Position numbers and translations under genes: made by a program. Below are positions 1 through 64,000 of a stretch of 64,000 nt of DNA, piece after piece. Each line of letters opens with the position of its first letter. The stretch's first letter is position 1. The stretch comes from Nostoc sphaeroides (GTDB lineage Bacteria > Cyanobacteriota > Cyanobacteriia > Cyanobacteriales > Nostocaceae): the NCBI RefSeq assembly GCF_003443655.1, contig NZ_CP031941.1, forward strand, positions 3,098,501 to 3,162,500. Reading direction: 5' to 3'. The notes below the pieces were generated by a model. The model did no database searches. It was not told the DNA's origin and saw only the letters and a program-made list of their open reading frames with translations.

Positions 1-105
1 CCAGAGGAAATTGTCGATTACCTATTTGACCAAGTTGAGCAATTCATTGGTGCTGATAAGCAAAACACTGATGATATGACACTAGTCGTTATGCAAATTT
101 TATAG
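1..105 (+). CDS. SpoIIE/PP2C-type protein phosphatase, C-terminal end only
   Basis: The frame is open from the first base and ends at a TAG at 103-105, giving 34 residues of a protein that starts before the window. The tail NTDDMTLVVMQIL is the last beta-strand motif of SpoIIE/RsbU-like Ser/Thr phosphatases, where the Asp pair binds metal. Such enzymes dephosphorylate anti-sigma-antagonist-type regulators. Sensor domains and start lie outside the window, so the specific role cannot be given. Family assignment rests on this short motif. Confidence 0.6.
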   Translation, partial: PEEIVDYLFDQVEQFIGADKQNTDDMTLVVMQIL

Positions 106-147
106 ACAGAAAAGGAAAGCTGTTTTGCTGATTGGGTTTTAGATTAT

Positions 148-654
148 TTATTGCACTGCTGTTAATTTCACCCTCTCAGCCAATTTGTAGTTATTTCCCC
201 AGAATTCATCCCAATTTGATTTAGCTTTTTGATAACCAGCAGCTAAATCTGGTAAATGACTCGGTTCAGCTTGGATAATTTCATTGATGGCATTCTTCAC
301 CATGACACGGTGACGGATATCTTCTTCACCAATATGAATATTCCAAAATTCCCAATCTATAGTTTCTTTATTGCTCTGAATATAAGGATTGAGAGTTATG
401 TATTTATACATAGCAGTTAAATAAATCTGACACAAACACTCGCCACCCATGCCACACAGCCCAATGACGTAACCTATTGGCTTGTTTAAGGTTAGCTGTT
501 TTAGTTCTGCTAGCAAATTAAAATTTTCTGGATGAAGAGAATCTGAAAAAATTTGGGGTTCTATTCCAATACTGGTGAGAAAATTATCCCAGAGTTGTAG
601 ATGAGTCTTTTTAAACCGACCATTTCCTAATTCCTCAGCCATAATTTGAGCCAT
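148..654 (-). CDS. haem-oxygenase-fold, iron-containing redox enzyme-like protein, N-terminally truncated
   Basis: A 168-residue ORF resembling the haem-oxygenase-like di-iron family (TenA/CADD-like, DUF3865-like). Candidate metal ligands are E7/E8 in AEELGNG, H18 in KKTHLQLW, E72, H107 in NIHIGEEDI, and the D112-x-x-H115 pair. Relatives are about 220-250 residues and start with one or two further helices. Here the frame stays open upstream of the ATG (codons reading DYGDFKSL) and then runs into repeat DNA at about 690-835, so the 5' part seems to have been replaced. It converges with the phosphatase end at 105. Substrate unknown. It may be a non-functional remnant. Confidence 0.5.
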   Translation of the reverse strand: MAQIMAEELGNGRFKKTHLQLWDNFLTSIGIEPQIFSDSLHPENFNLLAELKQLTLNKPIGYVIGLCGMGGECLCQIYLTAMYKYITLNPYIQSNKETIDWEFWNIHIGEEDIRHRVMVKNAINEIIQAEPSHLPDLAAGYQKAKSNWDEFWGNNYKLAERVKLTAVQ

Positions 655-792
655 TAAACTTTTAAAATCACCATAGTCCGCTTTGGAAATTAGGATTGAA
701 AGTCGGCGGGAAACTCCATCCCCTGGTGGGTAGAGAGGGATAGCCGCCCGGCGACTTGGTGTATAGGGCCTTGGTGACTCTTTCCCATGCCC

Positions 793-835
793 AAAAACTC
801 CACGCCACTTGCGGGATGGAGTTTTTTATTTTTTC
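793..835. terminator. repeat hairpin, terminator-like (copy 1)
   Basis: The arms AAAAACTCCA and TGGAGTTTTT enclose a GC-rich loop CGCCACTTGCGGGA, followed on the plus strand by a T-rich stretch. The same hairpin in reverse orientation stands at 60541-60576 just after the DUF4335 gene, and a partial one (CGCCACTTGCGGG) near 24226. It looks like a dispersed hairpin able to serve as a rho-independent terminator. No plus-strand gene ends just before this copy. Confidence 0.55.
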
Positions 836-913
836 TTGGAATTTCTGTAGCGATCGCCTAAATGGTCGCACATTAACCTTTTTGGCTAAATTTTTTGTAT
901 TTACCCTTTAAGA

Positions 914-1008
914 TATAGTGGTTCCCGACCTAGTGAGGTACGTTTTTAAAGCTATTAACCTTGGTGAGCAAGATTTGGTTGTACCTCAGTTGCCTGGGAA
1001 ACGCTATA
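914..1008. repeat. MITE-like inverted-repeat element, family TATAGYGGTTC
   Basis: The left end TATAGTGGTTCCCGACCTAG runs on to TGAGGTAC and is matched in inverse orientation by GTACCTCAGTTGCCTGGGAA running to CGCTATA on the right, with about 35 bp between the arms. A relative with the same end sequences lies at 10124-10233. No coding capacity. The rest of the 655-1329 spacer holds only this element and the two hairpins listed beside it. Confidence 0.5.
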
Positions 1009-1222
1009 ATACATAAAAAATGATCCTTAGAATACTTTTCCGTTCAAGTAAAAACTATATATTTTGCACATCTAGCACAGTAGGAAACGCCAAGGGGGAA
1101 ACTAGGTAAAATGTACAAGGTAAAAAGTAAAAGGTAAATTTACTTCTTCATGTTTGCTTTCTTTCTATCCTTGTGACGCAAGCGTTTGGCCTGCTCCCTC
1201 TTAGCGTTTTAATTTTTACTTT

Positions 1223-1265
1223 CTCCGCCGTAGCAAGTTCACAACAGCTACGACGGAGTTTTGCT
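1223..1265. terminator. strong stem-loop, terminator-like
   Basis: CTCCGCCGTAGC pairs with GCTACGACGGAG (one mismatch) across an 11-base loop, followed on the plus strand by TTTTGCTTTCTTT. It lies 65 bp past the 3' end of the minus-strand ankyrin gene, but the T-rich side is on the plus strand, so it is better placed to stop transcription coming from the left. Confidence 0.45.
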
Positions 1266-1329
1266 TTCTTTGTTTCTTACGCCCGGACTTGGTTTTTTAA
1301 ATCTCCCTGGTATTTAAGTATTCAAATGA

Positions 1330-2613
1330 CTATTCTTGCGCCCCAGCTTTTTGCAGACTCCGCACCACATTTTTATAACCATTAAATTCTGCAATCATTA
1401 AAGCAGTATAACCACCCCGGTTTTTCAAATTCACATCTGCCCCAGCTTGAAGTAATAACTGCACAATTTCGCCGTAACCTACTGAGGCAGCCCACATCAA
1501 TGCTGTTGCCTTCGCTGAGTCTTGAAAATTCACATCTGCCCCCTTTGCCAGCAACAAATGTATTATCTCTGTGTGCTTGCGTTCGGTTGCCTTAATTAAA
1601 GCAGTTTTACCATCATCGCCCGGAGTGTTGATATCAGCACCATACTCTAGCAGCACTTTCACTGTTTCGCTGTGTCCCTGTGATGCAGCCAGCGTCAAAG
1701 CTACTTCACCGAGGTTTTTGTCAGTAATATCTGCCCCGGAACGCAGCAATGCTTCGACGATATGGCTGTGTCCCTGCAACGCTGCTACAAGCAGTGGCGT
1801 ATCACCCAGGTGGTTCCTAATTTGGACATTTGCACCCCTGTTAAGCAACACTTGCACGACATCAATGTAGCCTTCCACAACGGCAAGGTGTAGGGCTGTT
1901 TCACCATCTTGGTCTTGGAGATTAATTTGGGCACCTCGATCTAGTAAAGCTGCTGCGATCGCACTGTGTCCAGCTGCTACTGCTGCCGATAGGGCTGTTC
2001 CACCATCGGCGTTTCTCACATTCACATCAGCCCCGGCTGCTAGCAGTGCTTCCACAACCTCCAGATGTCCTAAATCTGCTGCTAATGTTAAGAGTGTCTC
2101 ACCTTCCTCATCTCGGATATTGACATCGACACCAGTTTGGAGAATTGCTTGTAAAACTTCTATTTGTCCCTGCTTAATGGCGAGTTTCAACGCAGTATCA
2201 TCATCTTTATCTGCGATATCCACCTTTGCACCAGCAGCCAATAAGACTTGTACTACATCGACATGACCTTTAACTACAGCTGCCATTAAAGCTGTGCTGC
2301 CATCTTCATTAGTGGCATTGACATCAGCACCTTTGGATAGTAGAAGCTGCAAAATGTCAAGCTGTTTGGCACTAGCTGCCAACATTAAAGCCGTCAAACC
2401 ATAGAGTTTTCTGGGCAAGTTGATATTTGCTCCAGCATCTAGCAGCGATCGCACAATTTCGGTGTAGCCTAAATTAGAAGCAAACATTAACGCTGTCGTG
2501 CCAAGGCGATCGCACAGGTCCACCCTCGCACCAGCAGCCAGTAGCGCACACAGATGCTTAATATCCCCGTTTTTAGCTGCTTGTAGCAGCAAAGTATCGT
2601 TGTTTTCAGTCAT
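1330..2613 (-). CDS. ankyrin-repeat protein
   Basis: About 427 residues made almost entirely of 33-residue ankyrin repeats, about 13 in a row. They show the usual pattern G-x-T-A-L-x-x-A...G-H-x-x-I/V-V-x-x-L-L-x-x-G-A-D-V-N. There is no signal peptide, membrane segment or enzymatic domain, so it should act as a cytoplasmic protein-binding scaffold. Partner unknown. The frame is open to 2655, but the ATG at 2613 (MTENNDTLLLQAAKNGDI) begins exactly at the first helix of the capping repeat, whereas the 14 residues before it look unrelated, so I chose 2613. The gene stands alone, with about 270 bp to the divergent DUF4079 gene. Confidence 0.85.
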   Translation of the reverse strand: MTENNDTLLLQAAKNGDIKHLCALLAAGARVDLCDRLGTTALMFASNLGYTEIVRSLLDAGANINLPRKLYGLTALMLAASAKQLDILQLLLSKGADVNATNEDGSTALMAAVVKGHVDVVQVLLAAGAKVDIADKDDDTALKLAIKQGQIEVLQAILQTGVDVNIRDEEGETLLTLAADLGHLEVVEALLAAGADVNVRNADGGTALSAAVAAGHSAIAAALLDRGAQINLQDQDGETALHLAVVEGYIDVVQVLLNRGANVQIRNHLGDTPLLVAALQGHSHIVEALLRSGADITDKNLGEVALTLAASQGHSETVKVLLEYGADINTPGDDGKTALIKATERKHTEIIHLLLAKGADVNFQDSAKATALMWAASVGYGEIVQLLLQAGADVNLKNRGGYTALMIAEFNGYKNVVRSLQKAGAQE

Positions 2614-2880
2614 GGATGAGATCCCACACAGGGGGTTTTGTTCGTCTACCCTCAAAATTTAGTCTGAGATTGTTTATCCACTTTGGCAAGAGGTTTATGC
2701 AATTCAAAATTCACTCATTCTAAATTAAAATTCAATAGAAGCAGTCTTGGCAAACATTCTAGCTATTGGGTTGATGAAAATTCTTCTCTTTCTTAGCCTC
2801 TTTTTATTTGTGCAACTTTAAGCACAGAAAATAGAATTATGCTAATTTTTATGAAGATTTAATAATTGGGCGAGAACACG

Positions 2881-3351
2881 ATGAGTCTGGAACTTTCTGC
2901 GTCGATAAAATATTGGCTGAACTTCTTTCATCCGGTGCTGATGTGGGCGCTATTAGTACTTTCAATTTATGCTGCCTACTTAGGGCTGCAAGTACAGCGT
3001 ACCAGAAATGCTCAGGGGGAAGAAAAGAAAGAACTGATTAAAGGTAAATATAACGTCAGACACTACCAAATCGGGTCTATACTCCTAGCTTTGATGGTGG
3101 TAGGTGCAATTGGAGGGATGGGTGTCACTTACATCAATAATGGCAAGTTATTTGTCGCGCCTCACCTGCTGGCAGGACTGGGTATGACGGGTATGATTGC
3201 ATTCTCTGCTGCTTTGTCGCCTTATATGCAAAAAGGGGCAAATTGGGCACGGGCAACTCACATTCTGGTGAATTTTACCCTTTTAGGGCTTTTTGCTTGG
3301 CAGGCTGTCACTGGTGTGCAAATTGTCCAAAGAATTCTTACTAAAGCATAG
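2881..3351 (+). CDS. DUF4079 family membrane protein
   Basis: 156 residues with four predicted membrane helices (approximately 10-32, 59-80, 92-112, 127-148), matching the small cyanobacterial/plastid DUF4079 membrane family related in fold to cytochrome b561-type proteins. Conserved-looking His residues are in FFHP (helix 1), RHYQIG (helix 2), APHLLAG (helix 3) and THILVN (helix 4), an arrangement that could bind haem. That is inference. A TTG at 2866 would add five residues, but the ATG at 2881 is preceded by GGGCGAG and gives the usual family start. Single gene, followed by a hairpin at 3376. Confidence 0.75.
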   Translation: MSLELSASIKYWLNFFHPVLMWALLVLSIYAAYLGLQVQRTRNAQGEEKKELIKGKYNVRHYQIGSILLALMVVGAIGGMGVTYINNGKLFVAPHLLAGLGMTGMIAFSAALSPYMQKGANWARATHILVNFTLLGLFAWQAVTGVQIVQRILTKA

Positions 3352-3375
3352 TCCTTTGTGATTTGTCCTCTCTTA

Positions 3376-3413
3376 CAAAGTTCTGAGCGCCGGCTTCCGG
3401 CGATCAGACTTTG
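3376..3413. repeat. imperfect hairpin repeat (ACAAAGTTCTGAG family)
   Basis: The arm CAAAGTTCTGAGCGCCGG faces CCGGCGATCAGACTTTG across a 3-base loop. It sits 24 bp after the DUF4079 gene and could terminate or stabilise its transcript. The first 13 bases (ACAAAGTTCTGAG) recur at 58805 in front of another short hairpin, so this is a dispersed element. Confidence 0.5.
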
Positions 3414-3463
3414 CGCTTTGTCATTTGTCATTAGTAGATGAGAAATGACAAAGGATTGTTGAC

Positions 3464-4138
3464 TCAGCGCTTTTGTTTGGAATTCCCAGGAAAGGGTATT
3501 TCTAAAGATTTATGAAAATCTTCTTGAACTTTGCGAGTTAAGCGGCGGGAGACTTGGCGGACAATTTGGTTAAGTAAGCGATCGCCTGTAGATTGAATTA
3601 TAGACTTGGGTAATCGCTGAATAAACCTGGGAAAGTGCAAATCAACTATTAAATCCAATTCCCATTCAACTCTGGTAATTTCACCAATGCTAGTGGAAGT
3701 ATGGTTTTCTATTAACTGTAGAGATGCCCGATAGTCTACGTCATAACCAGGCGGTTGGTAGTCAGGGATAGGGATTGTACGGATGCGGTAAATACCCTCG
3801 TCTGGAGGCAACAATTCCAAACCAATTTTAGGTTCTACATCATAACCAAAAGCACCAAAACGACCAATTACTAAAGCGTAGCCATTTTCCCCAAGTAATT
3901 GCACCTTCATGGGTTCAGCGCAACGCGAAAACCATGAGGCGTGATTATTAAGATACTGGGCAACCTTCTCTGCTGGGGCAGGCATTTCCATAAAATCTTG
4001 ATAACGACCGGAAAATTTTGTGACCGGCGCTACATTTGCTTGTGTTAATGTGTCCTGGGCTGCTTCTTGGCTGGAAGCTACAGGTAAAACTGCTTCTGTT
4101 ATTTCCCAGGATTTATATTCGCTTTTTTTTGAAAGCAT
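3464..4138 (-). CDS. DUF1997 family protein
   Basis: 224 residues. From about residue 38 it matches the DUF1997 family of cyanobacteria and plastids, predicted to adopt an SRPBCC/START-like helix-grip fold: MPAPAEKVAQYLNNHASWF at the front, RFGAFGYDVEPKIGLELLPP in the middle, and VEWELDLIVDLHFPRF near the end. The first 35 residues are polar and probably disordered. No catalytic residues can be named; the fold suggests binding of a hydrophobic ligand or pigment. It converges with the DUF4079 gene across a 112-bp spacer that holds a hairpin repeat. Confidence 0.75.
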   Translation of the reverse strand: MLSKKSEYKSWEITEAVLPVASSQEAAQDTLTQANVAPVTKFSGRYQDFMEMPAPAEKVAQYLNNHASWFSRCAEPMKVQLLGENGYALVIGRFGAFGYDVEPKIGLELLPPDEGIYRIRTIPIPDYQPPGYDVDYRASLQLIENHTSTSIGEITRVEWELDLIVDLHFPRFIQRLPKSIIQSTGDRLLNQIVRQVSRRLTRKVQEDFHKSLEIPFPGNSKQKR

Positions 4139-4316
4139 AAATGCATTAATGTATATTTTAGCGTTCGTCTATATTAATAATTCCCCACATTCCTGGGTCA
4201 TTTCACACTAATATCCCATTTTTACCGAAACCTCATTAATCTACCATCAAGTCCATAGAATTACTAAAATAAAGAACTGAACAAGCACACAATAGTTTCC
4301 CAGGATAGCATTTCTC

Positions 4317-4976
4317 ATGAAAGCATTTGTAGCAGGGGCAACGGGTGAAACAGGTCGCCGGATTGTGCAAGAGTTGATAGCGCGGAATATTCCCGTCCGC
4401 GCTTTGGTGCGGGATATAGAGAAAGCTAGGGGTATTCTCTCTCCTGAAGCCGAATTAGTTGTAGGCGACGTATTACAACCAGAAAGTTTAACTGCTGCGT
4501 TGGGAGATAGCACAGTTCTGTTAGTTGCAACTGGTGCAAAACCTAGTTTTGACCCCACTGGCCCCTATAAAGTAGATTTTGAAGGGACTAAAAATTTAGT
4601 AGAAGCTGCTAAGGCAAAGGGAATTGAGCATTTTGTCTTAGTTTCTTCTTTATGTACTTCCCAGTTATTCCATCCACTGAACTTGTTTTGGCTGATTTTA
4701 GTGTGGAAAAAACAAGCTGAAGAGTACATCCAGAAAAGTGGTCTTACCTATACGATTGTGCGGCCTGGTGGGTTGAAGAATGAAGATAACTCCGATGCGA
4801 TCGTGATGCAGAGTGCTGATACACTGTTTGACGGTAGTATACCCAGGCAAAAAGTCGCCCAAGTTGCTGTTGAGGCGTTGTTTGAAGCAGATGCACGCAA
4901 TAAAATTGTCGAGATTGTTGCCAAACCGGAAGCTACTTCCAAAACTTTTGGGGAATTATTTGCTAACGTCGCGTAA
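4317..4976 (+). CDS. atypical SDR-family NAD(P)-binding protein
   Basis: 219 residues. The N-terminal AGATGETGRRIVQELI is the GxxGxxG dinucleotide-binding loop of atypical short-chain dehydrogenases (NmrA/Ycf39/Tic62-like). RALVRD supplies the Arg expected to bind an NADP phosphate. VLVSSL and the short C-terminal substrate region fit a 220-residue enzyme. The classical YxxxK pair is absent, as in many members of this group, so catalysis is uncertain. Alone on the plus strand, with CATTTCTC before the ATG and no clear Shine-Dalgarno. The spacer to 5302 holds a MITE-like element and the IS605 end. Confidence 0.75.
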   Translation: MKAFVAGATGETGRRIVQELIARNIPVRALVRDIEKARGILSPEAELVVGDVLQPESLTAALGDSTVLLVATGAKPSFDPTGPYKVDFEGTKNLVEAAKAKGIEHFVLVSSLCTSQLFHPLNLFWLILVWKKQAEEYIQKSGLTYTIVRPGGLKNEDNSDAIVMQSADTLFDGSIPRQKVAQVAVEALFEADARNKIVEIVAKPEATSKTFGELFANVA

Positions 4977-5043
4977 TCAACCAGTGGGGAGTTAGGGGTT
5001 AAAACTCTTATAGCGTGTCTTGCTTGGATAAAAAACGCGCTTT

Positions 5044-5277
5044 GGGCACAGCAATGCTCATAGGTGTCAACTTAAGCGCAAATCCTCTTAAAACCTCGTT
5101 TACAGCCTCTAGGCTGGAAATGCTGCTCTTGGCGGCTCTGCCGCCAGCAAGGGAGGCGGAGCCTCTAGGACGGCATTCCCAGCCAGAGGCTGGGAACGAG
5201 ACAACGAGACAATATCTAAAAGCTGGTTCTAGGCTGGCTTTCACGTTAAGTTGACACTAATAAGCAATGCTGTGCCC
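5044..5277. repeat. MITE-like element with long terminal inverted repeats
   Basis: The left end GGGCACAGCAATGCTCATAG is followed by GTGTCAACTTAA. The right end, read in reverse complement, is GGGCACAGCATTGCTTATTA followed by GTGTCAACTTAA: about 28 of 32 positions match and the inner 12 are identical. The 170-bp core is itself palindromic (CTCGTT...AACGAG, GGCGGCTCTGCCGCC). Short ORFs crossing it on both strands are products of the palindromes. It abuts the IS605 element. Confidence 0.6.
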
Positions 5278-5302
5278 CTACGAACAGTCGGTTTCTATTG
5301 GA

Positions 5303-6631
5303 TTAAGCTTCCCCGCGCTGAAGCGACGGGGATTTCTGAAGAGTCCATAATCGAACTTTCTTAGGCTGACTTAAACAACCTCTACTTACTCTACTTAAGT
5401 CAAACTTAAATATCGCAGCTACTTTCTTGATTATGTTAACCGCACCGTGGCAGTCCGCATTTATTTTGATTCCAGTTGAGGTTTGAAATTGACCTCTAGT
5501 AATCCGAAGACCGCTGCTTTTCCACCCTTCGGGTTTTTCACCAAATTTAGGCAGAAAATCATTATCGATGAACGAACTCTTGGAGGTATAACTCTCTTCT
5601 GTTTCAACAAAAACAATACCGTATTGTTCGCATAATTGAGCTATGCGTCTTTTGAGTTTAGCTGTTGGTATTTGAACAAACTTTTGATTGTTCTTTTTAC
5701 CCATATCAGCACCGTCTTTTTGCCCCTCATTCCATCCAAAGACAACAGTACCGATTTTATTGTCTATGCAATGGTTGATTACGATTCTTGCAGCTTTATT
5801 AACAGCATCTCGCATTGTCCGATTACGTTTTTCTGTAATTGCCGCAAGTCGGTTTGACCAAAAACCCTGTGGTTTTCCTTCTTTTATGTTAGCAACTGAT
5901 TTGTTGTACCACTGATTAATGCTTTTGAGATGTAATCCATCAACGATAAAGGATGTTCCAGTATTCGATACACAAGTCAACCAGTTATCGATACCGTGGT
6001 CAATTCCAAGTACTTTAGACTTATCAAGTTCAATAATTGTTGTGTTTGTTTTATAGACAAACTCAGCATAAAAGCATCTGTTTCTTGGTAGTATTCTAAC
6101 CTCCCTGATATCCTTGAAATCTAAATTTGACGGCATTGGTAGATAAAAAGAATCAACACCAAACCAAGTTTTTACCAAACTTCCTAAAGGAAATCTCAGC
6201 ATCCCATTTTTTAGTTTTATGGATCGTCCAGTAAAAGTAGCAACTGCTAAACCACCAGATGTTCTATAATTTGGCAATTTTGGCTTTTGAGCTACTGTAC
6301 CGTTTTTTATGCCTTTCAATAACCCAACAAAAGACTTAAAAGATTCAGCAACGCCTGTTAATATCTGTTGTGCTGTATCTGAATACAAAGCTTGATAATG
6401 TTTGTTCTTTTGAAGAGTTCCTATCTCTTTGTGCAAATCAGCTTTACTTGGTAACTTGCCAGTTTTGAAATAAAGTTGACGACTGTAATAAATTCCACAG
6501 TTTATTAAGCTATTCGCTTCTATGCAAACAAATTCAAGCAAGGCTTTTAAATCCAAGTCTTGGTTAATTAAAACTTGCTGACATCCGTACACCTTTAAAT
6601 TAATCCTTTGTCGTTTGTCTTGACCTATCAA
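5303..6631 (-). CDS. tnpB: TnpB, RNA-guided nuclease of IS605 family
   Basis: 442 residues from a TTG start at 6631. The RuvC-like triad is visible: D211 in LGIDHGIDN, E302 in FGWNEGQKDG and D393 in NADCHGAVNI, with spacings of 91 and 91, close to characterised TnpB. TSKSS follows at 349-353. The CxxC pairs of the usual zinc finger are missing: the stretch between TSKSS and the last Asp has no Cys. TnpB enzymes cut DNA under guidance of an RNA copied from the right end of the element and help the IS persist. A GTG at 6592 (then YGCQQVLIN), 11 bases after AAAGGA, may be the true start. Divergent from tnpA. Confidence 0.85.
   Translation of the reverse strand: MIGQDKRQRINLKVYGCQQVLINQDLDLKALLEFVCIEANSLINCGIYYSRQLYFKTGKLPSKADLHKEIGTLQKNKHYQALYSDTAQQILTGVAESFKSFVGLLKGIKNGTVAQKPKLPNYRTSGGLAVATFTGRSIKLKNGMLRFPLGSLVKTWFGVDSFYLPMPSNLDFKDIREVRILPRNRCFYAEFVYKTNTTIIELDKSKVLGIDHGIDNWLTCVSNTGTSFIVDGLHLKSINQWYNKSVANIKEGKPQGFWSNRLAAITEKRNRTMRDAVNKAARIVINHCIDNKIGTVVFGWNEGQKDGADMGKKNNQKFVQIPTAKLKRRIAQLCEQYGIVFVETEESYTSKSSFIDNDFLPKFGEKPEGWKSSGLRITRGQFQTSTGIKINADCHGAVNIIKKVAAIFKFDLSRVSRGCLSQPKKVRLWTLQKSPSLQRGEA
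5310..5332 (-). ncRNA. right-end hairpin, probable 3' part of the TnpB guide (omega) RNA
   Basis: TCCCCG pairs with CGGGGA and an inner CGCT with AGCG, leaving a 2-base loop and one bulged base. The hairpin lies within the last dozen codons of tnpB (PSLQRGEA) and reaches almost to the stop at 5303, where omega RNAs of characterised TnpB systems end before the guide. RNA function is inferred from position and family; the hairpin itself is seen. The guide would be the bases just beyond about 5290 on the minus strand. Confidence 0.45.
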
Positions 6632-6678
6632 CTATAGCTGAGTTAAGCTATATTTGTCAATAGGTCAGAATAAACGAC

Positions 6679-7080
6679 ATGAAAACTACTTTGGAGTACA
6701 GAAATGGTAATCACTCAAAGGGGAATGCAGTAGTTCATTTAGTATGGATTCCTAAGCGCAGAAAAAAGGTTTTGACCGGAGAGATAGCTAAACGCCTTCG
6801 ACAAATAATTAATGAGCTAGCCCTGGAAAAAGACTGGGATGTTTTAGCGTTAGAAGTCGCTCCTGATCATGTACATTTATTTGTAGAACATCAACCAGAT
6901 ATTGCTATTAACCAGATAGTAAAAGCCTTTAAAGGACGCTCATCTTATATATTGCGTAAAGAGTTTCCACAATTATTGAAATTGCCTAGCCTATGGACTA
7001 ACAGCTATTTTTACTCTACTGCGGGGCAAGTTTCAGCAGATGTAATTAAGAGGTATATTGAAGATCCACATCACGGATAA
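6679..7080 (+). CDS. tnpA: IS200/IS605 Y1 transposase TnpA
   Basis: 133 residues, normal for Y1 transposases. The metal-binding HUH motif is H64-V-H66 in APDHVHLFVE and the catalytic tyrosine is Y126 in VIKRYIEDP. The enzyme cuts and rejoins single-stranded DNA at the element ends after recognising end hairpins. It starts at ATG 6679, 47 bp from the divergent tnpB start. The two gene fronts carry similar words (ATAGGTCA and AAACGACA on both), so the promoter region is roughly symmetrical. A perfect 20-bp palindrome follows the stop codon after 5 bp. No sign of decay. Confidence 0.9.
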   Translation: MKTTLEYRNGNHSKGNAVVHLVWIPKRRKKVLTGEIAKRLRQIINELALEKDWDVLALEVAPDHVHLFVEHQPDIAINQIVKAFKGRSSYILRKEFPQLLKLPSLWTNSYFYSTAGQVSADVIKRYIEDPHHG

Positions 7081-7085
7081 TATTC

Positions 7086-7105
7086 ACGGCGAATTAATTC
7101 GCCGT
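7086..7105. repeat. left-end palindrome of the IS605 element
   Basis: The perfect palindrome ACGGCGAATTAATTCGCCGT lies 5 bp after the tnpA stop. By position it is the left-end hairpin recognised by TnpA, and it may also terminate tnpA transcription. Confidence 0.55.
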
Positions 7106-7221
7106 TGGCACTTCCTCCACGCATCTGTTGCCAAGTGGCTTCCGTGCCGTTCGGAGAGTTTTTTGTGAACTTTACCAGAATGAGCGCGTCAATCAATGTT
7201 CGCTCCATCCCACAGCCAAAA

Positions 7222-7246
7222 GGGTAAAGCGCAATGCGCTTTACCC
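7222..7246. repeat. palindromic repeat, 12-bp stem with 1-base loop
   Basis: GGGTAAAGCGCA and TGCGCTTTACCC are exact inverse complements around a single A. It belongs in style with GGGCACGGCA-G-TGCCGTGCCC at 10167-10187; both are followed by a C/T-rich TAC end. Dispersed palindrome of unknown role. Confidence 0.55.
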
Positions 7247-7262
7247 CTACACTGATTAACGA

Positions 7263-7406
7263 TAAGTAGAACGGCGGAAATAATTTGCACGTTTGTAGTA
7301 AGGACTTTAGTCCTAAAAGAAGGACTGAAGTACTTACTAGGAACTGAATTACAATAATTTTACATTAGAAAACACATAGTTTGAATTATTCACACCGACT
7401 TACTTA
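7263..7406. repeat. MITE-like element, TAAGTA-GTCGGCG family (copy 1)
   Basis: The left end TAAGTAGAACGGCGGAAATA is matched in reverse complement on the right by TAAGTAAGTCGGTGTGAATA. Inside, TAGTAAGGACTTTAGTCCT faces AGGACTGAAGTACTTACTA (17 of 19 pairing) as a second hairpin at 7296-7339. A relative lies at 22280-22407. No coding capacity. Confidence 0.5.
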
Positions 7407-7464
7407 GACGAGCGATCGCTCTCTGATTACTTTCGTCTTCACAAAAAGCGATATAAAATCACTT

Positions 7465-7929
7465 TTACTCTGGAAAGTACTCATTATTGAAAATTTCTTC
7501 AGGAGTAAAAGGGCATTTTTCTGGAAAAATTCCCGGCTGTAAAGCTGTTTTTTGAATTGCTTGTCTTCTGGCTTTAATATAAACTGCATCTAAGCAGTTA
7601 ATAGAATAGTTATAAAGTGTTTTGGAACGAAAATAAAATTCTAGTTCATCACGAAAATTAGTTATTTCTATTTGCCAGCCTCGTTGACAATCTTGTTTTT
7701 GAGTTTCCCAATAACGATAAAGCAAAAGATGAATTAATAATTGTTTCAAGTAACTTTCTACTTTTCGTCTTTGTTCAATTCCCAAAGCTTCAATTTCTTC
7801 TGCTAAATGTTGCCAGTCCAGATTTTCAATATCTTTATTTTCTAATTGTTTAAATGTTGTTTCTACCCACAAATAATAGTCTTCTTCGTAAAGGGTAGGT
7901 TCAACAGATTTTAATATTTCTGTTGTCAT
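7465..7929 (-). CDS. DUF29 family protein
   Basis: 154 residues with the typical DUF29 order: YEEDYYLWVETTFKQLENKD at the front, LDWQHLAEEIEALGIEQRRK-ESYLKQLLIHLLLYRYW in the middle, and W-IEI-NFR-ELE towards the end. DUF29 proteins are helical, common in many copies in filamentous cyanobacteria, and of unknown function. A 70-bp spacer separates the IS605/MITE region, and no partner gene is adjacent. The ATG at 7929 gives the family's usual start. Confidence 0.85.
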   Translation of the reverse strand: MTTEILKSVEPTLYEEDYYLWVETTFKQLENKDIENLDWQHLAEEIEALGIEQRRKVESYLKQLLIHLLLYRYWETQKQDCQRGWQIEITNFRDELEFYFRSKTLYNYSINCLDAVYIKARRQAIQKTALQPGIFPEKCPFTPEEIFNNEYFPE

Positions 7930-8147
7930 AGTTAATTACTTAGAAAATTAATCATTTAATTATAACATAGGTTAGCGATCGGACTATCCGACACTAAAAA
8001 TGCAGGGGTTTAGCAATGAACCAGTTTTAGAAGTACAACTCGAAAATAGCACAATTTAAGTGAGGTAGCGATTTCTTACCGAAAGTAGGATGCTACAAGA
8101 AGCGATTGAGTTTATACTTAGTCGAGATTGTTGGGAGTATCTCTTTA

Positions 8148-8181
8148 TGCTCATTTTTCCTAATTCTTAAAGAAATGAGCA
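8148..8181. repeat. hairpin in the 7930-8270 spacer
   Basis: TGCTCATTT and AAATGAGCA form a 9-bp stem around a 16-base loop. Nothing else could be recognised in the 340-bp spacer between the divergent DUF29 and muramidase genes, apart from SD-like GAAGGAG at 8268 belonging to the muramidase gene. Confidence 0.35.
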
Positions 8182-8281
8182 AAGTCGGGAATGATAACTA
8201 ACAATTAGGTGTGAACTTTAATGGAATAAGTTCGTCAATGATTTTTGTTAGCAAAGAGAACAAATTTGAAGGAGTCGGATT

Positions 8282-9007
8282 CTGAAAGGCTTTGAATTCA
8301 AAGGTGTTGAAAAACTTATTGGGCCAATAGCCGCGCTTCTCGGCTTTGTGTATTTGTTGCAATGGTATATTGGAGACTTGCGATCGCCTTCTGATCCCAT
8401 CTTTGCAGTTCAACAGCCGCCTCTAGTGATGAAACAGGGCGACCCCTATATCCGCGCTTTAATGCGAACCATCTCGGCAAGTGAGGCGAGTGGTAATCGT
8501 CCCTATTCGCTGTTGTATGGTGGGCAACAAGTCAACGACCTTAGCCGACATCCTGAGATATGCGTCACAATTGTCACAGGCCCCAACACAGGTAATTGTT
8601 CTACTGCTGCTGGCAGGTATCAAATTATCAACATTACTTGGTATCGTTTAGCCCCCCGTTATCATCCAAATCCAATGCAGATGATGTTTTGGACTGCTTA
8701 TAGTTTTGAAGCAGAATATCAAGATGTAGTAGTTTACCGTTGGTTAAATGATTCTAAAGTTTGGGGAACTGATATTTCTCAACTGTTGCGTCAGGGAAAG
8801 TTAAATGATGTTTTGCGGCGGCTCTCTCCCACCTGGACAAGTCTAGGATATGGTATAGAAACTAATTCTGTTAGTAGCTCTCTGCCTAAAGTTTATCAGA
8901 AAATGTTGCAAGAGGAATTGGCCGCAGCTAATCAACCAACAGCCCCGATGACACCATCGCCAACTCCTTCTAGCAAGGCAGTAAAGAAGTTGCCAAGGAA
9001 GCAGTGA
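8282..9007 (+). CDS. lambda-R-type muramidase (phage-lysozyme-like, COG4678)
   Basis: Resembles lambda endolysin R and the muramidase group COG4678: ISASEASGNRPYSLLYGGQQ with the presumed catalytic Glu in SEASG, then HPEICVTI, then NCSTAAGRYQII. It would cleave peptidoglycan. The first ordinary start is GTG 8348 (VYLLQWYIG), but this cuts into a hydrophobic stretch. The frame is open from 8270, and GAAGGAG at 8268-8274 stands 7 nt before a CTG at 8282, which gives KGFEFKGVEKLIGPIAALLG as N-terminus and restores a membrane anchor. I use 8282 but the codon is unusual. The Pro/Ser-rich, basic tail is not conserved. No phage genes surround it. It converges with menH, 14 bp apart. Confidence 0.65.
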   Translation: MKGFEFKGVEKLIGPIAALLGFVYLLQWYIGDLRSPSDPIFAVQQPPLVMKQGDPYIRALMRTISASEASGNRPYSLLYGGQQVNDLSRHPEICVTIVTGPNTGNCSTAAGRYQIINITWYRLAPRYHPNPMQMMFWTAYSFEAEYQDVVVYRWLNDSKVWGTDISQLLRQGKLNDVLRRLSPTWTSLGYGIETNSVSSSLPKVYQKMLQEELAAANQPTAPMTPSPTPSSKAVKKLPRKQ

Positions 9008-9021
9008 GGTTATCCTAATTT

Positions 9022-9840
9022 TTAACTTGCTGCATAGAAAAAATCTTTGATGTTTTCCACAAATGCAAAGGTATTTTCAAGGTGAATATTATGTCCAGCA
9101 TTACTAATTATTTTTAGTTGAGCAAATTCACATATTTGATCCATTTGGTTATTAATAGATATAAACTTTTTATCATATTCACCCACTAGTAAGAGTAGAG
9201 GAATATTATTCTCTTGTAACTTTTGCCACAAAGAAGGTTGGCATCCAGTTCCCATGAAGCGCAATGATTTATCTAATTCGTGTGGATTATTCTGCAACCG
9301 ACTTTTTATCATGCGATCGTATTCTGGATGATTTTTTATATAACCAAAAATCGGTTGATTGTACCAATTTGATAAAAAAGCTTTCAAATCACTTTTTTCA
9401 ATGCTTCTTGTTAATTTTCTGCCTATTTGCGTATCCATTTTAATGCGTTCTAATCGTTCTGCTTCTGTTGGCAAACCTGGGGAAGCTGACTCTAGTAAAA
9501 CTTTATGAAAACGTTCGGGAAAATGCAAGGTGAGGTATAAAGCCAATCTCCCACCCATTGAATAACCAATTAAAAAGCATTTAGCCATTTTTAACTCATC
9601 CAGTAAATTGATTAAAGCATGAGCAGTGTTTGCCATTGTGTAGTACTCGTCCCCACCCAAAACTTGAGTTTTGCCATGTCCAGGAAGGTCAAGTGTTAAA
9701 TAATAAAATTCATCAGATAGTAATTTTATGGCTTCATCAAATTCATCTATGTTACCCATGAAGCCGTGCAGAAAAAGAATCGGTGGTTTGTCTGGGTTGC
9801 CAATTAAAGAATAGGAAAATTGATAATTTTTTCTGCTCAT
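9022..9840 (-). CDS. menH: MenH, SHCHC synthase (phylloquinone pathway)
   Basis: 272-residue alpha/beta hydrolase. LFLHGFMGN (oxyanion region), LDLPGHGKT, the nucleophile elbow GYSMGG with S94, and a late NAGHNIHLENT holding the His identify MenH: 2-succinyl-6-hydroxy-2,4-cyclohexadiene-1-carboxylate synthase, which eliminates pyruvate from SEPHCHC. In cyanobacteria this step leads to phylloquinone for photosystem I. The Asp of the triad is in VGEYDKKF. Length is typical (250-275). No other men genes adjoin, as is usual in cyanobacteria. A general alpha/beta hydrolase remains a lesser possibility. Confidence 0.8.
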   Translation of the reverse strand: MSRKNYQFSYSLIGNPDKPPILFLHGFMGNIDEFDEAIKLLSDEFYYLTLDLPGHGKTQVLGGDEYYTMANTAHALINLLDELKMAKCFLIGYSMGGRLALYLTLHFPERFHKVLLESASPGLPTEAERLERIKMDTQIGRKLTRSIEKSDLKAFLSNWYNQPIFGYIKNHPEYDRMIKSRLQNNPHELDKSLRFMGTGCQPSLWQKLQENNIPLLLLVGEYDKKFISINNQMDQICEFAQLKIISNAGHNIHLENTFAFVENIKDFFYAAS

Positions 9841-9886
9841 AGTTTAGCTAAAAACCATCGTTGCTGTATATAGCGCAATACGCTTA

Positions 9887-10029
9887 GAGGATGTTTGAAA
9901 AGGGTCGGCTTGAGCCTCAAGTGCGACTCAGGGGTGGGATCTCAAATCCCAAAACTCCTATTCTCTCGTAGCAGTTTCTCGGTAGCCAGGGTAGTGAAAC
10001 ACACGCTGAAGGACTTTTCAAACATCCTC
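9887..10029. mobile_element. 143-bp MITE, GAGGATGTTTGAAAAG ends, copy A
   Basis: Inverted ends GAGGATGTTTGAAAAG and CTTTTCAAACATCCTC, flanked by TTA at 9884-9886 and 10030-10032 (3-bp target duplication). No ORF. A copy at 56126-56268 is the reverse complement and looks identical over the full length. The 3-bp TNA duplication fits the IS1031 group of IS5-family elements, which could mobilise it (inference). Confidence 0.75.
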
Positions 10030-10123
10030 TTAGGTTAAGGGCTACTGGCAAAAATTTTAGGTTTTTGAGACGCGATAAATCGCCGTCTCTACAAGTGTTT
10101 TGATCTTATCTTAACTGTATTGG

Positions 10124-10233
10124 TATATAGCGGTTCTCGTTTACGTGAGGTACACCACACCCGTAGGGGCACGGCAGTGCCGTGCCCTTACACCTTGCGA
10201 TATAATGTTGTACCGCATCTGAATGGGAACGAG
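10124..10233. repeat. TATAGYGGTTC-family element with a nested GC palindrome
   Basis: The left TATAGCGGTTCTCGTTTACG running to TGAGGTAC pairs imperfectly with GTACCGCATCTGAATGGGAAC on the right. The centre carries GGGCACGGCA-G-TGCCGTGCCC (10167-10187), a separate dispersed palindrome. Same end family as 914-1008. The rest of the 9841-10383 spacer holds the MITE and a short palindromic run GCGATAAATCGCCGTCTC near 10072. Confidence 0.45.
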
Positions 10234-10383
10234 GTAAAAGGAGGAAAAGTCTATAAAAATAGGTTGTCTACTAGTTCGCAACATGATGTTGTGTTAATAT
10301 CACGATGCACTATTGAATTTTGATGTATCGCTGTTAGTGCATCACCAATTTTGCAAATGTATTTTACATTATTTTTCTAATTA

Positions 10384-10785
10384 TTAAGGTAAAAATCTAT
10401 CTAAAGCAGCTTTTAACTGTTTAATTTCAACGTCAATATTACCCTCTTGTGCAGCTCTAGCAATACACTCAGTTAAATGTTCATCCAAAACAATTCGCGC
10501 TACCTTATCTAATGCGCCTCGCACTGCGGCAATTTGCAGCAGAACATCAGGACAAGGGCTATTTTGCTGCACCATTGTTTTAATACCACGAACATGTCCT
10601 TCTATCCGCGATAATCGATTGGCAATTCGCCGTAATGACTCTTCGCTATGGACGTGAGGATGAGCAGACTCTCCAGCCTCATGAGTATGATCTGTATGCT
10701 CGTGGTCTGTATCGTGATGGTGGGAATGTTCTGCTTGTTGGGGTATTGGCAAGGATTCCTTGTCTAATCGGTTTGATCCATTCAT
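10384..10785 (-). CDS. CsoR/RcnR-family metal-responsive repressor, InrS-like
   Basis: 133 residues. After a His-rich tail (residues 20-46, more than ten His) comes the all-helical DUF156 fold: LRRIANRLSRIEGHVRGIKTM binds DNA and metal, C78 in SPCPDVLLQ, and H103 and C107 in DEHLTECIA are the metal ligands of the family. Cyanobacterial members with a His-rich tail resemble InrS, which senses Ni(II) and releases an exporter gene. The tail supports nickel or cobalt rather than copper, but this is inference. No transporter gene adjoins, so its target lies elsewhere or it is autoregulated. Confidence 0.8.
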   Translation of the reverse strand: MNGSNRLDKESLPIPQQAEHSHHHDTDHEHTDHTHEAGESAHPHVHSEESLRRIANRLSRIEGHVRGIKTMVQQNSPCPDVLLQIAAVRGALDKVARIVLDEHLTECIARAAQEGNIDVEIKQLKAALDRFLP

Positions 10786-10838
10786 GGTTATCAGAAGACT
10801 TGTATTACTAAGATCCTAGCCTAGTGCTTGTGGGGAAT

Positions 10839-10940
10839 CGGGCATTGGGCATTGGGCATTGGGCATTGGGAAAGAGGAGGTAGAAGGCAGAAGTTTTTGA
10901 ATTTTGAATTTTGAATTTTGAATTTTGAATTTTGAATTGA
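10839..10940. repeat. heptameric short tandem repeats (GGGCATT and TTGAATT)
   Basis: Four to five units of GGGCATT at 10839-10870 and six of TTGAATT at 10897-10938, in the spacer between the metal sensor and lptC. Such 7-bp arrays are typical of heterocystous cyanobacteria and non-coding. Confidence 0.8.
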
Positions 10941-10979
10941 TTTCTCCCTCATTTCCCTCACTACCCCACTGCCCTAACT

Positions 10980-12191
10980 CTACTGCTGACGATTGGCTCT
11001 TTCTTGGGGAATGATTTCTGTTACTACCCTACCGCTAGAAGTGCCGCCTTTAACAACAATATTTTCTGTTTGCAGATTACCAACGGCTGTTTCACCTGTA
11101 AAATTTAACGGTGGGTCAACTTGTCGATAAACTACATTTCCCTGAGCTTCAACTAACTTATTGTCTAAATACCAAGTTAATGTATTAGATTTCAAAGACT
11201 GGCGACGCTGACCAATGGCGTTGACGTTACCTGTTAAATAAACCGTTTTTTGCGGTATTTTCATTTCACCTTGATTGGCGGTGACGGTAAGATTTTCGGC
11301 ACGCTGGAACATCCTCACTGGGGAATTTGTAGTAACAGTTTCTGCGTTCATATTCCAAGTCATAGAGTTACTAGTTATTTGCACTGGTGGGTCTAGTAAA
11401 TCTAATTGAGCATTTTTTTGAATAGTGGCAATTTTCGTTTTTAAGTTGACTTCGGCAGAATTTCCTTTGCCGCGATCGCTAATTTTATTATCTTTGTAAC
11501 GGTCTATTTGTAAAGGGCGATCGCCAATCAGTTTTTCTTCTTTAATATTCCAAATTAAATGCTCGGTTCTTACTTGTAACTGGGGATCAATGGAATTTGC
11601 TATTACCCCTCCAGAAAATTCCATGCGCTGTTCGCGGGTTTTAACTCGTGCTTCCTGCGCCACAGCTTGTAGTTGTTTATGACTACCGTTAATCTGGTTG
11701 CGGACAATCAACAAATCTTCTTTGGGTCGCCATTCTAATTCATTACCTTGCAATACAATGCCATTACTGGGATCTGTAGCAAATATTCTACCTTTCAGAA
11801 ATAACTGCTTTCCATCTTGTTCAATATCTGCGACATCAGCCTTGATTTGATAAACTACTTTGCCATCTTGATATAGTTCACCATAAGGACTTTCAGCTTG
11901 ACCAATTTGTTTTTCTTTGGTGTATTTTGCTTGTTTCGCCCTGACTTTCCAAATCGGTCGTCCTACTTCATCTGCTTGTTCTAAGGTGACATCAAAGAAA
12001 GTCAAATTGCTATCTTGGTTAGATGAAGCCGCAGTATCTTGTTGAGAAGCTGTGGGAGATTTACCCCCACAGCTGACTAAACCAAATATCAAGAAAAAAA
12101 TTAAAGGTAAAAGAAGAAAGGGAGGAGTAGAGGAGAAATTTTTAATTTTTCTCTCGCCCTGTCTCCCCCTTTGATGAAATTGATACGCCAT
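10980..12191 (-). CDS. lptC: LptC-like lipopolysaccharide export lipoprotein/bitopic protein
   Basis: 403 residues. The N-terminal hydrophobic segment (about 24-41) ends in the lipobox-like GLVSCGG with C42. Beyond it are repeated OptA/LptC-type beta strands, e.g. VTLEQADEVGRPIWKVRAKQ, AKYTKEKQIGQAESPYGELY and TLTWYLDNKLVEAQGNVVYRQ. LptC takes LPS from the inner-membrane ABC transporter and passes it to LptA. Cyanobacterial LptC proteins are about twice the E. coli length and may include the LptA-like bridge. The start ATG overlaps the stop of the upstream NYN gene by one base (TAATG), so translation is probably coupled. Confidence 0.75.
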   Translation of the reverse strand: MAYQFHQRGRQGERKIKNFSSTPPFLLLPLIFFLIFGLVSCGGKSPTASQQDTAASSNQDSNLTFFDVTLEQADEVGRPIWKVRAKQAKYTKEKQIGQAESPYGELYQDGKVVYQIKADVADIEQDGKQLFLKGRIFATDPSNGIVLQGNELEWRPKEDLLIVRNQINGSHKQLQAVAQEARVKTREQRMEFSGGVIANSIDPQLQVRTEHLIWNIKEEKLIGDRPLQIDRYKDNKISDRGKGNSAEVNLKTKIATIQKNAQLDLLDPPVQITSNSMTWNMNAETVTTNSPVRMFQRAENLTVTANQGEMKIPQKTVYLTGNVNAIGQRRQSLKSNTLTWYLDNKLVEAQGNVVYRQVDPPLNFTGETAVGNLQTENIVVKGGTSSGRVVTEIIPQERANRQQ

Positions 12192-12823
12192 TATTCTTGG
12201 ATTTCTAGATGTCCATCACTAGTTCTGGTGTCTTCCAAAAAACCGATACCAGATAACGGGCGGTATGGATAGCTTTGGCGAGGGGTTTTTTGAATATCTT
12301 CTTTGATGGCTTCTAAATCGATGTAGCGATCGCTTACATTAATTAAGCTGTCGCTGGTCATCGAACGCAAGCTCACCACTTCTACCCGCACGCCGCGATA
12401 GCTGACTGAATTTACCGCATAAGCCAAATCCCCATCACCGCTAACTAAAACTGCGGTATCATAAGAATCTACTAGTGCCATCATATCGACTGCTATTTCT
12501 ACATCTAGGTTAGCTTTTTTAGAGCCATCTGGTAGCTGAACTAGATCCTTAGCAATGACTCGATAGCCATTGCGACGCATCCACAGCAGAAACCCCTGTT
12601 GCTTCTCGTTTGTCCGGTCTACACCAGTGTAGAAAAAAGACCGTAGTAGTCTAGAACCTCCAGTTAATCGGCACAGCAACTTCGTGTAATCGATTTCAAT
12701 CCCTAGTTGCAGTGCAGCGTAAAATAGATTTGAGCCATCAATAAATATGGCCACCCTACCCCGATTCTCCAAAACCTGTTCTGGCGTAAAGATTGAATCG
12801 GTTTCAAAATTATTCAACATCAT
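12191..12823 (-). CDS. NYN-domain (LabA/DUF88-like) protein
   Basis: 210 residues with a PIN-like NYN fold: IFIDGSNLFYA (first Asp), KANLDVEIAVDMMALVD (central acidic pair) and VLVSGDGDLAYAVN (third Asp). These Asp residues would hold the metal of a nuclease site. The family includes LabA, which affects circadian output in Synechococcus, but many paralogues exist and the function here cannot be fixed. Its stop codon overlaps the lptC start (TAATG), so the two are co-translated. The 163-bp gap from metG probably contains the promoter. Confidence 0.8.
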   Translation of the reverse strand: MMLNNFETDSIFTPEQVLENRGRVAIFIDGSNLFYAALQLGIEIDYTKLLCRLTGGSRLLRSFFYTGVDRTNEKQQGFLLWMRRNGYRVIAKDLVQLPDGSKKANLDVEIAVDMMALVDSYDTAVLVSGDGDLAYAVNSVSYRGVRVEVVSLRSMTSDSLINVSDRYIDLEAIKEDIQKTPRQSYPYRPLSGIGFLEDTRTSDGHLEIQE

Positions 12824-12986
12824 TGTGATACCTCAATTATTATCCCTGTTATTTTTGATACAAATTACCAACTTTTAGATGCTAGTCACAGCGGCTTATG
12901 ATAATGTTCCGGGACTAATTTAAGTTCAGCCCCGATAAATTTTTTGAGAAAATAAGAAATTGAACAAAATCAGACTTTGATAAGGA

Positions 12987-14591
12987 TTAATCGTTCTTCG
13001 GGGGTTCTATTCGCTTAAAAATCGGTTGGGCTGTACCCAACTGTTGTTTACTAGATAGTATCCCCCATGTCGCATGGGTGGCAAAAGGAGCGGTAATTGA
13101 ACTTTGTATTTGATCGTTAAAGTTTATTCCAAAGCCCAGTTGCTGATAAATATCGCTACTGATGTTCGGAATAATTGGGGAAAGCAGATAAGCTGCTAGT
13201 CTAACCGATTCTAGAACTGCGTACAGAACTTTTTCCACCGACTCCTGCTGTCCCTGTTTATATAATGACCAAGGAGCTTGTTCATCAATAAACTTATTAC
13301 TGGCTTGCGCCAGTGAAAGGATTGCCTTGCAGGCTTCACTGAAAGCTAGATCCTGGTATGCTTGTTTTACCTGTTCCCCTAGACGTAAACCAATTGCTTT
13401 CAAAGGATTTTCGTCAGAAATTCCTTCATTGCCGATTGAAGGTACATTATTCTGGGCGCAGTATTTCTTCACCATGTTCAAGGTGCGATTGAGCAAATTA
13501 CCTAAATCATTTGCCAAATCTGCATTCAGAACATTAATGAACCTTACTTCATTAAAATCTCCATCCTTGCCAAATTCGATTTCCTTAAGGAAGTAATAAC
13601 GAACGGCATCACTACCATAACGCTGAACTAACGCTATAGGATCAAGGGTATTACCCAGACTTTTGCCCATCTTTTGACCATCTTTAGTCAAAAAGCCATG
13701 CCCAAATACTCGTTCTGGCAAGGGTAAGTTAGCCGACAACAGCATTGCTGGCCAGTAAACTGCATGGAAGCGCAGAATATCCTTACCAATTAGGTGCAGG
13801 TTGATTGGCCACCATGTTTCTAAAGCATTTGCTAAAGTCGGTTCTGCATCTGGTTCTAGTAATGCTGTGACATAAGCTAGCAGCGCATCAAACCACACAT
13901 AAAGGGTTTGCTTGGGATCAACTGGTACGGGAAAACCCCAATCTAGATTTACCCGCGAAATGGAGAAGTCTTGCAGTCCTTGATTGACAAAGCTGAGGAC
14001 TTCGTTACGCCGACTTTCTGGTTGAATAAAATCGGGTTTAAATTGATAAAATTCTGTCAGCTTAGTTTGATATTTAGATAAGCGGAAAAAATAGTTTTGC
14101 TCGTCTCGCCACTCGACTTCTTTGTTAGTATGAATCGCGCAACGGTGTCCTTCTAGCAGATCCCGTTCTTCTTTGAATTCTTCGCAGGATACGCAGTACC
14201 AGCCTTTTTGTTGTCCCTGGTAGATATCACCAGATTTCCAGACTCGATCGAAGAATTCTTTGACGATCGCTTCATGACGAGGTGCGGTAGTCCGACTAAA
14301 GCGATCGTATTGAATATCCAGTATTTGCCACAAATTAACGAAGCTAGGGACAATTTCATCGCAAAACTCTTGTGGTGCTTTGCCTAAAGTTTCTGCCGAT
14401 CGCTGAATTTTTTGCCCATGTTCATCTGTACCTGTAATTAGTAATACCTGATGCCCCAATAGCCTATGAAATCGCGCTACTACATCTGCTGCGATCGTCG
14501 TATAAGCACTGCCTATATGGGGCACATCGTTTACATAATATAGCGGTGTTGTTAGTGCAAATGTTTTTTTTGTTTTATTCACTAGATTCAT
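12987..14591 (-). CDS. metG: methionyl-tRNA synthetase
   Basis: 534 residues, class-I synthetase. LYYVNDVPHIGSAYTTIAAD carries the HIGH variant PHIG, and DGQKMGKSLGNTLDP carries the KMSKS variant KMGKS. TGTDEHGQKIQ and WYCVSCEEF (the zinc-knuckle insertion with a single Cys pair) agree with the MetG of cyanobacteria. It charges tRNA-Met for initiation and elongation. The C-terminal dimerisation/EMAP domain of longer forms is absent, as is normal for this length. The ATG at 14591 gives the typical start. Confidence 0.95.
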   Translation of the reverse strand: MNLVNKTKKTFALTTPLYYVNDVPHIGSAYTTIAADVVARFHRLLGHQVLLITGTDEHGQKIQRSAETLGKAPQEFCDEIVPSFVNLWQILDIQYDRFSRTTAPRHEAIVKEFFDRVWKSGDIYQGQQKGWYCVSCEEFKEERDLLEGHRCAIHTNKEVEWRDEQNYFFRLSKYQTKLTEFYQFKPDFIQPESRRNEVLSFVNQGLQDFSISRVNLDWGFPVPVDPKQTLYVWFDALLAYVTALLEPDAEPTLANALETWWPINLHLIGKDILRFHAVYWPAMLLSANLPLPERVFGHGFLTKDGQKMGKSLGNTLDPIALVQRYGSDAVRYYFLKEIEFGKDGDFNEVRFINVLNADLANDLGNLLNRTLNMVKKYCAQNNVPSIGNEGISDENPLKAIGLRLGEQVKQAYQDLAFSEACKAILSLAQASNKFIDEQAPWSLYKQGQQESVEKVLYAVLESVRLAAYLLSPIIPNISSDIYQQLGFGINFNDQIQSSITAPFATHATWGILSSKQQLGTAQPIFKRIEPPKND

Positions 14592-14959
14592 ACAAAATAA
14601 AAATTAACTTATAAAACGTTTTACTTTTATCGGAAAAACCAAGTAATTATACAATATTATTTCTATTTTTTCCAATAATCCCTTCATAGTAGCAAATTTT
14701 TCAGATCAAAAATTGTTTTGTAATATGCATGAATTCAACTCATTTTTGCCTACAACAGCGAATCATTATCATAATTTTTTTGAATACTTTATATTAGAAA
14801 TTATTGTGATCAAAAATACATAATCCAGAATCCGGAAAATCTATCTGGTTTTGTGGATTAGATATTTCTATCTTAAGACGGTCATGGCAGTAGTAAAGAA
14901 ATGTAAAAATTAATTTAAGATAAACTGCCATATTTACCGGAAAAATATATTGATTAGGT
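14592..14959. other. AT-rich divergent intergenic region
   Basis: 368 bp between the divergent metG and acyltransferase genes. Very AT-rich, with TAATCCAGAATCCGGA and a distant GGATTA as a weak inverted repeat near 14820-14860. It should hold both promoters, but none can be assigned with confidence. No repeat family seen elsewhere in the window occurs here. Confidence 0.4.
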
Positions 14960-15685
14960 ATGAGTCGAAATAGCCCCCTAGAGATTTCTCGCGCTTTGGT
15001 GGCGGCGCTTTCAACCCAAATGTTTTGTTATTACCAGGATCGCATTCCCCAAGATGCCAGCGTTTTGGTAGTCAGCAATCACCGCAGCTTTATGGATGCA
15101 CTAATTTTAATGGCGGCGTTATCGAGTCCGATTCGCTTTGCTTGCCATCACTACATGGGACAAGTGCCAGTAATGCGGGAGATTGTCACCGGACAATTGG
15201 GGTGTTTTCCTTTGGAGGAAACTCAAAACCGTCTGCAAAGCTTTTTTTCGCAATCACAGGTGTTATTGCAGTCCAAGCAGATGGTGGGAGTCTTTCCAGA
15301 AGGAACTCAACCAATGGTGAAATTTACTGTGCCAAACCAAATGGGTGAATTTCAGCGCGGATTTGCCCATTTGGCATTGCGGGCTGATGTGCAGGATTTA
15401 GCAATTTTGCCGATCGCGATCGCCTCCTTAGAAGAAGTAAATACGAATGGCTTCCCCTTAAGGCTTTTGAGTCTATTTGACCCTTCAGAACCTTTATTTA
15501 ATCAAGCTGGTTGGCATCCTCTGGTATTTTATCGTCGGGTTGCAGTGTTAATCGGTCGCCCTTATTGGATTACGCCCCAACATCATCAAAAATATCATGG
15601 TAAACAAGCCAGAACTGTTGTGGCTGAACTGACAGAACACTGTCATAGTGAAATTAGCAATTTACTGCGTCAAGGTTGTTATTAG
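14960..15685 (+). CDS. lysophospholipid acyltransferase (PlsC-like LPLAT family)
   Basis: 241 residues. N40-H41-R-S-F-M-D46 is the HX4D catalytic motif and VFPEGTQP the glycerol-phosphate-binding motif. It should move an acyl group from acyl-ACP/CoA to a lysophospholipid or alcohol. A 256-bp spacer with a repeat separates it from an alpha/beta hydrolase on the same strand that resembles the hydrolase half of plant phytyl ester synthases, so the two may work on the same substrate. A second PlsC homologue at 47850 is the better candidate for the housekeeping enzyme. Confidence 0.75.
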   Translation: MSRNSPLEISRALVAALSTQMFCYYQDRIPQDASVLVVSNHRSFMDALILMAALSSPIRFACHHYMGQVPVMREIVTGQLGCFPLEETQNRLQSFFSQSQVLLQSKQMVGVFPEGTQPMVKFTVPNQMGEFQRGFAHLALRADVQDLAILPIAIASLEEVNTNGFPLRLLSLFDPSEPLFNQAGWHPLVFYRRVAVLIGRPYWITPQHHQKYHGKQARTVVAELTEHCHSEISNLLRQGCY

Positions 15686-15810
15686 AGGCATTCGATTTTG
15701 GATTGTCTTTACGACTTTTAGTAGCTTGTTTCTAAACCTTTTTTATTTTTGCTCAAAACTACCGAAGCTCTTAACAGCAACAATTAGCAATCCAAAAGTT
15801 TTATACCCAC

Positions 15811-15900
15811 GACTTACGCAAAATTATCAAAAAACGAACCACAAAGGACGCAAAGGACACAAAGTCATAAGAGTTTGAGAGAGTTTTCGCGTAAGTCCTA
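15811..15900. repeat. palindromic repeat, TAGGACTTACGC family (copy 1)
   Basis: The ends GACTTACGCAAAA and TTTTCGCGTAAGTCCTA face each other across about 60 bp. Read in reverse complement it matches 57140-57232 in many positions (CTCTCAAACTCT, GTGGTTCGTT). Next to it, 15903-15945 is a heptamer-like run of AATGACC/ACTAATG that includes the hydrolase start codon. Confidence 0.55.
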
Positions 15901-15941
15901 ATACCATTGACTAATGACCATTGACTAATGACCAATGACCA

Positions 15942-16769
15942 ATGACTATAAGAGAAGTTGAGCTAAACCCTTGTTTCCTGACTCCTAAACGAGTAAAGCC
16001 AGAGTATCCCTTGTTGGTATATTTGCCAGGAATGGATGGAACTGGTCAACTATTGCGATCGCAAACGGTTGGATTAGAAACAGGCTTTGATGTCCGTTGT
16101 TTGGCGATCCCACGCAAAGACCTTAACACTTGGGATGTGCTAGCGAAAAGTGTATTGGACTTAATTTACGCCGAATTAGAAAAAAGCCCTCAGAGGCCAG
16201 TTTACCTGTGTGGTGAGTCCTTTGGTGGTTGCTTGGCAATGAAAGTAGCGATCCAAACACCGCATTTATTTAAGCGAATTATCTTAATTAACCCAGCTTC
16301 GTCCTTTCGTCTTCGCCCTTGGTTACATTGGGCATCTCAACTTACTTACTTAGTGCCATCAGAGTTGTATGATGTTGGCGCACTGGGATTGTTGCCGTTT
16401 CTAGCATCTTTGCCACGCATTTCTCGGAGCGATCGCCATGAACTGCTAAAAACTATGCGTTCTGTTCCGTCAGAAACCGTTCTTTGGCGGTTGTCTTTAC
16501 TGCGAGAATTTGATATTGATAACAAGCAGTTAGGTCGCTTAACTCAACCAGTTTTGCTGATTGCTGGTGGTAGCGATCGCCTTTTACCTTCTGTAACTGA
16601 AGTGAAGCGGATAGGGAATATCTTACCAAATACCAAAATTGTGGTATTGCCCCATTGTGGACACGCTTGCTTACTAGAGGAAGATATTAATCTCTATGAA
16701 ATTCTTAAGGATAACGACTTTTTAGAAAGTAATACTGATATAGGTACGGGGTTAGAGGTGAGAGGATAG
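15942..16769 (+). CDS. alpha/beta hydrolase, phytyl-ester-synthase-like hydrolase half
   Basis: 275 residues. LLVYLPGMDGTG is the oxyanion strand, CGESFGGCLAM has the nucleophile S93, and the Asp and His of the triad are in LIAGGSDRLLP and LPHCGHACLLEE. LPGxDGTG, CLAIPRKD and GESFGGCLA are the words found in the hydrolase half of plant PES proteins, where it is fused to an acyltransferase. Here the acyltransferase is a separate gene 256 bp upstream. The ATG lies in a short tandem repeat and has no Shine-Dalgarno, so the true start might be a few codons later. A broken duplicate of a segment of this gene is at 19113-19230. Confidence 0.7.
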   Translation: MTIREVELNPCFLTPKRVKPEYPLLVYLPGMDGTGQLLRSQTVGLETGFDVRCLAIPRKDLNTWDVLAKSVLDLIYAELEKSPQRPVYLCGESFGGCLAMKVAIQTPHLFKRIILINPASSFRLRPWLHWASQLTYLVPSELYDVGALGLLPFLASLPRISRSDRHELLKTMRSVPSETVLWRLSLLREFDIDNKQLGRLTQPVLLIAGGSDRLLPSVTEVKRIGNILPNTKIVVLPHCGHACLLEEDINLYEILKDNDFLESNTDIGTGLEVRG

Positions 16770-16867
16770 GGTGAAGGGCGATCTAAGAGGTTTTCCGACT
16801 CTATATTCATAATGACCTGTTGCCCTTCCAATTAGATGTTTAATTCGGTAAAGTGCTGGCCTTAACA

Positions 16868-18760
16868 TTAAGCTCCAGGTTGTAACACTACTAGCTGAGT
16901 AGGGTTTTCAATTGTTAGTTCACAAATGTCGTTTTCTAGTTCTATTGGCTCTACTCCAATAATCTTGACTTGTTTTCTATTAACAATTTCTGGTGAGCTA
17001 CCATCCATAATTTTGTTCAGCGTTTGTGAAGAAACAAAGACTTGACAGATTTTATGATTTTCTCGTTCCAATCGTAATCGAATCATTCCATTGCCCTGAT
17101 TGGTGAAACCAGCCACCCGTCCTAGAATCCCTTGAGATGTTGCATTACAAAAAAATTGTACGGGATTTCTACTAAAATTAGCGCAAGACAAAACTTGATC
17201 TGCTCTTAATGCAATCGTTCTAAATTCTTTGTAGTCTGGCTCTTTTCCTGTATCGTAGTTTGCCTGCTCCTTAATTTTTTTAGGCGCATTTTCTAAAATG
17301 TTTTGAATCTGCTTTTGAACAGTAGGACTCAATTTTGGAGATAAGTAAACTCCTGTGCCTGGAATTTCTCTACTAATTTGAATTACTCTAAATTGTGGAT
17401 CATCCTTGATTGTACTGTATACAACTGCTCCTATATCTGCTTGTTTATTAGCTACTAGCTCTCGAATTTTACTACTTCTATGTCCTGCCGTTACAGTCGT
17501 AGATTTTCCATATAAATCATAGGTAGGCATATAGAAGCTCGAAGCTGAATTGTAATCTCCAAGCGCGATAGTTGTTGTAGACTTAATATCTTCAATTGAC
17601 TTAATTAGACTATCAGACCTAACAAATAAGGCTGATTGAAAAGTAAGTGGATATTTAGGATACATTCGAGCTAACCATTTATAGCTATTATCTTTAGCTC
17701 GCATTCCATTCATGGGTGAGTTGGCAAATACGATATCCCATTTGTTTTTAGAAATATTATTTTGAGCTTCTTTATATGTAATTTCAGAGTTACCTTCAAC
17801 TACTACATCTCTGGCTTGATAACCGAGTTGTTTTTTTAAGTATGTTTTAAATTCTGAATACTGCTTAGGTGAAGTGATAATGCCTATAACAAGAGGTTTT
17901 TTAGTAATATCTTTATAACAAATACCATTTTCTCTTGTTTCAGTAGTAGTTTCGCATGGTCTTAAATTAAAATAGTACCAAACAGCAAATATTCCTACTC
18001 CTAGTACTACAAAGGAAAAAAGGATTTTAGAAAAATGAATATATTTGTTATGAGGTGGTTTTTTGGGGGGTTCAACAGGTTTTGGAGGTTCTAGAGTGGT
18101 GACAACAGGTTTTGGTTTTGGAGGTTCTACTAGAGTTTTTACTGTAGTGTGGTCAGGCGGCTGAACATTTATAAGTAGTTCGATTTTTTCTAGTGAGATT
18201 CCTGTGAGTTCGCTAATAATTTTTTTAATGCCAACTTCGTTGAATTTTGCAGCAATATTTTCCCTAGTTCTAATACTGCCTAAAATCTGTTTTATTCTGG
18301 ATACATGACAAATATGCACTGATTTTCCAGGTTGAAAGCTATTAATAACTGCATCTTCTATTTCAAATTGTGTTTGATCGGGGGCAACAACAAAATAATT
18401 AACCCAGAAAGGAATATCCTGAAATATACAAGACCGAAGTTTATCTTTAATAACTAGACTATACCGTTCAACTTGTCTATATGGATTGCCGCCAACAGCT
18501 TCAATTTTTGTATTATCAGAAAACCATGCTTCGTTGGCGCTTCCTGTCCACTTCCCTCTATATCCTTTTGCCTCCAAACATACAAATACTCCTGGCTCCA
18601 TAACCACCAAAGCATCAATTTCGTGAAAGTTTGAACTCAGAGCCTCTCTAAAAGAAAAACCCATAAGGGCATAACCGGCAAGTTGTGCTTGCTCTAGAGT
18701 TGTTTTTAATTCTCTCTCAAAACCTTGAAGTTCAACTCCCTCTGGTAAAAGTACTTTCAT
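16868..18760 (-). CDS. NERD-nuclease domain fused through a TM helix to a PhnD-like binding domain
   Basis: 630 residues. 1-130: NERD (nuclease-related) domain with D49 in HEIDALVV, E63-A-K65 in CLEAKGYRGKW and Q96 in NPYRQVERY, the PD-(D/E)xK pattern. 200-238: Pro/Lys-rich linker with repeated EPPKP. 245-265: one hydrophobic helix. About 288-520: type-2 periplasmic-binding-protein domain of the PhnD phosphate/phosphonate-like kind (PLVIGIITSPKQYSEFKTYL, WDIVFANSP, ADIGAVVYS). 530-630: a beta-rich tail with paired Cys. Without a signal peptide the predicted topology is cytoplasmic NERD, periplasmic sensor. The gene stands alone; function unknown. Possibly ligand-gated nuclease or defence protein (speculative). 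Confidence 0.7.
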   Translation of the reverse strand: MKVLLPEGVELQGFERELKTTLEQAQLAGYALMGFSFREALSSNFHEIDALVVMEPGVFVCLEAKGYRGKWTGSANEAWFSDNTKIEAVGGNPYRQVERYSLVIKDKLRSCIFQDIPFWVNYFVVAPDQTQFEIEDAVINSFQPGKSVHICHVSRIKQILGSIRTRENIAAKFNEVGIKKIISELTGISLEKIELLINVQPPDHTTVKTLVEPPKPKPVVTTLEPPKPVEPPKKPPHNKYIHFSKILFSFVVLGVGIFAVWYYFNLRPCETTTETRENGICYKDITKKPLVIGIITSPKQYSEFKTYLKKQLGYQARDVVVEGNSEITYKEAQNNISKNKWDIVFANSPMNGMRAKDNSYKWLARMYPKYPLTFQSALFVRSDSLIKSIEDIKSTTTIALGDYNSASSFYMPTYDLYGKSTTVTAGHRSSKIRELVANKQADIGAVVYSTIKDDPQFRVIQISREIPGTGVYLSPKLSPTVQKQIQNILENAPKKIKEQANYDTGKEPDYKEFRTIALRADQVLSCANFSRNPVQFFCNATSQGILGRVAGFTNQGNGMIRLRLERENHKICQVFVSSQTLNKIMDGSSPEIVNRKQVKIIGVEPIELENDICELTIENPTQLVVLQPGA

Positions 18761-18864
18761 AACCTTCTAGTTTAAATAGCCTATACTATATTATTTATTA
18801 CATGCTAACAATGTAAAATCACGGCTTTAATCAGTTAATATACTTAAATAGTGTTTTTAGAATA

Positions 18865-19001
18865 AGGGACTTCCAAGTAAAAAAATATTCCATTGCTATT
18901 GTTCACCGTTGACCGTTGACGGTTCACGAGTTTTCAGTCAACAGTCAACAGTCAACAGTCAACGACTTTAATGTGGAATAATTTATTTTTTGGAGTTCCC
19001 T
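18865..19001. repeat. MITE-like element with short tandem repeats inside
   Basis: The ends AGGGACTTCCAAGTAAAAAA and, in reverse complement on the right, AGGGAACTCCAAAAAATAAA continue into TATTCCATT and TTATTCCACATT. The core is GTTGACC/GTCAACA heptamer units that can pair with each other. No ORF. Confidence 0.5.
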
Positions 19002-19112
19002 AAACTTATTTTGCTTTAATTCAGGGAATTTTTTAAGTGATGTAAAATTTGAATTTAAGCGAGTCAAAATTGGGAAACAGCTATCGCCTCAGCTTCTCCC
19101 ATAACTGAAGTG

Positions 19113-19230
19113 CGATCGCACGGAAAGACCTCAACACTTGGGATGTGCTAACTAAGAGTGTATTGGACTTGAGCCACGCAATATTTTAACTTTTGCCTTG
19201 TTAGGTGAGAAGATAGGTAAAGGACATCTA
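19113..19230 (+). pseudogene. relic of a duplicated alpha/beta hydrolase segment
   Basis: Bases 19115-19178 repeat, at roughly 85% identity, the stretch 16112-16175 of the hydrolase gene (AAAGACC, AACACTTGGGATGTGCTA and AGTGTATTGGACTT shared). Bases 19200-19228 resemble the 3' end of that gene at about 16754-16785. The part between is deleted, so this is a remnant of a second copy. No usable frame remains. The rest of the 18761-19300 spacer holds only the MITE. Confidence 0.6.
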
Positions 19231-19300
19231 ATATCTCGTTACCTTCAAATAATATTTGTGTCCTTAAAAAGCTTAACCACATATTTTTGGAGACTCTCAA

Positions 19301-19537
19301 ATGGTTGCTCTCAAGGAGTTCCTCAGCCTAGAATTAGATAAATTGAATGAAGAACAACTCAAACAAGTTAGTGATTTTATTGCCTTCCTAAAATTTCGCA
19401 GCAAAAATATTAGCTGGCAAATAGATAAAAATCAAATGGCTGCTCTTTACAGTGAATTTGCCGAGGAAGATCGTCAACTGGCTGAAGCAGGATTAGATGA
19501 ATATGCAGAACTTCTTACACAAGAAGATTTGAAATGA
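19301..19537 (+). CDS. antitoxin-like small protein of a MazF module
   Basis: 78 residues. LDKLNEEQLKQVSDFIAFLKFRS is the short helical start seen in many cyanobacterial antitoxin-like proteins (DUF2281-like). The acidic C-terminal half (EFAEEDRQLAEAGLDEYAELL) would bind and block a basic toxin. It overlaps the MazF-like gene by 4 bp (ATGA), the standard arrangement of a type II toxin-antitoxin operon. Weak family identity; the context carries the call. GGAGACT 7-13 nt before the ATG serves as Shine-Dalgarno. Confidence 0.6.
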   Translation: MVALKEFLSLELDKLNEEQLKQVSDFIAFLKFRSKNISWQIDKNQMAALYSEFAEEDRQLAEAGLDEYAELLTQEDLK

Positions 19538-19830
19538 GGGTTCAACGAGGTGAAGTATGGCTAGCCAATTTAGACCCTACCAAGGGTTCTGAACAAGCAG
19601 GAACAAGACCAGTTATTATCTTTCAAGATGATATCGTCGCCGAATTTTCCACCACTGTCATCACCATTCCTTTAACAACAAATTTACGTCGTGTGTCTTT
19701 GCCAACCTGTTTATTAATTCCAAGTGGTGAAGGTGGATTGATGCCGTGCTATAATAGTTTAATTTGTTTTGTTAAAAAACTCAAAACAGACTATGACCAA
19801 AACAACAGTCAAACTGCAAATTCCTTTTGA
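19534..19830 (+). pseudogene. MazF/PemK-like toxin with lost C-terminus
   Basis: The first 70 residues are a good MazF: MRVQRGEVWLANLDPTKGSE, GTRPVIIFQDD, VITIPLTTNLRR, CLLIPSGEGGL. MazF then normally continues with a D-S-V-A-L-C-H-Q-I helix and ends near residue 110. Here, after GGLM at about 19743, the sequence is unrelated (PCYNSLICFVKK) and runs into the next module's start. The RNA-cleaving surface is therefore incomplete and the toxin is probably inactive. TATAAT at 19750-19755, just after the break, may now serve the next module. Confidence 0.65.
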
Positions 19831-20041
19831 ATCACTCCTAGATGCGATTGCCAACCTTCCTTTAGAAGAAAAACATCAACTGCGGCAATTATTAAATGAG
19901 GAAATTAATCAAGGCGAAGGAAATTTGCTTCAAGAAGACTCTTATGATTGGGGTTCCCAAGGGCAGCCAAAAGGCAAGCCAGTAGAATATATCCCTGGAG
20001 TTGGGCTAAAAGTTGTTGGTGGCAAGAATGCGCCAACCTGA
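19793..20041 (+). CDS. antitoxin-like protein of a second MazF module
   Basis: 82 residues from the ATG at 19793 (MTKTTVKLQIPFESLLDAIA). The segment ANLPLEEKHQLRQLLNEEI is a helical pattern common in cyanobacterial antitoxins. The C-terminal part is Gly/Lys-rich and probably unstructured until it meets the toxin. It overlaps the broken first MazF by 38 bp and the following MazF-like gene by 14 bp, so the cassette seems to have been joined onto the first module. Family not recognised beyond this. Confidence 0.5.
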   Translation: MTKTTVKLQIPFESLLDAIANLPLEEKHQLRQLLNEEINQGEGNLLQEDSYDWGSQGQPKGKPVEYIPGVGLKVVGGKNAPT

Positions 20042-20405
20042 TTTGCTTGAGTGTGGCGACGTAATTATAGTAAGTTTGCCTACTAGTACTCCTAGAGGAC
20101 GAGAACAACAAGGAACTCGACCTGCTGTAGTAGTCGGTATACCTTGGGGAGAAGTCCGCTATCCAATGCTAATGATTGCACCTTTAACTACCCAGAGTGG
20201 TTCTTGGGTGTTCAATAATCCCAGCTTATACCCGCGTTTGTTAGCTGGTGCGGGTGGTTTGCCTCTGCCTTCCATTGTCTTACTAGATCAAGCGCGGGGA
20301 TTAGATATAAATCGAGTTTTGGCGTATTTAGGAACACTCACCCCTGAACAATATGTTCCTATTCTTGATGGATTAACACAGTTATTCAGACAACAAAATA
20401 GTTAA
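20028..20405 (+). CDS. MazF/PemK-family toxin
   Basis: 125 residues from ATG 20028. LECGDVIIVSLPTSTPRGRE is the first strand and loop, QGTRPAVVVGIP the PemK/MazF core, and MLMIAPLTTQSG and PSIVLLDQARGLDINRVLAYLGTLTP the remaining strands and helix. MazF toxins cut mRNA at short sites. Unlike the neighbour at 19534, this copy has the full C-terminus (LDxxRxLDxxRL-like helix), so it may be active. It overlaps its antitoxin gene by 14 bp, consistent with coupled translation. Upstream TTG/GTG codons add at most five residues. Confidence 0.75.
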   Translation: MRQPDLLECGDVIIVSLPTSTPRGREQQGTRPAVVVGIPWGEVRYPMLMIAPLTTQSGSWVFNNPSLYPRLLAGAGGLPLPSIVLLDQARGLDINRVLAYLGTLTPEQYVPILDGLTQLFRQQNS

Positions 20406-20500
20406 TTTTAAACTAATATTTACCTTTCTAGAGGGATGTAGAGCCGCTAATATTTCGCTACAACTTTAAAGAGAGAGGCTTTACAGGATGGTGTCAAGCA

Positions 20501-21668
20501 ATGACAGACAAACCCCAAGAAATACAGGTGAATAAATCAGTTAATTCACCCAGAGAAACTTCAGAAGTAAAAATACAGGCTCAATCATCAGTAGAGAATG
20601 AACCATCTATAGTAGAGTATTTTATTAAAACTGTTGCTGAGACTGGCAAAGCAGTTTTAGACACAGCAGTAGTTGTGGGAGAAGCAACAGCGAAAGAAAC
20701 ACACAAGTTTATTGAGCAAACAACTCAAACTAGCGGTCAAGTTGTGAATCGCCTGAGTGAAAATTGGCTAATTAGAAAACTATCTGGAGTATTAAATTTA
20801 AATTGGCTAATTGGTACTACTGACGCTGTTGATTTGGAAAAAGCAGAAGTTGCGGTAAAGAAGCTCAAGCAACAGTATCCAAATGAATCAGCTAGCCAAA
20901 TTGCTCACCGAATCATGGTAGAAAAAGCAACTCAAGCAGGCACAGTTGGATTAGCAACAAGTGTTTTACCAGGAATAGCAGTTGCATTGTTGGCAATTGA
21001 TTTAACAGCCACAACCAAAATACAGTCAGAAATGCTTTATCAAATTGCATCTGTCTACGGGCTAGATTTAAAAGATCCTGCGCGTAAAGGTGAAATTTTG
21101 GCAATTTTTGGTCTAGGCTTGGGTGGAGGCCGTCTATTGAAAGCTGCGGGATTAGGCTTGCTGCGAAATATACCCTTGGCGGGTGCGGTAATAGGAGCTA
21201 GTTCCAATGCGACGATGATTTATTCATTAGGGTATAGTGCTTGTCGATTTTACGAAGCCAAGCTAGATGAATCAACTTCGCTCTCATCGCCACAGACACT
21301 AGCAACATTAAAAGCAGAGAGTGAAAAATATCTAGAAACTGCGAATCGCTCAACAAGCCGTCATGGATCAAATTTTAGTTCACATGATCCTTGCTAGTCA
21401 TCCAGAAAAGACTTGGAAAGAAATTTTGCCAGAATTACAAACTCTAAACCTCACTCCTAACTCCTTGGATGCAATTGCCCAAAATATCAAATCGCCTAAG
21501 CCTTTAGATATACTGCTCAATCAGCTAAATCGTGATTTTGCCATACCCTTGCTAGCTCAGTGTGAAAAAATTGCCCAGCTTGACAATAAGACTACACCAG
21601 TTGAGCAAGAAATAATTAGTGCGATCGCTAGCAAATTTGATATTGACAAAAACGCAATTGGGGCATAA
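20501..21668 (+). pseudogene. EcsC-family protein gene, broken by a +1 insertion in a HIP1 site
   Basis: The first frame codes 298 residues and ends at 21397. A second frame from about 21349 to 21668 continues the same protein (QQAVMDQILVHMIL onward). Joining them gives about 388 residues. The join is at GCGAATCGC (21341-21349): removing one A restores HIP1 GCGATCGC and the reading EKYLETAIAQQAVMDQIL. The protein has a polar N-terminus, then hydrophobic glycine-rich helices (VLPGIAVALLAIDLTATTKI, IFGLGLGGGRLLKAAGLGLL) as in the EcsC family, of unclear membrane-associated function. Either a real recent mutation or a base-call error. Confidence 0.6.
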
Positions 21669-21754
21669 GGCATTAGACAGAGGAGGTAAAAAAGTGGAGT
21701 TATGAGCGCAGTTCACTAGTATCAGACACAAAACTAGCCATTTTTAATAACTTT

Positions 21755-21793
21755 AAAGCCTGCCAAACTCCAACGGCTTGGCAGGCTTTTCTA
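21755..21793. terminator. rho-independent terminator, bidirectional type
   Basis: AAAGCCTGCCAA pairs with TTGGCAGGCTTT (12 bp) across an 11-base loop, followed by TC and a T-rich stretch on plus. It lies between the EcsC gene and the convergent decayed HigA gene and can serve both. Confidence 0.75.
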
Positions 21794-21806
21794 GTGTTTT
21801 ACTAAG

Positions 21807-21992
21807 TTAATGTTCTATCATTAATTTTTTTCCAAATATAACTACCTCTCTTTTTTTAAACCTTTTCCTTTTATCTAATCTAAGTTTTTGTCTAGTTAAT
21901 TCCTGAGCTATTAATTCCTGAGCGCGGCTTTCAATTTTTATTTGGTTTTCTATTGGCTGTTCTTTAATTTTTTCTCTTAGGCTTTTGCCCAT
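21807..21992 (-). pseudogene. HigA-like antitoxin, truncated
   Basis: 61 residues. MGKSLREKIKEQPIENQIKI and SRAQELIAQELTRQKLRLDK match the N-terminal helices of HigA-type antitoxins that follow Gp49-like toxins. The expected helix-turn-helix (LTQEQLAE..L.V.QSAVS..E) is missing: after residue 45 the sequence is short, basic and unrelated. The gene begins 5 bp after the toxin fragment. Without the DNA-binding half it is probably dead. Confidence 0.55.
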
Positions 21993-21997
21993 TCTTC

Positions 21998-22225
21998 TTA
22001 CCCTTCTTCTTTTAGTTTTTTAAGATGGCTCTTGTACCGTGCATCAGCCTTTTGAATTAAGTGTTTATAAAAAAGTTTTTGGCTAACGCCAGATTTGTCA
22101 CCTGCTACCAATAAAATGGCTTGCCTCAATGGGTCAAAAGCAAACGCCACACGCCAAACACCACCAAAAGCTGAGAATCGTAGCTCTTTCATGTTTCCGT
22201 AGTTCGACCCTTTGAGGTTAAAACT
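21998..22225 (-). pseudogene. HigB/RelE (Gp49-like) toxin, N-terminally truncated
   Basis: From the ATG at 22192 there are 64 residues: MKELRFSAFGGVWRVAFAFD and ILLVAGDKSGVSQKLFYKHL are the core of Gp49-like RelE toxins, normally 100-118 residues. In frame before the ATG, codons up to 22225 still read SFNLKGSNYGN, a recognisable version of the upstream family segment, and then a TGA appears. The N-terminal third has been lost. It is followed by a likewise shortened antitoxin, so the module has decayed. Confidence 0.6.
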
Positions 22226-22279
22226 TCATACATTTTCAAGCGTATTATCGATTGACACCAAATCTATGTGAGCCTGCAT

Positions 22280-22407
22280 AAGTAGGTCGGCGAGAAAAAA
22301 CCAAACTATGTAACGAAAAGTAAAATATCTGTATTTGGCTCGTAGTTGCGCTTTAGCGCTAAACCGCAACTACAAACCAGTGATGATTATTTGCGCCGAC
22401 TTACTTA
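22280..22407. repeat. MITE-like element, TAAGTA-GTCGGCG family (copy 2)
   Basis: The left TAAGTAGGTCGGCGAGAAAA is matched in reverse complement by TAAGTAAGTCGGCGCAAATA on the right. The core holds the perfect hairpin GTAGTTGCG...CGCAACTAC with inner TTTAGCGCTAAA at 22342-22373. Related to 7263-7406. The remaining 22408-22609 spacer holds nothing recognisable apart from the pepA leader. Confidence 0.5.
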
Positions 22408-22609
22408 GAATAATTCCCTTGTCTGGTATGGAGTTGACGTTTGTTTTCTTCTGTGCGACTTCATAGAGAATTGGTATGACACTCTCAGCGCTAACATTAT
22501 AGCTGCTGGCCCCTGCTGCCTCATCTTTGCCATCCCCACTCCCCTCAGCCTGAAACAAGAATTTTGAGCAATACTGGTACAAGAAGGAATATTTACACAA
22601 AATCCCAAC

Positions 22610-24085
22610 ATGACAATTCAACCTAGTGATAAGCCTTTGCTAGAGTGGGCAGGCGATAGTTTGGCAATTGGATTATTTGAAGATGCAGTAGAGTTAACTG
22701 GAGAATTGGCAACTTTAGATCAAAAGTTTTCCGGGGTATTAAAAGAACTAATTGCTGAAGAAGAATTTAAAGGTAAAGCCAACAGTACCATCTTCACTCG
22801 TGTGAATCCTGGTAGCCCAGTACGGAAATTGATTTTGGTAGGCTTAGGTAAACCAGATGCACTAAAACTCGACACTTTGCGACGCGCTGCTGCTGCCGTA
22901 GCCAGAGTGGCAAAAAAGCAAAAAAGCAAAATTCTGGGATTTAGTTTCCCATTGTGGAATAACGATCCAGCCGCAAGTGCCCAAGCGATCGCAGAAGGTG
23001 TAGAATTAGCCCTTTACCAAGATATTCGCTTTAAATCAGAACCGGAAGATAAAGGTTCACAAATAGAAACCGTAGATTTACTAGGATTTGGTGGACAAGA
23101 AGCAGCCATCACCCGCGCCAATCAAATAGTGTCAGGGGTAAACTTGGCACGGGAGTTAGTAGCAGCACCAGCTAACGCAGTAACACCAATTACTATGGCA
23201 GAAACTGCTCAAGCGATCGCTAAAGACTACGGTTTACAAGTAAAAATTCTGGAAAGAGAAGACTGTGAAAAGTTGGGTATGGGTGCTTTTTTGGGAGTAG
23301 CGCAAGCTTCCGAGTTGCCACCTAAATTTATTCACCTGACTTACAAGCCAGAAGGTACACCCAAAAGGAAATTAGCAATTATTGGTAAAGGTGTAACCTT
23401 CGATTCCGGTGGACTCAACATTAAAGGTGCAGGTAGCGGCATCGAAACCATGAAAATGGATATGGGCGGTGCAGCTGCTATCTTGGGCGCGGCAAAAGCA
23501 ATTGCTCAAATTAAGCCAGATGTTGAGGTTCACTTCATCTCGGCGGTGGCTGAAAACATGATTAGCGGTCGCGCCATGCACCCTGGAGACATTCTTACAG
23601 CATCAAACGGCAAAACAATCGAAGTTAACAACACCGATGCTGAAGGGCGTTTAACCCTAGCAGATGCCTTGGTGTATGCCGACAAATTGGGATTAGATGC
23701 GATCGTGGATTTAGCCACCCTCACCGGTGCTAACGTCGTTGCCTTGGGTGATGATATTGCTGGCTTATACACTCCCGACGATGGTGTAGCTTCCCAGATC
23801 GAAAAAGCTGCCCAAACTTCAGGAGAAAAGATTTGGCGGATGCCAATGGAAGAAAAATATTTTGAAGGGCTAAAGTCTGGGATTGCGGACATGAAAAATA
23901 CTGGCCCGCGTCCAGGTGGTGCCATTACTGCTGCCCTTTTCCTCAAGGAATTTGTCAAAGAAACCCCTTGGGCGCACATAGATATTGCTGGGCCTGTGTG
24001 GGCAGATAAAGAAAATGGCTACAACGGCGCAGGGGCAACCGGCTACGGCGTTCGGACGCTAGTTAATTGGGTAGAAGGGGAGTAG
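22610..24085 (+). CDS. pepA: leucyl aminopeptidase (M17)
   Basis: 491 residues, M17 family. The C-terminal domain holds the two-metal site: [20 protein letters not shown] (K and D ligands), [13 protein letters not shown] (D), and the signature [14 protein letters not shown] (D and E plus the catalytic Arg). The N-terminal macro-like domain covers about 1-160. The enzyme removes N-terminal residues from peptides as a hexamer in the cytoplasm; in cyanobacteria it may also take part in glutathione or cyanophycin-peptide turnover (inference). It starts at ATG 22610 after an AT-rich leader. The next gene is plsX after a repeat-filled 384-bp spacer. Confidence 0.95.
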
Positions 24086-24131
24086 GGAGTAGAGGAGGCA
24101 AGGGAGCAGGGAGCAGGGGGGAGAATGAAAC

Positions 24132-24165
24132 CAATTCGCAATTCGCAATTCGCAATTCGCAATTG
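24132..24165. repeat. heptameric tandem repeat CAATTCG
   Basis: About five units of CAATTCG/CGCAATT between pepA and plsX. The same 24086-24469 spacer also has a partial terminator-repeat core CGCCACTTGCGGG near 24226 and no ORF. Confidence 0.8.
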
Positions 24166-24469
24166 AATCAAGCCCGACACTAGGGGTGGGGTTTCTACCT
24201 ACCTTGGGATACAACGACTGTTTCGCGCCACTTGCGGGCGAGGTTTTAAACCTTCACTTTTCTTATAAAAAATTACCTCTTTCCCCTCTGCTCCCAGCTA
24301 AGAGACCCTCTGCCTCTTCTCCATGCCCAATGCCCAAATTCGTGCTATCTTGAGCTTGCCAGCAAAAATTGTTGCAATAGTAACAGAAATAATTTGGCGG
24401 TCAGAAAGTTAAGCTTTTTCGGGCTTTGCCATCTGGTAAAATTTGTAAGGTTTCTAGAAACTGTCAGCA

Positions 24470-25492
24470 ATGGGATCGACTCGCGTAAGGATCGCAATTG
24501 ACGCAATGGGGGGGGATCACGCACCCGGTGAAATCGTTGCTGGCGCATTGCGAGCAAGGGAAGAATTGGGTGTAGATATATTACTAGTTGGTGATCCTCA
24601 ACAAATAGAAGCTGCCTTGCCGCCAAAAACGAATTTAGGGCAGGTGGAGATCGTGACTGCACAGGAAGCGATCGCTATGGATGAGGAGCCTTTAAATGCA
24701 GTTAGACGCAAACGCAAGGCTTCTATCAATGTGGCGATGGATTTAGTCAAGCAGCAAAAAGCAGATGCCGTATTTTCTGCTGGCCACTCTGGGGCAGCTA
24801 TGGCATCTGCTTTGCTGCGCTTAGGACGATTGCCGGGAATTGACCGCCCAGCCATAGGGACTGTTTTTCCCACAATTATTGCTGGTAAGCCAGTGTTAGT
24901 ACTTGATGTCGGCGCAAATGTAGATTGCCGTCCGAAGTTTTTAGAGCAGTTTGCCGTCATGGGATCGGCTTACAGTCAATATGTCTTAGGTACAAATGAA
25001 CCTAAGGTGGGTTTGTTGAATATCGGTGAAGAAGAGTCTAAGGGCAATGATGCAGCCGTCCGCGCCCACCAAATGCTCCGCGAAAATTCTCAAATTAATT
25101 TTATTGGCAATGCCGAAGGACGTGATGTGCTTTCCGGTCGCTTTGATGTGATTGTCTGTGACGGTTTTGTGGGCAATGTATTATTAAAATTTGCCGAAGC
25201 AGTCGGAGAAGTAATTCTGCAAATTCTGCGGGAAGAATTACCCCAAGGATTACACGGCCAAATCGGTTCAGCACTCTTAAAACCCAATCTGAAGCGGATT
25301 AAGCAGCGAATGGATCACGCAGAACACGGCGGCGCTTTGCTGTTAGGCGTGGCAGGTGTCTGTTTTATCGGTCACGGTAGCTCACAAGCTCCTTCAATTT
25401 TTAATGCAATTCGCATGGCAAAAGAAGCTGTTGACAACCAGGTGATACAACGAATTCAGTCCCAATATATCCTAGAGCGCGAGAGCGGTTAG
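24470..25492 (+). CDS. plsX: phosphate acyltransferase PlsX
   Basis: 340 residues. RVRIAIDAMGGDHAPGEIVA is the family start. SAGHSGAAMASALLRLGRLP, RPAIGTVFPT and GNAEGRDVLSG mark the Rossmann-like catalytic core. PlsX converts acyl-ACP to acyl-phosphate, the first committed step of phosphatidate synthesis. It heads the run plsX-fabH-fabD on the plus strand, an arrangement conserved in cyanobacteria and many bacteria. The spacers in this run are filled with heptamer repeats (163 and 319 bp), so co-transcription is likely but the mRNA would contain long repeats. Confidence 0.95.
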   Translation: MGSTRVRIAIDAMGGDHAPGEIVAGALRAREELGVDILLVGDPQQIEAALPPKTNLGQVEIVTAQEAIAMDEEPLNAVRRKRKASINVAMDLVKQQKADAVFSAGHSGAAMASALLRLGRLPGIDRPAIGTVFPTIIAGKPVLVLDVGANVDCRPKFLEQFAVMGSAYSQYVLGTNEPKVGLLNIGEEESKGNDAAVRAHQMLRENSQINFIGNAEGRDVLSGRFDVIVCDGFVGNVLLKFAEAVGEVILQILREELPQGLHGQIGSALLKPNLKRIKQRMDHAEHGGALLLGVAGVCFIGHGSSQAPSIFNAIRMAKEAVDNQVIQRIQSQYILERESG

Positions 25493-25495
25493 TCA

Positions 25496-25640
25496 TTAGT
25501 CATTGGTCATTAGTCATTAGTCATTGGTCATTAGTCATTAGTCATTTGCAATTGGACTTTGGACAACTGGCAAAGGACAAATGACAAAGGACAAAAGACA
25601 AAGGACAAAAGACAAAAGACAAAGGACAAAAAGCTGATAG
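25496..25640. repeat. heptameric tandem repeats (TAGTCAT, AAGGACAA-like)
   Basis: About nine units of TAGTCAT/TGGTCAT followed by about ten units of AGGACAA/AGACAAA between plsX and fabH. Non-coding. Confidence 0.8.
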
Positions 25641-25655
25641 CTTGGGAGATTAGGA

Positions 25656-26648
25656 GTGCAAAACTTAGGCGTAGCAATTACCGGAAGTGGCTCGGCAGTA
25701 CCTGCAACTTCCCTACACAATCAGACATTGAGTGAAGTAGTTGAAACATCAGATGAGTGGATTGCCACGAGAACCGGAATTCGTCAACGGCGATTAGCGC
25801 TGCCATCTGAGTCCTTGAGTGTGCTAGCTACTGCCGCCAGCCGTAATGCGATCGCAGCTTCGGGAATTAAACCAGAAGACCTAGATTTAATTCTGCTAGC
25901 GACTTCCACCCCTGATGATTTGTTTGGTAGTGCTTGTCAAGTACAGGCGCAATTGGGAGCCACTAACGCAGTAGCCTTTGACTTAACAGCAGCCTGCTCT
26001 GGCTTCGTGTTTGGTCTGGTTACAGCAGCCCAATACATTAGAACAGGTGTATATAAAAATGTATTGTTGATAGGGGCAGATATCCTGTCTCGGTGGGTAG
26101 ATTGGGAAGATCGGCGCACTTGTGTATTGTTTGGTGATGGTGCAGGGGCTGTAGTATTACAAGCTGACAAAAGCGATCGCTTATTAGGATTTGCCCTTAA
26201 AAGTGATGGTACTCAAAACCATCACCTCAACCTTGCTTATGCAAGCACTTCCCAAGAACTCCTCCCCAATGTAAATATCACTAAAGGCACTTACCAACCG
26301 ATTACTATGAACGGCAAAGAAGTCTACCGCTTTGCTGTGCAGAAAGTGCCGGAAATCATTGATAAAGCCTTATTTCAAGCCAATCTCAGTGTTGACAAAA
26401 TAGATTGGCTGCTATTGCACCAAGCCAATCAGCGAATTATTGATGCTGTTGCCCAACGCTTGAATGTCCCAGAACATAAAGTTATAAGTAATCTCGCCCA
26501 GTACGGCAATACCTCCGCAGCTTCCATTCCCTTAGCTTTAGATGAAGCAGTGCGGGAAGGTAAAATAAAACCCAATGACATTATTGCTGCATCCGGCTTT
26601 GGTGCCGGTCTTACCTGGGGTGCGGCAATTTTCCAATGGGGAAGGTGA
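25656..26648 (+). CDS. fabH: beta-ketoacyl-ACP synthase III FabH
   Basis: 330 residues. C114 in [12 protein letters not shown] is the acylated Cys, the His is in [10 protein letters not shown] and the Asn in [11 protein letters not shown]: the Cys-His-Asn triad of KAS III. It condenses acetyl-CoA with malonyl-ACP to start fatty-acid synthesis. The start is GTG 25656, 7 nt after GGGAG. It follows plsX and precedes fabD on the same strand. Confidence 0.95.
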
Positions 26649-26650
26649 AG

Positions 26651-26947
26651 AAGAGTTAGGAGTTAGGAGTTAGGAGTTAGGAGTTAGGAGTTAGGAGTTA
26701 AGAGTTAGGAGTTAGGAGTTAAGAGTTAGGAGTTAGGAGTTAAGAGTTAGGAGTTAGGAGTTAAGAGTTAAGAGTTAAGAGTTTTTATTTCTTACTCCTC
26801 ACTCCTCCCTCATAACTTGTAACTCCTCACTCCTAACTCCTCACTCCTCACTCCTCACTCCTCACTCCTCACTCCTCACTCATAACTTGTAACTCCTCAC
26901 TCCTCACTTCTAACTCCTAACTCCTCACTCCTAACTCCTAACTTTTC
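26651..26947. repeat. large heptamer array with inverted halves (GAGTTAG / CTAACTC)
   Basis: 26655-26782 is a run of about eighteen GAGTTAG/GAGTTAA units. 26790-26947 is a run of ACTCCTC, ACTCCTA and TAACTCC units, the opposite sense. The two halves can pair into a hairpin over 100 bp long between fabH and fabD. No ORF. Confidence 0.85.
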
Positions 26948-26967
26948 ACTTTTCTGACTATTGACAA

Positions 26968-27849
26968 ATGACAAAAACTGCATGGGTGTTTCCCGGACAA
27001 GGTTCCCAAGCGCTGGGAATGGGAATGGATTTATTAGATATACCATCGGCTAAAGATAAGCTTGCCCAAGCTGAGGAGATTTTGGGCTGGTCTATAACCG
27101 AAACCTGTAAAAAGGAAGAAGAAAAGTTATCACAGACGCTATACACTCAGCCAAGTCTTTATGTTGTTGAAAGCATTCTTGCTGACCTGCTTCGGGAACG
27201 AGGACACAAGCCAGATTTAGTTGCTGGTCACAGTTTGGGAGAATATACTGCCCTTTATATAGCGGGTGTCTTTGAGTGGTCGGTTGGTTTATATCTAGTA
27301 AAGCGCCGTGCAGAACTCATGGATAGTGCCGTCGGTGGGATGATGGCGGCTTTGATGAACTTTGATTGCGAACAGTTAGAAAAAGTCATTGCTCAAATGC
27401 CTGATGTGGTAATAGCAAATGATAATAGTTCGGCCCAGGTGGTAATTTCAGGCACGACTGAAGCTGTACAAGCGGTAATGACTCAAGTTAAAGCAAAGCG
27501 GGCTATTCCTTTAAAAGTTTCTGGAGCATTTCATTCACATTTAATAGCACCAGCAGCTGCGGAATTTCAAGATATTCTAGAATCTGTGGAATTTCAGCCA
27601 GCTACTGTGCCAGTGTTGTCTAATGTAGAACCAATTGCGTCTATTGATGCCGAGATTTTAAAGCAGCGTCTGAATAAACAAATGACTGGTTCTGTAAGAT
27701 GGCGAGAAATTTGTCTGCAATTACCAGCCAACGGCATTCAGCAAGTAATAGAAATTGGCCCTGGTAAAGTGCTAACTGGTTTAATTAAACGTAGTAGCCC
27801 TGACTTAATATTAAAAAATATCCAGAGTGCTGCTGATTTGCCTGATTAA
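26968..27849 (+). CDS. fabD: malonyl-CoA:ACP transacylase FabD
   Basis: 293 residues. VFPGQGSQALGMG is the N-terminal signature, VAGHSLGEYTAL has the nucleophile Ser and SGAFHSHLIAPA the active-site His. It loads malonate onto ACP for FabH and the elongating synthases. The start ATG 26968 follows the heptamer array. It is the last gene of the plus-strand run before the opposite-strand kinase block. A plsC gene at 47850 takes up the same direction again. Confidence 0.95.
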   Translation: MTKTAWVFPGQGSQALGMGMDLLDIPSAKDKLAQAEEILGWSITETCKKEEEKLSQTLYTQPSLYVVESILADLLRERGHKPDLVAGHSLGEYTALYIAGVFEWSVGLYLVKRRAELMDSAVGGMMAALMNFDCEQLEKVIAQMPDVVIANDNSSAQVVISGTTEAVQAVMTQVKAKRAIPLKVSGAFHSHLIAPAAAEFQDILESVEFQPATVPVLSNVEPIASIDAEILKQRLNKQMTGSVRWREICLQLPANGIQQVIEIGPGKVLTGLIKRSSPDLILKNIQSAADLPD

Positions 27850-27852
27850 TTC

Positions 27853-28005
27853 TTTATGCGATGAGTGATGAGTGATGACTGATGAGTGATGACTGATGAG
27901 TGATGAGTGATGAGTGATGAGTGATGACTGATGACTGATGACTGATAACTGATGACTGATGACTGATGACTGAAAAGCCTTCAACAGTCAACAGTCAACA
28001 GTTAA
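27853..28005. repeat. heptameric tandem repeat GATGAGT/GATGACT
   Basis: About seventeen units of GATGAGT and GATGACT, then three of CAACAGT, between the convergent fabD and histidine-kinase genes. Non-coding. Confidence 0.85.
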
Positions 28006-28036
28006 CGACATCGTGTTTATATAGTTTAGACGCGCA

Positions 28037-30370
28037 TCAGCTTATTAAGTTAGCTTTTATCGGTAGGGTTACGACAAATTCTGTGCCCAATCCTTGTGTG
28101 GAATTACAATCAAGTTTACCTTGATGCAGTTCAGTCACAATTTGATAGCTGATAGATAAACCTAATCCAGATCCTTTACCCACATTTTTAGTTGTGAAAA
28201 AGGGGTCAAATAATCTTTTTATAATTGTGTCTGGAACTCCAATACCATTATCTGCGATCGCAATCATAATTTGCTTTTCAGATACTAACTGAGTCTGAAT
28301 CCAAATTGTGTTGGGATGTGAAGCAATTTCTGTAGGTGGGCGCTGCTGATTTGCATCTTCTAACGCATCAATCGCATTAGACAGAATATTCATAAATACC
28401 TGATTGAGTTGGCCGGGGTAACAGATCACCGGAGGCAAGTTACCATAGTTTTTTACCACTTCTATTACTGGACGCTGCGGTTGAGCTTTCAAACGATGTT
28501 GCAAAATTAATAACGCACTATCAATGCCCTGATGAATATCAACCGCCTTAAATTCAGCTTCATCTAAACGGGAGAAATTGCGAAGTGATAACACAATTTC
28601 ACAAATGCGATTGGTGCCAACTTCCATCGAAGACAGCATTTTGGGCAGATCATCTCGAATAAATTCCAGATCCAATTTTTTAGCCTCAGCTTGAATTTCA
28701 GCGACTGGATTGGGATAGTGATACTGATAAAGCTGAATAAATTCTAATAAATCTTGAGCATAATTTTGTACATAGGTGAGGTTGCCGTGAATAAAGCTAA
28801 CAGGATTATTGATCTCATGTGCCACACCTGCCACCAGTTGCCCCAAGGCTGACATTTTTTCACTCTGGATCATCTGGGCTTGAGTCCGACGTAGTTCTTC
28901 AAGTGTCTTTTGTAATGTTGTTGTCCGCTCCTCAACCCTTAGCTCTAACGCATTATTTACCTGTTCAAGTTCGATGAAAGAAGTCTTTAACTGACTTGCC
29001 ATACTGTTAAAAGAACTAGCAAGTCCTCCCAGTTCATCCTGTCGCGTAGTATCGAGATCGATCGCAAAATCACCGTTAGCAAGTTGGTTACTAGCGGCGG
29101 TTAATTTCTGGAGGGGTTTAGCGATTTCTTGTTGCAGCACCGACAAGAGCAACAACACTTCAACCAGCAGCGCTACTGCACCAGATATTAAGATAAATTG
29201 AGCCGTATCCCATGCTGCCCCCGATAGCAGTGATTTCGGATAGACTGTGACAAAATACCAGTCTGGGCCTTGTAAGCGAGTCACTGCTAAGTATTCACGA
29301 TCTTGGCTATTTTCAAGGATGTGGGTTTTGGGTTTAGCGGTTGTCACTAGCTGAAAAATACGGTTGAGATGGGGATCGTTAATTGCATTGATTTTGAGTT
29401 GACCCTGAGCTTGCTGAATTTCCGCAGTCCGGTGGGGGTGGGCAATTAAACGACCGTCTGAGCGAAAAATTAGATTGTAAGTGCCCGGTAATTGATCCTG
29501 GATCGTATGCTCCATCAGTTGGGTTAAGACCACATCATGTCCCACAATACCCAGGAAGCGATCGCCCTCATAGATAGGTACAATTGCTGAAACCATCCAG
29601 AGCTTAACACTTGGATCAAGATAAACACCTGTCCATTTCGGCGATCGAGACGGGTTATGTTGAGGATCGGCAATATAGAAATATTCCTCTTTTGGATGAT
29701 AGAGATCGGACGGTGACTGCAACGCGAACGGCACCCCTTTCCAGTAGCAAACCGATACATTTTCTGGTGTAATAAAATAGGTATCGACAAACCGATTAGA
29801 CCAAGCAGATCCGTAGGCACTAATTAGTGTGTTAGCCCTGAACAGGCGTTGCTGTAGTTCTTCAGTAATTTGCACATTTCGACCAATGAATGATCCCGCA
29901 TATCGAGTCGAATCAAAGTCTTTGATCTGTCGATTTTGAGGAAAATTGCGTCGGGTACCATCGTTCCAGGAAAAATACTGCCGCTCAAATTCAGCCTGGA
30001 AATCAATATTAGTGGGTTGTTTGAATTCCAGCAAAAGCCGATCGCCAAGCAAAGCGAGGTTATCCTGTGCAAGTTTAAAGATGCTGCTTTCTCGCTCTCC
30101 CCGTGCGCTGATGTACTTTTCTAGCTGCGTTTGGGTCTGGGTTTCCAAACGAGACATGACATGGATATAGCTCACCCCAGCAGACACGAGTACTACCCCC
30201 ATTACTCGCAGTGCCATATTAATTAATGTTTTCTGGGTAAGTGAGGTGGGGCGATTCTTAACAACATGGACAGACTTCAAAGGCCACTGTTTGTTAAGGA
30301 TTTGTCTAAATTGGGTAAGCATGGAATGGCTGAAATAAGTATTTAGACTGAAGATTTCCAGAAAATTCAT
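28037..30370 (-). CDS. membrane sensor histidine kinase (Cache-HAMP-HisKA-HATPase)
   Basis: 777 residues. A first membrane helix at about 53-70, then a large extracytoplasmic Cache-type sensor region to about 385, a second helix (ILISGAVALLVEVLLLLSVL), HAMP (KPLQKLTAASNQLANGDFAI), coiled coil, HisKA with the phospho-His in GQLVAGVAHEINNP, and HATPase with NILSNAIDAL, ADNGIGVPD and GSGLGLSI. It should sense an outside small molecule and pass phosphate to a response regulator not encoded here. It starts 25 bp after the hybrid kinase C stop, so it is probably co-transcribed, but lacks the conserved leader of the three hybrids. A second in-frame ATG at 30322 is a possible start. Confidence 0.9.
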   Translation of the reverse strand: MNFLEIFSLNTYFSHSMLTQFRQILNKQWPLKSVHVVKNRPTSLTQKTLINMALRVMGVVLVSAGVSYIHVMSRLETQTQTQLEKYISARGERESSIFKLAQDNLALLGDRLLLEFKQPTNIDFQAEFERQYFSWNDGTRRNFPQNRQIKDFDSTRYAGSFIGRNVQITEELQQRLFRANTLISAYGSAWSNRFVDTYFITPENVSVCYWKGVPFALQSPSDLYHPKEEYFYIADPQHNPSRSPKWTGVYLDPSVKLWMVSAIVPIYEGDRFLGIVGHDVVLTQLMEHTIQDQLPGTYNLIFRSDGRLIAHPHRTAEIQQAQGQLKINAINDPHLNRIFQLVTTAKPKTHILENSQDREYLAVTRLQGPDWYFVTVYPKSLLSGAAWDTAQFILISGAVALLVEVLLLLSVLQQEIAKPLQKLTAASNQLANGDFAIDLDTTRQDELGGLASSFNSMASQLKTSFIELEQVNNALELRVEERTTTLQKTLEELRRTQAQMIQSEKMSALGQLVAGVAHEINNPVSFIHGNLTYVQNYAQDLLEFIQLYQYHYPNPVAEIQAEAKKLDLEFIRDDLPKMLSSMEVGTNRICEIVLSLRNFSRLDEAEFKAVDIHQGIDSALLILQHRLKAQPQRPVIEVVKNYGNLPPVICYPGQLNQVFMNILSNAIDALEDANQQRPPTEIASHPNTIWIQTQLVSEKQIMIAIADNGIGVPDTIIKRLFDPFFTTKNVGKGSGLGLSISYQIVTELHQGKLDCNSTQGLGTEFVVTLPIKANLIS

Positions 30371-30395
30371 GTCGATATGCAGACGTAGGTATATA

Positions 30396-33300
30396 TTAGA
30401 TTGGTAAGTAGATCACAAATTCAGTACCTTCACCTGGTCTAGAATCTACCTCGATCGCTCCTCCATGTTTTTCTACAACGATTTGACGAGCGATCGCTAA
30501 CCCCAATCCTGTCCCTTTTCCCACACCTTTTGTAGTAAACAAGTAGTCAAAAATCTTTTGTTTGACTTCTTCATTCATCCCTTTGCCATTATCAGCAATA
30601 GCAATTTTTACGCCTTCATTTACCAAAGAGGTTTTAATTGTAATTCGGTTGGCATTGGACTTAATTTCCTCAAAACTCCTTCCTACATTTGATTCATCCA
30701 GCGCATCAATAGCATTTGCCAAAATATTCATAAATACCTGATTCAATTGCCCAGAGAAGCATTCAATTTTGGGCAAGTTTGCATAATAAGTTATCACTTC
30801 AATTGCTGGACGTTGTTCGTTTTCTTTGAGGCGATGTTTGAGAATTAAAATTGTACTGTCGATACCTTCGTGGATATTAAACGGTACTTTATAATCTTTA
30901 TCAGCACGAGAAAAAGTTCTTAAACTAGTGCTGATATTTTTGAGGCGATCGCACGCCATCACCATTGAATCAATAATTTTTGGTAAGTCTTCTAAGGTAT
31001 AATCTAAATCAATCTCTTCGGCATGTACTTTGATTTCATCATTGGGATTTGAGAGATTTGTTTGATATAGTTTTAAGTGTTTAACAATATCAGCAATCGT
31101 GGGTTTAGCTTGTTTGAGGCTAGCAGCAATAAAGCCTAAAGGATTATTCATTTCATGGGCTACCCCAGCAACTAAATTACCCAATGCTGACATTTTTTCA
31201 CTCTGAACAATTTTTAATTGCGCTTGTTGTAAATCTCCTAACGCTGTTCCGAGTGCTTGAGATTTTTCTGTTACCGCTTCTTCAGCTTGTTTGCGATCGC
31301 TAATATTAATAGTTGTCCCAACTACGCGATAAACTTTGCCCGTCTCATCTTTTAATGGACTGAGTGTGGTTAACCACCAAATTTTCTGCTCATTAAATGT
31401 TAGACATTCTTCATGGGTGAGGGCTATTCCGCTTTGAAAACAATCCAGATACTTTTGCTCGACTGCTGCACCTTCACCTGGAGCCATTACTTCTTGCGGA
31501 GTTTTACCCAGCACTTGGGAAGCAGGTATAGCAAGCGCTAATTCGCACGATTTACTCCATCCTGTGTACTCAAATCTACCATTATCCCGAATATCGACCA
31601 CAAAAATGAGACAGCCAACACCTTCGTAAATACTATTTAAGAACTTTCCGCGCTCCTGGAGATGATTATATAATTGGGCATTTTCCAAAGAAATGGCAGC
31701 TTGAGTGCAGAGAAAATTTATAATAGAAAGGCGATCGCTCGTAAATACCCCTTGCGTCAGTCGATTTTCTAAATAAAGAATCCCCACTAAACGCCCTTGA
31801 TTAATAATCGGAGTACATAATACACTCTGGGGTTGTGAGGAGTGCATATATTCCCCAATTAACCCAATAATATGTGTTGTGCAATTGTCTATAACAACTG
31901 TTTGCTTGGTATTTTTGACGTAATTGATAATATTTACGGGAATATCTTGACAATTGTCTAGTGATTGTGGTTCAAGAATGGTTTGGATATGAATCTGGGA
32001 ATTTAAGGTAATTGCCCTAACTTGCCAAGTATCTTCATAGGGAAGAATTAGTGCAGCTTTTTTCGCGCCGGAGTTTTCGAGGATAATGCGGGTGAGGCTG
32101 GCAACAAGTTGATCTAATTCTAGAGAACTGGAGATAGCTTGAGCCGCTTTGAGAACTGAAGTAAAATCTAGTGCATCAGAAATACTGGTGCTGCCAGTGC
32201 TAGAAGTGCGAGTGGAAGAAGAAGTGCCACGAAAGCTAATAGTTTCGTCGTGTTTGAAGTTGATTCGTTGCTGTTGCAGAATGGATTGGAGTAGTTGGGG
32301 ATAGCGTTTTTCTAAATCCTCCACTTTGGCTTTTGCGCCCCAACGAGCGTAGCAGTAGTATGCTTCTTGCATATATGCTTGGGCGACTTTTTCTTTATCC
32401 CAGCCGAGATAGAATTTGGCTGCTAATTCGTTGCTAAGTGCTTCTTCTTGGATGTAGCCGTTGGCTTTGGCAAGAGTTATGGCGCGATCGTAATATTCCA
32501 TCGCTTTGAGCTTGTCTCCCATTACCCGCGCTATTTCTGCCTCAACTAAGTCATACTTGTGCTGAAAATTAACAGGAGCATAGCCAGCCCAATAATGCAT
32601 GAGTTTTTGGTTGCTAACTACCTGATTTAGCCAAAATTCTTGCTGATCCTGTTGGCGATCGCAGCTAGAATACTTTGCAAGTAAGCACAAAGAGTAGTAA
32701 AAGTTATGTCCCACAACTAAGAGTAGACCAAAAGCTCCATCCATATATTCGGTGGCTTTTTCTGCATTGGTTGCAGCCTGTTCATACTGATCAAAGGTAT
32801 AAAGGATAGCTATTTTGGCAAGATAGATGGCAAATAGTGACTGATGATTGTGAGTGTTGTGAAGATGCGACAGCATTTCTGTTTCATCAAAATCAACACC
32901 AGTCAGGTAATATTGGTGAGAGGATCGACCGAGTAGATTTAAGGTGACTTGCCTCCAAACCTGGGCATAATCAACACAATGTTTTTGTTTAAGTTTTAAA
33001 AGTAGATTAATATATTTGGTTTGCCTTTCTTCAACAGCATCTAGAGTTTCTCCAATTAAGAATAAATGCGTACATTCAGCCATCATTGAATAGCTAGCGT
33101 GTTCAATATCTCCAACTTCTAGCCCACACTGGATACTTTCTCGTATAGCTGTGAGTGTATTTCGACCATGCTCTTTGTAAGCACAGATAAAAACACCAAA
33201 AAGCATATAAATTTTTGAACTTATTTCTTTACTTTGGTATTGTTCTAGTAGCTTTAAAGCTATCTGACTTGAGTAATAAGCGGTATCGACATCTCCGATT

Positions 33301-36215
33301 ACAGCACAAAGAAATACACTATAACTTCCATAGGCAAAAGCAGCCAAAGATGAATGTCCCTGTTCAAGACAAAGATGGAGCTTTGTTAGTGCTACTGACG
33401 GAAACATATCCGGTTTGACATGATGAACAGGAGGTGTAATGCTAATCAGCAACCGCAGTGCAGCCAGAGATTCCAGATTGGTCATTTCTGGAATATTAGC
33501 TAAGTTTGTTAAACTTGGTAGTTGAGCTAAACGATTCTCCGGTTCTACATCAGGTGAACTCAACGAAATGTTTAACTGCTCCAGTGCTTTTAACCCTGTT
33601 TCAATGGCTTTAACTTGCTGATCTTGGGCAATATAAATCTGGACTTTAAGTTCATAAGCTTTAACTCTATCCAACATCTGCGTAGTTTGCTGTAATATCA
33701 GGTCTGTAAGTTTGATAGCCTCTTCAAAGTTAGTATTTAAGTATTCTGCTTTTGCTGCATTTTCATACAGCGCTAGGGTGAGAGCGTACTGACTTTGCCA
33801 GCTATCTGCTGTTAGCAGTTCCATTCCTAGCGTTAGATATTCAATCGCAGCAGTGTAGGCAGTGGCAGTTATAGCTTTCCGTCCAGCTAACAGATTTAAC
33901 TGAGCGAGTTGATCTCGTTGTGTCTGTTGAGTAATTAACTCTAACCCCAGGTTCAATTGACTAACAATTTGAAATATTTTCTCTTCTTGTTCGCTTTGAG
34001 AAATATTATTTAACAGTAGCTGACCTAGTTTTAAGTGAGTAGTCTGCTTCTGAGCTTCTGGAATTAAAGAATAAGCAGCTTGTTGAACGCGATCGTGTAA
34101 AAATTTATAGGTGGGGACTTGTACATTAAAATTAAAAGGCTTTGAATCAGAATCCTGTTCACTGTGTTGAAAGAATTTATAAACATCACCAGTAGTTAAA
34201 AGTAACCCTTCTTCCAAAGCTTTCCACAAATCAGAGGCGGTTTCAATTTCCGATGATTCTGAAACAATTGCCAAAGTTGATAAATCAAATTGATTGCCAA
34301 TACAAGCAGCTAACTGCAAGATGTTTTGAGTTGATTGTGGTAGTCTTTGTAGTTGAAATGCCATAAAGGCAACAACATCATCTATAACCGCTTGAGTCGT
34401 AACTTGTGCAATGTCACATTCCCAAAAGCCTGACTCAAAGTTAAATTGAATCAGCCCATCTTGATGTAATGCTTTGATAAACTGTGTAGCAAAAAATGGA
34501 TTACCTTGAGTTTTTTGAGATACAAGTAGCGAAAGAGGAAACGCTAAATCCTCAGAACATTTAAGTGTGTCAGCAATTAACTGATTCACTTGTTTTTGAC
34601 TTAGTGGTGCTAATGTGATTGTATTAATCGTGACGAGTGTTTTTTCAATTTCACTCAAAGTCAACATTAACGGATGTGCTTTTTCGACTTCGTTATCACG
34701 ATATGCACCAATTAATAAAAGATGTCCTGTATCAGCCATTAATAACTGTATTAACTTCAGCGATGCTGAATCTGCCCATTGTAAATCATCTAAAAACATT
34801 ACTAATGGATGTTCGGCAGTGGTAAAGACTTGGGTAAACTCTTGGAATATTAAATTAAATCTAATTTGTGCTGCATTTCCTGATAATTCTGGAGGCGATG
34901 GTTGTTGACCAATAATTCTTTCTAATTCCGGGATGACTTCAATAATTACTTGTCCATTTTCACCCACAGCCGCTAATATTTTGCTTTTCCATTGCTGGAT
35001 TTGGCTATCACTTTCTGTTAATAGTTGCTCCATGAAATCTCGAAATGCTTGCACCAATGCACTTAAGGGAATATTCCGTTGAAATTGATCAAATTTACCT
35101 TTGATAAAATAACCGCGTTGTCTAACAATCGGTTTATGAACTTCATTAATGACGGCGGTTTTACCAATACCAGAAAAACCAGCTACCAGCATCATTTCAG
35201 TTGCACCAAGACTAACTCGCTCAAATGCTTGGAGTAGGGTTTCTACTTCTGTTTCTCTGCCATAGAGTTTATCAGGAATAATGAAGCGATCGCACACATC
35301 TCGTTGTGCAATTAAAAAACTCTTAATTTCACCAGTTTCTTGGAGTTGAGATAAACAATTTTCTAAATCAAATTTCAGTCCCAATGCGCTTTGATAGCGA
35401 TCTTGGGCATTTTTCGCCATCAATTTCATCACGATGTCACAGAGAACTTGAGGAATAGGAAAATATTCCTCACCCGCATCAAGCACCCTCTCCTTACCAA
35501 TAGGGTGAGGTTTATTCATATTTGGTGGAAGCTTTGCTAAATGACAATGTACCAATTCCATCGGATCGTTTGATTGAAACGGTAATTCTCCTGTCAATAA
35601 TTCGTAAAAAGTCACACCTAAAGAATAAAAGTCAGCCCGGTAGTCAATTCCTCGATTCATTCTTCCTGTTTGTTCAGGAGAAATATAACCTAGTGTCCCT
35701 TCCAACACATTAGGATTCATCAGTGTTTGAGTTTCCCGTGGTAGTAGGGATGCAATACTAAAGTCAATTAATTTAATTTGTTTGGTTTCGGGATTAATTA
35801 GAATATTGGCGGGTTTAATATCTTTATGAATAATGCGCGAGCGGTATAGTATATGTAAGGCGTTGGACAGTGCGATCGCTATCTGTAAAAACTCCGTAAT
35901 ATTTCGGAGGTTTTCCCCTGTTCCCCATTCTTTCAGAGAAATCCCCCCAAAGTCTTCCATCACCAACGCATAGCCATTTTGATAAGGTTCCAGGCTATAA
36001 GTTTGGATGATTAGAGGTGAGTTAAGATTTTTGGCAATGGTGTATTGATTGCGAAACTGCACCAATTCGCTAAAACTGGGATAAGGATTTTTGAGCAGTT
36101 TAATCACCACAGGTAAAGAGTCATCTCGATAACCGCGATAAACTATGGTTCTGGAACCATTGTATAGTTCTTCACTGATGCGATATCCGGGAATACTGAC
36201 AAGAGTGCTATCCAT
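30396..36215 (-). CDS. hybrid Ser/Thr kinase - AAA ATPase - GAF - PAS - histidine kinase (copy C)
   Basis: 1939 residues. Ser/Thr kinase 8-290: K39, H130-K-D132, and D151-F-S153 in place of DFG. AAA domain: Walker A GFSGIGKT 346-353, Walker B LVMFLDD 471-477. A long TPR-like helical region follows to about 1380, then GAF about 1420-1570, PAS about 1580-1690 (absent from copies A and B), HisKA with H1687 in VAGVAHEMNNP, HATPase to the end (NILANAIDAL, ADNGKGMN, GTGLGLAIA). No membrane segment, so a cytoplasmic integrator of Ser/Thr and His phosphorylation, of the HstK-like type known in Nostoc. A conserved inverted repeat precedes the ATG. Confidence 0.9.
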   Translation of the reverse strand: MDSTLVSIPGYRISEELYNGSRTIVYRGYRDDSLPVVIKLLKNPYPSFSELVQFRNQYTIAKNLNSPLIIQTYSLEPYQNGYALVMEDFGGISLKEWGTGENLRNITEFLQIAIALSNALHILYRSRIIHKDIKPANILINPETKQIKLIDFSIASLLPRETQTLMNPNVLEGTLGYISPEQTGRMNRGIDYRADFYSLGVTFYELLTGELPFQSNDPMELVHCHLAKLPPNMNKPHPIGKERVLDAGEEYFPIPQVLCDIVMKLMAKNAQDRYQSALGLKFDLENCLSQLQETGEIKSFLIAQRDVCDRFIIPDKLYGRETEVETLLQAFERVSLGATEMMLVAGFSGIGKTAVINEVHKPIVRQRGYFIKGKFDQFQRNIPLSALVQAFRDFMEQLLTESDSQIQQWKSKILAAVGENGQVIIEVIPELERIIGQQPSPPELSGNAAQIRFNLIFQEFTQVFTTAEHPLVMFLDDLQWADSASLKLIQLLMADTGHLLLIGAYRDNEVEKAHPLMLTLSEIEKTLVTINTITLAPLSQKQVNQLIADTLKCSEDLAFPLSLLVSQKTQGNPFFATQFIKALHQDGLIQFNFESGFWECDIAQVTTQAVIDDVVAFMAFQLQRLPQSTQNILQLAACIGNQFDLSTLAIVSESSEIETASDLWKALEEGLLLTTGDVYKFFQHSEQDSDSKPFNFNVQVPTYKFLHDRVQQAAYSLIPEAQKQTTHLKLGQLLLNNISQSEQEEKIFQIVSQLNLGLELITQQTQRDQLAQLNLLAGRKAITATAYTAAIEYLTLGMELLTADSWQSQYALTLALYENAAKAEYLNTNFEEAIKLTDLILQQTTQMLDRVKAYELKVQIYIAQDQQVKAIETGLKALEQLNISLSSPDVEPENRLAQLPSLTNLANIPEMTNLESLAALRLLISITPPVHHVKPDMFPSVALTKLHLCLEQGHSSLAAFAYGSYSVFLCAVIGDVDTAYYSSQIALKLLEQYQSKEISSKIYMLFGVFICAYKEHGRNTLTAIRESIQCGLEVGDIEHASYSMMAECTHLFLIGETLDAVEERQTKYINLLLKLKQKHCVDYAQVWRQVTLNLLGRSSHQYYLTGVDFDETEMLSHLHNTHNHQSLFAIYLAKIAILYTFDQYEQAATNAEKATEYMDGAFGLLLVVGHNFYYSLCLLAKYSSCDRQQDQQEFWLNQVVSNQKLMHYWAGYAPVNFQHKYDLVEAEIARVMGDKLKAMEYYDRAITLAKANGYIQEEALSNELAAKFYLGWDKEKVAQAYMQEAYYCYARWGAKAKVEDLEKRYPQLLQSILQQQRINFKHDETISFRGTSSSTRTSSTGSTSISDALDFTSVLKAAQAISSSLELDQLVASLTRIILENSGAKKAALILPYEDTWQVRAITLNSQIHIQTILEPQSLDNCQDIPVNIINYVKNTKQTVVIDNCTTHIIGLIGEYMHSSQPQSVLCTPIINQGRLVGILYLENRLTQGVFTSDRLSIINFLCTQAAISLENAQLYNHLQERGKFLNSIYEGVGCLIFVVDIRDNGRFEYTGWSKSCELALAIPASQVLGKTPQEVMAPGEGAAVEQKYLDCFQSGIALTHEECLTFNEQKIWWLTTLSPLKDETGKVYRVVGTTINISDRKQAEEAVTEKSQALGTALGDLQQAQLKIVQSEKMSALGNLVAGVAHEMNNPLGFIAASLKQAKPTIADIVKHLKLYQTNLSNPNDEIKVHAEEIDLDYTLEDLPKIIDSMVMACDRLKNISTSLRTFSRADKDYKVPFNIHEGIDSTILILKHRLKENEQRPAIEVITYYANLPKIECFSGQLNQVFMNILANAIDALDESNVGRSFEEIKSNANRITIKTSLVNEGVKIAIADNGKGMNEEVKQKIFDYLFTTKGVGKGTGLGLAIARQIVVEKHGGAIEVDSRPGEGTEFVIYLPI

Positions 36216-36219
36216 ACTG

Positions 36220-36246
36220 CTAAATCTTTAATACTTACAGATTTAG
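36220..36246 (-). promoter_or_regulatory. conserved 8-11-8 inverted repeat in front of hybrid kinase C
   Basis: On the coding strand CTAAATCT, 11 bases, AGATTTAG, then 4 bases (CAGT) and the ATG. TGGGAACA stands before it. The same design with the same spacing precedes copies A and B. Confidence 0.6.
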
Positions 36247-36290
36247 TGTTCCCAGAATCTATGAAGTTGTTTATAAACAAGAGGAAAATT

Positions 36291-39200
36291 TTACACCGGA
36301 ATTTCAATAATAAATTCTGTACCCTCACCTAGAACAGAATTACAACTCAATTTGCCACCGTGCGTCTCTTCAACGATTTGACGAGCGATCGCTAATCCTA
36401 ATCCCGTACCTTTACCTACACCTTTTGTAGTAAATAAGTGGTCAAAAATATTTTCTTTCACTGATTCACCTATCCCCTTGCCATTATCTGCGATCGCAAT
36501 TTTCACGCCTTCATTTTCTAAGGAGGTTTTAATTGTAATTCGGTTGGGATTGGACTTAATTTCTTTAAAACTGCGTCCCGTATTCGATTCATCTAGCGCA
36601 TCAATGGCATTTGCCAGAATATTCATAAATACCTGATTTAATTGCCCAGGAAAACATTCAATCTGGGGAAAATTACCGTAATCAGTGACTACTTCAATTT
36701 CTGGACGTTCTTCATTAGCTTTCAGACGATGTTTGAGAATTAAAATCGTGCTATCTATACCTTCGTGGATATTAAACGGTACTTTGTAATCTTTATCAGC
36801 ACGAGAGAAAGTACGAAGACTGGTGCTGATGTTGCGGAGGCGATCGCACGCCATTGTCATAGAATCAATTATTTTGGGTAAGTCTGATAAACTATAATCC
36901 AAGTCAATATCTTCAGCATGGTCTTTGATTTTATCGCTGGGATTGGGTAGACTTTCTTGATATAGCTTTAAGTGTTCAACAATATCTGCAATAGTGGGTT
37001 TAGCTTGTTGGAGACTGGCAGAAATAAAGCCCAAAGGATTATTCATTTCATGAGCTACCCCTGCAACAAGATTACCCAGTGCCGACATTTTCTCACTTTG
37101 GACAACTTGTAATTGTGCTTGTTGTAAATCTTGTAATGCAATTCCTGCTTGTTGATAGAGTCGAGCATTCACTAGAGATATTGCTGCTTGAGATGAAAGA
37201 AGGTTAATTACACTGAGGCGATCGCTAGTAAAAACCCCTTGAGTTAAGCTATTTTCTAGGTAGAGAATCCCTACCATAACCCCTTGATTAATAATTGGGG
37301 CACACAACACACTCTGAGGTTGATATTCCAACATATATTTGCCAATTATCCCAGGAATATCTGTTTTACAATTGTCTATAACAATTGTTTGTTGAGTATT
37401 TTTGACATAATTGATAATTTTTACGGGAATATCTTGACAATTGTCTAGTGATTGTGAATCTAGGATAGTTTGTATTTCCTCATGCTCGATAAAGGTAATT
37501 GCTCTAACTTGCCAATTGTCCTCCTCTTGGGGAAGTACCAGTACGCATTTTTTAGCGCCGGAGTTTTCTAGGATAATGCGGGTGAGGCTAACAATTAGTT
37601 GATCTAATTCTAAAGAACCGGAGATAGCTTGAGCTGCTTTGAGGACAGAGGTAAAATCCAGAACTTGGGAAATATTGGTAGTACCAGTGCTATTCGTGCA
37701 AGTAAATGAGGAAGCGTTGCGAGAGCTAATAGTTTCTAAGGGATTGAGCTTGATTTGTTCCTCTTGCAGAATGGATTTGAGAAGTTGGGGATAGCGTTTT
37801 TCTAAGTCCAAGGTTTTGGCTTTTGCGCCCCAACGGCTATAGCAATAGTAGGCTTCATATATATAATCTCCGGCGGCTTTTTCTTTGCCCCATTTGAGGT
37901 AAAATTTAGCTGCAAGTTCATTAGCGAGGGCTTCTTCATAGCCGTAACCTTGATGTTTAGCTTGAGCAATGGCTTGTTCATAAAAATCGATTGCCTCTGC
38001 TTTTTGTCCCTTTAGCCGTGCTTTTTCTGCTTGTATTAGCAGACACTTGTGGAGAATATTTTCTGGACAGGCTATTGCCCAATTGTTTAAGCGTTCCTCT
38101 AAGGGAATCAGCGCTTGCCAATGGAACTGACGCTCTTGCTCGTCGCTAGCAATTTCAGCTAGAGATAGATGCATTAATGCTACATAAAATACGCTAGAAG
38201 GGACTTTAGCATGACTAGAAATCGTGTTTTCAATTATGCTCAGTTGGGGAATTAAATCTGAGTATGCGGCTTTGTGGTCAAATAAATAAGCATGACGAAT
38301 TTTGACAGAATATAACCAAGCCAGATGATAAGGAGTATTGCCATATTTTTGTAAAAACTCAGCTTCAGTGAAGCTATCGTCATCAAAGCTAAAGGGGGTT
38401 TTTGTTAAACCAAGAAGATTGCGAATTGGTTGAATAACTCCGACTATTAAAGCATCTAAATTCTCTAAACTTTTGATGTGACGGAGAAAATCTGCATGGC
38501 CTTGAGCGATCGCATATAGTTCATCCAGATTTTTACCATAAGTGAGGCGATCTGAACCACTTTGCATCATCATAAAGCCAACAGTCAACCAATTCCCTGC
38601 TTCCATGCCATACTTGTAAGCGTTGTCATAGTATGTATCTGCTTCTCTAATTGGATGACTCCAGCTATGCACATCAGCAGCAAAGATAAAATTAGTCATT
38701 CCCCGAACATCTGCATTATCAAACTGTTCGCAAAGCTGCACCGCCATTTGTCCAAACTGATAACCTGTTCCCAAGTCTTTGAGGATGGCATTGGCAATTA
38801 AGGCATAGCCGGCATAGCTAAAGGGAGACATATCGCTGTTACCATACTGCAAAGATAAAGTAGTCATCTTGGCAAGTACAAGTAATCCTAAAGTAGGTTG
38901 ACCATCAAGCCATGCAGCATAGAAGAGAATTTGTAAAATTCGCAACATTTCTGCAATACCGGCATCTGACATTTTGGGAAGATTGAGAATGGATTCAATA
39001 GTCTGTTGCTCTAAAAATCTGTTAACTATGGCAATTTCTTCGTCCAGACTTTTTTGAATCAACTCTTGTTCTTTTGGTAGTTCCCAGTCGAGTAGTTGTA
39101 AACTCTGGCGTTGCATAGCGATCGCTTCTGCATTGCGTCCCTGAAGCTGATATTGAGTCATCTGCACACGATAAATCACCGCTTTGTCTAGGGGTGTTTG

Positions 39201-41738
39201 AGCATGGCTGAGTGCTTCCCCATAAAGGACTTCGGCTCTGTCAAAATTACCACATAGATAAGCTGCTTCTGAGCAATCGCGGTGCAAACTGTACGTTAGT
39301 TCATAGTCAGTCTGCCAAGCGGTTGCAGGTAATAAATCAATCCCAGTAGTACAATAACTCTGGGATGCTTGATAAGCTGCCGAAAGTTTGGCCTTTTGTC
39401 CTGCTTGCAGGTTTAAGCAAGCCAGTTGTTTTTTCTGCTGATCAATGGCGATGTTGGAAAGGGAGGAATCTTCAGCGATCGCACCAAGTCCTAGATTCAG
39501 TTGGTTTACTAGGTCAAAAATTCGTTCTTGTTGCTCTTGCTGAGATAACCCTTGCAATAACAATTGACCAATCATCAAATGTGTCTTTTGTTTTTCAGCT
39601 TCTGGTATTAAAGAATAAGCTGCTTGTTGGACGCGATCGTGCAGAAATTTATATCCAATAATTTCCGAATTTTCTTTAGTGAAAGCTTGATTTTCTAACC
39701 CAACAAAAAACTTATAAACCTCACTTTGAGGTAAAATCAAACCCTCCTGTAAGGCATTCCACAAACAAACAGCCGTTTCTATTTTTGATTGTTTAGAAAC
39801 AATCGCTAATGTTTCTAAATCAAACTGATTCCCGATACACGCAGCTAATTTTAAAACACTTTGAGTTGATTTTGGCAACTTTTGTAATTGCAATGCCATA
39901 AATTCAACTATATCATTTGTGAGCGATCGCTGATTTATTTGCGTAATATCGCATTGCCAACATGCTGAGTCCAAGTTAAATTCAATTAATCCATCTTGAT
40001 GTAATGCTTTGAGGAACTGTGTAGCAAAAAACGGATTACCTTGAGTTTTCTGATATACCAAGCCAGAAAGAGGCCATGCCAATTTTTCTGAGCATTTAAG
40101 TGTATCAGCAACTAATTGATTTACCTGCTCTTGACTCAGTGGTGTTAAAGTAATCGTATTAATCGTGGCTGCTGTTTTTTGGATATCATTCAAAGTCAAC
40201 ATTAACGGGTGTGCTGGCATGACTTCGTTATCACGATAGGCACCAATTAATAAAAGATGACCTGTGTCAGCCATTAATAGCTCCATTAACTTCAGCGATG
40301 CCGAATCTGCCCATTGCAAATCATCTAAAAACATCACTAATGGATGTTCAGCAGTAGTAAAGACTTGAGTGAATTTTTGAAATAATAAATTAAATCTATT
40401 TTGGGATGCGGTTCCTGATAATTCTATTACTAGTGTTTGCTTGCCAATAATTCTTTCTAATTCGGGAATTACTTCAATAATTACCTGTCCATTGTCATCT
40501 AAAGCTTCTAATATTTTGCTTTTCCATAGCTGAATTTGAATATCACTTTCTGTTAATAATTGCCCAATTAAATTTCGGAATGCTTGCACAAAGGCACTGA
40601 AAGGAATATTCCGTTGAAATTGGTCAAACTTGCCTTTGATAAAATAACCGCGTTGGCGCACAATCGGTTTATGAACTTCGTTAACAACCGCCGTTTTTCC
40701 AATTCCAGAAAAACCAGCTACCAGCATCATTTCAGTTGCACCCAAGCTAACTCTTTCAAATGCTTGCAGTAGGGTTTCTACTTCTGTCTCTCTTCCATAT
40801 AGTTTATCAGGGATAATAAAGCGATCGCACACATCCCGTTGAGCAATTGCAAAACTCTCAATTTTGCCAGTTTCTTTTAGTTGACGTAAACAATTTTCTA
40901 AATCAAATTTCAGCCCTAATGCACTTTGATAGCGGTCTTCGGCATTTTTTGCCATCAATTTGATCACAATGTCACAAAGAACTTGGGGAATTAGTTCTGG
41001 GTTTTTTAATTGGGAATTTTCAATTTTGAATTTGTCTGGTTGTTTAGCAATATGACAATGGACTAACTCCATCAAATCATTTGATTTAAAGGGTAATTCA
41101 CCAGTTAGTAATTCATAAAAAGTAATACCTAAAGAATAAAAATCAGAGCGATAGTCAATCCCCCGATTCATTCTGCCTGTTTGTTCTGGGGAAATATAAG
41201 CGAGTGTCCCTTCTAACACATTGGGACTGATGAGCGTTTGAGTTTCTCGTGGTAGTAAAGATGCGATACTAAAGTCAATTAATTTAACTTGTTTGGTTTG
41301 TGGATTAATTAAAATATTGGCGGGTTTGATATCTTTATGAATAATCCGCTCGCGGTAGAGTATATCTAAGGTATTGCACAGTGCGATCGCAATTGGTAAA
41401 AACTCTTGTAGAGACGCGATATATTGCGTCTGGTCAGAGGTGAAATAATCTTTAAGAGAAATCCCGCCAAAATCTTCCATTACCAACGCATAGCCATTTT
41501 GGTAGGGTTCGAGGCTATAGGTTTCGATGATTAGAGGTGAGTTAAGATTTTTGGCAATGGTGTACTGATTGCGAAATTGCACCAGTTCGCTAAAGCTTGG
41601 ATAAGGATTTTTCAGGAATTTAATCACTACAGGCAATGAGTCAGCCTCTCGATACCCCCGATAAACTAGAGTTCTTGAACCGTTGTAGAGTTCTTCACCG
41701 ATGCGATATCCAGGAATACTGACAATAGTGTTAAGCAT
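36291..41738 (-). CDS. hybrid Ser/Thr kinase - AAA ATPase - GAF - histidine kinase (copy B)
   Basis: 1815 residues, same plan as copy C but without the PAS domain. MLNTIVSIPGYRIGEELYNG begins the kinase (HKDIKPANIL, then DFS). The AAA module has GFSGIGKTAV and LVMFLDDLQWADS. A helical TPR-like region reaches about 1380, then GAF (around PQSVLCAPIINQGVMVGILY), HisKA with the phospho-His in VAGVAHEMNNPLGF, and HATPase (GKGTGLGLAIARQIVEETHG). Much of the sequence is near-identical to copy C, so the duplication or gene conversion is recent. A palindromic repeat GAGACGCGATATATTGCGTC at 41409-41430 is read in frame inside the kinase domain. 75 bp separate it from copy C. Confidence 0.9.
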   Translation of the reverse strand: MLNTIVSIPGYRIGEELYNGSRTLVYRGYREADSLPVVIKFLKNPYPSFSELVQFRNQYTIAKNLNSPLIIETYSLEPYQNGYALVMEDFGGISLKDYFTSDQTQYIASLQEFLPIAIALCNTLDILYRERIIHKDIKPANILINPQTKQVKLIDFSIASLLPRETQTLISPNVLEGTLAYISPEQTGRMNRGIDYRSDFYSLGITFYELLTGELPFKSNDLMELVHCHIAKQPDKFKIENSQLKNPELIPQVLCDIVIKLMAKNAEDRYQSALGLKFDLENCLRQLKETGKIESFAIAQRDVCDRFIIPDKLYGRETEVETLLQAFERVSLGATEMMLVAGFSGIGKTAVVNEVHKPIVRQRGYFIKGKFDQFQRNIPFSAFVQAFRNLIGQLLTESDIQIQLWKSKILEALDDNGQVIIEVIPELERIIGKQTLVIELSGTASQNRFNLLFQKFTQVFTTAEHPLVMFLDDLQWADSASLKLMELLMADTGHLLLIGAYRDNEVMPAHPLMLTLNDIQKTAATINTITLTPLSQEQVNQLVADTLKCSEKLAWPLSGLVYQKTQGNPFFATQFLKALHQDGLIEFNLDSACWQCDITQINQRSLTNDIVEFMALQLQKLPKSTQSVLKLAACIGNQFDLETLAIVSKQSKIETAVCLWNALQEGLILPQSEVYKFFVGLENQAFTKENSEIIGYKFLHDRVQQAAYSLIPEAEKQKTHLMIGQLLLQGLSQQEQQERIFDLVNQLNLGLGAIAEDSSLSNIAIDQQKKQLACLNLQAGQKAKLSAAYQASQSYCTTGIDLLPATAWQTDYELTYSLHRDCSEAAYLCGNFDRAEVLYGEALSHAQTPLDKAVIYRVQMTQYQLQGRNAEAIAMQRQSLQLLDWELPKEQELIQKSLDEEIAIVNRFLEQQTIESILNLPKMSDAGIAEMLRILQILFYAAWLDGQPTLGLLVLAKMTTLSLQYGNSDMSPFSYAGYALIANAILKDLGTGYQFGQMAVQLCEQFDNADVRGMTNFIFAADVHSWSHPIREADTYYDNAYKYGMEAGNWLTVGFMMMQSGSDRLTYGKNLDELYAIAQGHADFLRHIKSLENLDALIVGVIQPIRNLLGLTKTPFSFDDDSFTEAEFLQKYGNTPYHLAWLYSVKIRHAYLFDHKAAYSDLIPQLSIIENTISSHAKVPSSVFYVALMHLSLAEIASDEQERQFHWQALIPLEERLNNWAIACPENILHKCLLIQAEKARLKGQKAEAIDFYEQAIAQAKHQGYGYEEALANELAAKFYLKWGKEKAAGDYIYEAYYCYSRWGAKAKTLDLEKRYPQLLKSILQEEQIKLNPLETISSRNASSFTCTNSTGTTNISQVLDFTSVLKAAQAISGSLELDQLIVSLTRIILENSGAKKCVLVLPQEEDNWQVRAITFIEHEEIQTILDSQSLDNCQDIPVKIINYVKNTQQTIVIDNCKTDIPGIIGKYMLEYQPQSVLCAPIINQGVMVGILYLENSLTQGVFTSDRLSVINLLSSQAAISLVNARLYQQAGIALQDLQQAQLQVVQSEKMSALGNLVAGVAHEMNNPLGFISASLQQAKPTIADIVEHLKLYQESLPNPSDKIKDHAEDIDLDYSLSDLPKIIDSMTMACDRLRNISTSLRTFSRADKDYKVPFNIHEGIDSTILILKHRLKANEERPEIEVVTDYGNFPQIECFPGQLNQVFMNILANAIDALDESNTGRSFKEIKSNPNRITIKTSLENEGVKIAIADNGKGIGESVKENIFDHLFTTKGVGKGTGLGLAIARQIVEETHGGKLSCNSVLGEGTEFIIEIPV
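41405..41432. repeat. palindromic repeat inside the kinase domain of copy B
   Basis: GAGACGCGATATATTGCGTC lies in frame and codes part of DQTQYIASLQ in the loop after the hinge of the kinase. The same palindrome family is found in spacers (49681-49853, 60651-60670). Confidence 0.6.
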
Positions 41739-41742
41739 ATTG

Positions 41743-41769
41743 CTAAATCTTTAATACTTCCAGATTTAG
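41743..41769 (-). promoter_or_regulatory. conserved 8-11-8 inverted repeat in front of hybrid kinase B
   Basis: Coding strand: CTAAATCT, 11 bases, AGATTTAG, then CAAT and the ATG. TGGGAATA precedes it. Same spacing as before copies A and C. Confidence 0.6.
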
Positions 41770-41811
41770 TATTCCCACATGCCTGAAGCTTTTAGCAAAA
41801 AGAGGTCAAAA

Positions 41812-42304
41812 TTATCGCGGAATTTCAATTACAAATTGTGTACCCTCACCCATAACAGAGTTACAACTCAATTTGCCAGCGTGGGTTTCTTCAACGATTT
41901 GCCGAGCGATCGCTAATCCTAAGCCCGTACCTTTACCTACAATCTTTGTAGTAAATAAGTGGTCAAAGACCTGATGTTTTACTGTCTCATTCATTCCTTT
42001 GCCATTATCAGCGATGCCTTCTCTGCGAGACGCTACGCGTAGCTTGCTTCCCGAAGGGTACGGCGGGCTTCGCCAACGCAATTTTCACGCCTTCATTTTC
42101 TAAGGAAGTTTTAATGGTAATTCGGTTGGGATTGGACTTAATTTTCTTAAAACTGCGTCCCATATTTGATTTATCTAACGCATCAATAGCATTTGCCAGA
42201 ATATTCATAAATACCTGATTTAATTGCCCAGCAAAACATTGAATTTGGGGCAAATTCCCATAATCAGTTATCACTTCAATTTCTAGACGTTGTTCGTTCT
42301 TCAT
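41812..42304 (-). pseudogene. leftover histidine-kinase tail, interrupted by a 61-bp repeat
   Basis: Reading from 42304, RLEIEVITDYGNLPQIQCFA, QVFMNILANAIDALDKSNMG and ITIKTSLENEGVKIA match copies B and C just before their N-box end. Then 61 bp of foreign palindromic repeat intervene (42016-42076), after which IADNGKGMNE, FDHLFTTK and GTGLGLAIARQIVEETHAG to the family stop follow in another frame. So this is about 145 residues of HATPase tail without HisKA, split in two. It overlaps the stop of copy A by 4 bases (ATGA). It looks like the old C-terminus of copy A, left behind after that gene acquired a different histidine kinase. Confidence 0.7.
42016..42076. repeat. 61-bp small dispersed repeat inserted into a HIP1 octamer
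   Basis: Flanks are GCGAT on the left and CGC on the right; without the insert they read GCGATCGC, as in copy B at 36491. The insert contains GCTACGCGTAGC and the word CTGCGAGACGCTACGCG, which recurs as GCGTAGCGTCTCGCAG at 61866 and in part at 55830. Confidence 0.7.
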
Positions 42305-45300
42305 CCTCCGACAGGTAGGATAATCTCAAATTCCGTCCCCTGTCCTAATTTAGAAACGAAATTAATTTGTCCGCCATGAGTTGACATAATGGAGTAGGCT
42401 ACAGCTAATCCTAATCCCGTTCCTTTACCGACAGCTTTTGTGGTAAAGAAGGGGTCAAATACTCGTTTTTGGATTTCTTCAGAAATTCCAATACCATTAT
42501 CGGCAATGCGAATGCTCACACTCTTAGTTAGAGAATTGCTTAGTGCTGTACGAATTGTAATGGTACTTGTTTTTTGGACTTCATTTAAGGCATCAATGGC
42601 ATTATTCAAGATATTCATGATTACCTGATTGATTTGTTTGGCGTGACAACTCACTAGCGGAAGTTCAGCATAGTCTTTGATAATTTCAATTTTGCTAAGT
42701 CGGTGTTGCAAAATTAACAGCGTATTCTCAATACCCTCATGAATATTTACGGCTTTGATATCTGCTTCATCAAGTCGGGCAAAATTCCGCAGAGATAAGA
42801 CAATATTTTGAATACGTTCACTACCTTGTTGCATAGAATTCAGCAGATTTGGTACGTCTTTGATCGCGTAATCTAAATCTTTTTCATTGAGATAAGCTTG
42901 AATTTCGGTAGTAGGTTGTAGATATTGCTGTTGATAGAGATTAATACCCTCTAGCAAATCTTCAAAATGCTCTTTTAAATATGTAATATTCCCGTAAATA
43001 AAGCTAATTGGGTTATTAATTTCATGGGCAATTCCAGCTACCATTTGCCCTAAACTAGACATTTTTTCAGCATGAATCAATTGAGCTTGGGTTTGTTGTA
43101 ATTCTTGGAGAGTAGAGGATAATTGCTGATTTTTGTGATGAAGTTCTTGGGTGCGCTGGTCTACTTTTTGCTCTAGGGTGTTGTAGAGTAGAGCGTTTTC
43201 TAGAGAAATCGCCGCTTGGCTAGTTAATAATTCTAGTATATCTAAGCGATCGCCTACAAATGCACCAATTGTTCCCTGATTTTCTAAATACAAAATTCCC
43301 AGTAACTGCCCCTGATTCCGAATTGGCATACACAGCGTACTTTTGGGTTGATGCTGGCGCATATATTCCCCAATCACATTAGGCAGATGGGTTTTGAGAT
43401 CATCAATCAAAACTGTTTCGAGAGTGTTTTTCACATACTGAATTAGTTTGATTGGAATACCAGGATGATTATCTAAAGGTGCTGTTTGCAATATAGTACC
43501 TTCTAAGGTGGCGATCGCTCGCACTTGCCATAAGCCATTCTGAAAGAGAATTAACGCACACCGATCAGCACCAGCATTTTCGAGAATAATCTGAGTTAGC
43601 TTCTGGATTAGCTGATCTAACTGAATTGCGGTAGAGATTGCTTGAGAGGCTTTAAAGACAGATCCAAAGTCCAGCACCGAATTGCTGTTGGAGGAACTGG
43701 AGATATGGGTTGAAGAGTGAATAGAGGCACTAGATATTACACTCTTACTCAGTGTTTCTTGCAGGTTTAGTTTAAGGTTTTTTTGTTGCAGAATTACCCG
43801 CAGAAGTTCTGGATAACGTTGTTCTAAGTCTTCTACTTTGCTTTTGGCTCCCCAACGGGCATAGCAGTAGTAAGCTTCTTGCATATAGACCTGGGCAATT
43901 TTTTCTTTGCCCCAATCAAGGTAGAATTTGGCAGCCAGTTCATTGCTAAGTGCTGCTTCTTGGATGTAGCCATTTTCTTTTGCTCCAGCAATGGCGCGAT
44001 CGTAAAATTCAATTGCTGCGGTTTTTTGTGCTAGTATCCGACACTTTTCTGCCTCCACCAACTCAAATCGATGTTGATGATTCATGGGTGCATAATTTGC
44101 CCATTGTTGCATGGTGTCCTGATTTTCTGCTACTTGCTGTAAAATACTCTGTTGTTCTGCGGGTGACGACGTAGGAAATAAAGCCAGTTGCAACAGTGAA
44201 TCATAAAGGTTCTGCACTGGAGTGTTCACCATCGCATATCCTGAACCGGAATATTGTTTAGCTTTGATGGCATATTCCACTGCCAAATCTAGTTCTTGAA
44301 ACAGATAACAAAGCATCAATTTGTTGACAAATAAATGCCATAAACCAGTGCCATCATTAGTTTGCTCATGTAACGCCAGCATGGATTTCTCATCGTAGGC
44401 TGTGCCAACTAATTCCCAAGGAGTAGTTTTTGACTCGATTAAATTCAAAACTACTTGGTGATAAATATTGTTATAGTTAAGTGCGGTTTTTTGGTTGAGT
44501 TTTTCTATTGCTGTCCCATAAATCGCTAATTCATTAGCTAATTTGGTTAATTCTTGACCGGCGATGTAAGCCTGCAAGCAATACATGTAGGCAGCGTAAC
44601 CAGCATAGGCCAAATCCCCACTATTTAAACCACTGGTATAGGCTTGTAGTAATGGCTTGAGGGTTGCTGTTGCAGGCTGTTGCCAGTGGGCGATAAAATG
44701 ATTAACAACCACAAGGACTAGTGCTTCATATTCCTGATCTTGAAACTTAGACAGCAATTGCAAGGCTAAATTACCCAATTCATGACCTACTGGAATACTG
44801 TTTGGTTGACCACAAAGCATCAATCCATAACCTGAGTAAGCCAAGGCAGAGGCGGAAGTATTTCCGTAGATTACAGAAAGAGTAACTTTTTTCAGTACCA
44901 CCAAGCGATGGAGTTTAGGTTTTGCTAGATAAGCGGGAGTAGTTACTTTGACTAAGACACGCAAGGCTGCACGTAATTCGGGATTCTGCATCTCTGGCAA
45001 CTCAACTAATTCAGCAATTGTTTTGCCACTCAAGGTAGCTTGAGTCTCTTGTAAAGCGAGAATAAAATCTTCATCTGTTGGTTCTTTGGGAAACTCAATG
45101 CCAATCGGCTGCAAAAATTGCATGGCTGTATCGATCGCTGCTAATAATTTTCCTTGGACTGTATAAGCTTCAATTTTTACTTCGTATACTTTGGCTGTAT
45201 CAGCGATCGCTTTTGCGTGTTGTAAAATTTCCTGGGCGAAATCTTCCATTGCATCAATTTCGCCACACAGATAACTAGCTTCGGTTGCTTCGTTATACAA

Positions 45301-47715
45301 ACTTAAAGTCAGATTGTAGTCAGATTCCCAAGGGTTGAATGGTAGCAATTGGATGCCTATTTTAAGATAAGCAATTGCTGAACTGTATGCAGTTGAGGCT
45401 TTTGCTTTTTTCCCAGCCATGAGATTTAACTGTGCGAGTTCATGGCGTTCTGTAGGTTGATGGAAATGTTCAAGCCCGATATTTAGCTGATTAGCGATCG
45501 CAAATATCCGATCTTCTAATTCAGCTTTCGGGGTATTTTGCCACAGCAGGCGGCCAATTTTGACATGGGTTATCTGTTTGCGATCTTCAGGAATCAGTGA
45601 ATAAGCGGCTTGTTGGACGCGATCGTGCAAAAATTTATATCCTACAGCGTGAGCGATTTCCTGATTACTATCTCGATTTTCTCGGTCTATATAAAACTTA
45701 TAAACTTCACTTTGTGGTATAACGAAACCTTCCTGTAATACTTTCCATAATGCGGCGGCGGTTTCGGTTTGGGATTGTTGATAAACAATCGCCAAGGTAT
45801 GCAAATCAAACTGATTACCAATACAAGCCGCCAGTTTTAAAACCTCTTGAGTTGCTGGTGTTAGTTTCTGCAACTGTTGTGCCATAAACTCTACCACATC
45901 ATCTGTCAGCGCCAATTGCTTGATTTGGGCAATATTACATTGCCAATACCCGCTTTGAAAATTGAATTGAATATAATTATTATCCTGATGCAGTGCCTTA
46001 AGAAACTGAGTGGTAAAAAAGGGATTTCCTTTGGTTTTTTGATATACTAATTGCGTTAATGGCTGTGCTATTTCTAGTTGACAATTGAGGGTATCTGCTA
46101 ACAACTGATTCACACTTACTGGACACAGGGGATTGAGTATAATGTTGTTAACAACGGCTCCTGCATTGGCTATCTCATCTAATGTCAACATTAAAGGATG
46201 TGCCGGGAAGACCTCATTATCTCGGTATGCCCCAAGCAGCAACAAGTAGCCACTCTGGGATTCATCTATGAGTAGCTGCATCAGTTTCAGTGATGCCAAA
46301 TCTGCCCACTGCAAGTCATCCAAAAATATCACTAAGGGATGTTCTAGTGTCGTGAAAACTTGAATAAATTTCTGGAACAGCAGATTGAAGCGATTTTGAG
46401 CCGCCATTCCAGATAGTTCTACAGCCGGGGGTTGGCAACCAATAATTCGTTCTAGTTCTGGGATAACCTCAATAATAACTTGGGCATTTTCACCCAAAGC
46501 TGTGATAATTTTCTCCTGCCATAGCCGTAAATTAGTATCAGTTTCACTCAATAGTTGCCCCATTAAATCTCGAAAAGCTTGCACAAATGCACTAAAGGGA
46601 ATATTGCGATTAAATTGGTCATATTTGCCTTTGATAAAACAACCACGTTGCCTAACAATCGGTTTATGAACTTCGTTGATAACCGCAGTTTTCCCAATCC
46701 CCGAAAAGCCAGCAACTAGCATCATTTCGGTTGTCCCAAGGCTAACTCTTTCAAATGCTTGCAACAGGGTTTCTACTTCGGTTTCTCTGCCATAGAGTTT
46801 ATCGGGGATAATAAAGCGATCGCAAACATCTTGTTGTGCAATTAGGAAACTCTCAATTGTACCTGTTTCCTTCAGTTGAACCAAGCACTTTTCTAAATCA
46901 TACTTCAATCCTAAAGCGCTCTGATACCGATCTTCAGGATTTTTCGCCATTAGTTTGCTAACAATTTCTGAAAATACAGATGGAATTGCTGAATTAATTT
47001 CATCTATTAAAGGCGCTGTTTTTGCAATATGACAATGTACCAACTCCATAGCATCCTCTGACTGAAATGGTAATTTCCCAGTCAGGAATTCATAAAAAGT
47101 TATACCCAAAGAATAAAAATCTGTGCGGTAGTCAATCCCTCGATTCATTCGTCCAGTTTGTTCTGGGGAAATATAAGGGAGAGTTCCTTTTAACACATTG
47201 GGGCTAATTAAGGTTTGAGTTTCTCGTGGCAGTAAAGATGCAATACTAAAGTCAATTAATTTAACTTGTTTAGTTTCTGGATTAATTAAAATATTGGCAG
47301 GTTTAATATCTTTATGAATAATCCGCGAGTGGTAGAGTATATCTAAGGTATTACATAGTGCGATCGCTATTTCTAAAAACTCTTGTAAACACGCGATATA
47401 TCGCGTCTCTACCGAGGTGAAATAATCTTTAAGAGAAATCCCGCCAAAATCTTCCATTACTAACACATAGCCATTTTGATATTGTTCCAGGCTATAAGTT
47501 TGGATGATTAAAGGTGAGTTAAGATTTTTAGCTATGGTGTACTGATTGCGAAAGCATAAGAGTTCACTGAAACTCGGATAAGGATTTTTCAGGAGTTTAA
47601 TCACCACTGGTAATTCATCAGTCTCTCGATACCCCCGATACACCAACGTTCTGAAACCATTGTAAAGTTCTTCACTGATGCGATATCCGGGAATACTGAC
47701 TGTAGTGGTATTCAT
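42301..47715 (-). CDS. hybrid Ser/Thr kinase - AAA ATPase - GAF - histidine kinase (copy A)
   Basis: 1804 residues. The N-terminal kinase (HKDIKPANIL, DFS), AAA module (GFSGIGKTAV; LVIFLDDLQWADL) and TPR-like region resemble copies B and C. The GAF (around PKSTLCMPIRNQGQLLGILY) and the histidine kinase differ: a coiled coil EQKVDQRTQELHHKNQQLSS, HisKA GQMVAGIAHEINNPISFIYG and HATPase ADNGIGISEEI are closer to the membrane kinase at 28037 than to B and C. The old tail of B/C type remains just downstream. Palindrome GAGACGCGATATATCGCGT is in frame in the kinase domain (47383-47413). No membrane segment. Confidence 0.9.
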   Translation of the reverse strand: MNTTTVSIPGYRISEELYNGFRTLVYRGYRETDELPVVIKLLKNPYPSFSELLCFRNQYTIAKNLNSPLIIQTYSLEQYQNGYVLVMEDFGGISLKDYFTSVETRYIACLQEFLEIAIALCNTLDILYHSRIIHKDIKPANILINPETKQVKLIDFSIASLLPRETQTLISPNVLKGTLPYISPEQTGRMNRGIDYRTDFYSLGITFYEFLTGKLPFQSEDAMELVHCHIAKTAPLIDEINSAIPSVFSEIVSKLMAKNPEDRYQSALGLKYDLEKCLVQLKETGTIESFLIAQQDVCDRFIIPDKLYGRETEVETLLQAFERVSLGTTEMMLVAGFSGIGKTAVINEVHKPIVRQRGCFIKGKYDQFNRNIPFSAFVQAFRDLMGQLLSETDTNLRLWQEKIITALGENAQVIIEVIPELERIIGCQPPAVELSGMAAQNRFNLLFQKFIQVFTTLEHPLVIFLDDLQWADLASLKLMQLLIDESQSGYLLLLGAYRDNEVFPAHPLMLTLDEIANAGAVVNNIILNPLCPVSVNQLLADTLNCQLEIAQPLTQLVYQKTKGNPFFTTQFLKALHQDNNYIQFNFQSGYWQCNIAQIKQLALTDDVVEFMAQQLQKLTPATQEVLKLAACIGNQFDLHTLAIVYQQSQTETAAALWKVLQEGFVIPQSEVYKFYIDRENRDSNQEIAHAVGYKFLHDRVQQAAYSLIPEDRKQITHVKIGRLLWQNTPKAELEDRIFAIANQLNIGLEHFHQPTERHELAQLNLMAGKKAKASTAYSSAIAYLKIGIQLLPFNPWESDYNLTLSLYNEATEASYLCGEIDAMEDFAQEILQHAKAIADTAKVYEVKIEAYTVQGKLLAAIDTAMQFLQPIGIEFPKEPTDEDFILALQETQATLSGKTIAELVELPEMQNPELRAALRVLVKVTTPAYLAKPKLHRLVVLKKVTLSVIYGNTSASALAYSGYGLMLCGQPNSIPVGHELGNLALQLLSKFQDQEYEALVLVVVNHFIAHWQQPATATLKPLLQAYTSGLNSGDLAYAGYAAYMYCLQAYIAGQELTKLANELAIYGTAIEKLNQKTALNYNNIYHQVVLNLIESKTTPWELVGTAYDEKSMLALHEQTNDGTGLWHLFVNKLMLCYLFQELDLAVEYAIKAKQYSGSGYAMVNTPVQNLYDSLLQLALFPTSSPAEQQSILQQVAENQDTMQQWANYAPMNHQHRFELVEAEKCRILAQKTAAIEFYDRAIAGAKENGYIQEAALSNELAAKFYLDWGKEKIAQVYMQEAYYCYARWGAKSKVEDLEQRYPELLRVILQQKNLKLNLQETLSKSVISSASIHSSTHISSSSNSNSVLDFGSVFKASQAISTAIQLDQLIQKLTQIILENAGADRCALILFQNGLWQVRAIATLEGTILQTAPLDNHPGIPIKLIQYVKNTLETVLIDDLKTHLPNVIGEYMRQHQPKSTLCMPIRNQGQLLGILYLENQGTIGAFVGDRLDILELLTSQAAISLENALLYNTLEQKVDQRTQELHHKNQQLSSTLQELQQTQAQLIHAEKMSSLGQMVAGIAHEINNPISFIYGNITYLKEHFEDLLEGINLYQQQYLQPTTEIQAYLNEKDLDYAIKDVPNLLNSMQQGSERIQNIVLSLRNFARLDEADIKAVNIHEGIENTLLILQHRLSKIEIIKDYAELPLVSCHAKQINQVIMNILNNAIDALNEVQKTSTITIRTALSNSLTKSVSIRIADNGIGISEEIQKRVFDPFFTTKAVGKGTGLGLAVAYSIMSTHGGQINFVSKLGQGTEFEIILPVGG
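47383..47413. repeat. palindromic repeat inside the kinase domain of copy A
   Basis: ACACGCGATATATCGCGTCT is read in frame and codes part of VETRYIACLQ at the position where copy B has its palindrome. Copy C has a different palindrome at the same place (35889-35913). Confidence 0.6.
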
Positions 47716-47719
47716 ACTG

Positions 47720-47746
47720 CTAAATCCTAATATTTTCTGGATTTAG
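47720..47746 (-). promoter_or_regulatory. conserved 8-11-8 inverted repeat in front of hybrid kinase A
   Basis: Coding strand: CTAAATCC, 11 bases, GGATTTAG, then CAGT and the ATG. The last stem pair is C-G where copies B and C have T-A: both sides changed together. Confidence 0.6.
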
Positions 47747-47849
47747 TATTCCCAGATGATTGAAGCAATTCATCTTTACAGGTTTTTAGCATTTGCTCTG
47801 GGTGTTGCGATCGCGTATGCTAAATTCAGTCTGATTTGAATTATCTTCT

Positions 47850-48488
47850 GTGGACAGAAACCGCGAACCGTTTATCAGTCTGGCACTTTACCACGCCTTT
47901 AAATGGTCAGTCGTCAGCCCCATGCTTCATACTTACTTTCGGGGCCAGATTTATGGTACGGAAAATGTCCCCCAATCAGGGCCGCTACTGATAGTAAGTA
48001 ATCACGCTAGCTACTTTGACCCGCCCATTGTCTCCAATTGTGTACGTCGTCCAGTGGCGTACATGGCTAAGGAAGAGTTATTTAAAATCCCAATTTTGGC
48101 ACAAGTGATTAAATTATACGGTGCTTACCCGGTGAGTCGAGGAAGTGCCGATCGCAATGCCATCCGTTCCGCCCTAGAATATCTCGATAAAGGTTGGGCT
48201 GTCGGTGTTTTCTTGCAAGGTACTCGCACCCCAGATGGTAGAATCACAGACCCAAAGAGAGGCGCACTGCTGCTAGCGGCGAAAGCAAAAGCCCCAATAT
48301 TACCCGTAAGTGTCTGGGGTACTGAGAAGATTTTACAAAAAGGATCGTCCCTACCCCGCGCAGTTCCCATCACCGTGAGAATTGGTAACTTGATTGATGC
48401 TCCCAGTTCTACTAATAAAGAAGAATTGGAAGCTTTAACACAAAAGTGTACCAAAGTAATAAACGAGATGCATGATTTAGGAAGATAA
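47850..48488 (+). CDS. plsC: 1-acyl-sn-glycerol-3-phosphate acyltransferase
   Basis: 212 residues from GTG 47850. SNHASYFDPPIV carries the HX4D motif (H52, D57). The second motif reads VFLQGTRTPDGR, with Gln where most enzymes have the Glu of FPEGTR. VAYMAKEELFKIP and GAYPVSRGSADRNAI are typical of PlsC. It makes phosphatidate from lysophosphatidate. In direction and function it continues plsX-fabH-fabD (ending 27849), from which it is separated by the 20-kb kinase block on the other strand. The next gene is an AI-2E-type transporter. Confidence 0.85.
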   Translation: MDRNREPFISLALYHAFKWSVVSPMLHTYFRGQIYGTENVPQSGPLLIVSNHASYFDPPIVSNCVRRPVAYMAKEELFKIPILAQVIKLYGAYPVSRGSADRNAIRSALEYLDKGWAVGVFLQGTRTPDGRITDPKRGALLLAAKAKAPILPVSVWGTEKILQKGSSLPRAVPITVRIGNLIDAPSSTNKEELEALTQKCTKVINEMHDLGR

Positions 48489-48645
48489 GTTAGACAACTT
48501 CAGATATATGCTTTAGGGAGGTAGCGATCGCGCCTTAGCCTCTGTATCTTTAAGGTCAATGCGCTCTAGCAATGAAGTCTAACTTTATGCTTAAATGCAA
48601 CTACTAGGCAAATTTACCATAAGTTTCTCTCTAAACAACATATAT

Positions 48646-49683
48646 ATGAGCGGCTTTGAAGCCAAAAATTTTTGGGATCGATTAAATAATCTGGCGTTAG
48701 TCCGCTTTTTACTTTTAATTGCTTCTGGCTGGGCAATTGTACAGCTTTTAGCTTACTTTGAAGCGGTCATTGTTGTTTTCACATTTGCTGCAATTTTGGC
48801 TTTTTTACTCAGTTATCCTGTACAATGGCTGCGGCGTTTTTTACCCCACGGTGTAGCTGTTGGTGTCGTTTTCTTACTTAGTATTGTGATTATAGGCGGT
48901 CTGATCATTACCGTCGGCTTAACGGTTTTATCTCAAGGACAACAATTAATTGATAGTATCACTGCGTTTTTAAATTCTTTAGTACCTTTATTAGAGAGAC
49001 TAGAAGGATTTTTGCGAGGCCGTAATTTACAGATAGATTTAAGTTTTATTGAAGAACAACTGCGGAACCAAGCTGTATCAAGTCTTGTGACTAGTTTAGC
49101 TATTCTACAAGGATTTATGACGAACTTCGTGACTTTTGTATTAATTGCAGTTGTGGCTTTCTTCATGCTATTAGATGGAGACAAGCTGTGGAATTTTATT
49201 TTAAAAATTGTACCCAAACATCGCCGCAATAGATTTACAATTATAATCAGAAAGTCATTTTTAGGATTTTTTAGAGGTCAGTTATTATTAAGTGCATTTC
49301 TCACAAGTACGACTTTCGTGGTTTTCTTAATATTACAAGTACCTTTTGCTTTAATATTGTCAATAATAGTTGGAATTCTTGATATCATTCCTGGCATAGG
49401 AGCAACATTAGGAGTAAGCACAATTACTTTATTTGTGTTGTCTCAAGGTGTTTGGTTAGCATTGAAAGTATTGATAGCTTGTATTATCCTCCAGCAGATA
49501 CAAGACAACTTGATTGCGCCCCGAATTATGCAAGGTGCGCTGAATCTTAATCCTGTAGTGGTGTTTTTTGCTTTGTTAGTAGGCGCTAAAGTAGCAGGAT
49601 TACTAGGAGTTTTTATATCTATTCCCATTGCTGGAGTCATCGTATCTTTATTTGAAATTGATGAAATGAAGTCTGAAGTTTAG
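48646..49683 (+). CDS. AI-2E family transporter (PerM-like membrane protein)
   Basis: 345 residues from ATG 48646. About eight membrane helices: a pair near the start (VRFLLLIASGWAIVQLLAYF, AVIVVFTFAAILAFLLSYPV), a third at ~75-100, then a soluble segment, and the conserved C-terminal group with IIVGILDIIPGIGATLGV and LQQIQDNLIAPRIMQGALNL, which define the family. Members export small molecules or act as ion antiporters; the substrate here is unknown. The frame is open to an ATG at 48595, but MSGFEAKNFWDRL is the more usual start. Followed by a palindrome-rich spacer. Confidence 0.85.
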   Translation: MSGFEAKNFWDRLNNLALVRFLLLIASGWAIVQLLAYFEAVIVVFTFAAILAFLLSYPVQWLRRFLPHGVAVGVVFLLSIVIIGGLIITVGLTVLSQGQQLIDSITAFLNSLVPLLERLEGFLRGRNLQIDLSFIEEQLRNQAVSSLVTSLAILQGFMTNFVTFVLIAVVAFFMLLDGDKLWNFILKIVPKHRRNRFTIIIRKSFLGFFRGQLLLSAFLTSTTFVVFLILQVPFALILSIIVGILDIIPGIGATLGVSTITLFVLSQGVWLALKVLIACIILQQIQDNLIAPRIMQGALNLNPVVVFFALLVGAKVAGLLGVFISIPIAGVIVSLFEIDEMKSEV

Positions 49684-49853
49684 AGACGCGATGAATCGTT
49701 GGAAGTAGAGAGATAGAGAGATAGAGAGACGCGATAAATCGCGTCTGTACAAGAGTTGCAAGTAGAGACGCGATTCATCGCGTCTGCGATTCATCGCGTC
49801 TGCGATTCATCGCGTCTGTGATTCATGGCGTCTGCGATTCATCGCGTCTGTAG
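49681..49853. repeat. tandem and palindromic GAGACGCGAT..ATCGCGTCT repeats
   Basis: Palindromes of the type AGACGCGATTCATCGCGTCT. From 49768 to 49851 an 18-bp unit (CGATTCATCGCGTCTGYG) is repeated about five times in tandem; one unit has GCGTC changed to GGCGTC. It fills the spacer to the DUF2288 gene. Confidence 0.8.
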
Positions 49854-49898
49854 TAATTAATGTAAAATAGTTTCTTAGTCAATACAAATTAAGGAATA

Positions 49899-50195
49899 AT
49901 GTCGGATTTAAGAGCGGAATTAACAGAAATTTTGGATGAGGCAGAGTGGGAGTGGCTAATTCCTCATGTACAACGAGATGCAGTAATTTTGGTGGCACTT
50001 GAGCTAAATTTGGTGGATGTTGGAGTAGCGATCGCCAGTGATAACATCCCATCAGTAGAACAGTGGATTGATAAACAATTGATTGCCAAACCCACGATAG
50101 TACAGGTGGGAGAATGGAATGGCGATCGCACTAAACGATTTAATACTCTCATCGTTCAGCCTTACGTTCTAGCGCAAGAAATAGTCGCTACTTAA
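49899..50195 (+). CDS. DUF2288 family protein
   Basis: 98 residues. LRAELTEILDEAEWEWLIPH, followed by VILVALELNLVDVGVAIASD and FNTLIVQPYVLAQE, fits the DUF2288 family of small proteins of unknown function found in cyanobacteria and proteobacteria. The stop overlaps by 4 bp the 3' end of the convergent flotillin gene. ATG 49899 follows AAGGAATA, a good Shine-Dalgarno. Confidence 0.8.
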   Translation: MSDLRAELTEILDEAEWEWLIPHVQRDAVILVALELNLVDVGVAIASDNIPSVEQWIDKQLIAKPTIVQVGEWNGDRTKRFNTLIVQPYVLAQEIVAT

Positions 50196-52156
50196 TCAGT
50201 TTCTGTAGCATTTTCGATCAGAGTTGGTGTTGTGAGAGTTTCTAAGGAAAGATGGCTTTTTGTGTCAGTTATTACTTGGTTATTGCCACGTACTAACTGG
50301 CTGATTTGACTAATTAATTCGCCTAGTTTGCCTTCGTCAAGTAAGGTGTTGATTAAAGAAAGTCCACTGGTAGATAATAGTAATTTGTTAATGTCTTGAC
50401 TGCCACTACTACCGTTTGCACCAGGAAATGAATAGATCCGAGTATCTCCTAAAACTCCTGGTTGTGGTGCTAAAGCGGTGACAATTTCTGGTAGTTTATC
50501 GGCTAGTTCTGGCCAAATGGAAGTAATAATTTTGGCAGTGAGGTTAGCGTTACTAATGGAATTCTCGGCGGCAATTTTTGCTTGAATACCTTCTGCTTCT
50601 GCTAAAACTTTATCACGATTAGCTGCTGCTAGAGTGCGAATTGCTTCAGCCTCTAATTCTGCTGCTTGTTGGGCGATTTCTGCTTGGCGGCGGCGGCGGA
50701 AAGCATCGATTTCCACAACGTTGCGATCGCTAATACTCCGTTCTTCGGCTTCTCGTTCCGCAGCAATTACCGATAGGCGTTTGTTACGTTCGGCTTTTTC
50801 AACCTCACCTGCTGTCTTAACTGATTCCTCAGCTTTGGCTTGTTGTGCTTGTGCCACAAAGCTTTCACGCTTTTTGTTAGCAATAGCGATCGCTACATCT
50901 TCTTGAGCTAGCTTGGCCACTCGTTCTGACTCAGCTATATGCACTTGTGCTTGTAATTTTCCAGATTCTACACTTTGTTCACGTACAATCTCTGCAAGCT
51001 CAGATTCTTGTTTTTGCAGTGCTTGTGCTACCTTTAGCTGTTTATTGCGTTCTTCTAGGGAAATATCAGCTTCAATTTGGCTTTGCTGCACCGATAATTT
51101 TTTGCGAATTTCTTCTTCTTCAATTGATTTTTCTTGCAAAATTTTGCTACGGCGTACTGTTGCAGCCTCTCTATCTTTGGATTCTTGAATTTCGCGCTCT
51201 TTCTGTGCTTTTTGTGCTTCTACTTGGAATTTTTGCTCCAATTTAGCGCTTTCTTGCTCTTGGGCAATTTGTAGCGATCGCTTTTGGGCATCCAGTTCTT
51301 TTTGCTCAATAGTCACTTGTGCTGCTAACTCAACTTCCCGCTTTTGTTGAATTGAGCGCTGAATAATTTCTGTTCGCAAACGCACACCTTGAGCATCAAA
51401 GAAGTTATCTGGATCGTAGGTAACACTTTCTAATATTTCTGAGATAGCAATGTTATTTAGAGTTAATCCCACTTTTTTCAAATCGGTACCAACTAAGTTC
51501 AACACCTCCTGAGCAAACCCTAATTTATCAGAATCTATTTCCGCTAAATCCTTAGTTTTAGCTGCCGCTCTAATTGCATCATCTGCTCGTTTTTCTAAAG
51601 CATTTTTAATATCTTCAGGAGTAATTTTACTGCCATTTTGAGATAGTCTAGCAGCTGCTGTTAAAACATCATCTTCGGAGGCATTAATACATACATAAAA
51701 GGTGACTCGAATATCTGCTCGTAAATAATCTTTAGTGCGAACAGCAAGTTTAGCAGTGCGTTCAACATCAATAGAAATTTCTCGCAGAGGTACGCGAGTT
51801 AGCTGATGAAATCCCGGTAGAACAATACAACCGCCATAGAGAATTACCGATTTCTTTTTGATAAAAAGACCCCCAGTTCTCACGAAAGCTTCGTTGTTGG
51901 GTGTCACTACATAAACCCGTGTATAAGCAAATAAGCTAAATAGGAGTAGTAAAACTAAAGCAGCAATAACTCCAGGAAATACTAATCCCCCGTTAATTTG
52001 GGCAACAGTTGGTTGGATTCTGACTGGAAGGGTTTGGGAAATTAATATTGTTTGCTTTTGTTGTGGTTGCAAATTAATTTGCGGAGCTTCAGCTATTGTA
52101 GCACTCGGTAAAGACTGGATAAAAGTTAACCAAAAAAGCATATTTTTTCCTTTCAC
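50192..52156 (-). CDS. flotillin-like (SPFH domain) protein
   Basis: 654 residues. A signal-like N-terminus, a membrane helix at about 60-80 (FPGVIAALVLLLLFSLFAYT), an SPFH/PHB domain about 80-290 (YVVTPNNEAFVRTGG, GGCIVLPGFHQLTRVPLREI), then a long Ala/Glu/Lys-rich coiled coil with the flotillin AE-repeats (AELEAEAIRTLAAANRDKVL). It resembles bacterial YqiK/FloT proteins that scaffold membrane microdomains. Five bp separate it from the NfeD-like gene upstream on the same strand, the usual partner, so the two form an operon. Confidence 0.85.
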   Translation of the reverse strand: MKGKNMLFWLTFIQSLPSATIAEAPQINLQPQQKQTILISQTLPVRIQPTVAQINGGLVFPGVIAALVLLLLFSLFAYTRVYVVTPNNEAFVRTGGLFIKKKSVILYGGCIVLPGFHQLTRVPLREISIDVERTAKLAVRTKDYLRADIRVTFYVCINASEDDVLTAAARLSQNGSKITPEDIKNALEKRADDAIRAAAKTKDLAEIDSDKLGFAQEVLNLVGTDLKKVGLTLNNIAISEILESVTYDPDNFFDAQGVRLRTEIIQRSIQQKREVELAAQVTIEQKELDAQKRSLQIAQEQESAKLEQKFQVEAQKAQKEREIQESKDREAATVRRSKILQEKSIEEEEIRKKLSVQQSQIEADISLEERNKQLKVAQALQKQESELAEIVREQSVESGKLQAQVHIAESERVAKLAQEDVAIAIANKKRESFVAQAQQAKAEESVKTAGEVEKAERNKRLSVIAAEREAEERSISDRNVVEIDAFRRRRQAEIAQQAAELEAEAIRTLAAANRDKVLAEAEGIQAKIAAENSISNANLTAKIITSIWPELADKLPEIVTALAPQPGVLGDTRIYSFPGANGSSGSQDINKLLLSTSGLSLINTLLDEGKLGELISQISQLVRGNNQVITDTKSHLSLETLTTPTLIENATETD

Positions 52157-52161
52157 TAAGT

Positions 52162-52833
52162 TTAATTTATCTGAGATGAGTTAGCTAACCATTGTTCTTG
52201 ATCAGGACTATCTTTGGCAATAACTAAGTAAATTTGTGCTTTATGTTCAATGACTAAAACTTTTTCTCCTCGTTGTGGAGCAATAGTTGCCCAGTCTGGT
52301 ATCACAGCACTAACTGTTAATAGATTGCGCTTTGTATCTAGTACATCTACTTGTCCAATTCTGCCTTGATTGCCGATAGGAATGTAAGCAGACGTAACAA
52401 TACCAACGCAACCTATCAAGCGATCGCTACTTGCATCTTCACCAAACTCAGCAAAAATTTTGCCAATCGGCTGCGCTATTAATCCTCCCATCAATAAGCT
52501 GATTATCATCGAAGAAAATAATATTGTAACCCCGAATAAACTGTTAACTTTACTATTAATAATGCTACCAAACCAAACATTCAACATCCAGCCAAAAACG
52601 CCCCAGAGACTTAAATCTGTTGCCAGTAACAATATAAGTGGAGCTTTACCAATACCTGCCCATCCCAGGAATTGTCCAAAACTCAATTCGTTATTGGTAT
52701 CTGCATCAACGTCGGCATCAACGTCTGTATCAATATCTTCTCCTCCCCCGCCAGAAATTATCATAAATAAGAATAGAAAGACTCCCATTCCTATAAATAT
52801 CCAATAGGGCAAGTTGACTGGGCTGAACAACAT
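52162..52833 (-). CDS. NfeD/YqiJ-like membrane OB-fold protein
   Basis: 223 residues. Membrane helices near the start (IFIGMGVFLFLFMIISG), at about 60-100 and 100-122, and a C-terminal OB-fold-like beta domain (GCVGIVTSAYIPIGNQGRIG, VLVIEHKAQIYLVIAKDSPD). Between helix 1 and 2 lies an acidic repeat DIDTDVDADVDADTNN. NfeD-like proteins go together with flotillins in bacteria, as here with the flotillin gene 5 bp downstream, and are thought to help organise membrane microdomains. The acidic repeat might bind Ca2+ or other cations, but this is inference. Confidence 0.75.
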   Translation of the reverse strand: MLFSPVNLPYWIFIGMGVFLFLFMIISGGGGEDIDTDVDADVDADTNNELSFGQFLGWAGIGKAPLILLLATDLSLWGVFGWMLNVWFGSIINSKVNSLFGVTILFSSMIISLLMGGLIAQPIGKIFAEFGEDASSDRLIGCVGIVTSAYIPIGNQGRIGQVDVLDTKRNLLTVSAVIPDWATIAPQRGEKVLVIEHKAQIYLVIAKDSPDQEQWLANSSQIN

Positions 52834-53286
52834 AATATTTCGTAAATTATATGTGCTGGTAATTTTATAGCATCTAAGTCTATTTAAATCTATGCTAATA
52901 CTACAATTTTTAATACAAAAAAATACATATTTTATCCTATGAGTATTTGTTTATAAGAATATCTATAATTTTTATTTCAAATAAAATATAATTATTAATT
53001 AATGATTCACGAAATTAAGTAAATCAAAAATTATTTGATTACCGAAAAAATTATATTTTTTTACAATATAGCCGCATTACATAGTTATATGAAGTTAACA
53101 AAAATGTTTAATTTTAGACTAAGACCGCATTACATATAGCATAAAATACACAATTTTACAAGATGTGGAGGTAACAGAGGGCGAATATACCTCTCGACTA
53201 TTGACTAAAGCAAAACTTTCTCCTTTAAGATTTAGCCATCTAGGAGCTAGAATTGTTACGATAATTTCAGATTAGATGTTGAAACC
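52834..53286. other. AT-rich divergent intergenic region
   Basis: 453 bp between the divergent NfeD-like and mutS2 genes. Extremely AT-rich. GCCGCATTACATA at about 53071 and ACCGCATTACATA at about 53126 form a direct repeat 55 bp apart, possibly a regulator site. No ORF or known repeat family. Confidence 0.4.
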
Positions 53287-55726
53287 TTGATCCAATCTGA
53301 AACCTTAGAACTATTAGAATGGCACCGCCTCTGCCAGCACCTTGCCACCTTTGCGGCAACTAAGCTGGGGGCGACAGCTGCGCGTCATCTGAAAATACCT
53401 GATTCTCAGATCCAAAGCGAACAGTTGTTAGAGCAAACCAAAGAAGTCTACCAACTGGAAACTCGCCTGACCACGGGACTGTCATTTGAGGGAATTCAAG
53501 ATATTGGTGATTCCTTAGAACGGGCAGAACGTAGTGGAGTTTTGGCAGGGGATGAACTGTTAGCGATCGCTACTACCCTCTCTGGTGCTAGAAATTTGCG
53601 CCGTGTCATTGACAACCAGGAAGATTTGCCGATATTGACTGATTTGGTTGCCGATTTGCGGACTTATCCAGAACTAGAGCAAGAAATTCACCGATGTATT
53701 GATGAACGGGCCCAGGTAACTGACCGCGCGAGTCAAAAACTGGGAGAAATTCGCACAGATTTACGGCGAGTACGCAGCCAAATTACTCAAAAGCTGCAAA
53801 ATATCTTACAAGCAAAATCTGGAGCAGTTCAAGAACAGCTAATTACGCAACGGGGCGATCGCTTTGTCATTCCCGTAAAAGCACCCCAAAAAGATGCCAT
53901 CCCCGGTATTGTCCACGATACCTCTACTAGCGGTGCCACCCTATACGTGGAACCGAATTCAGTAGTGCCTTTGGGCAACCAACTGCGGCAGATAATTAGA
54001 AGAGAGCAAGCAGAAGAAGAAGCCGTTCGCCGTGCTTTGACAGAACTTGTAGCCGCAGTCAAACCAGATTTAGAGAGATTGTTAGCGATCGCTACCACTT
54101 TAGATTTGGCAACGGCTAGATCGCGGTATAGTTACTGGCTAGGAGCAAATCCTCCGCGATTTATCCAGCGTGAAGACAGAGAAATCATTACCTTGCGGAA
54201 TTTGCGACATCCTCTGTTAGTGTGGCAGCAACAGCACGAACAAGGGCAACCAGTAGTACCTGTAGATTTACTGATAAGTCCGCAAATTCGGGTAGTGACA
54301 ATTACCGGGCCAAATACTGGCGGTAAAACTGTAACCTTAAAAACTCTAGGGTTAGCAGCATTAATGGCCAAAGTGGGTTTATTTGTCCCCGCCCGCGAAC
54401 CAGTAGAAATACCTTGGTTTGATAAAGTGTTGGCAGATATTGGCGATGAACAATCTTTACAGCAAAGTTTATCTACATTCTCTGGACATATCCGCCGCAT
54501 TAGTCGGATTTTAGAAGCATTAGGTACTGGGGACTTGGGACTGGGGACTGAGGAACAGGAAGTTCCTAATCCCCAATCCCTAATGGCCAATCCCCAATCA
54601 CTCGTTTTACTCGATGAAGTCGGCGCAGGAACCGATCCAGTTGAAGGTAGCGCCTTAGCGATCGCCTTGTTGCAATATTTAGCCAACCATGCCCAACTAA
54701 CGATCGCCACTACTCACTTCGGGGAACTGAAAGCCCTGAAATACGAAGACGATCGCTTTGAAAATGCCTCTGTAGAATTTGACGAAAGTACTCTCTCGCC
54801 TACTTACCGTCTGCTGTGGGGCATCCCCGGACGTTCTAACGCCTTAACTATTGCCCTCCGCTTAGGATTGAACCCAGAAGTGGTACAACAGGCAAAAACT
54901 CAAGTGGGAGAGGCCACAGATGAAGTTAACCAGGTAATTGCTGGCTTAGAAGCGCAACGCCGCCGTCAAGAAACCAAAGCAGCCGAAGCCCAAAGTTTGT
55001 TACAGCAAGCGGAACGTTTATACAAAGAAGTATCCGCAAAAGCCGCAAGTTTGGAAGAGAGAGAAAGCAGTTTGCGGGCTTCACAGGAAATAGCAGTCCA
55101 ACAAGCGATCGCTCAAGCAAAAGGTGAAATTGCCCAAGTAATTCGCCGCTTGCAGAAAGGTACGCCTACAGCCCAAGAGGCGCAGCAAGCAACCAATGCT
55201 TTGAATCAAATTGGCCAACTTTATCAGCCAGCAACGCCAGCAAAACCAAAAGCTGGATTTATGCCCAAAGTAGGCGATTCGCGTCCGCATTCCCAAATTG
55301 GGACAGATAGCAGATGTGATCACCGCCCCTGATGAAGATGGCGAGTTAAGCGTTCGGTTTGGGCTAATGAAGATGAACGTGAAGTTGCAAGACGTAGAAT
55401 CTCTAGATGGTCAAAAACCCGAAGCGATCGTCAAACCCAAACCAGCCCCAGCAGCAGTAACCCCGCCACCGCAAACTGTCCCAGAAATTCGGACTTCCCA
55501 AAATACCATCGATTTGCGTGGTAAACGGGTAGCTGATGCCGAATACATTTTAGATAAAGCCATCTCGGAAGCTACAGGCCCAGTTTGGATTATTCACGGG
55601 TATGGTACTGGCAAACTGCGACAAGGAGTCCACGCCTTTTTGCAACAGCATCCCAGAGTTAACAATTACGAACCAGCAGAACAAGCAGATGGCGGCACCG
55701 GTGTTACCGTTGCTCACATAAAATAA
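53287..55726 (+). pseudogene. mutS2: mutS2 endonuclease gene, frameshifted by one base in a HIP1 site
   Basis: Two frames make one MutS2: 53287-55332 and about 55283-55726; joined they give about 812 residues, normal length. Walker A is ITGPNTGGKTVT (about 339) and Walker B SLVLLDEVGAGTDP (about 438). The C-terminal Smr domain begins at IDLRGKRVADAEYILD with HGYGTGKLR. The frames meet at GCGATTCGC (55274-55282): removing one T restores HIP1 and the reading KVGDRVRIPKLGQIADV. As sequenced, the product lacks the Smr nuclease. A heptamer-like repeat of about 75 bp is inserted in frame before Walker B. MutS2 suppresses recombination and rescues collided ribosomes. Starts at TTG. Confidence 0.85.
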
Positions 55727-55739
55727 AGAGCAGGAATGG

Positions 55740-55890
55740 TAAGTAGTCAGACAGAATTAATTACACAATGTCATTGCGAATGGAGCGAAGCGGAATGAAG
55801 CAATCGCAAGGGCTGGGATTGCTTCGCTTCTCTTCGAGACGCTAACGCGAACGCTCGCAATGACTGTAAATATTTTTGTCCGACTACTTA
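55740..55890. repeat. MITE-like element TAAGTAGTCRGACA with nested TCATTGCGA palindrome
   Basis: The ends TAAGTAGTCAGACA and TGTCCGACTACTTA are inverse complements with one mismatch. Inside, GTCATTGCGA (55770) and TCGCAATGAC (to 55864) are exact inverted ends of a second repeat, which itself contains GAGACGCTAACGCGAACG, related to the 61-bp insert at 42016. Confidence 0.6.
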
Positions 55891-56029
55891 TAGGACTCCT
55901 ATTTGATTTTTGAAAAAACTCGTTACAACTCGAAAAGTCTGATTCCCTACTCCTTACCTACATAAAGAAGTTCAGAAATCAAATCGGATTGCTATATGTC
56001 AGGGCTATTTCGTTCTAGACATAAACCGC

Positions 56030-56295
56030 CCAGAACTAAAGTTCTTTGGCTTTAAGCCCAAGTCGTCTAAAGACGACTAAAAGCCTTTGTTAGTCGTCTT
56101 TAGACGACTTTTGCTATTAGCCTCAGAGGATGTTTGAAAAGTCCTTCAGCGTGTGTTTCACTACCCTGGCTACCGAGAAACTGCTACGAGAGAATAGGAG
56201 TTTTGGGATTTGAGATCCCACCCCTGAGTCGCACTTGAGGCTCAAGCCGACCCTTTTCAAACATCCTCTCAGAATTTATTCTGAGGCGGGCTAGA
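56030..56295. repeat. composite palindromic repeat, split by a MITE
   Basis: AGTCGTCTTTAGACGACT-type palindromes, then GCTATTAGCCTCA, interrupted, then GAATTTATTCTGAGGCGGGC. The same family stands uninterrupted at 60876-60965, where TAGCCTCAGACTTAAGTCTG runs on into AGGCGGGCTAG. The rest of the 55727-56418 spacer contains only the other repeats listed. Confidence 0.6.
56126..56268. mobile_element. 143-bp MITE, GAGGATGTTTGAAAAG ends, copy B
   Basis: Reverse complement of the copy at 9887-10029, with no difference that I can see. Flanked by TCA at 56123-56125 and 56269-56271. The uninterrupted relative of the host repeat at 60936 has a single TCA at this point, which proves insertion with a 3-bp target duplication. 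Confidence 0.8.
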
Positions 56296-56418
56296 TGAGA
56301 ATGAAATAGCCCTGGCTATATGTTATGCCAATTTTAAAAATGATTACCACAAATGGACAGAGAAAACCCAGATACACCAAGCGATTTCCAATCCAAAATC
56401 TAAAATTCAAAATCCAAA

Positions 56419-57072
56419 ATGGTATTACTTGAACTCAATCAACTAATTGTTAGAGCCGGTCATCAGTTGTTGATTAAAAATGTCTCATGGTCGGCATACA
56501 AACGCATTTTAGCAGAATTAGGAGACAATCGCAGTTCTCGGATAGGTTACAGTCAAGGGATGCTGGAAATAATGGCTCCATTACCAGAGCATGAAGTAGC
56601 TAAAGTTATTATTGGGGACTTGGTAAAAGTTTTATTAGAAGAACTCGATTTGGAATTTTGGAGTTTAGGTTCTACAACTTTTGATAAGGAAAGTATGGAT
56701 GCTGGGGTAGAACCCGATGATTGTTTTTATATCCAAAATGAAGCTAGAGTTAGGGGCAAAGATAGGATCAATTTAGAAACTGACCCGCCTCCAGATTTGG
56801 CTATTGAAATTGATATTACCTCCCGCACTCGTTTCAATAATTATCAAGATTTGAGAGTACCGGAACTGTGGCGATGGAATGGAAGAAAACTGGAAATAAA
56901 CGTGCTGTTCAATGGTAAATATCTAGAATCAAATACCAGTTCTATTTTCCCTAATTTACCAATTCAGCAAGTAATTCCCGAATATTTGGTACTAAGTAAA
57001 ACCAATGGCAGAAATACGACAATGAAAGGATTTCGTGCGTGGATAAGGCAGAAAATGAGTAGCCCGATTTAG
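56419..57072 (+). CDS. Uma2 family (DUF820) endonuclease-like protein
   Basis: 217 residues. Uma2 motifs are visible: RIGYSQGMLEIMAPLPEHE, GVEPDDCFYI (first acidic residue) and PPDLAIEIDIT (the (D/E)xD/E strand). The Lys of the PD-(D/E)xK site is not obvious after that strand. Uma2 proteins are abundant in cyanobacteria, with unproven nuclease activity and unknown role. It is a single gene between repeat-rich spacers. ATG 56419 lies at the end of a CCAAAAT heptamer-like run. Confidence 0.8.
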   Translation: MVLLELNQLIVRAGHQLLIKNVSWSAYKRILAELGDNRSSRIGYSQGMLEIMAPLPEHEVAKVIIGDLVKVLLEELDLEFWSLGSTTFDKESMDAGVEPDDCFYIQNEARVRGKDRINLETDPPPDLAIEIDITSRTRFNNYQDLRVPELWRWNGRKLEINVLFNGKYLESNTSSIFPNLPIQQVIPEYLVLSKTNGRNTTMKGFRAWIRQKMSSPI

Positions 57073-57139
57073 TTCAAATTGTTAGAATTAGCTACTCCAA
57101 AAGGTTGTGGATAGTGGTATAGATGAAGTTTAATTAATT

Positions 57140-57232
57140 TAGGACTTACGCAAAATATCTCTCAAACTCTGACTTCTCCGTGTACTCTGCGCCTCTGTGG
57201 TTCGTTATTCCGTAACTCTTGCGTAAGTCCTA
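57140..57232. repeat. palindromic repeat, TAGGACTTACGC family (copy 2)
   Basis: TAGGACTTACGC at the left and GCGTAAGTCCTA at the right are exact inverse complements. Inside are CTCTCAAACTCTGACTTC and GTGGTTCGTT, shared with 15811-15900. Its right end supplies the stop codon of the PEP-CTERM remnant that follows. Confidence 0.6.
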
Positions 57233-57337
57233 TAATTGCTTTTTGTTCAATATGAAAGCTACACCTATAGCCAGTAAAATTCCACCCGCGCCCTGATGTT
57301 CGGGAACAGAAGTAGAGGGTGCGGTAAATCCATTTTG
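57230..57337 (-). pseudogene. remnant of a PEP-CTERM-type C-terminus
   Basis: On the minus strand the frame reads APSTSVPEHQGAGGILLAIG then VAFILNKKQL and stop: a PEP-CTERM-like sorting tail (VPE-x then a hydrophobic helix and basic end), with His in place of the usual Pro of VPEP. A TAA precedes it after two codons, so the secreted-protein part is gone. Only the last about 35 residues remain. Confidence 0.45.
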
Positions 57338-58063
57338 TTATATTGCGTTACTATTCTTACCAGTAAATTATCTGTAACCCATACTGAATAATGGGTTTTG
57401 GTAAATGTCTAAACTATTACCTCTGCCCATCAAGTTGATAAATGAGTTCTGATATGTGCGTGGTTCGCGGTTAGAGCTATAGTACCAACTAAGTTGGAAT
57501 AAATAAATCGCCCAACATCTTCAAATGCTGACTTTATCAAATTTTTAAGTTTGTCATCAATTGGATAGAGACATCAATCGTCCTGATGTTGCCTAACCTG
57601 TCCTGAAATAACAGGCTACACACAAGCGAAACTGGGGTGGGATCATGAAAAGCAACAAGAAGCGCCTTTATTAAACAGACAAAAAATTTGTATAGTAATT
57701 ATGTATACATAAAGACCAAGTAATAAACATCAAAAAATTTCAAAATTTAAAACCGCAAATAAATTAGGAGGTATTCTACATAATTACTTAGCGATAATTA
57801 GCGGTTAGCATTCAAAACATTGTTTATTTATACTCTTGTACGGAACTTACAGCGAAAGTCAGGTAAACCTTAACTAGAATTGATACTTTTCTACTTTGTC
57901 GAAAATAAATTTTCATCTAGAGTAGGACAAAGATACCTGCTGCTTACCACATAAAAAATCTACCTGAAGTCTCTGGCTCATACCTATGGGAAACCAAGCT
58001 TGATTCTTAAGAGTCTGGTTTCAAAATGGGTAACAGCAACATCCTCTATCAGCTTGATCACCT
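57338..58063. other. intergenic region upstream of the DUF3038 gene
   Basis: About 725 bp without a recognisable gene. No repeat family of the window occurs in it. AATTAGGAGGTATT near 57762 resembles a ribosome site, but no start codon follows in range. It probably includes the promoter of the DUF3038-DUF4335 operon. Confidence 0.35.
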
Positions 58064-58669
58064 ATGCTAAAAGTTATGCACTCGGCCGCCAACTCAGCCA
58101 CTCCGAATTCCCAGTGGGAGGATTTAATCAAGCTTCCAGCCCCAAACACAGTTCAATGGGACAATATCAAAACCCAATTAGACTTGGTGCTGCTGGCGCT
58201 AGAAACCTTAACTGGCATTGGTTCAGAGGCTATGCTTTCGGCGGCAACTGATCTGAATTTAGAGTCAAGAGTGCCAGACCGCGTAGCTTTATGGCGACTG
58301 CGCCAATCAAATCCCCTACGCAAAGGTCAAGGAGGGCGAAAAAAGCTAGATATCGAAGAAGCGCGATCGCTTGTTCTGATCATCTGCTACCTAGCCAAAC
58401 AGCACCAGGAATTGATTCGCCGCGCTGTCGGTCTGTTAGAACAAATGGCAGAAAATAACCGGGAACCTCACCAGGCTGCTTTACTTGGAGATTATATTGA
58501 TGCTTTTTGCAACACTTACCAAGAGCGGATGGAAGAGGACGAGCAAATCTCAACGGATTTACTTACCAACCTGGCCTTAAAACTGCTTGTAGAGTTACTT
58601 TTTTACAGTGCTCCTGGTGGGCATCGCCGTCTTTGGCTAGCACTTTTAGACCGTTCAACAAAATTTTAA
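58064..58669 (+). CDS. DUF3038 family protein
   Basis: 201 residues, helical. Segments that I recognise from DUF3038: LDLVLLALETLTGIGSEAML, VALWRLRQSNPLRKGQGGRK and RLWLALLDRS near the end. The family is restricted to cyanobacteria and nearly always precedes a DUF4335 gene, as here (239 bp downstream). Function unknown. The ATG at 58064 or the one at 58076 can serve as start. Confidence 0.75.
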   Translation: MLKVMHSAANSATPNSQWEDLIKLPAPNTVQWDNIKTQLDLVLLALETLTGIGSEAMLSAATDLNLESRVPDRVALWRLRQSNPLRKGQGGRKKLDIEEARSLVLIICYLAKQHQELIRRAVGLLEQMAENNREPHQAALLGDYIDAFCNTYQERMEEDEQISTDLLTNLALKLLVELLFYSAPGGHRRLWLALLDRSTKF

Positions 58670-58804
58670 ATTTTAGATTTGAAATTCCTCAACCAAAATT
58701 CGCTCATGAAAGTTTGCTAGATAAGGATTCCGTTTTGATGGTCGTGAGCTTCTTGGGCGATGCACTATCAGCACTGCTTCCTCTTTGCATAACAGAAGGA
58801 ACCT

Positions 58805-58848
58805 GACAAAGTTCTGAGTGGAGGAATCCGCCTTTCCAACTTTTCTTT
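58805..58848. repeat. weak hairpin after DUF3038, ACAAAGTTCTGAG family
   Basis: The first 13 bases equal those of the hairpin at 3375. Then GGAGGAATCCGCC forms a short stem, and TTCTTTG closes an imperfect outer stem. It is in the spacer between the DUF3038 and DUF4335 genes. Confidence 0.35.
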
Positions 58849-58908
58849 GCAAGCAACTAGCTTAACTTTTTTGCAAAATCCCAAATAGTCTTCTTCGCAG
58901 TTCCTGCC

Positions 58909-60498
58909 ATGCCTCTATCAAATTCTGTCATTCGTTGCTACACACCGCCGACTTGCACGCTAGAAATATTCGCGCAAAGCTCACCTCTATCGCGTTGGAT
59001 GGGGAAAACTGTCCTCAAACACCTAAGCTTTGAGCTTCGTTTTGATGATCCCCGGCTACCAGAAGAAAACAGAGTTCCAATTCGGGGCGATCGCGATCAA
59101 CTCGAAGCTTTATGTGATGCAGTCACAAGCTATGTACAGCAATTCCTCCAACAGTCTCCAGAAAACTTTTGCGTTAGCTTCTCGGATACCCAGGAGTCAA
59201 GCACAGTATTAGGTGAGCCGGAATTAAAGTCCTCTACAAAAACATTAAATTCCTTTACTACCCAGATTCCTGGGGCAAATATCCGCTTAGAACCAAGCAG
59301 CCATTTAACTCACAACTTATTTCTCGGTTCTCTCGCCAACCACTCATCGGGCCCCGTAATTAAACTCAGTCTGCTGCAACTATTCGATTTGGCCAGTGCT
59401 TTAGATGAATATTCAACTGATGTCATGGCACTCCCAACTCTCAACAGCCCTTCGACTCTGAGGTTCCCTGCTTGGGCACCTGTTGCCGCAGTATTAGTAT
59501 TAGGTGTAGGTTTATTACCAGTTACTTGGCAATATGCTAACAACCTTAGGGAAAAGCAGCAGCAGACAGCCAAAACAGCAGATCCAGCAGCCCTAAAGAC
59601 TGCTTTAGAAACTTCACCCTCACTAAACTTTCCCACGCCTCAACCTGGCCTAACCGCTCCATCAGATAATTTGCTAGGTTCCACCCCTCCACTTTCCACA
59701 TCCACTTTACCCCAAGCACCTCTAACAGCCCCTAGTTCTAGTTTTTCTACACCGCCACCAAATGCACTGACAATACCTCAGGGCAAGACTTCAACCCTTT
59801 CTACGAATGGAGCGATCGCATCATCTAGCAAAATCCCAGGTCAGGAAATTGCCATATTACCAAATCTTGCACAGAACCCTACAGGGTCAAGTACCCAACC
59901 TACTACTCTCCCGAAGCTGCGGGATTTGCCACCCAGGCTATCTTCTAACACAAGCAGCTTACCAACTAATATCTCACCAGTCGTCCCCCCGTCTCTTGGG
60001 ACTATACCCAATAGTGGCAATACTCCTACTCAACCCTCCCCACTAACCTCACAACAGTTAGAGGAAAGAATCAATTCCCTACAGCCACCTTCTCCAGGAG
60101 AGAAACCTGCTTCACAACTTTCCTCCTCTAGAACTGCGGATAATAATCCCTTTATCGATCAATTAGGGAACGAACGCCAAAGCCCCAAATCTACACAAGT
60201 GGCTACAGGGACATTATTTGATACACCTCAAGTAGCAGAAGCTAGAGAATACTTAACAAAGCGTTGGCAACCACCTACTGGACTAGGACAAACATTAGAG
60301 TACAGTTTGATTGTCAGTGTTGACGGCACAATTGAACGAATTATTCCTCTCAATAAGTCAGCAAGAGACTTTGTTGATAGCGCTGGAATGCCTGAAGTTG
60401 GAAAACCTTTTGTTTCCGCCAATAAACGCGGACAAAATGTCAAAATTCGAGTTGTTCTTACTCCTGATGGCAAGGTACAGACTTTTCCAGATGAATAA
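58909..60498 (+). CDS. DUF4335 family membrane protein
   Basis: 529 residues. The N-terminal domain (RCYTPPTCTLEIFAQ, then LSFELRFDDPRLPEE, PIRGDRDQLEALCDAVTSYV) is the DUF4335 signature. One membrane helix at about 184-204 (FPAWAPVAAVLVLGVGLLPV). A long Ser/Thr/Pro-rich linker, about 210-430, follows. The last about 95 residues (ATGTLFDTPQVAEAREYLTK, then LEYSLIVSVDGTIERIIPLN) form a conserved beta-rich end, probably periplasmic. The topology suggests a cell-envelope protein. It forms a two-gene unit with DUF3038; function unknown. A terminator hairpin follows 42 bp after the stop. Confidence 0.75.
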   Translation: MPLSNSVIRCYTPPTCTLEIFAQSSPLSRWMGKTVLKHLSFELRFDDPRLPEENRVPIRGDRDQLEALCDAVTSYVQQFLQQSPENFCVSFSDTQESSTVLGEPELKSSTKTLNSFTTQIPGANIRLEPSSHLTHNLFLGSLANHSSGPVIKLSLLQLFDLASALDEYSTDVMALPTLNSPSTLRFPAWAPVAAVLVLGVGLLPVTWQYANNLREKQQQTAKTADPAALKTALETSPSLNFPTPQPGLTAPSDNLLGSTPPLSTSTLPQAPLTAPSSSFSTPPPNALTIPQGKTSTLSTNGAIASSSKIPGQEIAILPNLAQNPTGSSTQPTTLPKLRDLPPRLSSNTSSLPTNISPVVPPSLGTIPNSGNTPTQPSPLTSQQLEERINSLQPPSPGEKPASQLSSSRTADNNPFIDQLGNERQSPKSTQVATGTLFDTPQVAEAREYLTKRWQPPTGLGQTLEYSLIVSVDGTIERIIPLNKSARDFVDSAGMPEVGKPFVSANKRGQNVKIRVVLTPDGKVQTFPDE

Positions 60499-60540
60499 GT
60501 AAATTAATCTGTTAGTCATTGGTACTAATGACTAATGACT

Positions 60541-60576
60541 AAAAACTCCATCCCGCAAGTGGCGTGGAGTTTTTTA
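60541..60576 (+). terminator. repeat hairpin, terminator (copy 2)
   Basis: AAAAACTCCA and TGGAGTTTTT stem with a T6 run after it, 42 bp past the DUF4335 stop. It is the same repeat as 793-835 in the opposite orientation. Confidence 0.75.
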
Positions 60577-60615
60577 TATTACTTAATCTAGTTTGATTTA
60601 CTCTTGCTTATAGCT

Positions 60616-60717
60616 CAATACAGTTCAGTTAAGCCCAAAAACCTTGGTAAAGACGCGAAATTTCGCGTCTCTACAGGTCTAAAATTAGTACCAAAAATCC
60701 TTAACTGAACCGTATTG
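60616..60717. repeat. MITE-like element with CAATACRGTTCAGTTAA ends (copy 1)
   Basis: CAATACAGTTCAGTTAA at the left, TTAACTGAACCGTATTG at the right (one mismatch). The core holds the perfect palindrome AGACGCGAAATTTCGCGTCT at 60651-60670. GCTTATAGCT flanks both sides. Confidence 0.6.
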
Positions 60718-60727
60718 GCTTATAGCT

Positions 60728-60864
60728 CAATACGGTTCAGTTAGCGTCAAAAACCATAAACTGCGTAGGTTGAGTTGAACTTTAGTGTTACCCAACAAAC
60801 CACTGTAAATGTTGGGTTTCGTTCCTCAACCCAACCTACAATTCTCCTTAACTGAACCGTATTG
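60728..60864. repeat. MITE-like element with CAATACGGTTCAGTTA ends (copy 2)
   Basis: CAATACGGTTCAGTTA at the left and TTAACTGAACCGTATTG at the right. The core GTAGGTTGAGTTGAAC... faces ...GGTTGGGTTGAGG-type sequence: a further internal inverted repeat (GTAGGTTGAG and CTCAACCCAACCTAC). Flanked again by GCTTATAGCT. Confidence 0.6.
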
Positions 60865-60875
60865 GCTTATAGCTA

Positions 60876-60965
60876 AAGTAGTCTTTAGACTACTAGTAAA
60901 AGGTTTCAGTCCACTTGAGTGGACTTTGGCTATTAGCCTCAGACTTAAGTCTGAGGCGGGCTAGT
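60876..60965. repeat. composite palindromic repeat, uninterrupted copy
   Basis: AGTAGTCTTTAGACTACT, AGTCCACTTGAGTGGACT and CCTCAGACTTAAGTCTGAGG are three consecutive perfect or near-perfect palindromes. Same family as 56030-56295. The remaining 60966-61347 stretch holds no recognised element or gene; it should include the promoter of the YiaA-like gene. Confidence 0.65.
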
Positions 60966-61347
60966 ACCACAAGGGAAAAGTCAAAAGTCACGCATAATTG
61001 TATTCCGAGCTTCTTGCGCCATTTGAAGTAGTATGTTTATTTCCGCGCCTCCTGTACTACTTGGTTTATCGAGAATGCTGCAAGATTTAAGTTTAATGCC
61101 ACTTGTAAAACTGGTACAAACCTTGTGCCAGTTTCTACTTAATTAAGTTGCTCTTGAGCTTACTTTCTAGAGTCCAGTTACCAAACTGGTCTTACTATTG
61201 ATACCAGTAAACCCACTACTCAATACAATTACTGTTAACACCAATTCTCCAAAATAAAACTATAGATACAAGTCTGGAAACCCAGATGAAATCTGACTTT
61301 TCTTAATTACGAATTGGTATAAATAACTCATATTAAAGGTAAGAAAT

Positions 61348-61632
61348 ATGCAAACAATTGGTACTCAAAAAGACAGTCCAGCTTGGGTTATTCAAACTTG
61401 GGCAGCTTTTGTGATTTCTATTTCTATGACCACCTTCGGCATTGTAAACTTACCTGTAAATGGCTGGGTGAAAGGCTTTATGGGTATGGGTATGGCTTTC
61501 TCTGTTGGCTCAACTTTTACTTTGGCTAAAACTACTAGAGACTTGCATGAAAATAGAAGATTAACCGCTAGGTTAGACGAGGCAAAAGTAGAAAAATTGC
61601 TTTCACAACACGATCCTCTAAATTTTAAATGA
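61348..61632 (+). CDS. YiaA/YiaB-family small inner-membrane protein
   Basis: 94 residues. Two membrane helices (AWVIQTWAAFVISISMTTFG and FMGMGMAFSVGSTFTLAKTT) joined by a short Gly-containing loop, then a charged tail DLHENRRLTARLDEAKVEKL. The pattern is that of the YiaA/YiaB family, found widely, function unknown. GGTAAGAA just before the ATG is a fair ribosome site. The gene stands alone. Confidence 0.75.
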   Translation: MQTIGTQKDSPAWVIQTWAAFVISISMTTFGIVNLPVNGWVKGFMGMGMAFSVGSTFTLAKTTRDLHENRRLTARLDEAKVEKLLSQHDPLNFK

Positions 61633-61932
61633 AGGCAGCCATAACAATTTTGGATTTTGGATTGCCAATTTTGGATTAATGGGACTTAAACAAAAATCAC
61701 TTTTAGGAATATCAAAAATTACTTTTGAACCGCAGAGACGCAGAGAACACAGAGAGAAAAAAAGAGATTTTACCAGTCACCTTGAAAGGGCTAGTCCTAA
61801 TATAGTAAGCGGTTTCCAATCCAAAATCTAAAACTTGTACTGAGCGACTTGTGCCGAGCGTTCGCGTAGCGTCTCGCAGAGAAGCCGAGGTAAGTCGAAG
61901 TATCTAAAATTCAAAATGGTATGACGAAAAGC
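61633..61932. other. repeat-bearing spacer
   Basis: About 300 bp with short repeat words: GATTTTGGATT, ACCGCAGAGACGCAGAG, and GAGCGTTCGCGTAGCGTCTC at about 61857-61877, related to the 61-bp insert at 42016. No gene. Confidence 0.45.
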
Positions 61933-61962
61933 AAAAGGACTGGATATACCAGTCCTTTATTA
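61933..61962 (-). terminator. terminator of the ycf35-ferredoxin operon
   Basis: AAAGGACTGG and CCAGTCCTTT form a 10-bp stem with a 4-base loop. On the minus strand it is followed by TTTTGCTTTTCG. It lies 22 bp after the ferredoxin stop. Confidence 0.75.
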
Positions 61963-61983
61963 TATTGATTTAACGTTTTTATC

Positions 61984-62445
61984 TTAATAACGGGATTTTT
62001 TGGTTTTTAACTTTTGCTTTTTACGCCGACGTTCGCTAGCAGCAACTGCATGTTCCACCGGATAACCGACTACAGGAATTACCTGATATTTGCGTTCTTG
62101 TTCTAATTTTGTCAGTTCAGTGTAATCAACCCAATGAATGCAATCAACTGGACAAGTGTCAATTGCTTCTTGAATAATTTCCTCAGCATCCCCATCTTGC
62201 CGAACCACGCGCGATCGCCCGTAATCTGGTTCAATGTAAAAGGTGTTACGTGCAACATGAGCGCAATGCTTGCAACCAATACAGGTAATTTCGTCAACAT
62301 AAACACCATTTTGGCGCAGCAAACCACCTAATTCCGGTTCTAAACCAGAACGTTCTGGGTCATCCCGTAAAAAACCCCCTAATTCTGGTTCCAAACCCGA
62401 ACGATTGTCTTCTTGTTCTTCCGGCGACGGCAGAAAATCAGCCAT
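61984..62445 (-). CDS. [4Fe-4S] ferredoxin of the ycf35 operon
   Basis: 153 residues. Cluster ligands C55, C58 and C61 in TCIGCKHCAHVARNTF and C98 in DTCPVDCIHW; the fourth Cys of the first motif is Ala, so one cluster is expected, with C102 spare. Before the cluster the segment SGLEPELGG-x-LR occurs twice (residues 16-26 and 33-43), a tandem duplication. After it is a basic tail. The ATG overlaps the stop of the DUF1257 gene by one base (TAATG), indicating coupled translation. Third gene of DUF2997-DUF1257-ferredoxin. It probably gives or takes electrons for a process common to cyanobacteria and plastids, not identified. Confidence 0.85.
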   Translation of the reverse strand: MADFLPSPEEQEDNRSGLEPELGGFLRDDPERSGLEPELGGLLRQNGVYVDEITCIGCKHCAHVARNTFYIEPDYGRSRVVRQDGDAEEIIQEAIDTCPVDCIHWVDYTELTKLEQERKYQVIPVVGYPVEHAVAASERRRKKQKLKTKKSRY

Positions 62446-62831
62446 TACGCACTCCAGCGCTGTACTACCAGGCGAATTGAACCATCTTCATTTTTTTGTT
62501 GTTCAGAGACTTGAAAACCAACACGAGCGGTTTCTTTCACAACTGTTTGATAAGCATAGCGCTGGGTTACCTGGCGTAAGAATCCGTCCACAGACTGGTT
62601 TTGCTGCCAATATTGCAAGTCAGCCACCAATTCATATTCTTTGCCATTCCATCTAAAACCGATGTCATAGCCATTTTCCTGCTCAATACTAACTTCCGCA
62701 GGATGGGTTTGACCGCGATAGCCACGCACTTCCCGTGGCCCGGGTTTCCAGTCTATGCCCAATTCAGTCAGAGCATCTTTCAAAGAATCAAGGTTACGGA
62801 TTTGAGTCTTAATTTGGCTAAAGTGTGACAT
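62445..62831 (-). CDS. ycf35: DUF1257 (Ycf35-like) protein
   Basis: 128 residues. MSHFSQIKTQIRNLDSLKDA is the signature start of Ycf35/DUF1257, followed by RGYRGQ, NGYDIGFRWNG and ELVADLQYWQQ. The protein occurs in cyanobacteria and algal plastids; its function is unknown. It lies 39 bp after the DUF2997 gene and is coupled to the ferredoxin gene by a TAATG overlap, so a shared process with electron transfer is likely (inference). Confidence 0.9.
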   Translation of the reverse strand: MSHFSQIKTQIRNLDSLKDALTELGIDWKPGPREVRGYRGQTHPAEVSIEQENGYDIGFRWNGKEYELVADLQYWQQNQSVDGFLRQVTQRYAYQTVVKETARVGFQVSEQQKNEDGSIRLVVQRWSA

Positions 62832-62870
62832 GGTGGTTGTGAATTAATAACACTAAACTACTGTGAAAAC

Positions 62871-63080
62871 TTACCAATCGCTGTAAGTGGTGTGTGTATT
62901 CGCCACATTAGATTGCTGCACCTTGGCGGCGAAATATTCTGAGGTTGGCTCATGATTAAGTACTTGCCCCAGCTGGGCCTCTATTGCTGCTGTAACCTCA
63001 GCGCAAGAAGCACCCACAATGCCAGTGACTTTTTCTTGTACCCGACCGTCTGGATAGATTATGAACTCTAATGTCTCCAT
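62871..63080 (-). CDS. DUF2997 family small protein
   Basis: 69 residues from ATG 63080: METLEFIIYPDGRVQEKVTG and GASCAEVTAAIEAQLG are the DUF2997 pattern. A TTG at 63092 would add four residues and has less support. The family is nearly always next to DUF1257 and a ferredoxin, as here; it is the first gene of that operon. Function unknown. Confidence 0.85.
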   Translation of the reverse strand: METLEFIIYPDGRVQEKVTGIVGASCAEVTAAIEAQLGQVLNHEPTSEYFAAKVQQSNVANTHTTYSDW

Positions 63081-63092
63081 GCTCTTGGCCAA

Positions 63093-63659
63093 CCACGATA
63101 AGTACGCTTAAATTCTACTGCCTTAGCAGAAGGCTACAAATATAGCCGTAGGAACATTTTTACTTAGATACAAACTTACCATTTGTTAAATAATGTTCCA
63201 TCTCTCAATATATATATCTCAGAATCTTTACAAAAATTATTAATTTTATAAGTAGTCACATCAGTCTTTAGTTAGTCTCTCTTAACCTCATCGATTAGTC
63301 AAGGTAACTACTGAAGCTCGCCAAGTAAGCTGCAAAAGTCCTAAATATAAGCATTAGAGGTAATATAGCCACCAAAACTATTTACAAAAATATAAATTTT
63401 CTTGAAAAACTTTATCATTACCATTAGATTTACCTTATTCTCTTAAGGTTTTCCAGGTAGATTGTATGTAGCGCGGTGTCAGCCTACAGCAATATTGTGG
63501 AGAATAGGCAGAAGTAAATTGACCTGGGATAGGGTGTAAACGAATTTTTAAAGTGCGATCGCCATAGTATAAAAAACCTTTAACCTTTAAATATCAGCAA
63601 ATTTTGGGTTTTATTGGAGCAAAGCAACATTAGGTGAAATATGCTTAGGCGTAGCCAAT
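63093..63659. other. intergenic region upstream of the ycf35 operon
   Basis: About 567 bp between the DUF2997 start and the end of the DUF5615 gene. AT-rich, one HIP1 at about 63555. It should hold the operon promoter on the minus strand, but no clear box is visible. AGCAGAAGGCTAC near 63125 is a short GC-richer patch. No gene, no repeat of the families seen elsewhere. Confidence 0.4.
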
Positions 63660-63986
63660 TTAGAAAAGTCTTATTTCCATGACCTCACCTGGAACGATGG
63701 CATTTAGAACTTTTCGTGCTTCTGGTATAAGCGGCATTAAATCAGGAAGACGATTTTTGGATGCAATTAGCACAATAACCGCAACTCCTGCTTGTTCTAA
63801 GTTTTGCTGGTATCGCAAATTCTGATCTGTAGTAAGTAGAATGGTGAAACTTTGTTGTTTCATCAGTTGTAAAAGTTCACCATTCTTTTTCCCTGACCAT
63901 CCCATCTCGACAACTGTGCGTATTTCGTAATCTTTGAGTTCACGTTTGAGAGGACGGGGAACACATTCATCAAGCAGAATTCGCAT
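63660..63986 (-). CDS. DUF5615 PIN-like (Mut7-C-type) protein
   Basis: 108 residues. MRILLDECVPRPLKRELKDY carries the D-E pair at the start, then VVEMGWSGKKNGELLQLM and ILLTTDQNLRYQQNL with the acidic site TTDxN. These are marks of DUF5615, a PIN-like putative RNase that commonly is the toxin of a two-gene module whose DUF433 antitoxin precedes it. The 14 bases left upstream end in a TGA 8 bp before the ATG, so such a partner may end just outside the window. Confidence 0.8.
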   Translation of the reverse strand: MRILLDECVPRPLKRELKDYEIRTVVEMGWSGKKNGELLQLMKQQSFTILLTTDQNLRYQQNLEQAGVAVIVLIASKNRLPDLMPLIPEARKVLNAIVPGEVMEIRLF

Positions 63987-64000
63987 AAGCAGTCAGCATT

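Follow-up and report, generated by a model that had tools for sequence, protein, structure and literature searches.

A gene of Nostoc sphaeroides is predicted to join a nuclease-type domain, across the membrane, to a ligand-binding domain, raising the question of what such a protein would sense and what it would act upon. In the window, the whole stretch of 64,000 nucleotides analysed here, the gene occupies positions 16868–18760 and encodes 630 aa, ordered as NERD, Pro linker, transmembrane (TM) helix, PhnD-like domain and beta tail, as indicated by Pfam, orthologues and dN/dS values below 1. An earlier note on this DNA had proposed this layout, which was borne out by Pfam and structure prediction; its coordinates were exact, but it missed the strand: the coding strand is the minus one, and the plus-strand frame over these positions is packed with stops. 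The domain pair that the note proposed to search for was found with both profiles above their cut-offs: NERD (PF08378) at aa 14–124 (E = 5.9e-11, 43.3 bits versus 22.1) and Phosphonate-bd (PF12974) at aa 298–490 (E = 5.9e-24, 85 bits versus 27). The only other Pfam match, to CdiA_C, was sub-threshold. All features of the protein given below lie on the minus strand.

The Pro-rich EPPKP linker (aa 199–243; 18032–18166) is fast evolving and predicted to be disordered, with pLDDT values below 50 over aa 199–256 in the AlphaFold2 model. It is followed by a single TM helix (aa 244–268; 17957–18031), within the sole hydrophobic segment of the protein (aa 242–268). The N side of this helix is the more positive, with 4 K/R versus 2 on the other flank; such a positive-inside arrangement is evident in the window protein, but was seen in only 18 of 30 relatives and is ambiguous family-wide. 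We infer that the N-terminal half is cytoplasmic and that the PhnD domain and tail are periplasmic. Two invariant cysteines, C526 (17183–17185) and C538 (17147–17149), possibly form a disulphide and would suit an outside, oxidising location.

The dN/dS ratio against the closest orthologue was 0.37 overall and 0.20 in the PhnD part, indicating that the window gene is under selection. Values were below 1 in the NERD, PhnD and tail regions; the linker (about 0.5–2.6) and TM helix alone had ratios that approached or exceeded 1. Searches with the PhnD plus tail module recovered the complete NERD-TM-PhnD-tail fusion from seven other cyanobacterial genomes, at 44–94% identity, and from one plasmid, so chance is excluded as the origin of an arrangement that the earlier note would have given up had no homologue shared it. 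The carriers include five Nostoc genomes (in one of them the copy is truncated where the contig stops), Elainella saxicola (54% identity) and a Gloeomargaritaceae MAG (44%). Together, the dN/dS values and the orthologues ruled out a pseudogene or a chance fusion. When only the NERD half served as query against 293 genomes from the order, the sole matches were the window protein and one unrelated coiled-coil NERD protein, and the fusion was thus reached via the PhnD module. Phage records gave no match.

The NERD domain (aa 1–198; 18167–18760) is probably of the PD-(D/E)XK type according to Pfam, its model and weak fold matches. The residues picked out in the earlier note, D49 (predicted metal-site Asp; 18614–18616), E63 and K65 of the predicted catalytic E-x-K (E63-A-K65; 18566–18574) and Q96 of an NPYxQ motif (18473–18475), were correctly chosen, being invariant in 18 of 18 NERD domains taken from three contexts. 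This part was poor in the first full-length model because the alignment held few NERD sequences; modelled alone, with operon-partner NERDs in the alignment, it reached a pLDDT of 92 (AlphaFold2). Both folds of the fusion are predicted, and the nearest structures to NERD in Foldseek were the PD-(D/E)XK enzymes NucS/EndoMS, SduA (the Shedu nuclease) and McrC, all of them weak matches (E = 4e-3 and probability 0.96 for the best). We consider NERD a nuclease-type domain that would cleave DNA.

The PhnD-like part (aa 285–525; 17186–17908) is a type-2 binding-protein domain by Pfam, Foldseek and PDB profile search. It was modelled with a pLDDT of about 95 and matched E. coli PhnD (3p7i) at E = 2.4e-15 in Foldseek, with PtxB, ArrX and AioX as further neighbours of the outer part. 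The residues that contact the oxyanion in PhnD and PtxB (PMC5700983, PMC10284923) were carried over by reading a profile alignment to E. coli PhnD. Most are retained, as is the fold, in comparison with PhnD 3p7i and PtxB 5o2j: Y329 (17774–17776) corresponds to Y47 of PhnD and is nearly invariant in relatives, S405-A406-S407 (17540–17548) to the STS oxyanion loop, and H427 (17480–17482) to H157/H158, a position that varies in some relatives. S405 and S407 align with S127 and S129, whereas A406 replaces T128. The acids E177 and D205, which cap 2-aminoethylphosphonate in PhnD, align with S449 and T469. A phosphate-type group is thus the likely ligand as judged from these residues, and 2-aminoethylphosphonate is not likely, since the gripping acids are lost. 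Unlike PhnD and PtxB, the domain is tethered, lacks a transporter and carries an extra beta-rich tail (aa 541–626; 16883–17140; pLDDT about 85) that belongs to no Pfam family. The tail also ends kinases that adjoin PhnD-module genes and lack PhnD themselves. One of these (L103:11016-13082, which follows a PhnD-module gene at a distance of 7 bp) reads DUF4145, Zn ribbon, Ser/Thr kinase and TM before the tail, indicating that the tail forms a separate domain.

PstS-type proteins occur in the same layout. The window genome encodes a 711-aa CHAT-TM-PstS-like protein (G000:C1:245389-247524; L201:2390-4525), with E-values of 4.8e-13 for CHAT and 5.1e-29 for PBP_like_2. It resembles the window protein in placing a conflict-type domain, a TM helix and a phosphate-type binding protein in this order, and differs in its domains, which are the protease-like CHAT and PBP_like_2 where the window protein has NERD and Phosphonate-bd. 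A DUF1822 gene precedes it, and about 15 of 53 Nostoc genomes have close homologues. In another genome, the genomic slot of the window gene holds an 82-aa HTH gene, a tubulin-like gene (Tubulin_2, 1e-99) and a Zn-ribbon-TM-PstS-like gene (L155:858-5704); a similar tubulin-like gene precedes a Zn-ribbon-TM-PhnD gene in Anabaenopsis (L090). PstS-type domains in the sensor place, in the slot pair and in CHAT-TM-PstS, suggest the same ligand class. The phosphate or phosphonate ligand proposed in the earlier note thus gains support from these proteins and from the conserved oxyanion contacts, as a prediction.

The earlier note missed that PhnD plus tail forms a modular family with many partners. 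Cyanobacterial loci with the module number at least 60, and in almost all of them a single membrane helix or anchor precedes it; where relatives carry an N-terminal extension, nearly all show one hydrophobic segment directly ahead of the PhnD domain. Partners of the module were NERD, Ser/Thr kinase, HEPN (HEPN_Swt1), DUF4145 and Zn ribbon domains, and further forms carry a C-terminal staphylococcal nuclease (SNase), a short adaptor domain or no partner. A quick tree built from 62 modules shows at least 14 changes of partner label overall, and at least two for NERD. From these sequences, PhnD plus tail is a mobile, reusable module, predicted to sense the outside, that swaps partners. The short N-terminal adaptor (LDCTDVYGL..ELEALFSHIR.EW..; L095:9542-10000) has no Pfam match and recurs in several proteins of the TM-PhnD type and in some with kinase-TM-PhnD. 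The layout of PhnD with a kinase was not found in a published survey of cyanobacterial kinases.

To characterize the surroundings of the module, we compared near genes with those in a 5–10 kb zone at 61 loci with flanks. A same-strand NERD gene lay no more than 320 bp away at 14 of the 61 loci versus 0 in the far zone, and corresponding counts were 9 versus 1 for UvrD helicases, 10 versus 0 for acid phosphatases and 13 versus 0 for a sensor protein often ending in NERD, with the far zone somewhat under-sampled as not every contig extends to 10 kb. An unnamed sensor family (L074:2983-4866 and similar) has the order TM, periplasmic domain ('FRVQTVDFN'), TM, coiled coil and NERD; HATPase replaces NERD in L103, and within our set the family is always near PhnD-module genes. 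Secreted EEP or SNase nucleases adjoin PhnD-module genes in L095, L111, L099 and L102, and plasmid pC052_A has an S1/P1 nuclease gene near the operon, on the other strand. The window locus itself has no adjoining HTH regulator, phosphatase or periplasmic nuclease.

Plasmid pANSO36A, from Nostoc cf. commune SO-36, encodes an 815-aa NERD-TM-PhnD-tail-SNase protein (E = 3.5e-11 for NERD, 5.6e-20 for PhnD and 2.9e-17 for SNase), followed after 43 bp by an e(P4)-type acid phosphatase gene. Its NERD part is 79.5% identical to that of the window protein and its PhnD-SNase part shares up to 88% identity with another family member, indicating that it is a recombinant whose halves match different genes. 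The genes that precede the fusion on the same strand encode an HTH protein, a type IIG restriction-methylation protein (PADLOC, 9e-132) and a PLD/SNF2 helicase (PADLOC, 4e-69).

Three orthologues (L060, L062 and L065) have an 83-aa HTH gene 92 bp upstream. Among its 30 best matches in Nostoc, the gene that follows was NERD-PhnD in three cases, type IIG restriction in six, HerA in three, a UvrD or RT-associated helicase in three, a sacsin-type ATPase in one and tubulin-like plus Zn-ribbon-TM-PstS in one, besides others; HMMs were run on one gene per class, and assignment of the remainder was by eye. The HTH gene also heads non-defence genes, such as that in L179. Comparison of Nostoc genomes placed the window gene in a variable slot (16770–20500, no strand assigned) that is bounded by an abhydrolase gene, which 52 of 53 genomes possess, and by an EcsC-like gene, and that holds NERD-PhnD and toxin-antitoxin genes. 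Of 20 sampled genomes, 15 had only toxin-antitoxin-type genes or nothing recognised in the slot, one had transposase genes and one the tubulin/PstS pair. In Nostoc WHI, the slot contains the fusion, with genes for a methylase and for what may be a restriction endonuclease next to it. The toxin-antitoxin genes of the window (19301–20405) overlap, are MazE/MazF-like and lie upstream of NERD-PhnD; at 98 aa, the first MazF looks cut short in comparison with a 115-aa copy in L059. The earlier note had suggested looking among the neighbours for defence islands or a Pho regulon, and they point to DNA processing and defence rather than to Pho, which the note had missed.

The reading that we favour over its rivals, though at about even odds, is that the NERD-PhnD protein unites sensor and effector of a conflict (defence) system in a single membrane-spanning component, a phosphate-type ligand outside governing a DNA nuclease on the inner side of the membrane. 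The PhnD cleft would bind a phosphate-type group, be it Pi, a phosphonate or a nucleotide/DNA breakdown product; its closure would be passed through the TM helix, and NERD, released or clustered at the inner face, would cut phage or conjugative DNA arriving through the envelope. In relatives, outer SNase, EEP or S1/P1 nucleases and acid phosphatase may degrade envelope DNA, and the nucleotide or phosphate coming from it might be what is sensed, or the DNA might merely be degraded there. This proposal keeps the idea, already in the earlier note, that a binding domain in the periplasm is coupled to a nuclease-type domain in the cytoplasm, which still holds as a prediction. Defence is favoured because of the conflict-type effectors, the mobility, the variable site and the restriction neighbours. 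On the other hand, phosphate-rich water makes free phosphate a poor alarm signal.

The main rival of the defence reading is phosphorus scavenging from DNA, in which the module would sense phosphate or phosphonate status and steer the use of DNA as P source, with nucleases and acid phosphatase acting outside and NERD/UvrD handling imported DNA inside. The PhnD/PstS-type ligand domains agree with this, and nutrition fits the secreted SNase, EEP and S1/P1 nucleases and the e(P4)-type acid phosphatase that adjoin the module equally well. However, HEPN, kinases and the CHAT protease of the PstS-type layout are unfit partners for nutrition, and the distribution is patchy, plasmid-borne and in hot spots beside restriction genes. 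Neither was a Pho box found upstream: none scored above shuffles in the window, and there was no clear signal across the family with the same low-power scanner, a weak test because it flags only two of the PstS-type genes of the window genome. Scavenging appears rather unlikely. Ordinary stress or nutrient signalling, with NERD as a non-cutting binder of DNA or protein in a ligand-driven one-component regulator, appears improbable: its active-site D, E-x-K and Q are invariant in the 18 NERD domains, and the association with helicases and other nucleases is repeated. Many family members do carry kinases, and PF12974 domains are the ligand-binding input of the TtrS/ThsS sensor kinases (PMC5408782), tethered sensors already known that the earlier note missed. 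The window protein shares the PhnD-type domain with TtrS/ThsS, where it is part of the sensor, and with ArrX/AioX; the output is there a histidine kinase or its partner, in contrast to NERD, Ser/Thr kinase or HEPN here, and the sensor of the window family is C-terminal of the TM helix, unlike in TtrS/ThsS. Finally, PF12974 proteins usually serve transporters and many members of the family are no more than a PhnD domain on a membrane anchor, as would befit a substrate-binding protein that is tethered and serves an ABC importer of phosphate or phosphonate, with NERD incidental. Yet the fusion is conserved over large distances, and no transporter gene, permease or ATPase, adjoins within window positions 10980–21668 (Pfam), as the earlier note had stated, or is among the recurrent family neighbours; we discarded this reading on the absence of transporter genes, as highly improbable.

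Defence systems acting while DNA crosses the envelope have been recognised only recently, and the signals that they sense are mostly unknown. A membrane nuclease cutting entering DNA has a precedent in SNIPE, which is membrane-bound and cuts phage DNA during injection (PMC13190303). Like the window protein, as predicted, SNIPE is a single-pass membrane protein that holds a nuclease at the cytoplasmic face, in a family that is partly variable. Its nuclease is, however, GIY-YIG plus DUF4041, neither of which matches the NERD-containing window protein in Pfam, and it has a small N-terminal periplasmic part and no described ligand-binding domain, whereas here a large PhnD sensor is C-terminal. Fusions of NERD and UvrD helicase (PADLOC C3a187, RTasNERD-Hel) have NERD in common with the window protein, and such genes adjoin the PhnD modules of relatives, but they are soluble and have no sensor. 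PADLOC-DB 2.0.0 has no model for the protein, with only PglW and PDC-M16A matching over the NERD part, at 2–3e-4. The earlier note knew of no described system with this layout; likewise, in the part of the literature that we covered, we found no description of a NERD-PhnD fusion, or of PhnD- or PstS-type sensors on nuclease, HEPN or CHAT effectors.

A well-understood ligand-binding fold has thus been wired repeatedly to nuclease- or immunity-type domains in one phylum. More broadly, and doubtfully, these proteins might form a cyanobacterial immune class with exchangeable outside sensors of PhnD or PstS type, in which nucleases and phosphatases of the envelope would break incoming DNA down to a phosphate-type signal that, by way of one membrane helix, activates an inner NERD, HEPN, CHAT or kinase domain. 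If so, the trigger of immunity would be what foreign DNA is chemically degraded to outside the cell. The NERD-TM-PhnD-tail-SNase protein of pANSO36A makes the link from outside DNA breakdown to an inside nuclease directly testable.

Elsewhere in the window, three adjacent giant genes on one strand (30396–47715; 1804–1939 aa) resemble, by eye, Ser/Thr kinase-AAA-GAF-histidine kinase proteins, and a 777-aa gene beside them is histidine-kinase-like, also by eye. Positions 5303–7080 hold a transposon-like pair, again judged by eye, of a TnpB-like gene (442 aa, minus strand) and an IS200-type transposase-like gene (133 aa, plus strand).
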